From a virus: a DNA stretch of 28,351 nucleotides. The translations under genes were made by a program, and so were the position numbers. Where the stretch lies: the IMG/VR virus record IMGVR_UViG_3300022921_000075, positions 1 to 28,351 of that record. One strand, written 5' to 3'. The notes below the pieces were generated by a model, which was not told the origin of the DNA, ran no database searches, and saw only the letters and a list, made by a program, of their open reading frames with translations. This document shows, piece after piece, positions 1 to 28,351 of this stretch (positions within the stretch are counted from its first letter, which is position 1; every line of letters starts with the position of its first letter).

Positions 1-99
1 AGTTGGACTCGCAGTACCAATACCAACACGGTTATTAGCATCATCAACAAATAATGTATTGGAGTCTACGTTTATACCGGACAGATAACGAATTGCCAT
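1..99 (-). CDS. Tail-fibre-like protein, N-terminal part (cut by left end)
   Basis: The first 33 codons of a minus-strand gene are visible, starting at an ATG at 99 and running off the left edge. The peptide begins MAIRYLSGINVDSNTLF and continues with NRVGIGTASPT, a motif repeated in many phage tail-fibre and adhesin proteins. The first six residues almost match those of the next upstream tail protein (MAIKYLS), which suggests a shared attachment or assembly segment. An exact TAnnTTTG promoter element lies just upstream. Tail role is inferred from the motif and position. The function of the missing part cannot be seen. Confidence 0.7.
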   Translation of the reverse strand, partial: MAIRYLSGINVDSNTLFVDDANNRVGIGTASPT

Positions 100-116
100 A
101 TCTTCTTTATTTTACA

Positions 117-124
117 CAAAAATA
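117..124 (-). promoter_or_regulatory. Bacteroidota-type -7 element (TATTTTTG)
   Basis: On the minus strand this reads TATTTTTG, an exact match to the TAnnTTTG box of Bacteroidota promoters. It lies 17 bp upstream of the start at 99, giving a very short leader. The nearest upstream TTG (151-149) is 24 bp away, longer than usual, so the -33 element is uncertain. A terminator-like hairpin sits directly upstream, which fits a new transcription unit beginning here. Confidence 0.45.
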
Positions 125-137
125 CGATAAATAGAAA

Positions 138-157
138 GGGAGGTATCACAACCTCCC
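138..157 (-). terminator. Hairpin terminator after the 496-aa tail gene
   Basis: A perfect 7-bp inverted repeat (GGGAGGT, 6-nt loop, ACCTCCC) lies between two tail genes. Read on the minus strand it is followed by TTTCTATTT, a broken T tract. It is probably a rho-independent terminator ending the transcript that covers the 496-aa tail protein. The T tract is weak, so termination may be partial. Confidence 0.55.
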
Positions 158-188
158 CCTCCTAATAATCTATGTTTAAGCACTACTC

Positions 189-1679
189 TTAGTACACCTT
201 GCTAATCAAAACACGATAAGCAGCAGCACTGGGGGCAGCAGCAAAAGTTAACGTAACAACACTCGCAGAAGTACGCACCGTATCTACGTGAACCGTATCA
301 TACGTAGCGTTGTCATACACCTGCACGATAACGTCCCGGGTCCCAAGGCCGTGACTGATGGCATAAACGGTGTTAGTTCCATCGCCAACATTCGCATAGT
401 ATCCACTGTTGGCAGCGTAGTCAACAATAGCAGCCTTAACGCCAGCAGGGGTGACAGCACGTACAGTGTCCGTACCCGTGATAACCTCAGCGTTGGTAGC
501 AAGCTCTACAATACCCTTATTAGCGTCTGTAGCGTCTTCTCCGCTGATTGTGATGGTAGAGCCTGAACCCGTAGTATTGATGCCTTCTCCGGCAGCAATC
601 GTAATGTCACCGCTAGAGGGGCTAGCAGAACCGCTTTCCGTAGAGATTAAAAGAGCATCAAGAGCATCCTGTACGTTAATCTTCTTAACGACACCAGACT
701 CCTGTACGAGCATTGAAGTTCCTTGACCAGCAAGACCTGTAGCGATGCTACCAATATGGAAGGGTTGGTCAATGGTAGAGAAATAGTCTCCCGTCTCATC
801 CCATACGAAGCTTACGTTGGCAGACGTTCCACGCTCAACCTCAAAACCAGCATTCTGTGAAGGAGTGCCAGCCTCGTCAGCATTAAGCAAAATAACGCTG
901 TCGCCAATCTCAACGGTGTTGGAATTCACGTAGGTAGTGGTGCCAGTAACCGTAAGGTTAGCGCCAATCGTTACAGTCGTACCGTCATCCGTGATGGAAG
1001 AGTTGGTGAGCTGGTTGTTACTATTATCCCATTTAAGAACGTAGTTGTTGCTGAGGTTCGTTCCGTTTTTAAGGGCGATGTCGTCAGCGTTAACAGTGAT
1101 ACCTTCCCCGGCACCTACGTTCAATGTGATGCTTGAGCCTAGGGCTACCGTACCGCCATTGACAAGACCAGCGCCGGCAGTAACCGTTACACTGCTGTTG
1201 GTCAGTGAGCTGTTGGGGATAGAGCCAAGCTGAAGGGTTGTTCCGCTGATATTGATACCAGAGGCGGTAGATGCCGTCAGCCATTCAGACTTACCTGCGC
1301 TATCGTCCCAGAATAAGATGCGGTCAGCGTTGGGGTCAACCAAGTCCTCCAAGCCCAAGTGGTTCAGCTCAATGGTATCAGCATTTACTTGGATACCTGT
1401 GCCCTGACCAATATTGAGGGTAATGACATCACCAGTGCCAGAGGTTGAGGCTGTTAGACCTGCACCACCAAGTACGTCTTGGATGTCTCCGGACATATCC
1501 ACCCACGCAGCACCGTCATAGAAGTACATTCTATCATCAACGGTGTTGTAATAGATTTGACCTTGGGCTGGGGTTGATGGAGCCGTAGCAAGATTTTGAA
1601 TGACAGCATTCTGAAGCTCCGTCTTGTTTAGGTTTACACCTGCGGTAGCTAAAATTTGTGATAGATACTTAATAGCCAT
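189..1679 (-). CDS. Tail fibre or tail surface protein, 496 aa
   Basis: The protein starts MAIKYLSQILATAG and has, at about residues 35-62, a segment common in phage tail proteins (PAQGQIYYNTVDDRMYFYDG followed by AAW). Two copies of a Gly/Thr/Asn-rich beta repeat follow, at about residues 71-106 and 169-205, both carrying ITLN(I/V)G and a GI-VNAD core. The C-terminal about 65 residues (SHGLGTRDVIVQVYD onwards, with VTLTF) resemble the C-terminus of the neighbouring 115-aa protein. This composition is typical of trimeric beta-rich tail fibres. It is the third gene after portal in transcription order. No enzymatic motif is seen, and receptor binding is an inference from type and position. Confidence 0.75.
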   Translation of the reverse strand: MAIKYLSQILATAGVNLNKTELQNAVIQNLATAPSTPAQGQIYYNTVDDRMYFYDGAAWVDMSGDIQDVLGGAGLTASTSGTGDVITLNIGQGTGIQVNADTIELNHLGLEDLVDPNADRILFWDDSAGKSEWLTASTASGINISGTTLQLGSIPNSSLTNSSVTVTAGAGLVNGGTVALGSSITLNVGAGEGITVNADDIALKNGTNLSNNYVLKWDNSNNQLTNSSITDDGTTVTIGANLTVTGTTTYVNSNTVEIGDSVILLNADEAGTPSQNAGFEVERGTSANVSFVWDETGDYFSTIDQPFHIGSIATGLAGQGTSMLVQESGVVKKINVQDALDALLISTESGSASPSSGDITIAAGEGINTTGSGSTITISGEDATDANKGIVELATNAEVITGTDTVRAVTPAGVKAAIVDYAANSGYYANVGDGTNTVYAISHGLGTRDVIVQVYDNATYDTVHVDTVRTSASVVTLTFAAAPSAAAYRVLISKVY

Positions 1680-1685
1680 CGTTTG

Positions 1686-2033
1686 TTAGTTAAAGTATGC
1701 CTTGCCGCTAAAGGCTCCAGCAAAGGTTAATGTTACTTGGTTGTCAGAGTTATATTCAACTTCACCCACAACAACGCTCTCAGCTGAGTCAACTACTACT
1801 ACTGATGGGCGCTTATTTAGGTTATGCGTTACGACCCACGATGCCGAGGGTAAGGATTGCACATATACATAATGCTTGTCGGCAGAGCCGCCAAGACCAA
1901 CGATAGAATACTTATCAAGTACCGTTACCGTCTGGGTCGGTTGCGTAACAGTTGATACACGCTGTGTATCAGGCAGAGTAATGGCTACATTCTGCTGCTG
2001 TCCATTGGTGATATCTACATTTAAGTCTGCCAT
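1686..2033 (-). CDS. Small tail protein sharing the fibre C-terminal domain, 115 aa
   Basis: The C-terminal half (SWVVTHNLNKRPSVVVVDS to VTLTFAGAFSGKAY) matches a domain found at the ends of many phage tail proteins, and is paralogous in pattern to the last about 65 residues of the 496-aa neighbour (W/I-x-HxL, then V-V-x-D, then VTLTF). The N-terminal half is rich in Thr, Val and Gln and has no recognisable motif. The start ATG at 2033 overlaps the stop codon of the upstream gene by one base (TAATG), showing translational coupling. It is likely a virion tail component, with the exact place unknown. Confidence 0.65.
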   Translation of the reverse strand: MADLNVDITNGQQQNVAITLPDTQRVSTVTQPTQTVTVLDKYSIVGLGGSADKHYVYVQSLPSASWVVTHNLNKRPSVVVVDSAESVVVGEVEYNSDNQVTLTFAGAFSGKAYFN

Positions 2034-2428
2034 TATACTGCTACGTCCTCGTTAATCTTGAAGATTCCATAAAACCAAGTTTGTACGCTTGAATCATCCA
2101 CCTTGGTGGCCTCTAAGTCATACACATAAATACCTGAAGATACAGTAGCCATAAATGATGCGGAACTAGATGCCGTAACAAGCCCAGCCGATGTGCCAAG
2201 AATATTAAATCCAGTAGACGTATCTCCCGTCGTTCCAATTACTGCACCTCCGGGGGTCGTGTCTGTTTCTCGCACCTCCATCTTGAACGTGTATACAGAT
2301 GGTGTTGTAACATCTAAAGCTGCTCCATCAGAATCCTTTATTGTGAACTCAAGAGTAAACGTATCACCCTTTCTGCAGGTGATATCAACCCTTTTTGAAA
2401 TGTCTAGATTTACTGATGTAATAGCCAT
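2033..2428 (-). CDS. Unknown virion-operon protein, 131 aa
   Basis: A beta-rich sequence with a central KGDTFTLEFTIKDSDG segment and YTFKMEVRE, followed by a Ser/Thr/Gly-rich part and a YVYDLEAT strand. This pattern recalls the N-terminal immunoglobulin-like fold of some baseplate or tail proteins, where a linear-potential strand (FTLEF..KD..G) precedes KMxVR, but I cannot place it in a family with confidence. It sits between portal and the tail proteins and is coupled to the 115-aa gene by a one-base overlap. A structural or assembly role is inferred from position. Confidence 0.6.
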   Translation of the reverse strand: MAITSVNLDISKRVDITCRKGDTFTLEFTIKDSDGAALDVTTPSVYTFKMEVRETDTTPGGAVIGTTGDTSTGFNILGTSAGLVTASSSASFMATVSSGIYVYDLEATKVDDSSVQTWFYGIFKINEDVAV

Positions 2429-2446
2429 ACTGCAAATTTATGAAAA

Positions 2447-4867
2447 TTATCGGAACAAATTGTCTAAGTCCTCCGATTCATCTTGAATTTCTCCGCGCAC
2501 ACCCTGACGTTGAGAAATCAATTTACTCTGGTCCGCCGTCTGCTTTTTAATGCGGTCATCCTTTCGGTCTTCCTGCATATTATTTAGCTCTTTTTTCATA
2601 TTTGCAGAAACCTGAGCTGCAGCCTTAGCGTTCTCCCCTTTGATGCTTTCTAGTTGCGCCTTTAGCTGGTATTCAAGTTGTATTTTTTGCATCTCCAGCT
2701 GCATTAGCTGAGATTCAACCTGAAGCCTAGACTGAGCCTTCACCTGTTCGATTTGAGAATCCGCTTGCATCTTAGCTTGAGCAGCGGAGGTCTGTGCGTC
2801 AATTTGATTCTGAATGTTTTGCTGAGCCTCCTGTTGGCGGCGCTTAATTCGTCTAGAGCGACGTACAATCAACAACCTTTCAGCCTGGTCAATGTCTCGC
2901 AATTTGCGAATTGCAATTGCATCCTCTAGGTCAATCTCGCCTTGGGCTAGAGATTGCTGAATGTTTTGCTCTAAATACATTTTATCGGTGTCGTCCATTT
3001 CTGTTTGAACAACAACACCAAAGTTGTACATAGGAAGCTTCTCAAACTCCTTAATCGTATTCATAGACTCCTTGCCTATTGCCTTTGTGTAGGTCTTATA
3101 AAGAACAGAGTCTTTAGGCAGTATTTGAACACATTTAATGATGTCCTCACAGACCTTTTTATAAAGGACCATAGAGGAGTGTGTGATGTCGTATATGGCG
3201 TTATTGGCGGCCGCTAAAGCCTGCTCCCGAACTCCAACAAGCGCCTCACCCTTCGGGGTTGAGCCATCCATAACCTCATTGATTCCTGTTGCATCTCTAA
3301 TCATACCTAAGTAATGATTATAAAGGGTGACAAGCTCGTTGATGTTTCGAATGGTATTGTTTATCTCTCGAATTGGAGGATTTTGAAATCCGCCCTCTGG
3401 GTTCTTTGAGCGGTAATACATAACTCCAGTCTGCTCGTAGATATCTTGAATGTCAAGTGGAGACAACTCTCCACCGTTGCCCAAGGATACATTAGAAAGA
3501 CCCTCAATGTCAATCATAATTCCGTCAGGCTTTGCTTTAGCAATTGCCTGCTGAATCTTCAGGTGCGTAATCTGTAATTGGTCAGCGAATCCAACGATAC
3601 TGCTAACCATAGATTTAGGCATCATACGTCGGAAATTCGTGTAGACGATAGAGTATGATAGTGTTGTTCGTGATATATCGTGGATATTTCTTGGTTGATT
3701 ATTCTTCTTAGAATACGAAACCAATGCGTCCGCTCCGGGGATATAAATACCTCCATACACGCACATAATATCCATATAGAATGGGTTACGGTCAAATACC
3801 GACTGGGTCGGCATCTTATATTCTTCTCCCTTATAATAAAAGCCTATATTGCCGTACTTAGACTGCTTCTCTTCGTAAATCTGTTGGTCGAGACCAATGA
3901 ATTCAAAGTCAAGAACAGTTACTCGGAAGTCATCATACCCGTATGAGTTTCGCCCAGAAGTTGGGTCATACCACATAGAGTTCAGCTTGCTGGAGTCATT
4001 CCCAAATTTACTTTGGTTTGATACAGCAACTTTCTTCCACTCTTCTTCCGTTAGGTTTTTTGCAATTCGCTTTAGGTCAATGATTGACATTTGACGAATT
4101 TCACCAGCGTAAACAAGGTCACGCATAGTTGGGTCCTCAGAGTATGAATGAACAATACCAGATGGGTCAACATATCGCTCTACGATTCCGTGATTTGGGT
4201 CGTTTTCCCGCTTAACAGCCGCCACCCCGCACACGACAAGGTCCTCAACCGCACGGCGGAAAACAGAGTCGTTAAAGGAGTTCCACTCCAGGGTTAAGTT
4301 TGTTGAAATCTGTGCCGCAATCTCTGCTGCTATCTTTATGTTTGTGTCTAAGAAGATTTCCGCTTCATCGGTGGAGTCTGGCAAGCTGTCAATGTCATCC
4401 ATAAGCTGAACGCCCATTTGGCGCATCTCCTTTAGGAATTGCTTATTTTCAATTGCAGCCTTGATTCGAGCCTTGCGCTCTTCTTTTTCTGTGCGGGAAA
4501 TGGTGTCGATAGCGTCAACATTTGGATATGGCTTTCGGGCCAAAATCTTGTTAACTACAATCTTAACGAACTTGGGTACGATTGGAACTGGAGACCAGTC
4601 AATGTTCAAAAGTGTTCCATCGTTATTTGTTGGGTCTAGACTGCTGAGAATCTGTTTGTAGATTCGAGTGTCTTGAGTTCCTTGCGCGTAGTCGCGGTTT
4701 CGCTCGAATTCACGCTGGCGCTTTTGGAAAAGACCTTGCGTGTTGTCAACCCCTCCCCACTGCCCTAGGATAGCCTTGGCGTATTTTTTGCCATAATCGC
4801 TTCCGGCCTTTACTAAGGCTGGGGCTGTTGGGTCTGGGAATGACCCTATGTTTTTTTCTGTTGACAT
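2447..4867 (-). CDS. Portal protein, 806 aa
   Basis: This is the probable portal, the dodecameric ring at the unique vertex through which DNA enters. The order TerL-portal, the size of about 800 aa, and the central segment around RDATGINEVMDGSTPKGEAL followed by ALAAANNAIYD all fit large portals of Bacteroidota phages. The last about 150 residues are Gln/Lys/Arg-rich and form a probable long coiled coil (RRQQEAQQNIQNQIDAQTSA onwards). An ATG at 4909 gives 14 more residues, but the ATG at 4867 is preferred. It follows an A-rich leader and a TATCTTTG promoter box at 4914-4907, and its product starts MSTEKNIGSF. The portal assignment rests on pattern and synteny, not on an alignment. Confidence 0.8.
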   Translation of the reverse strand: MSTEKNIGSFPDPTAPALVKAGSDYGKKYAKAILGQWGGVDNTQGLFQKRQREFERNRDYAQGTQDTRIYKQILSSLDPTNNDGTLLNIDWSPVPIVPKFVKIVVNKILARKPYPNVDAIDTISRTEKEERKARIKAAIENKQFLKEMRQMGVQLMDDIDSLPDSTDEAEIFLDTNIKIAAEIAAQISTNLTLEWNSFNDSVFRRAVEDLVVCGVAAVKRENDPNHGIVERYVDPSGIVHSYSEDPTMRDLVYAGEIRQMSIIDLKRIAKNLTEEEWKKVAVSNQSKFGNDSSKLNSMWYDPTSGRNSYGYDDFRVTVLDFEFIGLDQQIYEEKQSKYGNIGFYYKGEEYKMPTQSVFDRNPFYMDIMCVYGGIYIPGADALVSYSKKNNQPRNIHDISRTTLSYSIVYTNFRRMMPKSMVSSIVGFADQLQITHLKIQQAIAKAKPDGIMIDIEGLSNVSLGNGGELSPLDIQDIYEQTGVMYYRSKNPEGGFQNPPIREINNTIRNINELVTLYNHYLGMIRDATGINEVMDGSTPKGEALVGVREQALAAANNAIYDITHSSMVLYKKVCEDIIKCVQILPKDSVLYKTYTKAIGKESMNTIKEFEKLPMYNFGVVVQTEMDDTDKMYLEQNIQQSLAQGEIDLEDAIAIRKLRDIDQAERLLIVRRSRRIKRRQQEAQQNIQNQIDAQTSAAQAKMQADSQIEQVKAQSRLQVESQLMQLEMQKIQLEYQLKAQLESIKGENAKAAAQVSANMKKELNNMQEDRKDDRIKKQTADQSKLISQRQGVRGEIQDESEDLDNLFR

Positions 4868-4906
4868 ATCTTTGTTTCTAAAGCATTTCGCGGAAGAACT
4901 CAAATG

Positions 4907-4914
4907 CAAAGATA
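4907..4914 (-). promoter_or_regulatory. Bacteroidota-type -7 element before portal (TATCTTTG)
   Basis: On the minus strand TATCTTTG matches TAnnTTTG exactly and is followed by CA, a usual start region, about 40 bp before the preferred portal start. It overlaps the gap directly after the TerL stop codon. There is no good TTTG at the usual distance (the position holds TATG), so this may be a weak or activator-dependent promoter that boosts portal and tail genes. Confidence 0.4.
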
Positions 4915-4931
4915 CGTAAATATACGTTCAA

Positions 4932-7064
4932 TTACATAGAATCCCTAGTCCAGTATTTATGCCGCCTAAAAAATTCTTTTCCTTCGAAGTTGGACAACTT
5001 CGGCTTATCTGTTTTTACCTGTGCGGCAAGAAGGGCAAGACCGCTTGAAATTGACAGGTCATATTTGGTACGATTGTTAATCTTAAATGAAATCCAATCT
5101 TCTAGCGTTCTGTTTAAATACATATTTCCATAGGAGCCATCTTCTCGCTCCCCAACATATTTGTGTATGTAGGCCTCTATTGACTGGGCGTGAGCCTGAA
5201 GTATCTCTTGAGAGTTTGACGGTATACCCTTTGTCTTTGAGGATGATGCGGAGCCGCCAAGATGTTTTGGTCTATCTAGCAAATAGTCTATATACCCCCT
5301 TTGCTCGAAGTACCTCGCTATGCCGTACTTGTTGTTCTCTATTAGAATTGGATAGCCAAAGAACACAGCAGCCATAAGGACGTCTTCATAGAATATAGAT
5401 GCAAGCGGGGGCCTCTCCGCGTACTCTGCTACAAACATATTAGATACGTCGTTCATATTGAACTTGTTGTAAAAGTGACAGGCTCCCTTTGAGCCTCGCC
5501 CATCAACCGTGGAGTCAAGGTCATATGAGTCACATCCTCCAACTCCCATTTCGGCGTTACCGGGGGACCAATGTCCACTTCGGCCTTTTGCTCTACTGTT
5601 TCTCTTGTCCTGACTTTGCATCCAAGACAAATACCACCTTCCTTCGGCGCTAGGCTCCCACAGAACCTCTGTGTCCTTTACCCCGGCGGCCCAGTGGAAA
5701 TTACCACGAACAACTGGAGACGGATACATCATATCGTTATAATTGACCTGCTCGTATATTTTTCCTAGGTCAAACAGGCTACCCTCAACAGAATCCCTAA
5801 AGGCCTCATCTGAAGAAAACGGAAACTGACGAATAACTTCGTTAAGTTCGTTTTTATCGCTTTTTAGTCCGTTGCGCTCATTTTCTAGGTATTGTCTAGC
5901 TCCTATATTCACATACTCGCCATCGTTGTTTAGCACAGCCTCTTCTGGGGTGTCTACGATTGGATTCCCGTACTTGTCAAAGAACCCCTCAAGCGCCTCG
6001 TATGCTGGAACAAACATACGGTACAACATAGAGCGCGTCCTTCCGTTTGAGTTTCTCTCGGATGGATTGCTGTCCATCCACAGGTCTTTGAACTGCTGAC
6101 CGCCCTTATCCATAGGATTAACGGTGGAGCCCACTAGGGCTGTTCCAACAACCTTTCTACCAACGATAAGGCAGGTTCTGTTGATTCTCCACGCCTCTCG
6201 TATATCCGTTGGCTTTTCCCACTTTCCGGCTTCATCAAGAAACAGCATATACATACGCTCTCCGTCATAGGCGTTGTTCACCGTGTTCCTCCAGTTGATA
6301 ACCGAGTTCAGCGCCTCTCCCTGTTGGGCGGCCTTATTGCTTTTAGTAATTCTTTGCGAAGGCTCACGAAAGGCCAACTCCATACGCGGGTTTGTTGTTC
6401 CATCTTGAATTGGTTTGAAAAAGAACGGGTATGATTTGTACATACGCACAACCTTCTTCATAAATACGTTCTCTTGAGCGTCAGAGCCGGTCTTTGACAT
6501 AATCCCCAACACCTTGTCTTTTGCTACGGTACCCTCGCTTAGAATCATCGAGGAGGCCATATTGGTGTATCCAGAGCGTCGACACTTAACAAACAACTGC
6601 CCAACGCATCTCGGGTCAACCTTACACGCCTCAGCGTGTATGAACAGTTTTCGCTGAAAGTCTAGATAGTTGCCATAAAAAGAGCCATCAATCTTGCTCC
6701 ACTGCAGCATCATATAATGGTTACCCGTAATGTATGTTGGAACACCGTTATTGTAGAACCACAGCCCCTCTTTTCTCCTTCGGAACTCTTCTTTAATATA
6801 CGGGAGGAATTTGGACTGAACCTCTTTTGGCTGCTCCATCCACGCATCCATAGTTTTTGTTTTATCAATGGAGTCCGGAACAACGTTCCTGCTCCACATC
6901 TGATTCTCTTTGGGGAGGTTGTGGTACAGTATATCCTTGTCGTCTGGCTGGGCCGGCAGCTGAATATATAGGCCGTCAATCTCCACAATCTTTCCAGACG
7001 TGTTGTTTGGGCAGATGTTTACAATCTCGCTGTCGAATCCCTTAATACTGATTAAACCAGACAT
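4932..7064 (-). CDS. terL: Terminase large subunit, 710 aa
   Basis: TerL is the ATPase-nuclease that cuts and pumps phage DNA into the prohead through the portal. The ATPase part carries a Walker B with catalytic Glu (MLFLDEAGKW, about residues 273-282) and a P-loop-like segment at about 158-167 (FVKCRRSGYT) that lacks the classical GKT/S. The C-terminal nuclease part shows GGCDSYDLDSTVDGRGSKG at about 509-527, with Asp residues suited to bind metal in an RNase H-like fold. The length is in the usual range for TerL of large phages. Portal follows directly. The upstream gap holds an opposite-strand lipoprotein gene, and I see no promoter there, so TerL is probably read from an upstream transcript. 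Confidence 0.92.
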   Translation of the reverse strand: MSGLISIKGFDSEIVNICPNNTSGKIVEIDGLYIQLPAQPDDKDILYHNLPKENQMWSRNVVPDSIDKTKTMDAWMEQPKEVQSKFLPYIKEEFRRRKEGLWFYNNGVPTYITGNHYMMLQWSKIDGSFYGNYLDFQRKLFIHAEACKVDPRCVGQLFVKCRRSGYTNMASSMILSEGTVAKDKVLGIMSKTGSDAQENVFMKKVVRMYKSYPFFFKPIQDGTTNPRMELAFREPSQRITKSNKAAQQGEALNSVINWRNTVNNAYDGERMYMLFLDEAGKWEKPTDIREAWRINRTCLIVGRKVVGTALVGSTVNPMDKGGQQFKDLWMDSNPSERNSNGRTRSMLYRMFVPAYEALEGFFDKYGNPIVDTPEEAVLNNDGEYVNIGARQYLENERNGLKSDKNELNEVIRQFPFSSDEAFRDSVEGSLFDLGKIYEQVNYNDMMYPSPVVRGNFHWAAGVKDTEVLWEPSAEGRWYLSWMQSQDKRNSRAKGRSGHWSPGNAEMGVGGCDSYDLDSTVDGRGSKGACHFYNKFNMNDVSNMFVAEYAERPPLASIFYEDVLMAAVFFGYPILIENNKYGIARYFEQRGYIDYLLDRPKHLGGSASSSKTKGIPSNSQEILQAHAQSIEAYIHKYVGEREDGSYGNMYLNRTLEDWISFKINNRTKYDLSISSGLALLAAQVKTDKPKLSNFEGKEFFRRHKYWTRDSM

Positions 7065-7102
7065 TTTTTTTGTAACTTTACATTAAATTAACATTGGAGC
7101 AT

Positions 7103-7243
7103 ATGAAAAAATTACTAATCGCACTCTTTATCTTGTCTATCTTGTCCTCTTGTTCTTCCAGCTATGAATTGTCCTACACACACCCATCTTGTTCTGTGGT
7201 TGATTGTAGCAATTCATCCATTCATAGCCATATTATTTACTAA
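7103..7243 (+). CDS. Small lipoprotein, 46 aa, opposite to the packaging operon
   Basis: A plus-strand gene lies between TerL and its upstream neighbour. The product starts MKKLLIALFILSILSSC, a basic N-terminus, a hydrophobic stretch and a lipobox L-S-S-C with Cys17 as the lipidated residue. The mature part is only 30 residues and has two further Cys. A GGAG site lies 5 nt before the ATG, unusual here because most genes lack one. The end overlaps the convergent 97-aa gene by 11 bp. It is likely exported and anchored in a membrane. A superinfection-exclusion or host-surface role is possible but not shown. It resembles no family I recognise. Confidence 0.7.
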   Translation: MKKLLIALFILSILSSCSSSYELSYTHPSCSVVDCSNSSIHSHIIY

Positions 7244-7526
7244 ACTGCTCGGCAAAGCCGGCGGAGAAATCTTTTATATCTTCCATATCCCCGCCATCTC
7301 TAATTTCGCTGAGCATATTTTCTACTTCCATACGCATACGGAACATATCCCGACAATCCTGGGCGGTCTGCTTAATTGATTGCAGTTCCGCTTTTCGTGC
7401 GGAGCCAGAGATGTCTGGGTCGACAGGTTTTTGAATCTCCTGCACCATAGTGCGAATAGCAGTCTCCATAGCCTCTAGGAAGTCCTGCATCTCGTTTGCC
7501 GTGTTGAACTGTCGCTTCCTACCCAT
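7233..7526 (-). CDS. Unknown small helical protein upstream of TerL, 97 aa
   Basis: The product is predicted to be mostly helical (NTANEMQDFLEAMETAIRTM and RDMFRMRMEVENMLSEIRD) and starts with a basic MGRKRQF. It immediately precedes TerL in transcription order, the usual place of a small terminase subunit, and its size and helical character are compatible with that. No helix-turn-helix is evident, so a small-terminase role is only an inference from position. Its start overlaps the end of the GroES-like gene by 8 bp, showing operon coupling. Confidence 0.6.
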   Translation of the reverse strand: MGRKRQFNTANEMQDFLEAMETAIRTMVQEIQKPVDPDISGSARKAELQSIKQTAQDCRDMFRMRMEVENMLSEIRDGGDMEDIKDFSAGFAEQFSK

Positions 7527-8103
7527 TTTTCTTATATAAAATGTCGTTTGGCTTCATACGAAAAACCTCATCTCCGTTTGGTAGCTTGATTCGGTAGTCT
7601 GAATTCTTTGAATATCCGACCAAATCACCCTTTTTGAGTTCGAGTTCATCAGTTCCGGTGCCCTCGCAGTATACTTCTGCCTCTTGGTTGTCTTCTTTTG
7701 TCTTGTATCCAAGAAAAAGTCCAGATTTTGAGGCCTGTTCCTCTTGTTTTTGGCTCACGGCGCGCAGGAAGACCCAGTCTCCAAGCATCTTAACCTCTCC
7801 GGAGGGGGAAATGGCCGCATAGGCCTGCCCCTGGTAGTTTTTTGGGTCATATGACACCTTCACCACGTCGCCATCCACCCTATACTTATCCTTTTCTTGG
7901 TTGATATGGTGGTGGAAAATAAGCAAATCGCCGATTTCGGCGTCGGTTCCAAATTTCTGAGGTGTAGCAACTATTTCTGCATACGAAATTCGGCCTTCAA
8001 AGTCGTCGAAGCGCATATCCTTGGCGAGCGTTAGCGAGCCAACTTTAAATTCTTCCTCGAATGGCTTCTCCAACTTTACAAAAAAGTCGTATAAAGGTCG
8101 CAT
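7519..8103 (-). CDS. Tandem two-domain GroES-like co-chaperonin, 194 aa
   Basis: The protein reads as two GroES folds in a row. Domain 1 starts RPLYDFFVKLEKPFEEE, has a mobile-loop-like VGSLTL (residues 21-26) and the roof-strand GDLLIF (58-63). Domain 2 starts at about 108 (GDWVFLRAVSQKQEEQ), has SGLFL (127-131) in the mobile-loop position, GDLVGYSKN (149-157), and ends in FRMKPNDILYKK, close to the standard GroES ending with DIL. Each loop keeps a hydrophobic triplet (LTL, LFL) where GroES has IVL, the GroEL-binding residues. Phage co-chaperonins such as T4 gp31 help fold the capsid protein with host GroEL, and a similar role fits the position in the virion operon. Double-domain forms are known from plastids (Cpn20). 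The family call is by motif and length. Confidence 0.72.
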   Translation of the reverse strand: MRPLYDFFVKLEKPFEEEFKVGSLTLAKDMRFDDFEGRISYAEIVATPQKFGTDAEIGDLLIFHHHINQEKDKYRVDGDVVKVSYDPKNYQGQAYAAISPSGEVKMLGDWVFLRAVSQKQEEQASKSGLFLGYKTKEDNQEAEVYCEGTGTDELELKKGDLVGYSKNSDYRIKLPNGDEVFRMKPNDILYKKNG

Positions 8104-8104
8104 A

Positions 8105-8350
8105 CTAGAAGTTTATGTCAAACTCAATCATTGTAGGCGCGCCAGATACCTGCTTCCAAAGCACAATATTGCCTTTTTGGTCTTCTGTGTATATAAGGTA
8201 GCGCTCAATCCCGTATAGGGACAGTGCTCGCTCGTCTAGTTCTACTGCGCAAATGGTGTTATCACCAACTGAGTTACCCACCTTGTAGGCTAGACCGTTT
8301 TTTGGGTCCGCCCCAACTACAATCTTTCGGATAATATTTGAATTATTCAT
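8105..8350 (-). CDS. Unknown protein, 81 aa
   Basis: A small beta-rich protein (IIRKIVVGADPKNGLAYKVG, then YLIYTEDQKGNIVLWKQV) with no recognised motif. It lies between the first gene of the minus-strand operon, which it overlaps by 8 bp, and the GroES-like gene one base downstream, so it is certainly co-transcribed and probably translationally coupled. Function unknown. Confidence 0.65.
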   Translation of the reverse strand: MNNSNIIRKIVVGADPKNGLAYKVGNSVGDNTICAVELDERALSLYGIERYLIYTEDQKGNIVLWKQVSGAPTMIEFDINF

Positions 8351-8663
8351 CTTCGCTTGTTGTTATTCCGAAGTCACTAAGAAAGTCGTCCAAGTCATCA
8401 GCCCGCTCAGAGCTGCGAATGGTGTCTTGATACACCTGCAGCCCGACTGATATTAGGTTGTCCAGCTCATCCTCATCTCCGATGTAGAAATCACTCATAA
8501 CCTTTAGGTTTTGTGTACCGTCTTCGTTATGCGTATACATACCAGCGACTGTGAAGTACGCAAAGTCATCGCTATAACCGAAGTCCTCAGCGATGTTCTG
8601 TATGTCTACTAGCTTTTCGCGGATAAGGGAAAAGAACTCCTGATGTTCTTGACTTAGACTCAT
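8343..8663 (-). CDS. First gene of the minus-strand operon, unknown acidic protein, 106 aa
   Basis: The protein is strongly acidic, mostly helical, and ends in an acidic tail (DDLDDFLSDFGITTSEDE). The start at 8663 (MSLSQEHQEFFSL) is preferred over an ATG at 8675, because the promoter box at 8695-8688 would place transcription initiation near 8681, leaving almost no leader for the longer form. It is the promoter-proximal gene of the virion operon. No family is recognised. Confidence 0.65.
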   Translation of the reverse strand: MSLSQEHQEFFSLIREKLVDIQNIAEDFGYSDDFAYFTVAGMYTHNEDGTQNLKVMSDFYIGDEDELDNLISVGLQVYQDTIRSSERADDLDDFLSDFGITTSEDE

Positions 8664-8687
8664 AATGACATTCAATTAAATTATACG

Positions 8688-8719
8688 CAAATATACATAT
8701 TATATACTAATTTTGCAAA
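8688..8719 (-). promoter_or_regulatory. Strong Bacteroidota-type promoter for the virion operon
   Basis: On the minus strand the sequence is TTTG, a 20-bp spacer, then TATATTTG, an exact match to the Bacteroidota -33/-7 consensus with ideal spacing. It points into the minus-strand packaging and structural operon. Its -33 region directly adjoins the -7 box of an opposing promoter, so the two probably compete. Confidence 0.75.
8708..8715 (+). promoter_or_regulatory. Divergent -7 element (TAATTTTG) for the plus-strand arm
   Basis: TAATTTTG matches TAnnTTTG exactly and lies 25 bp before the ATG at 8740. No TTTG lies about 20 bp upstream, where the opposing promoter has its own -7 box, so this promoter probably needs help or is weak when the other is active. 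It would express the winged-helix-like gene. Confidence 0.5.
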
Positions 8720-8739
8720 CATATATTAAATTGCATATA

Positions 8740-9195
8740 ATGAATCAAAGCAGGCTACAGCAAAAGAAGCAATATAGAGATATCATATACCTGCGCACCA
8801 ACGAGGCCCCCCAGGCCGACTACCTGTGGAACGTGTCCGTAGTGATGGATTACTGCACGTCTAGATACCAGCTTCGTGAATCACAAATAAAACTGATGCT
8901 CTTTATATACTCTATGGAGTCGTTCCTACTTGAGCCTATGGCCAAGAAGATGAACCGCGACCCACAGAAGCTCTGGGAGAAGGTGATGAAAGACCTTGTG
9001 GTGTCTGACTACATATACGAACAGCTGTACTCCAACGGACCAGAGAAAGAGTTCTACGCAACATCGGAGCCATCATCAAGACGTAACGGAGTGCTCAAGC
9101 GCCGCTGGGCTCTATCCACAAAGGGTAGGCAGTTTGTGTCTAAGTTCTATCAATACCTAGAGGGTACACGCAATATGAACGAGCGCCACCTTTAG
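8740..9195 (+). CDS. Winged-helix (MarR-like) putative DNA-binding protein, 151 aa
   Basis: The middle of the protein follows the MarR pattern: a helix after RESQIKLMLFIYSM, a recognition-type segment (EPMAKKMNRDPQKLWEKVMK), then a wing with KRRWALSTKGRQFVSKFYQY, which recalls the RRxxLTxKGR motif of MarR proteins. The N-terminus is basic. The ATG at 8740 is chosen over an in-frame TTG at 8713, which lies inside the promoter box. As the first plus-strand gene, facing the virion operon across overlapping promoters, it is well placed to regulate the switch between arms. A role as another DNA-binding protein cannot be excluded. Confidence 0.7.
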   Translation: MNQSRLQQKKQYRDIIYLRTNEAPQADYLWNVSVVMDYCTSRYQLRESQIKLMLFIYSMESFLLEPMAKKMNRDPQKLWEKVMKDLVVSDYIYEQLYSNGPEKEFYATSEPSSRRNGVLKRRWALSTKGRQFVSKFYQYLEGTRNMNERHL

Positions 9196-9239
9196 TCAGT
9201 CGCCCACCCCCATCCCTTAAAAATGTCAAAAATATGCTG

Positions 9240-9247
9240 TAACTTTG
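9240..9247 (+). promoter_or_regulatory. Promoter -7 element (TAACTTTG) of a candidate small RNA
   Basis: TAACTTTG matches TAnnTTTG exactly, 45 bp after the stop of the winged-helix-like gene. No clear -33 TTG is present at the usual distance. Transcription would begin near 9252 and reach a terminator at 9378-9402. Confidence 0.5.
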
Positions 9248-9251
9248 CTAT

Positions 9252-9402
9252 ACTGCTAAACGTATGTGAGTCGGAACATCAGTAGTCACTCAAAAGGTCA
9301 GCGTCGACCACACGACGCAAACGACCAACCCGACAACAACCACACTTGAATTCGCCCTAACTACGCTCAACTCTATCGCACGCATTCTCGCGTGCTTTTT
9401 TA
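9252..9402 (+). ncRNA. Candidate structured small RNA, about 150 nt
   Basis: A promoter box and a textbook terminator frame about 150 nt with no usable open reading frame (its only early ATG is followed at once by TGA). Two further stems are visible: TGAGT 9267-9271 with ACTCA 9288-9292, and a perfect 6-bp hairpin GCGTCG-ACCACA-CGACGC at 9301-9318. An unpaired A/C-rich stretch (about 9319-9365, low in G) follows and could act as a target-binding region or ribosome decoy. The start point is estimated from the promoter box. The target is unknown. Confidence 0.6.
9378..9401 (+). terminator. Rho-independent terminator
   Basis: A perfect 6-bp stem (GCACGC, loop ATTCTC, GCGTGC) is followed at once by six T. 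It would end the candidate small RNA and also any read-through from the winged-helix-like gene. Confidence 0.85.
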
Positions 9403-9900
9403 TTGCCCATATATGTGTTCACTTTTGAAAAGTAACACAATCCCCCACATTTCCCCACCACCCTCCTAAAAACGCTAATTACCACCCCAAAAGTGGTAAA
9501 AATGGTGTGTTATACGTGGGTATGGGATTCTATACGGCCCCAACGTTCGCGCGCGTGACCCGAAACGGATTCCCAAACCCCACACCCCGATGCGTGTTCA
9601 AACATTCAAAATAGTTTTGGCTTTTTGGTTTGATGTTTAAACATCTATACCCCCTCCCCCCGATTTTGTCGGCATCAATACCCCCCACCTTTTGTCCCGT
9701 TTTTGTTCAGTTTCCCGAAGGTGCGGAACTCTCCCCTCCCCTGTTTTCCCCTTGTTTTCTTGGCCTTTGTCCCCCTGTTGTGGGCTTGTAATCTCATCAG
9801 TTTGCCCCCATTTGGGTGATGAAATACCCCTGATTTTGCCGTGTTTCTTGGTGTTCCCATTGCCGATTTGTGTGCATAACTCCGGGCTAAATATGCCTGT
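9403..9900. other. Gene-free pyrimidine-rich tract with hairpins and G-quadruplex potential
   Basis: No credible protein gene. The plus strand is very rich in C and T, with C runs at 9650-9654, 9656-9661, 9681-9686, 9733-9736, 9738-9741, 9748-9751 and 9771-9775, so the minus strand can form G-quadruplexes. Short hairpins are present: ACTTTTGAAAAGT (9421-9433), TTACCAC with a 7-nt loop and GTGGTAA (9479-9499), and CCGA/TCGG (9660-9672). A 14-bp palindrome lies at 9632-9645. The role could be an origin, a packaging site or a transcription barrier. None is demonstrated. Confidence 0.5.
9632..9645. promoter_or_regulatory. Palindromic operator candidate, copy 1
   Basis: A perfect 14-bp palindrome (GATGTTTAAACATC). 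With its flanks it is nearly repeated at 10223-10234: both copies are preceded by TTTGGTTT and followed by CTAT. Two such sites in a gene-free region suggest a dimeric DNA-binding protein, possibly the product of the nearby regulator gene at 8740. Confidence 0.5.
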
Positions 9901-9924
9901 TTAGACCTGTTGCCGGGCTGGGCT

Positions 9925-9939
9925 GGTGTCGTCCAGTAA
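9925..9939 (+). repeat. 15-bp direct repeat, copy 1
   Basis: GGTGTCGTCCAGTAA occurs here and, identically, at 10488-10502. Both copies lie in the gene-free region, 563 bp apart. Confidence 0.8.
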
Positions 9940-9960
9940 GACGGAAAAGGCCGTTACTGG
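9933..9960 (+). other. Long hairpin with overlapping alternative stem
   Basis: CCAGTA (9933-9938) pairs with TACTGG (9955-9960) and ACGG (9941-9944) with CCGT (9951-9954), leaving an AG bulge and an AAAAGG loop. The same CCAG can instead pair with CTGG at 9923-9926 around a TGTCGT loop. A separate hairpin TGCTC/GAGCA follows at 9971-9987. The 15-nt start of this element (9925-9939) recurs exactly at 10488-10502 without the downstream arm. Confidence 0.5.
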
Positions 9961-10018
9961 AACGGGGTTTTGCTCTCCAGTTGAGCAGTTAGCCTCCGAC
10001 AGGCCTCGACAAAACCTG

Positions 10019-10043
10019 ATTAAGTGTCCTGTTGACATTTAAT
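10019..10043. repeat. Paired inverted repeat, copy 1
   Basis: ATTAAGTGT, a 7-nt spacer (CCTGTTG), then ACATTTAAT: nine pairs with one G-T. The same arms with another 7-nt spacer recur at 10144-10168, 125 bp away. Conserved arms with a changed centre suggest a binding site for a dimeric protein or a conserved RNA hairpin. Confidence 0.6.
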
Positions 10044-10143
10044 TTTAATGCGGGTTTCCGGTCGTCGCCGACGCCTTCGGCGTTCTCTGTATCTCAATGG
10101 TGGCGGGGGGTGCAGCGAAAGTTTCCTGAAATGAGGGGTGTTG

Positions 10144-10168
10144 ATTAAGTGTCTGACAAACATTTAAT
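10144..10168. repeat. Paired inverted repeat, copy 2
   Basis: Arms ATTAAGTGT and ACATTTAAT are identical to copy 1 at 10019-10043; the spacer here is CTGACAA. Both copies are preceded by TG. Confidence 0.6.
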
Positions 10169-10222
10169 GTGGCGCAAAGTGAGGCGGGGCGCGGGTTTGC
10201 TTTAAATGTCAATTTGGTTTCT

Positions 10223-10234
10223 ATGTTATAACAT
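10223..10234. promoter_or_regulatory. Palindromic operator candidate, copy 2
   Basis: Perfect 12-bp palindrome ATGTTATAACAT with the same flanks (TTTGGTTT before, CTAT after) as the palindrome at 9632-9645. The two differ in the central bases. Confidence 0.5.
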
Positions 10235-10281
10235 CTATTGAGTGTATCATTTGGGACGGCCTGATTGGCCTGATTTAGGGT

Positions 10282-10296
10282 GTGTACTTGGTACAC
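10282..10296. promoter_or_regulatory. Inverted repeat GTGTAC-TTG-GTACAC
   Basis: A perfect 6-bp inverted repeat with a 3-bp centre, of the size of a small repressor operator. No promoter box is seen next to it. Function is unknown. Confidence 0.35.
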
Positions 10297-10349
10297 TAAC
10301 TAAAAATGTTGAAAAAGTGACTGATTTTTTAATAACTCTCTACAACCCT

Positions 10350-10368
10350 GTGGTGGCGCGGGTTTCAG
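10350..10368 (+). repeat. 19-bp direct repeat, copy 1
   Basis: GTGGTGGCGCGGGTTTCAG occurs here and exactly at 10430-10448, an 80-bp period. Shorter relatives (GCGGGTTT) lie at about 10050 and 10190. The spacing and GC-rich nature differ from coding DNA nearby. Confidence 0.8.
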
Positions 10369-10429
10369 GAGATTAGGCCTATCGCTATCATTCCCCGGAA
10401 GTTATGATGACTGACCCTCCGCAAACGCA

Positions 10430-10448
10430 GTGGTGGCGCGGGTTTCAG
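10430..10448 (+). repeat. 19-bp direct repeat, copy 2
   Basis: Exact copy of 10350-10368, upstream of the promoter of the candidate large RNA. Confidence 0.8.
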
Positions 10449-10487
10449 AGCCTCCCTCGCGCGGGTAACAATTAGAGGGCTGATGAG

Positions 10488-10502
10488 GGTGTCGTCCAGT
10501 AA
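10488..10502 (+). repeat. 15-bp direct repeat, copy 2
   Basis: Exact copy of the element at 9925-9939. It lies 22 bp before the -33 element of the promoter of the candidate large RNA, directly before a run of eight T and eight G. Confidence 0.8.
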
Positions 10503-10523
10503 CGCACTTTTTTTTGGGGGGGG

Positions 10524-10554
10524 CTTGTTTATCCAAAAACTCTTTTTACATTTG
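10524..10554 (+). promoter_or_regulatory. Bacteroidota-type promoter of the candidate large RNA
   Basis: TTG at 10525-10527, a 19-bp spacer, then TACATTTG at 10547-10554, an exact -7 match. Initiation would fall near 10558-10561, where the first base-paired arm (TCGAACA) of the structured region begins. Eight T and eight G in a row lie just upstream (10508-10523). Confidence 0.65.
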
Positions 10555-10799
10555 AACCATCGAACAGGCCGAGAGGGGCGACAGCCCCCACATAAGAAGG
10601 CCGATGTTCGAACCCCCTCTCCGAGGAGTACGAGTTTCAAACTGCGGGGGGTGATGTTAAGAAGTTAGCATCGAGAGTGGTTGACCCGTAAAGTTGACAA
10701 GACACTCCATAGCGTAACACGCCGAGGTACACACCCCTCAACGCTTATAACTTCCACTCCTCCTTCGAATCAGTTATTTGGTGCGACGATGGCGGTGCC

Positions 10800-10823
10800 G
10801 GTACGGATACATTAGAATTCACG
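10800..10823 (+). repeat. 24-bp direct repeat displayed in a hairpin loop, copy 1
   Basis: An exact 24-bp sequence beginning GGTACGGATACA and ending GAATTCACG is found here and at 10895-10918. This copy lies in the loop of a helix formed by 10787-10796 and 10824-10832 (nine pairs with one bulged G). The loop contains the self-complementary GAATTC. Confidence 0.8.
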
Positions 10824-10894
10824 ACCGCATCGACATCAACGCCGACGATAGTAGGTTCCCTGACGGCCTCGGCCGAACGGACAGAGGCGTTTTA

Positions 10895-10918
10895 GGTACG
10901 GATACATTAGAATTCACG
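10895..10918 (+). repeat. 24-bp direct repeat displayed in a hairpin loop, copy 2
   Basis: Exact copy of 10800-10823. It too is enclosed by a helix, GCGTT 10887-10891 with AACGC 10924-10928, although the flanking sequence differs. The same loop is thus held by two different stems. Confidence 0.8.
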
Positions 10919-11097
10919 GCCACAACGCACAAATGTCATACGGGATACTGAACGGAAAAACGAAATACGCCCCTCGAGGCCTCGATTGGATGAGTGCTTA
11001 ATGAACCCCTAACGGATACCTTCATTGCGCCGGGCGGCCAAGGACGCCCATAGCAATCACCTCCGTCAATGGATAGTAGATTTTGACCCCTACCACA

Positions 11098-11145
11098 GGG
11101 TGAGCACAGGATTACGCCTGTCGCCGGTTCGTGACCGACTCACCC
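11098..11145 (+). ncRNA. Three-way-junction RNA element 1
   Basis: A closing 7-bp stem (GGGTGAG/CTCACCC) encloses two hairpins: ACAGG-ATTACG-CCTGT (11106-11121) and CGGT-TCGTG-ACCG (11125-11137), joined by CGC. The second hairpin and the linker are shared with the element at 16251-16293 (CGCCGGTTCGYGACCG), while the closing stem and first hairpin differ in sequence but keep pairing. It precedes the first small gene of the operon, in the place that ribozymes take elsewhere. Confidence 0.7.
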
Positions 11146-11163
11146 ACTATTTAATACTATTCT

Positions 11164-11200
11164 GAACCGCGTTCCTGTAACGCATAAAACCCCCGGAGTT
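11164..11200 (+). promoter_or_regulatory. Conserved leader hairpin before the 67-aa gene
   Basis: GAACC, a hairpin GCGTT-CCTGT-AACGC (11169-11183), then ATAAAACCCCC and the start codon at 11201. The same layout with a different stem occurs at 13842-13874 before the 127-aa gene. Conserved flanks around a changed stem suggest selection on structure, possibly for translation or mRNA stability. Here a GGAG also precedes the ATG. Confidence 0.6.
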
Positions 11201-11404
11201 ATGAAATTCATCCCCGCTACTGACGACCAATTGTTCAAGTTGTCTTGCACAACCCGCCGCTCTTCCTCACGCACCACTTCAGGTGCAAGATTTATTGCTA
11301 ACGACCGAGGCCTTGTGGCCAAGGCTAAAAAAGCAATTGTTGATTCTCTTGAAAAAGATGACAACATCTTTGTCAACTCTCGTTTAGTTTATGTTTGTAA
11401 GTAA
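11201..11404 (+). CDS. Unknown basic protein, 67 aa, first gene of the small-gene operon
   Basis: The protein has a Ser/Thr/Arg-rich centre (SCTTRRSSSRTTSGARF) followed by an amphipathic helix (GLVAKAKKAIVDSLEKDD) and a short hydrophobic end. It is basic, unlike most neighbours. It follows the leader hairpin at 11164-11200 and has a GGAG three bases before its ATG, a rarity in this operon. No family recognised. Being first after the structured RNA region, it is probably expressed early and strongly. Confidence 0.6.
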   Translation: MKFIPATDDQLFKLSCTTRRSSSRTTSGARFIANDRGLVAKAKKAIVDSLEKDDNIFVNSRLVYVCK

Positions 11405-11422
11405 TCCTAAAAATCAATAGAT

Positions 11423-11767
11423 ATGAATTTTGTAGTGAAATTGAGTAGCAAGAAAACGAATAAAACTTGCAAGTTCATCTTCCGCCCCGCCGATGGTGTT
11501 AACCCCGAACAATTTATCAAGAGCGGTTCTTTCCGCTCTGATTATGATTGGAGAGTGTACGATAATCGCAAGGCCTTCCTGAATGATTTGTGGAAATTGG
11601 CTATCGAAGCCGGTAACCCTATCGAGTATGTCAAGGTGAATGAAAGATTGAATTGGGAGCGCACTTCCCTTTGGGACAAGACCCGCTTTCCAAACGCGGA
11701 AGAGTTTAACAATCACATCTTGGATGGCCGGTTGTTAGTAAAGGAATTGGTTCAGGTCAATTACTAA
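11423..11767 (+). CDS. Unknown protein, 114 aa
   Basis: A mixed alpha/beta protein starting MNFVVKLSSKKTNKTCKFIF, with aromatic and charged segments (DYDWRVYDNRKAFLNDLWKL and NWERTSLWDKTRF). No motif is recognised. It lies 18 bp after the 67-aa gene and is the last gene before the first hammerhead ribozyme, which begins three bases after its stop codon. After ribozyme cleavage its mRNA would end in the two ribozyme hairpins. Confidence 0.65.
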   Translation: MNFVVKLSSKKTNKTCKFIFRPADGVNPEQFIKSGSFRSDYDWRVYDNRKAFLNDLWKLAIEAGNPIEYVKVNERLNWERTSLWDKTRFPNAEEFNNHILDGRLLVKELVQVNY

Positions 11768-11770
11768 TCA

Positions 11771-11824
11771 GGTTCGCTGATGAGGATTTAATATCCGAAA
11801 CATCCCTTCGGGGATGTCCGAATC
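11771..11824 (+). ncRNA. Type I hammerhead ribozyme 1
   Basis: The 54 nt have every hammerhead part. Stem I is GGTTCG/CGAATC (one G-U). The core CTGATGA spans 11777-11783. Stem II is GGAT-TTAAT-ATCC, followed by GAA (11797-11799). Stem III is 7 bp closed by a C(UUCG)G tetraloop. The cleavage triplet is GUC at 11816-11818, so the cut falls between 11818 and 11819. Both ends lie in stem I (type I). It starts three bases after the stop of the 114-aa gene and ends 14 nt before the next start, so it would separate the two mRNAs. Confidence 0.92.
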
Positions 11825-11838
11825 AAATACTAAATGTT

Positions 11839-11943
11839 ATGCGCTCAAATGCTGACTTCACCAATGTGATTGCAGTTCCTGTAATCCTCGTTGCTATTGC
11901 AACACTCTCTATTGTAATCTTAAACTTCTCTCAAATCCTTTGA
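11839..11943 (+). CDS. Single-pass membrane micropeptide, 34 aa
   Basis: The product MRSNADFTNVIAVPVILVAI continues with ATLSIVILNFSQIL. About 24 consecutive hydrophobic residues form one transmembrane helix after a short polar N-terminus. It is the first gene after ribozyme 1, with a leader of only about 20 nt once cleaved. The coding helix (VAIATLSIVIL) resembles the lipoprotein signal at 12857 (LIATLSLTIAS), which may reflect duplication. Function unknown; small phage membrane proteins often act in lysis timing or exclusion. Confidence 0.55.
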   Translation: MRSNADFTNVIAVPVILVAIATLSIVILNFSQIL

Positions 11944-11946
11944 ATT

Positions 11947-12117
11947 ATGGCTTACGCATTCATCATCACCATCTTTTCTTTTGCAGTTTTCTTTGCAGTA
12001 AACTTTCAGAACGCTGAACAAACTGAAAATAAATTCAAGAAGGTATTGCTTTATACCCTTTCTGCCGCTAACTTTGTCGGCGCAATTGCAACGACCATTT
12101 GTTTATTCACCTACTAA
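11947..12117 (+). CDS. Two-helix small membrane protein, 56 aa (holin-like topology)
   Basis: Two hydrophobic segments, AYAFIITIFSFAVFFAV (residues 2-18) and about LLYTLSAANFVGAIATTICL (34-53), flank a charged loop (QNAEQTENKFKK). This is a hairpin topology seen in small holins, but also in other phage membrane proteins. It begins four bases after the stop of the 34-aa gene. It is far from the lytic transglycosylase gene, so a holin role is only a possibility. Confidence 0.6.
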   Translation: MAYAFIITIFSFAVFFAVNFQNAEQTENKFKKVLLYTLSAANFVGAIATTICLFTY

Positions 12118-12127
12118 ATCGAACGAA

Positions 12128-12430
12128 ATGAAAAAGTTCCCTACCGCACTACAACGCCGCATCGACGAAGTAAATGAGTTTATTTCTCGAGCGAATCGGC
12201 TTGACCTTCTTCCCGGAGGATTTTGTGAGTCAACTCACTACTGCTATGTTGACCTCGAGCCAATCGTAGTAAAGAATCAGTTCGTGTACTTCACGAATAA
12301 GCGCGATAGCCCGTACAACTTTATCACCCCCAAGCGTGAACGCTTGAATGTGAACAATGAAGAAGACCTTGATGGTATCAAGTACTACCTGAAAGTTATC
12401 CGCCGCACTTTGAAATCTAATCTCGACTGA
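12128..12430 (+). CDS. Unknown protein, 100 aa
   Basis: The ATG at 12128 (MKKFPTALQRRIDEVNEFIS) follows an A-rich GAACGAA leader and is preferred over an in-frame start at 12074 that would lie within the previous gene. An N-terminal amphipathic helix is followed by beta-rich sequence (YCYVDLEPIVVKNQFVYFTN) and a basic C-terminal helix (GIKYYLKVIRRTLKSNLD). No family is recognised. Confidence 0.65.
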   Translation: MKKFPTALQRRIDEVNEFISRANRLDLLPGGFCESTHYCYVDLEPIVVKNQFVYFTNKRDSPYNFITPKRERLNVNNEEDLDGIKYYLKVIRRTLKSNLD

Positions 12431-12431
12431 T

Positions 12432-12650
12432 ATGGAATTCGAAACATTCATAGTGCTACTGCCCACCGCATTCTTCAGCAAGGAGGCGGCCATCGCAATC
12501 GAGAATACAACAATTGTGAGTATTTACGACGCTAATTTTGCTGAAGCCGGTGCAGAAGTATACCGGCTAACTGAATTCGCTGACGCCTGTAATCATCAAG
12601 AGATTGATTTCAGTAAGTATTTTGTTTCTTTTGTAAACGCAACGATTTAA
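12432..12650 (+). CDS. Unknown acidic protein, 72 aa
   Basis: The start codon lies one base after the previous stop, so translation is coupled. The protein is acidic and mixed alpha/beta (FETFIVLLPTAFFSKEAAIA, ENTTIVSIYDANFAEAGAEV, FSKYFVSFVNATI). No motif is recognised. It shares the FSKY segment with the next gene, hinting at a distant duplication, although the rest does not align by eye. Confidence 0.6.
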   Translation: MEFETFIVLLPTAFFSKEAAIAIENTTIVSIYDANFAEAGAEVYRLTEFADACNHQEIDFSKYFVSFVNATI

Positions 12651-12653
12651 ATT

Positions 12654-12860
12654 ATGGAATACACTCTTTCCCCTACCGATTATGTTATCCTTGACGGAGA
12701 CAATCAACCGCTCCGGTTTGCATACACCGAAGAGATTGTAGTATACGGCTCTTTCGAAGAGGCCGCACAAGATTTCTCCAAGTATTGCAATTCAATCGAA
12801 CGAGTAACCTCCCTACCGGAAGAACTTCAAAATGAAATCATCAAAGGAAGCCTATTATGA
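12654..12860 (+). CDS. Unknown acidic protein, 68 aa
   Basis: An acidic protein (MEYTLSPTDYVILDGDNQPL, then EEIVVYGSFEEAAQDFSKYC and a C-terminal helix). It lies three bases after the previous gene and overlaps the following lipoprotein gene by four bases (ATGA). No family is recognised. Confidence 0.6.
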   Translation: MEYTLSPTDYVILDGDNQPLRFAYTEEIVVYGSFEEAAQDFSKYCNSIERVTSLPEELQNEIIKGSLL

Positions 12861-12940
12861 AAACCAATCTATCTATCACCGCAGTAGTCATTTTGATTGC
12901 AACACTCTCTCTAACCATCGCTTCTTGCACAACCCTTTAA
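12857..12940 (+). CDS. Lipoprotein micropeptide, 27 aa
   Basis: The product is MKTNLSITAVVILIATLSLT followed by IASCTTL: a basic start, a hydrophobic helix and the lipobox I-A-S-C. Cleavage before Cys24 would leave a lipidated peptide of only four residues (CTTL). The ATG overlaps the upstream stop (ATGA), so it is translationally coupled and not random. It may act as a signal-like peptide, a membrane-inserted inhibitor, or saturate lipoprotein processing. All of these are speculative. Confidence 0.5.
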   Translation: MKTNLSITAVVILIATLSLTIASCTTL

Positions 12941-12954
12941 TACCCAACACGACT

Positions 12955-13341
12955 ATGGAAAATCAACACAATTTCAAAGTAGGTGACCGCGTTATTCCAC
13001 GCCTCAATACAACAAACCCCCCGCTCCGCTACCTTCCCGGGATGAAGGGTACCATCACGAAGGATGATAGCGATGGTAATCTCTACGGACGGGTGACTAT
13101 TACATTCGATAAAAATGTAGGTGGCCACGGGATTGAAGAAAAGAATTGGTATATAATGGTTGAAGAATTGGAACTACTTGTTGAAACACCTGTTCGCAAT
13201 TATGTTTTTGTTGGCCGCTTACAGGTAAACGGACAACAGGTAGAAATGACTGCCGCCACGGCCGATATCTTATTCGACATCGCAGATAAGTTAGGTGGCC
13301 ACGAAGAAACACGCATCGAAGTATTTCCACGAACCCTTTAA
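12955..13341 (+). CDS. SH3-like/KOW-like small protein, 128 aa
   Basis: The first about 70 residues (FKVGDRVIPRLN, LPGMKGTITKDD, YGRVTITFDKNVGG, NWYIMVEELELL) follow the pattern of an SH3-like or KOW-type barrel: a GDRV strand, a GxxGTI turn, then V-I-F-D strands. Such domains bind proteins or nucleic acids in host-takeover factors. The C-terminal part has a second beta/alpha segment (YVFVGRLQVNGQQVEMTAAT, DILFDIADKLGG). The ATG at 12955 is chosen over one at 12832, which lies inside the previous genes. Confidence 0.65.
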   Translation: MENQHNFKVGDRVIPRLNTTNPPLRYLPGMKGTITKDDSDGNLYGRVTITFDKNVGGHGIEEKNWYIMVEELELLVETPVRNYVFVGRLQVNGQQVEMTAATADILFDIADKLGGHEETRIEVFPRTL

Positions 13342-13350
13342 TCGAAAAGT

Positions 13351-13512
13351 ATGGAACTGAAGAACATCACGACCACAGACATCGAGCAAGTTCAAGACGC
13401 CCTCTATGAGGGCATTGAATATATCGCCAACATTTCAGACGAGCGATACGACAATCCCGTTGTTAAGCAACTACAATCCGCAATTGACACACTAAACTAT
13501 GTTTCCCTATGA
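13351..13512 (+). CDS. Unknown acidic helical protein, 53 aa
   Basis: A short acidic protein (MELKNITTTDIEQVQDALYE, then GIEYIANISDERYDNPVVKQ) predicted to be helical throughout. It starts nine bases after the previous stop behind an A-rich leader and overlaps the next gene by four bases (ATGA). No family is recognised. Confidence 0.55.
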   Translation: MELKNITTTDIEQVQDALYEGIEYIANISDERYDNPVVKQLQSAIDTLNYVSL

Positions 13513-13775
13513 GAACTTTCATCGCATCTACCCACGCCGAACTATATGTCATCGGCCAACCAATCATCCTCGACCTTATCGACGCCGTAGTCGACAACGA
13601 TTTGGCCGGGATTGATAAATGCAAGACCGACGCACAGGCCTTGATAATTCAGAACGCCGCCAAGCAAGGTAGTGTTCAGGTAGGCCTTGGGGCCTTTAAA
13701 AACTCCTTCTACAAAATCCTTGAGGAGGGAGGGTATTTCCCAAGCCTGACCCGGTTCGCCGGTGTTCAGTCATAA
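13509..13775 (+). CDS. Unknown protein, 88 aa
   Basis: The protein starts MRTFIASTHAELYVIGQPII, continues with a helical acidic segment and a Gly-rich centre (KQGSVQVGLGAFKNSFYKIL). No motif is recognised. The coding sequence near its end includes a perfect CCGG-TTCG-CCGG hairpin (13751-13762). Its stop codon directly abuts hammerhead ribozyme 2. Confidence 0.6.
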   Translation: MRTFIASTHAELYVIGQPIILDLIDAVVDNDLAGIDKCKTDAQALIIQNAAKQGSVQVGLGAFKNSFYKILEEGGYFPSLTRFAGVQS

Positions 13776-13829
13776 GATTTGCTGACGAGCCTTCAGTAGG
13801 CGAAACACCCCTACGGGGGTGTCCAAATC
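13776..13829 (+). ncRNA. Type I hammerhead ribozyme 2
   Basis: A 54-nt hammerhead. Stem I is GATTTG/CAAATC (perfect). The core CTGACGA spans 13782-13788. Stem II is GCCT-TCAGT-AGGC, followed by GAA (13802-13804). Stem III is 7 bp with a C(UACG)G tetraloop, and the GUC triplet is at 13821-13823. The cut falls between 13823 and 13824. It has the same architecture and length as ribozyme 1 with all stems changed, that is, compensatory changes. It starts at the base after the upstream stop codon. Confidence 0.93.
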
Positions 13830-13841
13830 AAAGTAAAACAC

Positions 13842-13874
13842 GAACCGCGCCCCGGCGCATAAACCCCCATAGAG
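13842..13874 (+). promoter_or_regulatory. Conserved leader hairpin before the 127-aa gene
   Basis: GAACC, hairpin GCGC-CCCG-GCGC (13847-13858), then ATAAACCCCC and the start codon at 13875. It matches the leader at 11164-11200 in flanks, hairpin position and the C run. It would lie 18 nt from the 5' end produced by ribozyme 2. Confidence 0.6.
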
Positions 13875-14258
13875 ATGGAGAATTTCTTCGCAACGAACGC
13901 AGAGTTGAGCGGCAAAATCAACAAGTTGAAGGCTATTCCTTTTCAACACGAGGTTGGTATCAAAGACGACAAGGGTCTCTACCTGTACAAGACCTTTGCC
14001 GACGCCTACAAATACAAGCCATACGCTGACGAGGCCTACGAGCCTTGGATGAGCGGAGTATGGATGGGTAAGCCCGGCACCGGAGCATACGCAATGATTG
14101 CACTTCATTGGGAGGATTTAGTGAAGGCCAAGCAATGGTTCTTGCACTACGAATTGGAGGCAATGAAAGGTAATGTTTGGTTTGTTGAGTACAACGCTCA
14201 AAAGGAATTCGGGCAGATGCCTACGGAGCGTAGTAAGGCACCGAATCCAAAGGTGTGA
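13875..14258 (+). CDS. Unknown aromatic-rich protein, 127 aa
   Basis: The protein is rich in Tyr and Trp (LYLYKTFADAYKYKPYADEA, then YEPWMSGVWMGKPGTGAYAM) and has a helical end (EDLVKAKQWFLHYELEAMKG). No family is recognised. It is the only gene between ribozymes 2 and 3, so cleavage at both would yield a monocistronic mRNA of about 490 nt with the conserved leader hairpin at its 5' end. A separately processed message suggests a need for independent dosage. Confidence 0.65.
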   Translation: MENFFATNAELSGKINKLKAIPFQHEVGIKDDKGLYLYKTFADAYKYKPYADEAYEPWMSGVWMGKPGTGAYAMIALHWEDLVKAKQWFLHYELEAMKGNVWFVEYNAQKEFGQMPTERSKAPNPKV

Positions 14259-14267
14259 TAGCGAACA

Positions 14268-14321
14268 GGCTTACTGATGAGGATTGATTATCCGAAACGC
14301 CCCGGTTGGGGCGTATAAGTC
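14268..14321 (+). ncRNA. Type I hammerhead ribozyme 3
   Basis: A 54-nt hammerhead. Stem I is GGCTTA/TAAGTC (one G-U). The core CTGATGA spans 14274-14280. Stem II is GGAT-TGATT-ATCC, followed by GAA (14294-14296). Stem III is 7 bp with a GGTT loop. The cleavage triplet is GUA at 14313-14315, still within the NUH rule, so the cut falls between 14315 and 14316. It starts nine bases after the upstream stop. It is slightly less canonical than the other two because of GUA and the non-UNCG loop. Confidence 0.9.
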
Positions 14322-14346
14322 AAATAGAAACCAAAATTCTTTGAGT

Positions 14347-14589
14347 ATGATAACTACCACAGGAAACATAGTATACTACAAGTTTGAATGCGACGATGAG
14401 AATCGTCCCACAGGTATGAAGGCAGATATGTTCTTCTCCTTGTTGGAACTCGACAAGGCCTTCGCTCTGAAGGAGGAATTGGATAGTAAACAAATCCAAT
14501 ACACATTCTTACTTGAGAAATTCAATAAACATAAAGCCGAAATAGTCGACCGAGATTATTTTGTTGACAACAATTCTTTTAACCAATAA
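14347..14589 (+). CDS. Unknown protein, 80 aa
   Basis: The ATG at 14347 (MITTTGNIVYYKFECDDENR) is chosen because the longer in-frame start at 14284 lies inside ribozyme 3. The protein has a beta N-terminus and a helical, charged remainder (FFSLLELDKAFALKEELDSK). No family is recognised. It is the first gene after ribozyme 3, with a leader of 31 nt after cleavage. Confidence 0.65.
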   Translation: MITTTGNIVYYKFECDDENRPTGMKADMFFSLLELDKAFALKEELDSKQIQYTFLLEKFNKHKAEIVDRDYFVDNNSFNQ

Positions 14590-14603
14590 TTATAAACAAG
14601 ATT

Positions 14604-14849
14604 ATGAGCACACCACACGCAAACAAAGTAGAGTTGGTCAAGTTAGATGTGGCCTACACCGAAGACGGCTATGAATTGTACGCAGTTCTTCACGCCGGTT
14701 ATGAAGGAATCCCCGAGGCCTCCTCTTGGGGACGGATGAGTGATTGGGCAGATACCGGTTACTTCTTCAATCAGGACTCATTTGAAGAATGGGTCGAGCA
14801 GATGACCGAAGAGGGATACATTAAAGTAGTAGATGATTATACCAAGTAA
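14604..14849 (+). CDS. Unknown acidic protein, 81 aa
   Basis: An acidic protein with beta N-terminus (VELVKLDVAYTEDGYELYAV) and aromatic acidic C-terminus (NQDSFEEWVEQMTEEGYIKV). A leader ATAAACAAGATT precedes the ATG, without a Shine-Dalgarno site. No family is recognised. Confidence 0.6.
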   Translation: MSTPHANKVELVKLDVAYTEDGYELYAVLHAGYEGIPEASSWGRMSDWADTGYFFNQDSFEEWVEQMTEEGYIKVVDDYTK

Positions 14850-14859
14850 AATTAAAGAG

Positions 14860-15138
14860 ATGAACAACTACAAAGAACTGACCGACCTACTGGAAGAAAA
14901 AGGAATGTGGAACTATGGTTGGGCAAAGCCCGGTCAAATCTTCATCAACCAAGGTCGCCGATTGGCGGCTATTGTGGTCGGTGACACGACTGACTACAAT
15001 GTAGCCTACAAGATGCCCAACGGACGCATCTACGCAAAGAATGTTAAAGCCGAAGAGGCAGATAAAATCCTAACCATCGCAATGTACCTAAAGTTGGACG
15101 GCGATACAGGTGAAGTTGAAGGTGGCTTCGGCTTCTAA
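14860..15138 (+). CDS. Unknown protein, 92 aa
   Basis: The ATG at 14860 (MNNYKELTDLLEEKGMWNYG) follows AAAGAG and is preferred over one at 14833 inside the previous gene. The sequence is a helix followed by beta strands (GRRLAAIVVGDTTDYNVAYK) and a Gly-rich end. No family is recognised. Confidence 0.62.
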   Translation: MNNYKELTDLLEEKGMWNYGWAKPGQIFINQGRRLAAIVVGDTTDYNVAYKMPNGRIYAKNVKAEEADKILTIAMYLKLDGDTGEVEGGFGF

Positions 15139-15162
15139 TTATAACCAGTAAAACTTGAAACT

Positions 15163-15390
15163 ATGGATATTTCAAACCATTCAGTATTTGCAATTGTGTG
15201 CCGCCACTTCATTGGCGATGTGAATGAGGAAGTGCTCCTCGATATGGCCAACACACTTGCGCCATTCGCAGAGAGCCTTACGAAACTGCACGACACAGAG
15301 GAGCCACACATTGTGGCCGGTACCATCATTCACGACTACTGCGGCCTTTCAAAAGGTGACCCGCACTTCTTACCTCGTCTGACTAAATAA
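15163..15390 (+). CDS. Unknown helical protein, 75 aa
   Basis: A helical protein (MDISNHSVFAIVCRHFIGDV, then LLDMANTLAPFAESLTKLHD) with four His and two Cys spread along it (C13, H15, H42, H48, H57, C60), not in a recognised metal-binding spacing. No family is recognised. It has an A-rich leader typical of the operon. Confidence 0.6.
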   Translation: MDISNHSVFAIVCRHFIGDVNEEVLLDMANTLAPFAESLTKLHDTEEPHIVAGTIIHDYCGLSKGDPHFLPRLTK

Positions 15391-15397
15391 AAGAATT

Positions 15398-15664
15398 ATG
15401 GAAAAAATAATTAGACCAAACTACGCAAGGGATTGGGTGTACGCAACGCATTGGGTGATTGAAACCGGGCGCGATTGCGACGGGGTTCACACCCGTGGGC
15501 GTGTATGGCCGTTCTTGGGCTTCGACGCCGCTAAAGAATACGCACAGAAATGTGCCGAATGGAGCGACGGCCTTGGGTACAACATCACAGACAAAGTCGT
15601 CACACTAAAGGAGTATTGCTACGACCATCAACTCTACTTTGAAGATTATATACTTGTTGAATAA
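15398..15664 (+). CDS. Unknown aromatic-rich protein, 88 aa
   Basis: Starts MEKIIRPNYARDWVYATHWV and carries acidic and aromatic segments (LGFDAAKEYAQKCAEWSDGL, DHQLYFEDYILVE). The pattern, a short beta strand pair then a helix, is similar to other small proteins here, such as the 81-aa product at 14604, but no clear homology is seen. Function unknown. Confidence 0.6.
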   Translation: MEKIIRPNYARDWVYATHWVIETGRDCDGVHTRGRVWPFLGFDAAKEYAQKCAEWSDGLGYNITDKVVTLKEYCYDHQLYFEDYILVE

Positions 15665-15681
15665 CTAAAAAAGAAACTGAT

Positions 15682-16236
15682 ATGGCTATTATCGCAACCG
15701 GAAACGAATACAAGGTGCAGTTCGGCACGATTCAAGAACTCGATGCCGTCCTCAAGATGGTAATCAAAGGAATCCCTGACGGATTCTTTGACTTCCAGTC
15801 GCAAGGGAATCAATTCTCTGCGCTCGACCTGAAGGTCGACCTGTCCTGTGACGCTGAACCTCCCGTGTTCTTGGATATGTTCTACAACGGACTAATCACG
15901 AACTACTTCGGGCAATACGACATATCGTTGGCCACGATGCAGTCAGATTACGACAAGGCCCGGGACAAGGTGATTGAAAAAAACCCCAACGCCTGTTGGG
16001 AGGATGTCTTGCTACAGGTATTGTCTGACGGCAACCTCGTCTTCGAAGACCACTACCAAGGGATGACGATTGAACTCAACCTGAATAGGGTAGGAAGTAA
16101 CTTCCTGAAGGCATTCAACGATGCCCCGGATTACTTTATGGAACTTGTTGTACTTCACGCCAACGGAGGGTCGGACGGAACCACCTACGACGCTTGGCTT
16201 CAAATGGGAACATACGGAGAGGTTATCTACGGATAG
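15682..16236 (+). CDS. Unknown acidic protein, 184 aa
   Basis: The largest product of the small-gene cluster. It is acidic, with alternating hydrophobic strands (MVIKGIPDGFFDFQSQGNQF, PVFLDMFYNGLITNYFGQYD) and helices. No motif is recognised. It is followed 14 bases later by three-way-junction element 2, and so ends an RNA-element-bounded block of six genes that begins after ribozyme 3. Confidence 0.65.
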   Translation: MAIIATGNEYKVQFGTIQELDAVLKMVIKGIPDGFFDFQSQGNQFSALDLKVDLSCDAEPPVFLDMFYNGLITNYFGQYDISLATMQSDYDKARDKVIEKNPNACWEDVLLQVLSDGNLVFEDHYQGMTIELNLNRVGSNFLKAFNDAPDYFMELVVLHANGGSDGTTYDAWLQMGTYGEVIYG

Positions 16237-16250
16237 TCCGCTATCATCAT

Positions 16251-16293
16251 CTGCCCTCACCTTCGGGGTGCGCCGGTTCGCGACCGGGGGCAG
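16251..16293 (+). ncRNA. Three-way-junction RNA element 2
   Basis: Closing stem CTGCCC/GGGCAG (16251-16256/16288-16293) encloses hairpin CACC-TTCGG-GGTG (16258-16270) and hairpin CCGGT-TCGCG-ACCGG (16273-16287). It shares CGCCGGTTCGYGACCG with the element at 11098-11145, while the other two stems differ but pair. Like the ribozymes it follows a stop codon by a few bases, and like them it is followed by a TCAAATA-type segment (16301-16307). No hammerhead core is present, and no T tract, so it is not a terminator. Confidence 0.7.
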
Positions 16294-16327
16294 AACTAAA
16301 TCAAATAAACCTCAAATCTTAACTATT

Positions 16328-16687
16328 ATGAAATACCAAATCGAAAACGCCCTGTTGAAGATATCAAGAGATATCCGCATAACATCCACGCTTATGAGCG
16401 ATGGCTCTAAAAACTGGGAACTGCACTTCGAATACCCGAAAGAGTATTGTGTTGGCGAATTTGTTCAGCATACTGAACCAATCGAACCTGACGACCCGTC
16501 TATGACTGACGAAGACGACACCGACTACGATGTTTGGTGCGCCGTCGACGATATCGACATCAACTTTTGGAGGGAGCACGGAGGCGAAGTTGGGGAGATT
16601 ATTAACTTCAGCATCTATCCGGTTCTCGATGGAGAAACTTGGACGAATGTTGACCCCATCCGTGGAGTAGTTGAATTTTTAAAATAA
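16328..16687 (+). CDS. Unknown acidic protein, 119 aa
   Basis: The ATG at 16328 (MKYQIENALLKISRDIRITS) follows the three-way-junction element; a longer in-frame start would run into the previous gene and the RNA element. The protein is strongly acidic in the middle (EPIEPDDPSMTDEDDTDYDV), of the sort seen in DNA-mimic or host-enzyme inhibitors, but no family is recognised and mimicry is only a thought. Confidence 0.65.
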   Translation: MKYQIENALLKISRDIRITSTLMSDGSKNWELHFEYPKEYCVGEFVQHTEPIEPDDPSMTDEDDTDYDVWCAVDDIDINFWREHGGEVGEIINFSIYPVLDGETWTNVDPIRGVVEFLK

Positions 16688-16692
16688 AAGAA

Positions 16693-16989
16693 ATGAAAAA
16701 ATCAAATGAATATGTAGCCGCTACATCTGCGCTTGTATGGTCAGTAGAAGACCTTGACTGGAATGCGGAGTGCCTTAACGATTCCGGAATCATTAATGAG
16801 GAAGGTAAAAAGGCCGTCCTTGAGATGAGCAACGAAGACAAGTTACTTTGGTTGAATCAAATCCTTGAGGATTGTCACGATGAGTTTTGTCAGGTCATCA
16901 ATGAGCGCATCGGAGATGCTATCTACGACTACTATCGCAGTACGCCTATGGGTAAGGAAGAAGTTGGACACATTAAATACAATCGCTAA
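16693..16989 (+). CDS. Unknown acidic helical protein, 98 aa
   Basis: A mostly helical acidic protein (VWSVEDLDWNAECLNDSGII, NEDKLLWLNQILEDCHDEFC). An AAAGAA leader precedes the ATG. Its stop codon abuts the start of the next gene. No family is recognised. Confidence 0.62.
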   Translation: MKKSNEYVAATSALVWSVEDLDWNAECLNDSGIINEEGKKAVLEMSNEDKLLWLNQILEDCHDEFCQVINERIGDAIYDYYRSTPMGKEEVGHIKYNR

Positions 16990-17130
16990 ATGGAAGACAC
17001 GACAATCACTTTCTGCTACGAGTTAGGAGGCTCTCTTGAGAGAGTCCCCTGCGCCAATATGACCGAGGCGCGAGGCCTTATGACCGAGGCAAACGCCAAA
17101 GGTATCGAATGTTACATCCACATAAAGTAA
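16990..17130 (+). CDS. Unknown protein, 46 aa
   Basis: The ATG follows the previous stop codon directly (TAAATG), a coupled arrangement. The sequence is MEDTTITFCYELGGSLERVP, then CANMTEARGLMTEANAKGIE and a short strand: a compact beta-beta-alpha-beta pattern with three Cys. No family is recognised. Confidence 0.5.
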   Translation: MEDTTITFCYELGGSLERVPCANMTEARGLMTEANAKGIECYIHIK

Positions 17131-17132
17131 GT

Positions 17133-17351
17133 ATGATGATAGCGGAAAAAACACAATTGTTCACCTTTGCTGACAATTTCGGTGGGGCTTATACGCCGAA
17201 GAAACTTCGCTACGAAGGTGAGGGCAGTAGCCTCCCTTCAAAAGACCAAATAAATGCTTGGGTACGGGCGGATGGTGCAGATGGATATATCATCCGCCGC
17301 ATTGACAAGTATGATGATTGGGATGATGAATATGTAAATCCTTTTATTTAA
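17133..17351 (+). CDS. Unknown acidic protein, 72 aa
   Basis: Starts MMIAEKTQLFTFADNFGGAY two bases after the previous stop (a second ATG follows at 17136). It has an acidic C-terminus (RRIDKYDDWDDEYVNPFI). The form, two strands then a helix containing DQINAWVRADG, is common among small phage proteins. Function unknown. Confidence 0.6.
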   Translation: MMIAEKTQLFTFADNFGGAYTPKKLRYEGEGSSLPSKDQINAWVRADGADGYIIRRIDKYDDWDDEYVNPFI

Positions 17352-17358
17352 TATTACT

Positions 17359-17577
17359 ATGAATCAAAAGCAAATAAATGAATTGGCGGATACGAGAGCG
17401 GAAATCGTCACCAATGCAACCAAAATGATTATGTCCGAGTATGTTAACACTATGATGAAGTTATATGGAGTTACAGACCAACGAACGGGCAAATACTGCG
17501 AACACCAGGTCTTCCACCAATTATGGAGGGCGTTAGATGAAGCCGAATGGGCGGTATCTGAAAGAGCAATGGTTTAA
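17359..17577 (+). CDS. Unknown helical protein, 72 aa
   Basis: A helical protein (NELADTRAEIVTNATKMIMS, VFHQLWRALDEAEWAVSERA) with no recognised motif. It lies seven bases after the previous gene. From about here the DNA becomes visibly more AT-rich than in 11.2-17.3 kb. Confidence 0.6.
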   Translation: MNQKQINELADTRAEIVTNATKMIMSEYVNTMMKLYGVTDQRTGKYCEHQVFHQLWRALDEAEWAVSERAMV

Positions 17578-17596
17578 CCTTTAACACCAAAAAGAA
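17576..17596 (+). promoter_or_regulatory. Shared leader motif, copy 1
   Basis: AACCTTTAACACCAA, two variable bases, then AGAAATGAAAA leads into the 75-aa gene. The same leader precedes the gene at 28238 after the tRNA. The conserved part covers the untranslated leader and first codons, so it probably aids translation in the absence of a Shine-Dalgarno site, or marks a regulated message. Confidence 0.55.
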
Positions 17597-17824
17597 ATGA
17601 AAAATTCAGTTTCAATTTATGAAGGCTCATTAAATGTTGTAATTAAACAAGTTGAGTCGGGACATTTAATTAGTGTAATGTTTGACAACGAACTCGTTGA
17701 GCAGTATACAAGTTCTAAAGTTACAAACCCAAAAATTTATGCGCGGATACTCATTGAATCATTTCAGGCGGTAATGAGAGATTCACAAAATGTTCCAAAT
17801 TTAAACGAGATTGGCTATGCTTGA
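17597..17824 (+). CDS. Unknown protein, 75 aa
   Basis: Starts MKNSVSIYEGSLNVVIKQVE, beta-rich at first and helical later (KIYARILIESFQAVMRDSQN). It is preceded by the leader motif shared with the gene at 28238. It overlaps the next gene by eight bases. No family is recognised. Confidence 0.6.
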   Translation: MKNSVSIYEGSLNVVIKQVESGHLISVMFDNELVEQYTSSKVTNPKIYARILIESFQAVMRDSQNVPNLNEIGYA

Positions 17825-18119
17825 TGTTGTTAAGATTATCAATCTATTCACCGCAGTTGAGACGGCATACCTGATGGGTGAGCCATTGATACGATTCATA
17901 GGTGAGAGAGATGAGAGATACGCTATGTCGTTTATATTTCTAAACGACAAAACATCTCAATACCTTTGGGATTGTAACGACAAAGTTAGGTGTGCTGATT
18001 ATGTCAGTTCCTTATTGAAAGGACATATAGCATCTAAATCATTAGACCTTGATTCAGTTGAAATGTTTGACGATAAATCATTGCGAAACACGATAAAAAG
18101 ATTTGCAGATGACAATTGA
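17817..18119 (+). CDS. Unknown acidic protein, 100 aa
   Basis: The ATG at 17817 (MLDVVKIINLFTAVETAYLM) overlaps the previous gene by eight bases; an in-frame TTG at 17811 is less likely. It is helical and acidic, with two Cys in the middle (WDCNDKVRCADYV). It overlaps the next gene by 11 bases. No family is recognised. Confidence 0.6.
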   Translation: MLDVVKIINLFTAVETAYLMGEPLIRFIGERDERYAMSFIFLNDKTSQYLWDCNDKVRCADYVSSLLKGHIASKSLDLDSVEMFDDKSLRNTIKRFADDN

Positions 18120-18339
18120 ACAAATGAATGGGTGCGACATATTTCGCATTTCAAATAGTCAATATACTGATGTTATTTTTACAATTCACTCGGATGGATT
18201 AAGGGTTTGGGAGCAAACAAATAATTCAAATGACTTTAGGGTTAAGAAGTTATTTAACTATCCAAATGAATTTAAAAAAGACATTCAAAGTACATTAAAT
18301 TTTGTAAAGAGTTTTATTAATTTAAATAAAGTTTTATGA
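18109..18339 (+). CDS. Unknown protein, 76 aa
   Basis: The ATG at 18109 gives MTIEQMNGCDIFRISNSQYT; a second ATG at 18124 is also possible. It is beta-rich at the start and helical at the end (FKKDIQSTLNFVKSFINLNK). Its end overlaps the next start by four bases (ATGA). No family is recognised. Confidence 0.58.
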   Translation: MTIEQMNGCDIFRISNSQYTDVIFTIHSDGLRVWEQTNNSNDFRVKKLFNYPNEFKKDIQSTLNFVKSFINLNKVL

Positions 18340-18554
18340 ACCTATCTAAAGTTGATATTGCAGAATCTATAGATGCCTATTATGATGGTAACGAGCCAAC
18401 GGCCAAAGAGGTTGCCCTTCGTATAGATTACCTGCTTAATTCACTTAATGCGATTTATGAGGTGGATGATACTGGCTCCGAATTGATTTATGCTTTGGGC
18501 GATACAATGAACCTTCTTGAGTTAATCAAAGAGAAACTGAACTATAAAAAATAA
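18336..18554 (+). CDS. Unknown helical protein, 72 aa
   Basis: An acidic all-helical protein (MNLSKVDIAESIDAYYDGNE, TAKEVALRIDYLLNSLNAIY). It is coupled to the previous gene by an ATGA overlap. The helical spacing recalls small phage regulators, but no helix-turn-helix is convincing. Confidence 0.6.
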   Translation: MNLSKVDIAESIDAYYDGNEPTAKEVALRIDYLLNSLNAIYEVDDTGSELIYALGDTMNLLELIKEKLNYKK

Positions 18555-18564
18555 CACATTTGAT

Positions 18565-18777
18565 ATGGAATATAATGCTTGGACTTATTTTGTCGGCTCT
18601 AAAAAAGAGGCAAAAGATTTTGTAAATGAATGGAATACAATTACAAATAGTGATTCATTTAAGGTATCTAATAACCCTGAATCAAAATCAAATAAAAAAG
18701 TATTCCTTATAGAGGGTGTAGTTTCCGCCAATGTCATAAAGGAAACTAACATAGAAAATGAATTTGTAATTGAATAA
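18565..18777 (+). CDS. Unknown protein, 70 aa
   Basis: Starts MEYNAWTYFVGSKKEAKDFV and follows a beta-alpha-beta-beta pattern (VFLIEGVVSANVIKETNIEN). No family is recognised. The coding DNA is very AT-rich and rich in AAA/AAT codons, unlike genes at 14-16 kb. Confidence 0.58.
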   Translation: MEYNAWTYFVGSKKEAKDFVNEWNTITNSDSFKVSNNPESKSNKKVFLIEGVVSANVIKETNIENEFVIE

Positions 18778-18778
18778 T

Positions 18779-19141
18779 ATGGATGGAATCGGTAAAACAA
18801 TCCCTGAATATTTCGGGTACGATGTTGACGACTTCGTAAAGAAGTATGACGAACTTTCATCTGCGATTATGAACGCAGATGACGACATTGATATGATTAA
18901 ACTTGCAGACCTTATTTCTGATGATAAGGTGGAGTGTCTATCATTAATGTGGTGCATATCAAAAACGAGTATTGAATCAGTAGAGCGATACGCTTATAGT
19001 CATTTCAAAAAAACACTTATGACTATGTTTGAGGCGATTAACAATATAGAAGATGAATTTGCCCGGGAAGTAATGTTGAGTTGCGCTTACGACCTTGATG
19101 ATGAATTTGAATTAAAAAGATTTAAAGAAGACGATGAGTAA
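18779..19141 (+). CDS. Unknown acidic helical protein, 120 aa
   Basis: The ATG at 18779 (MDGIGKTIPEYFGYDVDDFV) begins one base after the previous stop. The protein is strongly acidic and helical (NADDDIDMIKLADLISDDKV, EAINNIEDEFAREVMLSCAY). No family is recognised. It overlaps the next start by eight bases. Confidence 0.6.
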   Translation: MDGIGKTIPEYFGYDVDDFVKKYDELSSAIMNADDDIDMIKLADLISDDKVECLSLMWCISKTSIESVERYAYSHFKKTLMTMFEAINNIEDEFAREVMLSCAYDLDDEFELKRFKEDDE

Positions 19142-19280
19142 ATGGAATCAATTGTATGAACTGGTAGAGAACTCTACTATGGATTATAAAGACCTTGAGG
19201 CCATAGAGTTTGTTATGGCTGAAATTGAACTTGACCATCAAGACCATAGGCGTCAGCGTGGCCGCAATCCTGAATTCTAA
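19134..19280 (+). CDS. Unknown acidic/basic small protein, 48 aa
   Basis: MSKWNQLYELVENSTMDYKD leads into an acidic helix, with a basic end (HRRQRGRNPEF). It overlaps the previous gene by eight bases and shares one base with the start of the transglycosylase gene (TAATG), so it is translationally coupled to it. No family is recognised. Confidence 0.5.
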   Translation: MSKWNQLYELVENSTMDYKDLEAIEFVMAEIELDHQDHRRQRGRNPEF

Positions 19281-19756
19281 TGAACAATTTAGCATCATTG
19301 ATAACTATCGGTATGTTGACGATAGTTAGCCCTATTGAAAGCGATGTCTCCACAACTATTGATGTGGGGCTTGTTAAGCCTTTCAAAAGAAAGCCATCTC
19401 GAAAAGACACATTAGGCACTCTTATGAATGCGCAGATTCAAGTAGAAAGCACCGGAAATCCGAATGCTCACAACAAGAAAGAAGATGCGGTAGGTGTGCT
19501 TCAAATCCGACCTATTATGGTCAGGGAAATAAATCGTCAACTTAAATTAGCGGGGGATGATAGTGTATTTAACCTTGACGATAGGTGGTCTGAATCCAAA
19601 TCAAAAGAAATGTGGTGGACTTTTGTGAATTTATCTCATAAAAATCATTCACCCGAGCGCATAGCAAGATGTTGGAATGGTGGGGGCAATGGTCACAAAA
19701 AACAATCAACAAAAAAATACTGGAATAAAGTAAAATCAATAATGTATGCAAAATAA
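19280..19756 (+). CDS. Lytic transglycosylase (SLT-type lysozyme fold), 158 aa
   Basis: A peptidoglycan-cleaving enzyme. The catalytic Glu is probably Glu56 in AQIQVESTGNPNA, followed by AVGVLQIRP (about 70-78) and CWNGGGNG (about 130-137), the three motifs of SLT-domain transglycosylases (ES-GN, GxxQ, and N-GG). A hydrophobic N-terminal stretch (SLITIGMLTIVS, residues 6-17) could serve as a signal or membrane anchor, so export may not need a holin. It is the probable endolysin. Its place in the early arm, beside ThyX and away from the virion operon, is unusual. The ThyX gene overlaps its end by 11 bases. Confidence 0.85.
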   Translation: MNNLASLITIGMLTIVSPIESDVSTTIDVGLVKPFKRKPSRKDTLGTLMNAQIQVESTGNPNAHNKKEDAVGVLQIRPIMVREINRQLKLAGDDSVFNLDDRWSESKSKEMWWTFVNLSHKNHSPERIARCWNGGGNGHKKQSTKKYWNKVKSIMYAK

Positions 19757-20366
19757 AGTAGAACTTTTAGGCTATTACGGGAGTGACAAAGTAATTGCCC
19801 AGTCCGCGTGGACATCAACATCAAGGGATTTGACAGACGACAAGGTCAGTAGAATCCCCGCGTTGATTAATATGCTATGGAGCAATGGACACGAAACTCC
19901 ATTTGAGAAGGCATCAGTACACTTTCTTGTAACCACTGATATTGCTACGCACATCCACCTGCTTAAGCACAGGATGTCATCACTTAACGCTGAATCAGCG
20001 CGATACAAGGAACTTAAAGATGATAAGTTCTATATCCCAATCGACTGGGACTTGGATAGCCAAGAACAATTAATTCAGTTTTCCGAACTATCCAACAAGT
20101 TGTATCACGAGCACATTGAAAAACTTACTCCATCACTCGGTAGAAAGAGAGCCAAAGAATCAGCAAGATTCTTTAAGACATACAATTCTCAAATCACCGC
20201 AGATGTTATGTTCAATATGCGCTCATTCGCAAATTTCTTAAATTTACGCGCATCGGAACACGCTCAAGTAGAAGTTAGGGAATTGGCTATTGATATGCTA
20301 AAACTCGTTCAAAAAATTGAGGGAAATCCATTTAAAGAAACCCTAATTAATATTTACAATGAGTAG
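19746..20366 (+). CDS. thyX: Flavin-dependent thymidylate synthase ThyX, 206 aa
   Basis: ThyX makes dTMP from dUMP with methylenetetrahydrofolate, NAD(P)H and FAD, feeding phage DNA synthesis. The signature appears at residues 74-87 as KHRMSSLNAESARY, close to the RHRxxSxNExSxRY consensus, with Lys for the first Arg and Ala for the first Glu position. GHETPFEKASVHF (48-60) is the other typical ThyX segment. The length is typical. The start overlaps the transglycosylase gene by 11 bases, and the next gene overlaps its end by eight. Confidence 0.93.
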   Translation: MQNKVELLGYYGSDKVIAQSAWTSTSRDLTDDKVSRIPALINMLWSNGHETPFEKASVHFLVTTDIATHIHLLKHRMSSLNAESARYKELKDDKFYIPIDWDLDSQEQLIQFSELSNKLYHEHIEKLTPSLGRKRAKESARFFKTYNSQITADVMFNMRSFANFLNLRASEHAQVEVRELAIDMLKLVQKIEGNPFKETLINIYNE

Positions 20367-20778
20367 TTATGCAATCATAATTAAGAAAGAAGGAGATAGA
20401 TACTTTTCGTACATAAAAAAAGTCAGTTCAAAACAAAACCCATTGTTTGACGCTCTTGATGAAATACGAATGGGCGAACGATTTTCCGCACACGAAATAT
20501 CGAGCAACCTGGAAGCGATATATTGCCCTGATGCGTCTGACTATGTTGACGATATGGTGACCCTTACGGATGCCGACGGAGAGGTTTTAGGCCAATTTTG
20601 TGGCGACATAGTTGTAATCGGCAAAAAAAATAGCGGGGACAGGAGCCGGTCTCAATCCATTGGACTTGAACTACATAGAGCGCAAGACATCCTTATGTCT
20701 CTTCATATAGACGGAAAGCCTGCGGTTCCAACTCCGGTTAGAGATAATTGGATTTCACGAAGGGGTGTTGATAACTAA
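20359..20778 (+). CDS. Unknown protein, 139 aa
   Basis: Starts MSSYAIIIKKEGDRYFSYIK and has an acidic middle (DASDYVDDMVTLTDADGEVL) and a basic Ser/Arg segment (KKNSGDRSRSQS). No family is recognised. It is coupled to thyX by overlap and ends the first transcription block before the operator-like region at 20822. Confidence 0.62.
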   Translation: MSSYAIIIKKEGDRYFSYIKKVSSKQNPLFDALDEIRMGERFSAHEISSNLEAIYCPDASDYVDDMVTLTDADGEVLGQFCGDIVVIGKKNSGDRSRSQSIGLELHRAQDILMSLHIDGKPAVPTPVRDNWISRRGVDN

Positions 20779-20821
20779 CGCCTAACTTTAATTGCCGAAC
20801 TTTGCCTATCGTGGTATATTA

Positions 20822-20890
20822 CTTCAGGTTCTACTTAAGTAGTAGTTACCTGAAGATACCTGAAGGTAACTACTTTACTAACTTAAGTAA
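20822..20890. promoter_or_regulatory. Complex operator-like cluster
   Basis: Dense symmetric elements: CTTCAGGT (20822-20829) opposite two direct ACCTGAAG boxes (20848-20855 and 20858-20865, ten bp apart), a perfect palindrome CTACTTAAGTAG (20831-20842), a perfect 10-bp inverted repeat AGTAGTTACC/GGTAACTACT (20841-20850/20865-20874), and a second ACTTAAGT (20881-20888). Ten-bp spacing places the boxes on one DNA face. It directly precedes a ribbon-helix-helix-like gene, so autoregulation is likely. RNA hairpins are an alternative reading. Confidence 0.65.
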
Positions 20891-20898
20891 CCTAAAGT

Positions 20899-21108
20899 AT
20901 GAAGAAGTACGAACTTCTAACTGACGAGAACGGCGAGCATCGCCTTGATATGCGATTCCGCCGCGATGAACTCAACGAAATACAAAAAGACCTTAACGAT
21001 GTTTATCCCGACTTCAATAAGTGGATGAGCAACTCTGTTAACAGGTTCTTTTTTAGGGAGATTGTAAATACTGCCCTGTCCCGATTAGACGAAGAACTGA
21101 AAAAATAA
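20899..21108 (+). CDS. Putative ribbon-helix-helix (Arc/CopG-like) regulator, 69 aa
   Basis: A short strand (HRLDMRFRRDE, about residues 14-24), then a helix (LNEIQKDLNDV), a turn (DFNKWM) and a second helix (SNSVNRFFFREIVNTALSRL) follow the ribbon-helix-helix order, where the strand pairs in a dimer and reads the major groove. The size suits a simple repressor. The start lies nine bases after the operator-like cluster, which contains repeated half-sites, so it probably regulates itself. The family call is by pattern only. Confidence 0.62.
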   Translation: MKKYELLTDENGEHRLDMRFRRDELNEIQKDLNDVYPDFNKWMSNSVNRFFFREIVNTALSRLDEELKK

Positions 21109-21195
21109 TTTGCATAAGTCAAATTTATTTTGTATGTTCGCGCTCCTTTTGGGAAAGTTCTTTGACTTATCGAATTAAATTAAATCAAAACGGAA

Positions 21196-21264
21196 GTTAC
21201 TGCCGTTCTATTCAGTAACGAAAATCCAATCTACATATGTCTAACTTTATTTCAAAAGTTACTG
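21196..21264 (+). promoter_or_regulatory. Alternative-hairpin leader of the ERF gene
   Basis: GTTACTG occurs at 21196-21202 and again at 21258-21264, within an exact 13-nt repeat (AAGTTACTGCCGT). CAGTAAC at 21213-21219 can pair with either. The first pairing leaves the ERF start codon (21237) free; the second encloses it in a loop. This could be a translational switch. It is seen as sequence only, and 7-bp stems are of modest strength. Confidence 0.45.
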
Positions 21265-21806
21265 CCGTACAACAGGCCCTTAAGGCCCCGAAGTCGCAGT
21301 ACAACTCATTCGGTAAATACTCTTATCGAAACCAAGAAGATATCCTCGAAGCAGTTAAACCATTACTTGCCGCAAACGGGCTTGTACTGACCATTAGTGA
21401 TAGTGTAGAGGAACTTGTTGGCGTAGCAATCATTACTGCTACGGCAACACTAACCGACGGCGATGAGTCGGTATCAGTTACCGCTCAGGCCGGAGTAGAC
21501 CTTAACCGAAAGGGTATGGATATCGCTCAATCATTTGGAGCATCATCCTCTTATGCTCGCAAGTATGCGCTAAATGGTCTATTCCTAATTGACGACACAA
21601 AAGATGCCGATGCTACAAATACGCACGGAAAACCCGCCCCCGCCGAGAAGGTAGCGGCAAAATCTTCACCCGAAGACACATTCAGTCAGGCTGTGGAATA
21701 CATCAAGCAGTCAAGCAATGCGGCTACCGCAGTAGGCTTGGTACTGAATAAGTACGGCTCCACGTTTAGCGATAAGCAAATCGCGGCAATCAAGAAGTTC
21801 GCCTAA
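21237..21806 (+). CDS. ERF-family single-strand annealing protein, 189 aa
   Basis: ERF proteins anneal complementary single strands in phage recombination and replication. The N-terminal two thirds show the family pattern: KSQYNSFGKYSYRNQEDILE (about 19-38), AVKPLLAANGLVLTISD (39-55), and the GMDIAQSFGASSSYARKYAL segment (about 93-112) followed by NGLFLIDDTKDAD. A Lys/Ala/Pro linker leads to a C-terminal helix with NAATAVGLVLNKYGS. The stop overlaps the start of the exonuclease by one base, the usual annealing-protein/exonuclease pair. Confidence 0.88.
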   Translation: MSNFISKVTAVQQALKAPKSQYNSFGKYSYRNQEDILEAVKPLLAANGLVLTISDSVEELVGVAIITATATLTDGDESVSVTAQAGVDLNRKGMDIAQSFGASSSYARKYALNGLFLIDDTKDADATNTHGKPAPAEKVAAKSSPEDTFSQAVEYIKQSSNAATAVGLVLNKYGSTFSDKQIAAIKKFA

Positions 21807-22630
21807 TGGAGTTTGCGAGTAAGTTGCTGGAGGCGACAGGTAAAGGATACCTGTCGTACTCTGCAATTAAATACGCCGCAGATGATTCTAAAAGCCAAGA
21901 TATGAAACTCTTTGAGTTGTATATGAAGGGTTTGTTAAGGAAAGAATCAGATGCGCTTACATTCGGAAGTTTGTATGATGCTATGCTACTTGAACCAAAT
22001 TCGGTAAACGACAAGTTCACAGTAATCAACGATTCCGAGTTTGTAGAAGGCATATCCGCTGATTACAAATCTCCACGCTCTACAAAAGTCTATAAAGAAT
22101 GGCTTGATGGAGAGACAAAGGTTGCCCTTGAATCCGGGAAGAAAATAATCTCTATGGATGACTGGAATACCGCAAAGGATATGATAAATCGATTGGACAA
22201 TAGTGAGATTATTGACCACGAAACAGGTGAGGTAACATCAGTTCGATATTACCTAACGGGGACTCCCCAATACGAGATTAACTCTTGGATTGGAGAAATA
22301 CCCGTACGCGGATTCCTTGACTGCTACTCCCCCGAAAATGGATTTATTTCGGACTCTAAATCCACGCGGTCAATACACGGATTCCGATACGATGTAGGCA
22401 ATTTTTGTTACGACATACAGGCCTACATCTATACGCAAGTTATGGGAACAAATGAATTTTACTGGGTTGTTCAGGAAAAATCATCCCCATACCTGTGCGG
22501 TGTGTATCGAGCATCAGAGCGTTCTCTTCAGTCCGGAGAGCGCAAGTTTTGGAGCGCGATAGCGAATATTAATAATTGGCTAAACAACGGCAATCGAACT
22601 GATTCGTTTGCTTTGTCGGGCGAAATTTAA
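21806..22630 (+). CDS. RecE-like PD-(D/E)XK exonuclease, 274 aa
   Basis: Probable 5'-3' exonuclease that resects ends for the ERF protein. The active-site pattern is in the middle: RGFLDCYSPENGFISDSKST (about residues 171-190), with Asp in GFLD and D-x-K in SDSK, then YDIQAYIY (about 206-213), with the Gln of RecB-like nucleases. A VVQEKSSPYLCGVYRAS segment follows. The length suits the DUF3799/RecE type. It starts on the last base of the ERF gene. Confidence 0.82.
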   Translation: MEFASKLLEATGKGYLSYSAIKYAADDSKSQDMKLFELYMKGLLRKESDALTFGSLYDAMLLEPNSVNDKFTVINDSEFVEGISADYKSPRSTKVYKEWLDGETKVALESGKKIISMDDWNTAKDMINRLDNSEIIDHETGEVTSVRYYLTGTPQYEINSWIGEIPVRGFLDCYSPENGFISDSKSTRSIHGFRYDVGNFCYDIQAYIYTQVMGTNEFYWVVQEKSSPYLCGVYRASERSLQSGERKFWSAIANINNWLNNGNRTDSFALSGEI

Positions 22631-22634
22631 TCAA

Positions 22635-23003
22635 ATGAGTTTAGTATCTAAATTTGTTACTTGGCTTTTCCCAAGTAAGCAGAAAGGATTGTCTTCGGTA
22701 GCGCAAGCATTCATAGCCGCGGAGAGGGGACTGGGATTAGACTTACGCAACTCTTCAAGTAGATATGTTGTTGAGAACAGACAACTCGTTGTCAACATAA
22801 TTATGCTTGGACGCAACATTACTCCTACTCAACTGCATAGAGAGTTATCTTCAGCAGGAATAGAAGGTGTTGGCTTAAGTCGTCGCAGTTTGTCGCTCTA
22901 TAAAAATAGGCACGATGAATACCTATCAAAGAAATCCGATGATGCTGTTCGTTACATTTGGAAGTATCGTCACATAGCAGAATTAATCAATCAATCACTT
23001 TAA
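22635..23003 (+). CDS. Unknown protein with weak DnaA-domain-IV resemblance, 122 aa
   Basis: The ATG at 22635 (MSLVSKFVTWLFPSKQKGLS) follows the exonuclease gene by four bases. The middle (SSSRYVVENRQLVVNIIMLG, then THxL-like helices and RRSLSLYKNRHDEYL) runs parallel to the DnaA domain IV order R-x-x-R-x-x-V-x-x-R-Q-(8)-helix-turn-helix, and to the stronger candidate at 25120. If right, it binds specific DNA, perhaps an origin. The resemblance is slight. Confidence 0.55.
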   Translation: MSLVSKFVTWLFPSKQKGLSSVAQAFIAAERGLGLDLRNSSSRYVVENRQLVVNIIMLGRNITPTQLHRELSSAGIEGVGLSRRSLSLYKNRHDEYLSKKSDDAVRYIWKYRHIAELINQSL

Positions 23004-23018
23004 TCTAAATCTAAAATT

Positions 23019-23285
23019 ATGTCTGATAAAATTTATGTAGGACGAGTTGAAACAAAGGAAGGCAAATATGGAGAACTTATTTCAGTCTCCCTCGGGCCAC
23101 AAGACTTTGAAAAATTAGAAGCCGCCAAAAACCAACGAGGTTGGGTTAATCTAAATTGGAAACAGTCCAAGGACGGAGGGTATTATATGGAGGTCTATCA
23201 AAATGCATCATCCGCAGGAGGCTCAAAGGTAAATGAAACCAAACAAGCCTTCACTCAAAGTCAATCAAACGACTTGCCATTTTAA
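23019..23285 (+). CDS. Single-stranded-DNA-binding-like protein, 88 aa
   Basis: A small beta-rich protein (KIYVGRVETKEGKYGELISV, GWVNLNWKQSKDGGYYMEVY) with a flexible Ser/Gln/Asn tail ending in SNDLPF. That end closely matches the SSB C-terminal tip (DDDLPF or DDDIPF), which recruits replication and repair partners. Its place beside the ERF/exonuclease pair supports a ssDNA-binding role. The body is shorter than a full SSB, so it may be a reduced OB fold. Confidence 0.65.
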   Translation: MSDKIYVGRVETKEGKYGELISVSLGPQDFEKLEAAKNQRGWVNLNWKQSKDGGYYMEVYQNASSAGGSKVNETKQAFTQSQSNDLPF

Positions 23286-23675
23286 TTGAGGTATAGTCAG
23301 TTCACCCCGGCATTTGCTATGGGTGAAGCGATGAGGAAAGGAGCCGACTCTTTTGAGTCGGACTCCACCTCTTTCGCAATTATAAAGGGAAAGCATAAGA
23401 TATCATATTCGTATGGATGCTTTGACCTATCAGAGGAAATAACCTGCTCAGAGTTAGACCTAACACGCGATTGCGTGTTTCTATTGTTCCCTGATAAACC
23501 AAATAGCAACATACTTATTTTAACCACTAAATACATTCGGTCGATAGCACCGGATGGTATTTTGCGACTTCGAGAAATAGACAAGAACCAAATACTTTAT
23601 AGCGACCGATATGAAATCCAAACAAGGAAAGATGATTTACTTGATGCAAGTTTCAATAGCGTATCTAAAAAATAA
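23286..23675 (+). CDS. Unknown protein, 129 aa (TTG start) or 118 aa
   Basis: The frame opens at a TTG directly after the previous stop (peptide LRYSQFTPAFAMGEAMRKGA, with the first residue read as Met). The first ATG is at 23319 (MGEAMRKGADSFESDSTSFA) and is the safer start. Beta strands dominate (HKISYSYGCFDLSEEITCSE, VFLLFPDKPNSNILILTTKY), with two Cys. No family is recognised. The end overlaps the following gene. Confidence 0.6.
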   Translation: MRYSQFTPAFAMGEAMRKGADSFESDSTSFAIIKGKHKISYSYGCFDLSEEITCSELDLTRDCVFLLFPDKPNSNILILTTKYIRSIAPDGILRLREIDKNQILYSDRYEIQTRKDDLLDASFNSVSKK

Positions 23676-23880
23676 GCAATGGAATACATCTGTTAGAGAA
23701 CTTGTTAGCGTACTTGATACGCCTGAAGAAATATTCAATAGCGAATTCGCTAGAAACTACTTAAAGTCACAAGTTGTTAATCGCTCAAGTGCCGCTTTTA
23801 AAGTACCCAATAACTTTAGGGTGTTAAAAGTTTTAGACAAAAAGCAAATCTCCCGCTCATTTTTTTATATGGAAGACTGA
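23611..23880 (+). CDS. Unknown basic protein, 89 aa
   Basis: Several starts are possible: 23611, 23632 (MIYLMQVSIAYLKNKQWNTS) or 23644. The longest overlaps the previous gene by 65 bases and the second by 44, both in another frame. The product is basic and helical (VRELVSVLDTPEEIFNSEFA, RSSAAFKVPNNFRVLKVLDK). No family is recognised. Confidence 0.55.
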   Translation: MKSKQGKMIYLMQVSIAYLKNKQWNTSVRELVSVLDTPEEIFNSEFARNYLKSQVVNRSSAAFKVPNNFRVLKVLDKKQISRSFFYMED

Positions 23881-23882
23881 AT

Positions 23883-24035
23883 ATGAAAAGAATGACAATA
23901 GCAGAGAAAGCCATCTTTATGAAAAGGTGGCACGGAGATACAGCACTAATCCAAGCAAGGCAATGCTTGGCTTTCAATGACTTTTCCGAATACTGGACGA
24001 AGGTAGTAGATGTTCTAGAAAAAAAACAATTATAA
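23883..24035 (+). CDS. Unknown small basic protein, 50 aa
   Basis: MKRMTIAEKAIFMKRWHGDT leads into helices (ALIQARQCLAFNDFSEYWTK), with Lys/Arg and Trp residues. It begins two bases after the previous stop and ends one base before the next start. No family is recognised; size and charge would suit a nucleic-acid-binding peptide. Confidence 0.5.
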   Translation: MKRMTIAEKAIFMKRWHGDTALIQARQCLAFNDFSEYWTKVVDVLEKKQL

Positions 24036-24036
24036 G

Positions 24037-24378
24037 ATGGGCATAACTGAAACACAGGAGTCAATCAATCGCATTATGAAATCAACACGCGACCTCCTAA
24101 TCCAAAAGAACAGGCAGTACGGCGATAGTGCCTTAAATCCAATTGGAGTATTTGGAACAACCGATGCAGTTGTTAACCTTGGTGCCAGGATGGACGATAA
24201 ATTAATGCGCCTTCGGGGACAGGGAATTGGTGCTCAGAGCGTCGACACTCTCTATGACCTTCAGGGATATATCGCACTTCTTATAATTGCAATTGAGCGA
24301 AGAGAAGGTATCGTTAGCACCGATATGGTTGTTATGGATGAATCAAACACCAAAGAAATTATAAGCAATGGAAAATAA
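24037..24378 (+). CDS. DUF1599-like protein, 113 aa
   Basis: The segment LIQKNRQYGDSALNPIGVFG followed by ARMDDKLMRL (about 51-60) and DTLYDLQGYIALLIIAIE (about 70-87) resembles the DUF1599 family, also called nucleotide modification associated domain 1. This is a small helical family related in style to MazG-type nucleotide hydrolases, with acidic residues (DDK, D-x-x-GY) suited to metal binding. A role in the phage nucleotide pool is inferred. It lies in the replication block. Confidence 0.65.
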   Translation: MGITETQESINRIMKSTRDLLIQKNRQYGDSALNPIGVFGTTDAVVNLGARMDDKLMRLRGQGIGAQSVDTLYDLQGYIALLIIAIERREGIVSTDMVVMDESNTKEIISNGK

Positions 24379-24619
24379 AACTAGATGCCGTAAGTGCGCC
24401 AAATGCGCAGAAGTAAAAAAGCAAACCGACGCCCTATTGCTTGATGCTTCAAAGATATTTGCTAATGAGGGCAAGACAAGTACCGCTGAAGAGATGCGGT
24501 TAGCATATAAAAAAGAATTAGAAATACTTTTAGAGGTTAAGCGACTAGACCCCGAATTAGGAGCAATTATTTTACCATATGAAGCTAACACTGAAGGACT
24601 TACAGAGATTTCTAACTGA
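24368..24619 (+). CDS. Unknown protein with CxxCxxC, 83 aa
   Basis: Begins MENKTRCRKCAKCAEVKKQT with Cys7, Cys10 and Cys13, a possible metal-binding knuckle lacking a clear fourth ligand, followed by a long acidic helix (STAEEMRLAYKKELEILLEV). It overlaps the previous gene by 11 bases and the sigma-like gene by 41. No family is recognised. Confidence 0.58.
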   Translation: MENKTRCRKCAKCAEVKKQTDALLLDASKIFANEGKTSTAEEMRLAYKKELEILLEVKRLDPELGAIILPYEANTEGLTEISN

Positions 24620-25247
24620 GGATACATTTTATCATTTCGTAGCAAGGAAACACGGATGCTTTATTAAAAACGAAGACGACCTATCGGAAGTTCGATGCAA
24701 GGCAATCCTTGGTGTTATGCGAAGATATAATGAAGAATATGAATTCGAAGATGAAAAACACCTCTACTCATCGGTTGAATTAACCGTTTGGAACGCCATT
24801 CGCACTATGCTAAAAAGTCATTCTCTAAATAAGAATAACTTACCAATTGATTCAGAGTGCACCCTGCTAAGGGGTGATGGCGAGGAGACTTGGTCAATTT
24901 ATGAATTAAATGCAATAGCAGACATAAAAGAATATGACAACACCATAGAGTGGCTTATGTCTTCTGCTCAGAATAGTCTAGACCCAATTCAAATGCACGT
25001 TTTTGAAAGAACTCTTCAGGGACTTACCGCAACCGAAATTGCGGAGGAGTTTCAATGGAGCACTCAAAATGTTCATACACGTCTAAAGACAATTGTTAAA
25101 ATTTTAAAAAAATTAAAAGATGCTGAAGAAAGAGAGATTCAATTTACTGTGCCAAGAGTATCAAAAGATATCAAGCGTAAACCCGCTAGAACGTACACGG
25201 CGTCACACTCACGTCGTAGCGAGGCAAGTGATTTCCTTAATTCTTAA
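24579..25247 (+). CDS. Sigma-factor-like protein, 222 aa
   Basis: The first part (DDLSEVRCKAILGVMRRYNE and LYSSVELTVWNAIRTML, about 34-80) has the spacing of ECF sigma region 2. The region DPIQMHVFERTLQGLTATEI with AEEFQWSTQNVHTRLKTIVK (about 133-172) is a region-4 helix-turn-helix. It would redirect host RNA polymerase to phage promoters. The basic tail overlaps the next gene by 128 bases in another frame. The start at 24579 overlaps the previous gene by 41 bases, and the next in-frame ATG is too far in. Confidence 0.75.
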   Translation: MKLTLKDLQRFLTEDTFYHFVARKHGCFIKNEDDLSEVRCKAILGVMRRYNEEYEFEDEKHLYSSVELTVWNAIRTMLKSHSLNKNNLPIDSECTLLRGDGEETWSIYELNAIADIKEYDNTIEWLMSSAQNSLDPIQMHVFERTLQGLTATEIAEEFQWSTQNVHTRLKTIVKILKKLKDAEEREIQFTVPRVSKDIKRKPARTYTASHSRRSEASDFLNS

Positions 25248-25539
25248 AAAGAAAATTCGACTATCTGAATATTCAATCGCTATCCTAATCAATCAGGACC
25301 GAAGCAACGTCTATCACAACATAGAGACCGCAAAAATAGAGATTGACCGCGGCAAAATTGAATACATTGAATCTCTTGAATATTGGAAGCAGGCATTGTC
25401 GTCGGTCCCACTAGAGGGCGCAATTGACTTTGCTTTTTCCCTTAAGAAAATTATTGATTCAAAAATTGAAGAAAATAAGATGACAAATCAAGAGGCAATT
25501 CAAATCTTAAGAGAAGAGTTAAACTATCGCCTAAAATGA
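25120..25539 (+). CDS. DnaA-domain-IV-like DNA-binding protein, 139 aa
   Basis: Residues about 25-70 (RTRRHTHVVARQVISLILKK, then SEYSIAILINQDRSNVYHNI) follow DnaA domain IV closely: R-x-R-x-x-x-V-x-A-R-Q, a hydrophobic helix, then a helix-turn-helix where DRSNVYHNIETAK stands for the RDHTTVLHA signature. It could bind a phage or host origin. The start at 25120 lies inside the sigma-like gene. No later ATG retains the domain, so a 128-base overlap is real. It ends overlapping the primase-helicase start by four bases. Confidence 0.7.
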   Translation: MLKKERFNLLCQEYQKISSVNPLERTRRHTHVVARQVISLILKKKIRLSEYSIAILINQDRSNVYHNIETAKIEIDRGKIEYIESLEYWKQALSSVPLEGAIDFAFSLKKIIDSKIEENKMTNQEAIQILREELNYRLK

Positions 25540-27395
25540 ACGACCCAATCGTAACTATGTTCAAATCAGTATTCGATACTGAAAACCCACACTTTGTTCC
25601 GCTAAGCGTTGCCCTTGACAGGATTAAGACCGGAAAGAACGCCGACACAATCGAGCAAGTAAGGGCGGGAGATAAGCGTAGAAAAAACGATTTGCCTGTT
25701 GTTTTGTTTTCCGGAAAGTTTAACAGACGCGCTGATGTTGACCTTGTCGAGCACAATGGTCTTATTATTTGTGACTTCGACCACGTTGACGTTGATAAGA
25801 CAAAGCAGTCATTGTTAAATGACGACGTTGTTATTGCCTGTTGGACATCCCCGTCGGGAGACGGAGTAAAGGCTCTAGTTAATGTAGAAAACCCAGGGAA
25901 GCACAAGGAGCATTTTTCTGCTATGATTGAACACTTCCGGGATGTTCATCAACTTGAATTAGACCCATCGGGTAGAAACATTAGCAGAGCGTGCTATGAG
26001 TCATATGACCCTGACATTATCGTAAAGACGGCTTCTGAAAAGTTTTCACCAGTAAATATTGATGAGCGAGTAGAACTTCCTGAACCAAAGCAAGTCCAAA
26101 GCGGGGTCCAGGTTGACTACACAAAACTTCAAGTTGCTGCGAATATGATTCGCAATGCGCGAGATGGCGAAAAACACAACACACTTATTAGGGCCGCTCG
26201 GCTTATGGGTGGGTATATCGGAAGTGGTATACTTGACGAGGCTCAGGTATTGCAGGTTCTTGAGGCGGAAATCAAGAAGCGTGATATAGATAGTTTAGAC
26301 CTTGCGATGAAGACCATTATGGACGGCATAAGTCAAGGAAAACTACTGCCAATCACAGAGATTGATGCCGAGTATTACGAAGAGCGGAGAAAGGTTGAGT
26401 TGGCCGATACAGAAAACCTAAGTTACCTTTCAGACGAAGATGAGGATTTATCTGAAATTATGAAGATAAAAAGAGGAGAGGTTGAATTGGGCTTAAAGAC
26501 TGGTCACGATGATATTGATAAATATTTTCGATACAAGCGTGGAAGTTTTGTAATTGTAAATGGTCATTCTTCAGTTGGTAAAACAACGCTAGTTCTACAC
26601 CTTATGATTAATGCGTCAATACGACACGGGTGGAAGTGGTTTGTTTATTCTTCTGAATCGAAGACATCAACAATCAAGACTCGTATGATTGAGTATGCAT
26701 CTCAAATGCTTCTACAGGATATGAATGAACATCAAATAATCCACTACTACAAGTGGGTTAATGAGCACTTTAGTTTCTTATCAAATAAGAGAAACTATTC
26801 ATATGTAGACGTGCTTCTGTACGCAGAGAAAGAGATGGCTCGCAGGCAATTTGACGCCCTGTTTGTAGACCCGTACAATTCATTAGTTATGGAGAAGAAT
26901 GGCTCTTCAGGATTTAACGCGCACCACTATAACTACGAGGCCGCGTCCGCAATGCTAACGTTTTGTCAGTCTACGGGGGTTAGCCTTTGGTTAAACACCC
27001 ACGCCAATACGGCCGCTCAACGCAAGAAGGGCGACGATGGGCACTCGGTTGCTCCATATGCGGAGGACAGCGAAGGCGGCTCGCTCTTCCTTAATCGTTG
27101 TGATATTTTCTTAACGTTTCATAGAAAGATTCAGCACGAGAACGAATCAACCCGTAGAACTATGGAGATGCACATTAGAAAGGTTAGAGAGCAAGAGTCT
27201 GGCGGTAGACCAACCGCTTCAGATAATCCAATTCGTTTTGAAATGAATTCAGATTCAACCGCGTTTTTTGTAAACGGAGGGAAGAGGTTTTTCAATAGTG
27301 TTAATGATACAAAAACTGCAGAACAAAAGCAAACATCATTTCAAGTAGAGCCAACTGAATTTAAAGACATAAAAGAGTTAGAAGATATTTTTTAA
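25536..27395 (+). CDS. Primase-helicase (BT4734/VirE-type primase and RecA-like helicase), 619 aa
   Basis: The N-terminal part (about 15-165) fits the BT4734-like archaeo-eukaryotic primase domain of Bacteroidota: DLPVVLFSGKF (52-62), GLIICDFDHVD with Asp80 and Asp82 as likely metal ligands, SPSGDGVKALV (105-115) and RNISRACYESYDPD. A linker domain (about 210-270) precedes a DnaB-like helicase with Walker A GHSSVGKT (343-350), Walker B in DALFVDPYNS and a WLNTHANT segment. It would prime and unwind phage DNA. The ATG overlaps the upstream stop (ATGA). No DNA polymerase is in the window. Confidence 0.88.
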   Translation: MNDPIVTMFKSVFDTENPHFVPLSVALDRIKTGKNADTIEQVRAGDKRRKNDLPVVLFSGKFNRRADVDLVEHNGLIICDFDHVDVDKTKQSLLNDDVVIACWTSPSGDGVKALVNVENPGKHKEHFSAMIEHFRDVHQLELDPSGRNISRACYESYDPDIIVKTASEKFSPVNIDERVELPEPKQVQSGVQVDYTKLQVAANMIRNARDGEKHNTLIRAARLMGGYIGSGILDEAQVLQVLEAEIKKRDIDSLDLAMKTIMDGISQGKLLPITEIDAEYYEERRKVELADTENLSYLSDEDEDLSEIMKIKRGEVELGLKTGHDDIDKYFRYKRGSFVIVNGHSSVGKTTLVLHLMINASIRHGWKWFVYSSESKTSTIKTRMIEYASQMLLQDMNEHQIIHYYKWVNEHFSFLSNKRNYSYVDVLLYAEKEMARRQFDALFVDPYNSLVMEKNGSSGFNAHHYNYEAASAMLTFCQSTGVSLWLNTHANTAAQRKKGDDGHSVAPYAEDSEGGSLFLNRCDIFLTFHRKIQHENESTRRTMEMHIRKVREQESGGRPTASDNPIRFEMNSDSTAFFVNGGKRFFNSVNDTKTAEQKQTSFQVEPTEFKDIKELEDIF

Positions 27396-27415
27396 CACTA
27401 CGTTGTTTAATTGAA

Positions 27416-27895
27416 TTGTTTTCGCAACTTTATAGAGTGAAACGGAAACCCACAAAAAGCCGGAATACCGGCGCGGTAAAGAGTAAGAAGGTTAAAGTTG
27501 ATGGAATCAACTTTGCCTCTTCTCTTGAAGCATATTGTTATTCTGAACTTAAGAATGTTGGGATTTCGTTTGAATATGAAGGAGAGTCTTTTGTTGTCTT
27601 GGATTCGTTCAGGTATAATGGAAATTATTATAAGTCTACAGCGGGTAAAAAAGAGATGGTAAACAATGGAGGCAAAATGGTTAGAGCAATAACCTACACT
27701 CCCGATTTTGTTTCACACAAGAATAAATTTATAATTGAAACCAAAGGGTTTGTCCCAAGTAACCACTCTTTCCCGCTGAGATTTAAGATGTTCCTAAAAT
27801 TATTAAGCGACAATAATATGGGAGATTATTCAGTATATTTGCCTAAGAACCGAGCACAGGTTGATGAGGCTATTAAAAAGATTTTAAATGAATAG
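27416..27895 (+). CDS. DUF1064-like PD-(D/E)XK endonuclease, 159 aa (TTG) or 152 aa (GTG)
   Basis: Residues VDGINFASSLEAYCYSELKN (Glu before an AxxYxxL helix), YTPDFV and FIIETKGF give the E-D-ExK pattern of the DUF1064/endonuclease-like group, proposed to act as a junction or repair nuclease. There is no ATG near the front. TTG at 27416 (read MFSQLYRVKRKP) or GTG at 27437 (MKRKPTKSRNTG) must be the start; the GTG gives a more usual basic N-terminus and leaves a 41-bp leader. The end overlaps the next gene by eight bases. Confidence 0.78.
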   Translation: MFSQLYRVKRKPTKSRNTGAVKSKKVKVDGINFASSLEAYCYSELKNVGISFEYEGESFVVLDSFRYNGNYYKSTAGKKEMVNNGGKMVRAITYTPDFVSHKNKFIIETKGFVPSNHSFPLRFKMFLKLLSDNNMGDYSVYLPKNRAQVDEAIKKILNE

Positions 27896-28136
27896 AATTT
27901 CTACAGAAAAAGAAATGCGCTCATTCCAGGCTCGTATGATTGAGGGTATGTATTCTTCAATTGATGAGTTCTCTGAGCGTGTTCACGGACACAATGGCGT
28001 CGACCTTGAGGAGTACCATAAGGCATTTAGAAATATGGCTAGACAAATCAAGGCTTATCAAGATGGAATACTTGAGGCTCACAGAGAAATGCATCACGAC
28101 CTTTATAGGGGTGATGACAGTGAAGAAATGTATTAA
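27888..28136 (+). CDS. Unknown helical protein, 82 aa
   Basis: A helical protein (STEKEMRSFQARMIEGMYSS, EYHKAFRNMARQIKAYQDGI) rich in His, Met and Glu. No family is recognised. It overlaps the endonuclease gene by eight bases and ends five bases before the tRNA gene, so the tRNA is probably processed from the same transcript. Confidence 0.6.
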   Translation: MNRISTEKEMRSFQARMIEGMYSSIDEFSERVHGHNGVDLEEYHKAFRNMARQIKAYQDGILEAHREMHHDLYRGDDSEEMY

Positions 28137-28140
28137 CCAA

Positions 28141-28213
28141 GCCCCCGTAGCATAATGGATAGTGCAACGCACTTCTAATGCGTAGGCTACAGGTTCGAGT
28201 CCTGTCGGGGGTA
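28141..28213 (+). tRNA. tRNA-Arg (anticodon UCU)
   Basis: A full 73-nt cloverleaf: acceptor GCCCCCG/CGGGGGT (first pair G-U), D arm with GCAT/GTGC and a loop containing GG, anticodon stem ACGCA/TGCGT with loop CTTCTAA, 5-nt variable region AGGCT, T arm ACAGG/CCTGT with loop TTCGAGT, and discriminator A. CCA is not encoded. It reads AGA (and AGG) arginine codons, which are common in the AT-rich genes around it. Confidence 0.96.
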
Positions 28214-28216
28214 CGA

Positions 28217-28237
28217 AACCTTTAACACCAACGAGAA
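28217..28237 (+). promoter_or_regulatory. Shared leader motif, copy 2
   Basis: AACCTTTAACACCAA, then CG and AGAA before the ATG: the same leader as at 17576-17596, differing in two central positions. It follows four bases after the tRNA gene. Confidence 0.55.
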
Positions 28238-28351
28238 ATGAAAACACCAATGCAAGAGTTGATTGAGGTGCTTAAAATCCATAGAGATACAGCATTTGAG
28301 AAGGAAAAAATATACCCTAACAATAAAGAGTATTATGAAGGCAGAGCAAAA
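28238..28351 (+). CDS. Unknown protein, N-terminal part (cut by right end)
   Basis: Thirty-eight codons are visible from an ATG at 28238: MKTPMQELIEVLKIHRDTAF, then EKEKIYPNNKEYYEGRA. The start is a charged helix. It follows the shared leader motif. No family can be given from this much. Confidence 0.55.
   Translation, partial: MKTPMQELIEVLKIHRDTAFEKEKIYPNNKEYYEGRAK

Follow-up and report, generated by a model that had tools for sequence, protein, structure and literature searches.

The virus record analysed here, 28,351 bases in its whole length and referred to as the window, carries three complete hammerheads on the plus strand, as located by a descriptor scan (Table 1). It is likely that all three are active, cis-cleaving type I ribozymes that cut a rightward polycistronic phage transcript between its genes. 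The motif, its covariation and its position can be read from the sequences directly, and from these we infer the cleavage and its use. The three complete motifs share one transcription unit.

Table 1. Hammerheads, neighbouring open reading frames and tRNA gene in the window
Feature	Position	Strand	Description
Hammerhead 1	11771-11824	+	type I, GUC; predicted cut 11818/11819; hold-out model 62.5 bits
Hammerhead 1 stem I	11771-11776 with 11819-11824	+	GGUUCG/CGAAUC, 6 bp, one G-U
Hammerhead 1 core	11777-11783 and 11797-11799	+	CUGAUGA and GAA
Hammerhead 1 stem II	11784-11796	+	4 bp, UUAAU loop
Hammerhead 1 stem III	11800-11817	+	ACAUCCC-UUCG-GGGAUGU
Hammerhead 2	13776-13829	+	type I, GUC; core 13782-13788; predicted cut 13823/13824; hold-out model 61.6 bits
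Hammerhead 3	14268-14321	+	type I, GUA; core 14274-14280; predicted cut 14315/14316; hold-out model 62.4 bits
ORF, 114 aa	11423-11767	+	function not assigned; stop TAA 11765-11767, 3 nt 5' of hammerhead 1; no PHROG match
ORF, 34 aa	11839-11943	+	hydrophobic; start codon 20 nt 3' of hammerhead 1 cut
ORF, 88 aa	13509-13775	+	function not assigned; stop TAA 13773-13775 abuts hammerhead 2
ORF, 127 aa	13875-14258	+	function not assigned; between hammerheads 2 and 3; stop TGA 14256-14258, 9 nt from hammerhead 3; no PHROG or Pfam match
ORF, 80 aa	14347-14589	+	start codon 31 nt 3' of hammerhead 3 cut
tRNA-Arg (TCT)	28141-28214

In all three hammerheads stem I is 6 bp long, the stem II hairpin 13 nt and the stem III hairpin 18 nt, and the helix sequences differ. 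Stem I is open and stems II and III are closed by hairpins, which is the type I topology. The residues C3 U4 G5 A6 N7 G8 A9, G12 A13 A14, the A15.1-U16.1 pair and H17 are all present in each of the three copies. Hammerhead 1 (11771-11824, plus strand) reads GGUUCG CUGAUGA GGAUUUAAUAUCC GAA ACAUCCCUUCGGGGAUGU C/CGAAUC, where the slash marks the predicted cut, which follows from the position of C17 at 11818. A sequence-only reading of the window had described a hammerhead at this place with a full core, three stems, a GUC triplet, a UUCG-capped stem III and the same predicted cut, and every one of these elements is found. The distance it gives from the preceding stop codon, three bases, is exactly right. 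At this place that reading listed one ribozyme; three are present in the window. In the wider context, an energy model without tertiary contacts favours alternative folds over the plain hammerhead alone by 0.6 to 3.3 kcal/mol, and these predicted folds break stem I in hammerheads 1 and 2. At 11767-11781 of the window, AUCAG-GUUCG-CUGAU can pair into a hairpin that would mask the core of hammerhead 1, and in context the folding program gives it a slight preference. It was considered as a feature of the family and rejected, because it requires a C before AG and only 29 of the 136 non-redundant relatives have one.

The general models in Rfam do not recover these ribozymes. An Infernal search with the type I model had been named by the sequence-only reading as a check, a low score being one half of what would refute it, and this half came out against the reading, with a score under the Rfam threshold and no Rfam hammerhead family at E ≤ 1 over the whole window. 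When a 301-nt piece of the window was searched, the only hammerhead listed was RAGATH-1-hammerhead (RF03152), whose 23.2 bits do not reach the cut-off of 56.3, and Hammerhead_1 (RF00163) was not listed even at E ≤ 10. The relatives behave in the same way: the best RF00163 scores are 27.4 and 27.1 bits, short of the 34 required, the matches to HH9 (RF02275) are weak (19.5 and 17.3 bits against 52), and none of the 38 relatives that the descriptor scan found in 12 loci reaches a gathering threshold. The low score therefore reflects how poorly the Rfam models fit this lineage, and Rfam 15 overlooks a common phage ribozyme. Since Rfam misses the lineage, a covariance model of its own was built. 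It finds only the three window hammerheads, at 69.5, 68.1 and 67.8 bits, with the next match at 10.6. A hold-out model made from 24 relatives, with no window sequence included, likewise finds exactly hammerheads 1-3, with an E-value of 5.8e-13 for hammerhead 1 and the next match at 10.7 bits.

Scores under the Rfam threshold are also what a chance or inactive look-alike of a hammerhead would give, and short core strings do arise by chance: on their own they match 6 times where 1.9 matches are expected, which is weak evidence. The full motif is another matter. With the descriptor it was matched 109 times in 471 kb (the window plus relatives) and not once in five Markov-shuffled sets, and it is not a product of chance. 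Together with the covariation, the hold-out model and the conserved gene position, the empty shuffles make a look-alike extremely unlikely.

The relatives are numerous and uniform. In IMG/VR, the exact pattern matched 51 stretches and a looser one gave at least 120 matches; with all loci pooled, the pattern scans of IMG/VR yielded at least 257 distinct motifs in at least 155 loci. The scans favoured intact cores, as 205 of the 257 motifs match the bait patterns and 52 do not. Among the 257 motifs listed, stem I is 6 bp in 243 and stem II is 13 nt in 237, while the last base of the cut triplet is C in 245 and A in 12, the absence of G at H17 being imposed by the search pattern itself. An alignment of 27 diverse sequences has 99.8% of its cells paired, and compensatory changes with both sides altered are seen in 14 of the 16 pairs. 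The covariation is 0.949 compared with 0.183 in shuffles, and sliding the partners by one column lowers the pairing to 32-37%. When the same helices were required, 239 intact cores were counted in 1.56 Mb and none with any of 27 single substitutions, in a sequence set whose retrieval favoured intact cores. Core decay as a mark of pseudo-ribozymes was considered and set aside, since one-substitution cores are absent from the 1.56 Mb. At the level of sequence, the relatives settle the identity of 11771-11824 as a hammerhead, and its type I topology, GUC triplet and predicted cut site are all borne out by the anatomy, the covariation, the absence of core mutants and the hold-out model.

Could cleavage be secondary, with the elements acting chiefly as spacers for recombination or duplication through which accessory genes are shuffled? 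The adjoining genes are unrelated, and in a close relative (L016, 1915-1975, minus strand) the stem III of hammerhead 1 has exactly the sequence of that in hammerhead 2, pointing to conversion among the copies with the fold kept. However, almost all pairs are kept by compensatory changes and core mutants were not found, and such upkeep with intact cores is more than a pure DNA spacer needs. A spacer as the main role is very unlikely. The lineage also has variants. A second design with a stem II of 17-18 nt and other stem I sequences, for example AAUACU/AGUAUA (L037) and AAACCU/AGGUUA (L136), occurs in some phages (L037:9798-9862, L103 and L136) and sometimes adjoins the standard design. Two outliers on the minus strand, L023:3098 and L011:1395, have a 20-nt stem II and a stem III of about 60 nt, which is large enough for a sensor or a protein site.

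The standard design has a conserved signature outside the catalytic core. In the stereotype, stem I has 6 bp and is bordered by A on one side and AA on the other, and the 4 bp of stem II are capped by a UNANU loop. The unpaired base 5' of stem I is A in 133 of 136 non-redundant members and A occupies the two positions 3' of stem I in 131 and 128 of them; the fixed U, A and U of loop II (U-N-A-N-U) are found in 134, 126 and 120. In natural hammerheads, the contact between stem I and loop II is made at such unpaired positions. As the signature is located at the same site, a tertiary contact is the natural reading, and the flanking A and AA together with the UNANU loop probably make a contact that would give fast cleavage at cellular magnesium.

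The position of the ribozymes relative to genes is as regular as their structure. The 5' edge of the ribozyme lies no more than 12 nt from the end of an ORF of at least 60 aa in 169 of 235 cases in the sense direction, compared with 11 in antisense and 9 at random sites, and in the relatives listed the next ATG is mostly 20-30 nt 3' of the cut. For window hammerheads 1, 2 and 3 the stop-to-ribozyme distances are 3, 0 and 9 nt and the cut-to-start distances are 20, 51 and 31 nt. Copies within one locus have a median spacing of 508 nt, and 42 of the 43 phage records searched have 1 to 7 copies. A tie to one gene family was sought with PHROGs and Pfam on 91 neighbouring proteins and was rejected, as the matches are scattered over 28 PHROG families and most proteins have none. 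Since the neighbours are highly diverse, it is the position that is conserved and not a gene partner. An intrinsic terminator was ruled out, because no U-tail of the terminator type was found at the ribozymes and there was no terminator-like call there.

These observations point to co-transcriptional processing of polycistronic mRNA as the most likely function. The cut would be made between two genes in nascent or finished polycistronic RNA. The upstream mRNA would keep its whole ORF and end in the ribozyme body with the GC-rich stem III hairpin, and the 2',3'-cyclic phosphate and this strong hairpin could shield its 3' end. The downstream mRNA would have a 5'-hydroxyl and a short leader, consisting of the 6-nt stem I remnant and AA-rich sequence, before the start codon. 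In the window, the 127-aa ORF that lies between hammerheads 2 and 3 would end up alone on its RNA. The purpose is most likely to uncouple the stability and translation of adjacent small accessory genes. In Perreault 2011 (PMC3088659), comparable clusters of prophage hammerheads were shown to cleave in vitro and in E. coli, and processing of long phage transcripts or mRNA was proposed for them.

A role for the ribosome has also been considered, given that the stop codon of the upstream gene adjoins or falls inside stem I or the core. Terminating ribosomes would unfold the ribozyme, so that cleavage would occur only at low upstream translation or before ribosomes arrive. The stop codon does fall at four favoured places touching or within the ribozyme (TAA just before stem I, TA/G over the stem I edge, TAA within stem I, and C/TGA within the core), which cover 139 ORFs of at least 60 aa. 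However, the tight packing of phage genes would yield such overlap without regulation, and the stops in the window lie 0-9 nt 5' of the motif and never within it. Gating by ribosomes is unlikely, and its wider form, a widespread phage system in which the upstream stop lies in the ribozyme and ribosome traffic sets both the cutting of the message and the separate expression of the next gene, is if anything slightly less likely.

Another possibility is that the RNA segment lying between two ribozymes is circularised by re-ligation, for which its 5' end would pair with the 5' strand of stem I in the ribozyme at its 3' end. Hammerhead retrozymes are a precedent for such re-ligation. The stem I strands are fully compatible in 58 of 94 neighbouring pairs, compared with 19% between loci, and judged by their sequences those of window hammerheads 1 and 2 are compatible with one U-G pair. 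Most of this excess comes from identical stem I sequences (41 of 94), which duplication predicts as well, and window hammerheads 2 and 3 are incompatible. Circles were sought in the prophage clusters of Perreault 2011 (PMC3088659) and none were found. The formation of circles seems no more probable than the spacer role, and perhaps marginally less. Both circular RNA and ribosome gating are less supported than transcript processing.

The terminase of the window is closest to those of a spring-water podovirus and of Flavobacterium and Cellulophaga phages. The rightward genes at 19746-27892 include those for ThyX thymidylate synthase, ERF recombinase, a DUF3799 PDDEXK protein, a BT4734-like/DnaB helicase protein and a DUF1064 protein. 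Between leftward and rightward genes there are about 2 kb (9196-11140) with few long ORFs and with several imperfect direct repeats, such as 10791-10832/10886-10927 and 10344-10368/10424-10448. Among cultured phages, the ribozyme is carried by two Pelagivirus genomes, one Methylophilales phage and the four Elemovirus genomes that were tested. Each of these Elemovirus genomes has a single copy, and no ribozyme feature is present in the public annotation of the displayed regions of three of them. Elemovirus has Flavobacterium sp. BAL314 as its laboratory host, and in record NC_055852.1 the ribozyme is at 17286-17350 on the minus strand. The copies in Pelagibacter phages Eistla (two copies) and HTVC168P and in Methylophilales phage MEP301 are unannotated. 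In two Elemovirus genomes, reverse-strand hypothetical proteins are annotated over the ribozyme (QMP85382.1 and QMP84842.1, at L181:3962-4069 and L182:3962-4069, minus strand) and are probably false gene calls. Among 84,980 bacterial and archaeal species genomes there were 8 pattern matches; only that in Mucilaginibacter is strong under the model, and a match in a Patescibacteria MAG is weak. The Mucilaginibacter sp. SP1R1 match (L059:4580-4641) is a single chromosomal copy with 71.4 bits and does not sit at a clear gene junction. The recurrence of the design in well over a hundred phage sequences (at least 155 loci) and in cultured phages suggests that it is probably a widespread phage means of cutting long messages.

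Why phages and prophages retain intergenic hammerheads has, to our knowledge, been an open question since 2011. The lineage offers a large and uniform data set for it, with at least 257 distinct copies in a strict gene-junction position, and since cultured phages carry it, the question can be tested in laboratory infections. Hammerheads as a class are already known, and so is the idea that phage mRNA is processed. As far as the accessible literature shows, what is new is a stereotyped type I phage lineage that Rfam misses, its overlap with stop codons, the A/AA and UNANU signature, and the fact that cultured Flavobacterium, Pelagibacter and Methylophilales phages carry it. Searches of the open-licence literature for ribozymes of this sort in marine or tailed phages yielded no more than Perreault 2011 and related Weinberg work, and the 2011 supplements may list some of the present sequences.

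Compared with known families, the lineage shares the architecture of RF00163, with a CUGANGA/GAA core, a GUH triplet, closed stems II and III and an open stem I. It differs in scoring below the RF00163 cut-off, in its fixed 6-bp stem I with A and AA flanks and in its UNANU stem II loop. The contexts differ as well, RF00163 being found in repeats of animal genomes and the phage lineage between genes. RAGATH-1-hammerhead has a similar core and order of stems II and III and is the top Rfam match in the window, but it possesses an extra upstream hairpin and its cut-off is far from reached. HH9 has the hammerhead core in common and gives only weak matches in the relatives. In the prophage clusters of Perreault 2011 (PMC3088659), multiple ribozymes flank single genes or short blocks in a similar way. 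Those clusters comprise types I, II and III in the prophages of cultured bacteria, whereas here one stereotyped type I lineage is found in phage records, with stop codons touching or within the ribozyme and one strong chromosomal match.

Follow-up and report, generated by a model that had tools for sequence, protein, structure and literature searches.

Type I hammerhead ribozymes at gene junctions of tailed phages lie at the upstream stop codon and probably split polycistronic mRNA

Type I hammerhead ribozymes located at the operon junctions of tailed phages probably split polycistronic mRNA into pieces of one to three genes. The window analysed here, a virus record of 28,351 bases, contains three of these ribozymes, and their layout places the predicted cut downstream of the translated part of one gene and a short way ahead of the following gene. 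The structure of the ribozymes, the family to which they belong, the covariation of their stems and their strand, position and spacing are matters of observation. The rule found for the position of the stop codon, and a covariance model which recovers copies missed by Rfam, offer a concrete and testable picture of the role of hammerheads, especially as members of the class are present in cultured Pelagibacter and Flavobacterium phages, whose RNA ends can be mapped during infection.

The Phage and Its Three Hammerhead Copies

The window encodes a portal protein, a large terminase, GroES, thymidylate synthase, an Erf-type annealing protein, an exonuclease and a BT4734-like primase/DnaB helicase. 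A Bacteroidota host is likely for this phage, since the gene order GroES, Erf, exonuclease, primase/helicase, DUF1064 resembles that of Flavobacterium phage elemoB. A tRNA-Arg (UCU) gene occurs on the + strand close to the end of the window (28141-28214).

A strict scan of both strands for the three hammerhead topologies returned exactly three hammerheads, all on the + strand (Table 1), and none in 60 dinucleotide shuffles of the window. The three copies sit in a + strand block of small genes of unknown function, the 127-aa gene being the only one located between copies 2 and 3. Searching for proteins related to the ORF that precedes copy 1 yielded none.

Table 1. Coordinates of the hammerhead copies, of the parts of copy 2 and of the neighbouring open reading frames in the window.
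Feature	Position	Strand	Remarks
ORF, 114 aa, before copy 1	11423-11767	+	
Hammerhead copy 1, core CUGAUGA, triplet GUC	11771-11824	+	Predicted cleavage 11818/11819; 3 nt between UAA stop and stem I
ORF, 88 aa, function unknown, upstream of copy 2	13509-13775	+	Stop abuts copy 2; 91% aa identity in L122
Conserved unpaired A(-7) of the class	13775	+	Last base of the UAA stop in copy 2
Complete type I hammerhead ribozyme, copy 2	13776-13829	+	Strict scan, covariance model, MFE fold; predicted cleavage 13823/13824
Copy 2 stem I, 5' strand GAUUUG	13776-13781	+	Pairs with 13824-13829, 6 bp
Copy 2 catalytic core CUGACGA	13782-13788	+	
Copy 2 stem-loop II, GCCU-UCAGU-AGGC	13789-13801	+	13 nt; loop UCAGU (class consensus UNANU)
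Copy 2 core GAA	13802-13804	+	
Copy 2 stem III, ACACCCC-UACG-GGGGUGU	13805-13822	+	UACG tetraloop; first pair A15.1-U16.1
Copy 2 C17 of the GUC cleavage triplet	13823	+	
Copy 2 stem I, 3' strand CAAAUC	13824-13829	+	Start of predicted 5'-OH product
Predicted 5'-OH leader of the 127-aa gene	13824-13874	+	51 nt; would result from cleavage
Flank AAA	13830-13832	+	First two are class-conserved A(+7), A(+8)
ORF, 127 aa, function unknown, downstream of copy 2	13875-14258	+	80% aa identity in L001
Hammerhead copy 3, core CUGAUGA, triplet GUA	14268-14321	+	Predicted cleavage 14315/14316; 9 nt between UGA stop and stem I
ORF, 80 aa, after copy 3	14347-14589	+	Missing at the corresponding place in L122

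Structural Organization of the Ribozymes

Copy 2 displays the core CUGANGA, the GAAA and a NUH triplet around three stems that define a hammerhead, and its stem I is open while stems II and III are closed by loops, which is the type I topology. By every one of these sequence and structure criteria 13776-13829 is a type I hammerhead, for which self-cleavage is predicted. The minimum-energy fold of 13773-13832 is exactly the hammerhead (-22.2 kcal/mol, z -3.8), as is that of each of the three copies when taken as 60-nt sequences. The GUA triplet of copy 3 is permitted by the NUH rule.

An earlier note on this DNA had described copy 2 as made of a perfect stem I, a GUC triplet, a CUGACGA core and a UACG-capped stem III; scan and fold confirm these parts and their coordinates. 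The ribozyme also begins right after the stop codon as announced, stem I starting on the base that follows the UAA, with the refinement that ribozyme and stop codon overlap by one base when A(-7) is counted as part of the ribozyme. The further claim that the stems differ in sequence from those of copies 1 and 3 with pairing retained holds for all three stems, except that all three copies share the outer G-C pair of stem I, the closing G-C pair of stem II and the two initial pairs of stem III. Differences between paralogous copies are in any case weaker evidence of covariation than differences between orthologues, and covariation proper comes from the wider family.

In this family, the layout consists of an open stem I of 6 bp with an unpaired A on either side, a 13-nt stem-loop II with the loop consensus UNANU, and a strong stem III. 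The GC content of stem III reaches 66%, versus 31% in the flanks, and its four-base loops are GNRA or UNCG in 85 of 110 cases. Among members with a 13-nt stem-loop II, A(-7) is conserved at 97-99% and A(+7) at 91-97% in two separate samples; the corresponding values are only 12-37% and 12-13% among members with a 12-nt stem-loop II. The association of the flanking As with the 13-nt element would fit a putative non-Watson-Crick contact of loop II with the end of stem I, which may substitute for the internal loop found in canonical type I ribozymes. No base covariation was seen between the stem I flanks and loop II. A Watson-Crick pseudoknot joining loop II to the flanks was also considered and was rejected, mutual information lending it no support.

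Distribution of the Class Across Phages

Hundreds of similar ribozymes occur in phage contigs. Two patterns were used to find them, the first of which constrains the core and two stem II base pairs, leaves stems I and III free, and was run both on viral contigs and on genomes of bacteria and archaea. Among the matches listed, complete hammerheads were found at 97 of 124 viral places (85 of type I and 12 of type III) and at none of the 118 places in bacterial and archaeal genomes. With the second pattern, 113 of the 121 places among the viral matches listed were complete. These counts are lower bounds for the class in viral contigs. A chance origin of the motif is ruled out by the shuffles and by the viral versus genomic pattern counts.

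A covariance model (R1) built from 29 members from other phages, none of them from the window, scores copies 1-3 at 55-58 bits (E about 1e-13) and also matches all three copies of the nearest relative, L122, as well as copies in the cultured phages HTVC019P (a Pelagibacter phage), HTVC131P and elemoB; no chance match of the seed pattern in a bacterial genome exceeds 20.6 bits. Across the family, 13 of the 16 base pairs have changed on both sides and 99% of the cells stay paired, and the core residues are all intact in copies 1-3 and in more than 200 relatives with diverged stems. The stems are accordingly kept by covariation in relatives, a point on which the earlier note had made its reading depend. 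The pattern result is nevertheless less biased evidence than this covariation, because the scanner used to select the 29 members demanded pairing. The model matched in none of 395 Bacteroidota genomes, in a scan limited to few candidates per genome and run with no positive control, and nowhere inside a weak hit in Vibrio phage Artemius. A blastn search of annotated phages with copy 2 alone gave weak matches only, of doubtful meaning.

All of the copies lie on a single strand in each of the 23 multi-copy loci, with a median spacing of 620 nt and mostly one to three ORFs between copies. Other hammerheads occurring in phage contigs are of type I with a 12- or 15-17-nt element II (five copies in L048), or of type III; those other type I copies have a stop codon at their 5' edge in 30 of 32 cases.

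Position Relative to Stop and Start Codons

The contact of copy 2 with a stop codon is the rule for phage type I hammerheads and not a quirk of this copy. The upstream ORF is clear for 131 type I hammerheads, a sample that includes related loci and is not fully independent. In 111 of them the stop of this ORF ends between -12 and +4 of the first base of the core, as compared to 11% for random positions and 10% for the antisense strand. A stop beyond +16 occurs in a single case (0.8%), versus 45% at random positions. Different parts of the ribozyme supply the stop: the UGA of the core (25/131), a UAG whose A is A(-7) and whose G opens stem I (20/131), a UAA ending stem I (18/131), or a UAA with A(-7) as its last A (12/131), the type to which copy 2 belongs. 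Downstream, the next ATG lies within 120 nt in 196 of 230 cases, at a median distance of 20 nt after the ribozyme.

In Flavobacterium phage elemoB (L242), the annotated CDS 15035-15331 begins within the ribozyme (14994-15057). This annotated start is probably wrong, because an ATG located 19 nt downstream of the ribozyme gives an 84-aa frame with the identical stop.

Turnover Among Related Phages

The segment 13748-13885, including the orthologous copy 2, is identical in the window and L122, whereas the adjoining coding DNA differs by roughly 10-15%; this identity could result from constraint or from recent exchange. Copy 1 of L122 (7345-7398, corresponding to 11771-11824 in the window) has stem III and its loop in the version of copy 2 (CACCCC UACG GGGGUG), which suggests an exchange of sequence between copies. 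The window has one extra gene after copy 1 and another after copy 3. In addition, the segments 10800-10835 and 10895-10931 of the window each match the counterpart of the other in L122, which suggests a local repeat.

In two other related phages, L358 and L359, a hammerhead occurs directly at the stop of the gene that matches 15682-16236 of the window. The window has a different hairpin structure at the end of this gene, and the genes that follow differ in the window, L358 and L359. Ribozyme sites thus come and go at gene junctions. The structure in the window, a GC-rich branched hairpin (16237-16300; CUGCCC..CACC UUCG GGGUG..CCGG..CCGG..GGGCAG; -27.4 kcal/mol, z -2.2), directly follows the stop of this 184-aa gene, in the slot of the L358/L359 hammerhead. 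It has no match in Rfam, and is possibly another junction RNA element.

Possible Function

Cleavage by hammerheads generally leaves a 5'-OH end and a 2',3'-cyclic phosphate. Each copy would fold on the polycistronic mRNA and cut itself once. The upstream mRNA would then carry stem-loops II and III and a 2',3'-cyclic phosphate at its 3' end, a short distance past the stop codon, and the downstream mRNA would begin with a 5'-OH and a short leader, 51 nt long for copy 2, before its start codon. Copies 2 and 3 would jointly release the 127-aa gene as a single-gene mRNA. A stop codon placed at or inside the 5' edge of the ribozyme would keep the ribosomes of the upstream gene from crossing stem III and the cleavage site, and the cut may in turn affect mRNA stability or gene dosage. 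It counts against such splitting of mRNA that no particular junction needs a ribozyme, because related phages carry ribozymes at different junctions.

The position of the stop codon would also agree with cleavage gated by termination, in which an upstream ribosome stopping in stem I or the core masks the ribozyme and holds it unfolded until its departure triggers the cut that frees the mRNA of the next gene, so that cutting would report translation of the upstream gene. The stop lies inside or touches the 5' strand or the core in 85% of the testable cases, the 25 core UGAs included, and these embedded stop bases would fall within the footprint of a terminating ribosome. However, the packing of compact genomes yields a like layout, the next start being close too, and the idea that the upstream coding RNA sequesters the ribozyme, to which a single long fold of copy 2 had given rise, had to be abandoned: in a set of 100 cases, opening the ribozyme cost less than with shuffled upstream sequence, the coding sequence sequestering the ribozyme slightly less than its shuffled counterparts. 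Both the masking and the release by the departing ribosome appear unlikely.

It is still less likely that the ribozymes act mainly as portable linkers, their core providing a short homology for the swapping of genes between phages, with cutting as a secondary property. The homology shared by the window, L358 and L359 does stop at the stop codon or the first ribozyme bases, a one-gene difference between the window and L122 follows directly on copies 1 and 3, and the phage carries an Erf-type annealing protein. Homology starts are about twice as common per site at ribozymes (33/262) as at other ORF ends (256/4214), an excess which is modest, pseudo-replicated and nearly absent for right-hand ends (25/262 versus 307/4214). 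A DNA linker, however, would work without the stem pairing, GUH triplets and tetraloops that compensatory change preserves here. That the element is an inactive relic which still folds, or simply a 3' hairpin of the mRNA, seems very improbable: stem III by itself would form a stable 3' hairpin, but copies 1-3 and more than 200 relatives whose stems have diverged all retain the complete core, and the whole block is identical in L122 despite the divergence of the flanking coding DNA. The splitting of polycistronic mRNA appears as the best explanation.

Comparison with Known Self-Cleaving Ribozymes

Rfam 15 detects no hammerhead in the window, even at E values up to 1, and no copy in the window or in 18 further loci reaches a gathering score. 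With the 111 bases around copy 2, the best match is RAGATH-1 (RF03152), at 26.0 bits for a gathering score of 56.3 and hence below threshold. Copy 2 and this model have the type I layout in common, but only positions 26-77 match and the aligned stem II of the model is much shorter. With Hammerhead_1 (RF00163) and the canonical type I ribozymes, the phage class has in common the open stem I topology and the core CUGANGA..GAAA..UH, but lacks the outer part of stem I with its internal loop.

Clustered hammerheads in prophages, and the idea that they process long RNAs, were published in 2011 (Perreault et al., PMC3088659); cleavage was shown there for three tandem arrangements, tandem hammerheads of prophages and bacteria being active in vitro and one set in E. 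coli. The window, in which several copies flank single phage genes or short blocks, contains a cluster of this type. The accessible text of the same paper describes neither the overlap with stop codons nor a compact class whose stem I is open, 6 bp long and flanked by As, although some of its hammerheads may belong to this class (PMC3088659). Judged from the open-access literature alone, in which no paper on hammerheads in pelagiphages was found, the clusters and the processing idea are already known, and the position rule relative to the stop codon is new. What hammerheads do in bacteria and phages has been described as an open question (PMC6155905). The HDV-like theta ribozymes of gut phages (PMC10879173) are self-cleaving and located in phage genomes as well, but they differ by their fold and are tied to tRNA-based recoding instead of gene ends.

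Follow-up and report, generated by a model that had tools for sequence, protein, structure and literature searches.

What does a self-cleaving RNA motif do between two small genes of an uncultured phage, and does its GUA cleavage triplet make it behave differently from two neighbouring copies? These questions are raised by positions 14268-14321 of the 28,351-nt stretch of viral DNA analysed here (the window). Judged by its sequence, this segment is a real hammerhead ribozyme motif, the third of three (HHR1, HHR2 and HHR3) that separate small genes of the phage.

Architecture and setting of the third hammerhead

Because Rfam at gathering threshold reported only a tRNA and no hammerhead in the window, we used a purpose-built descriptor and a covariance model, R1. 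The descriptor, comprising CUGANGA, stem II, GAAA, stem III, UH and stem I in that order, was scanned over both strands of the whole window and found exactly three hammerheads, all on the plus strand and all 54 nt long, with stems I, II and III of 6, 4 and 6 bp. Across 100 dinucleotide-preserving shuffles, 0.02 loose matches are expected per window by chance, against three motifs observed, and none had the real stem lengths. The RAGATH-1 hammerhead family (RF03152) scored 22.6 bits at HHR3 and 23.1 bits at HHR2, well below its gathering threshold of 56.3; HHR1 gave no match to RF03152 even at E = 10, and no other Rfam hammerhead family matched the window even at E 10. The window copies score 72-74 bits with the covariance model, but all three are in its training set and the scores are thus not independent evidence.

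HHR3 opens with the 5' strand of stem I, GGCTTA (14268-14273), whose partner is TAAGTC at 14316-14321. Between them follow the catalytic core CTGATGA (14274-14280), stem II (GGAT/ATCC, 14281-14293) closed by a TGATT pentaloop of the UNANU class, the second core element GAAA (14294-14297), stem III (CGCCCC/GGGGCG, 14298-14313) closed by GGTT, and the nucleotides TA that complete the GUA triplet at 14313-14315, all on the plus strand. Cleavage is predicted after A14315, between 14315 and 14316, which would make TAAGTC the 5'-OH end of the downstream message. The CUGANGA and GAAA cores are joined by three stems, the A15.1-U16.1 pair is present together with an NUH triplet (H not G), and both motif ends lie in stem I with loops closing stems II and III, as in a type I hammerhead. 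The coordinates, 54-nt layout, GUA triplet and stem III loop given in the preliminary description were all reproduced exactly by the scan. Its span is exact for the classical motif and omits the conserved A at 14267 and AAA at 14322-14324. Relatives conserve the A directly 5' of stem I (97%), the G-C pair closing stem I (~91% G), the A's directly 3' of it (89%, 84% and 53%) and the UNANU pentaloop; since all these features are present in the three window copies, we place the complete HHR3 element at 14267-14324. HHR1 (11770-11827; classical motif 11771-11824) and HHR2 (13775-13832; classical motif 13776-13829) share this architecture on the plus strand with GUC triplets, and their cuts are predicted between 11818 and 11819 and between 13823 and 13824, respectively.

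The three copies have a common setting. In a rightward operon of small genes (11201-16236), intergenic gaps are at most 24 nt except for three of 71, 99 and 88 nt, each of which contains one hammerhead. A 114-aa gene without an assigned family (11423-11767, plus strand) stops 3 nt ahead of HHR1, and the stop codon of an 88-aa gene (13509-13775, plus strand) directly adjoins HHR2. Between HHR2 and HHR3 lies a 127-aa gene (13875-14258, plus strand), likewise without a family; HHR3 starts 9 nt past its stop and is followed, after 25 nt, by the ATG of an 80-aa gene (14347-14589, plus strand). No Pfam or PHROGs family was matched by the genes beside HHR3. A program-listed reading frame at 14284-14589, which would start with TTG within HHR3, was dropped in favour of the ATG at 14347. 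The record that holds these three co-oriented, gene-flanking copies also encodes proteins matching the PHROGs terminase and portal families, as expected for clustered phage hammerheads. The terminase shares 40-44% identity with its counterparts in Flavobacterium elemo phages and in an uncultured podovirus, and no DNA similarity to named phages was found in the window from 11000 to 18000.

Elsewhere in the window, a 2-kb region with few convincing genes (9196-11200) separates a leftward structural module from the rightward early module. It holds several degenerate direct repeats (for example 10791-10832 and 10886-10927), is ~95-97% identical in close relatives and is possibly an origin or promoter region. 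A Cpn10-like domain protein is encoded next to the terminase region (7519-8103, minus strand) and a ThyX-type thymidylate synthase at 19746-20366 (plus strand).

Relatives, covariation and folding

Hammerheads of this form are numerous in uncultured viruses. An IMG/VR scan with a same-spacing pattern yielded at least 119 loci, at least 100 of them with such hammerheads, and the IMG/VR pattern scans combined gave at least 594 hammerheads in at least 346 loci. Among the matches listed, similar loci were joined into 146 groups with 276 representatives; full records in this set carry from 1 to 14 copies, mostly clustered; copy pairs within representatives lie on the same strand in 344 cases and on opposite strands in 0; 4% of representative hammerheads fall within a same-strand reading frame, compared with 59% of random sites; and an ATG follows within 40 nt in 75%, compared with 10% of random sites. 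The subfamily is abundant, yet it is missed at Rfam thresholds. In cellular genomes, the strict motif scan returned zero matches and a looser pattern returned 22 loci, 10 of the 22 with such hammerheads. A 5.8-kb contig binned as Aliivibrio (L374) has nine hammerheads by descriptor and eight by R1 within 4 kb, with stem I GATTAA or GGTTAA, and is probably of phage origin despite its bacterial bin.

When 51 copies are aligned without gaps (A1), 98.8% of cells are paired and 16 of 19 pairs show two-sided changes. The covariation score of 0.888 drops to 0.171 when the alignment is shuffled and is lost when partners are slid; RNAalifold recovers the identical fold from the alignment unaided. All six pairs of stem I carry double changes, with 100% of cells paired. 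Compensatory change is also visible close to home, as stem III of HHR1 differs between the window and its close relative L121 by a compensated double change. Together with the intergenic placement and the hundreds of relatives, this covariation lends strong support to the hammerhead identity originally proposed. A further signal joins loop II to the edge of stem I: the base that ends loop II changes together with the base immediately 3' of stem I (T-A in 221 copies, A-T in 12 from 10 groups, other combinations in 22; mutual-information z of 47), and the A before stem I and the first loop-II base form a near-invariant pair of positions. This pattern suggests a tertiary contact between the two.

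For 14260-14335, the minimum-energy fold coincides exactly with the HHR3 structure (-21.0 kcal/mol, z of -1.95 relative to shuffles), and stem III alone is a strong hairpin with a pair probability of 0.98-0.99. With flanks of 50-100 nt, in a folding model that ignores tertiary contacts, stem I is only 1-4% probable in all three copies, and in HHR1 a competing hairpin covers the core; these results count against a working ribozyme. Stem III's strength and the disfavoured stem I would also fit a decayed or non-catalytic motif that acts only as a 3'-end hairpin stabilizing the upstream message. We consider that reading extremely improbable, because every core base of HHR3 is intact, stem I covaries perfectly among relatives, and a plain hairpin would not require the absence of GUG and GUU that we describe below.

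We propose instead that 14267-14324 is very probably a working type I hammerhead at the 3'/5' untranslated junction of a polycistronic small-gene transcript in a tailed phage, and that its probable task is to divide a long transcript into separate messages. Architecture, covariation, placement, permitted triplets and conservation were read from the sequence, and from these we infer actual cleavage, when it takes place, and what it does to the stability or translation of the pieces. During transcription of the operon, the RNA would fold and bring stem I, together with the A and AAA beside it, into contact with the UNANU loop II, and self-cleavage would follow the GUA triplet. The upstream message would thereby acquire a structured 3' end, made of stems II and III and a 2',3'-cyclic phosphate, and the downstream gene a short 5'-OH leader starting UAAGUC-AAA. 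With all three sites active, the operon would fall into four pieces: the upstream genes, a block of ~2,005 nt, a 492-nt single-gene RNA carrying the 127-aa gene (13824-14315) and the remainder.

The GUA triplet and the rate of cleavage

HHR3 alone differs in its triplet from HHR1 and HHR2, and the preliminary description had taken GUA as a slower triplet that would set different processing at the three sites. We therefore weighed the possibility that the ribozymes are tuned to different rates, with a slow GUA setting the ratio of processed to unprocessed messages. In 424 distinct phage hammerheads among the matches listed, from loci not chosen for GUA, the triplets are GUC (382), GUA (29), CUC (4), AUC (3), UUC (2), AUA (2) and UUA (2), which places GUC at 90%, GUA at 7% and both GUG and GUU at 0%. 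The third base is C in 391 of these listed copies, A in 33, and U or G in none, in agreement with the NUH rule. This distribution is what selection for cleavage predicts. The rarity of GUA relative to GUC in this set may mean that it is slightly less fit, and HHR3 keeps GUA in L121, the sole close relative; both observations lend something to the idea of tuning. One relative at ~90% identity is, however, too close for proof of selection on GUA, and this retention points only weakly in that direction.

Comparison between relatives argues the other way. Among orthologous, non-identical ribozymes, pairs of GUA with GUC number 17 (not independent of one another) and exceed the nine pairs of GUA with GUA. 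In one case, between L168 and L253, the swap of GUA for GUC at the same site is the only difference between the ribozymes. GUA has no preferred rank in mixed arrays, and a review names GUC and GUA as the two natural motifs of greatest intrinsic rates (PMC3138052). Within the window itself, stem I of HHR3 is the most favoured of the three when 10-nt flanks are included, with a probability of 0.54 compared with 0.25 and 0.15 for the other two copies in a secondary-structure model. The proposed link from a slower GUA to different processing at the three sites thus finds no support, and we regard rate tuning as quite improbable. On these comparisons, GUA is best described as a fully permitted second-choice triplet, an ordinary variant rather than a sign of speed control. 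The variant is minor by itself, and its value is that it confirms that selection keeps the sites cleavable.

Gene turnover, shared stems and known systems

In L121 (~90% identity), HHR1, HHR2 and HHR3 are all kept in place, and HHR3 retains its GGTT loop along with the triplet, with one loop-II change from TGATT to TGAGT. Alignment of the two phages stops precisely at the 3' end of HHR3 (14324), where the window has the extra gene 14347-14589 and L121 continues directly with the next gene; it also breaks just after HHR1, where the window has an extra 34-aa gene. The window regions with extra small genes, which run from the 3' edges of the two ribozymes, are 11842-11944 and 14325-14600. The ribozymes thus appear to sit at joints of gene gain and loss. 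The 127-aa gene ahead of HHR3 was found only in L121. In HHR1 of L121 (1919-1972, minus strand), stem III and its loop match those of HHR2 exactly (CACCCCTACGGGGGTG), a hint that sequence may be copied from one ribozyme to another within a phage.

Two relatives with 84% terminase identity, L403 and L408, carry two hammerheads each in the same early-gene region (5479-5539 and 5810-5868, minus strand), both with GUC. These have a common stem I (GGTTAA/TTAACC) and different stems II and III, and in both an additional U, an unusual core insertion, separates CUGAUGA from stem II. Other relatives, at 62-75% terminase identity, showed no hammerhead in their available sequence, many being fragments, and the array therefore appears to be a dispensable, lineage-specific trait, which counts against our main reading.

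The alignment breaks against L121 could mean that the ribozymes chiefly mark DNA exchange joints of gene cassettes, with cleavage keeping inserted genes independent of their neighbours. Homologous hammerhead pairs elsewhere share both flanking genes in 209 cases, only the upstream gene in 165 and only the downstream gene in 177, although these are raw counts and phage genomes are mosaic everywhere. We judge it unlikely that marking joints is the chief role, and the reading is in any case compatible with RNA cleavage rather than a replacement for it.

Copies within one phage also tend to share stem I. The mean stem I difference within a phage is 0.97, compared with 2.58 under GC-matched shuffling (0 of 1000 shuffles), and the sharing persists between copies that differ in leader, stem II and stem III alike. 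It is stronger between neighbours than between non-neighbours (p ~0.0015), with no such effect in stems II and III. In loci with at least two copies, such as L158, L221 and L374, stem I is near-constant and stems II and III vary. Shared stems I would give the fragments compatible ends, which either the ribozymes or an RNA ligase could then join again; the products would be circular or recombined messages, and the phage would have a cassette system at the RNA level. The sharing was rejected as proof of RNA ligation or circularization, as orthologues likewise keep stem I best, with a change of 0.072 compared with 0.181 and 0.162 for stems II and III. Matched on stem II/III divergence, paralogues resemble orthologues at the higher levels. 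Duplication followed by slower change in stem I would explain most of the sharing and is the simpler account. Pairings that would form circles are not preferred over those that would excise (54% and 56% among the matches listed), and no RNA ligase was found among 20 window proteins scanned against Pfam. With the 3' strands of the other two copies, the 5' strand of HHR2 forms 6/6 pairs, whereas that of HHR3 forms only 4/6, and the window consequently fits an RNA-level cassette system only in part. Spliced or circular products were sought in tandem cases by Perreault et al. and none were detected (PMC3088659). We consider such rejoining highly improbable.

The arrangement to which HHR3 belongs is of a kind known in phages since 2011, when Perreault et al. 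described clustered prophage hammerheads and proposed that they split long phage transcripts (PMC3088659). For the clustered hammerheads of A. tumefaciens, A. caulinodans and C. scindens, cleavage was shown in vitro, and for the A. tumefaciens set in E. coli as well (PMC3088659). Like those clusters, the window has several close hammerheads flanking single genes or short blocks in phage DNA; unlike them, its copies are uniformly type I, with an open 6-bp stem I and a UNANU loop II, and belong to an uncultured phage with another host and other genes. RAGATH-1, the only hammerhead family that responded to the window, shares the type I layout, the CUGANGA/GAAA core and a 4-nt loop III, but has a 5-bp stem I and an upstream hairpin. 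The type I hammerheads of animal retrozymes and Penelope-like elements (PMC7761336) have the same open stem I and catalytic core; they lie in tandem DNA repeats, and those of retrozymes give rise to small circular RNAs (PMC7761336), whereas each window copy separates different protein-coding genes of a phage.

We found no paper on this exact hammerhead form in the openly readable main-text literature, and the form is very common in uncultured phages, sitting right ahead of start codons. Homologues occur in two cultured phages with named hosts, which makes processing directly testable: Flavobacterium phage elemoC_14-1A (MT497067.1, 16948-17013, minus strand; 53.4 bits with R1) and Methylophilales phage MEP301 (MW452941.1, 698-757, plus strand; 54.2 bits). 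Both resemble the window copies in having the R1 form and in being placed between small genes, and differ in being single copies with GUC; neither is annotated in its record. In elemoC_14-1A, a spurious 108-nt antisense reading frame has been called over the hammerhead. At another locus (L045), a similar leader of ~35 nt (aaaagtcaggtgcagactataacaggc...) separates each of six hammerheads from the gene that follows and may be a second conserved element.
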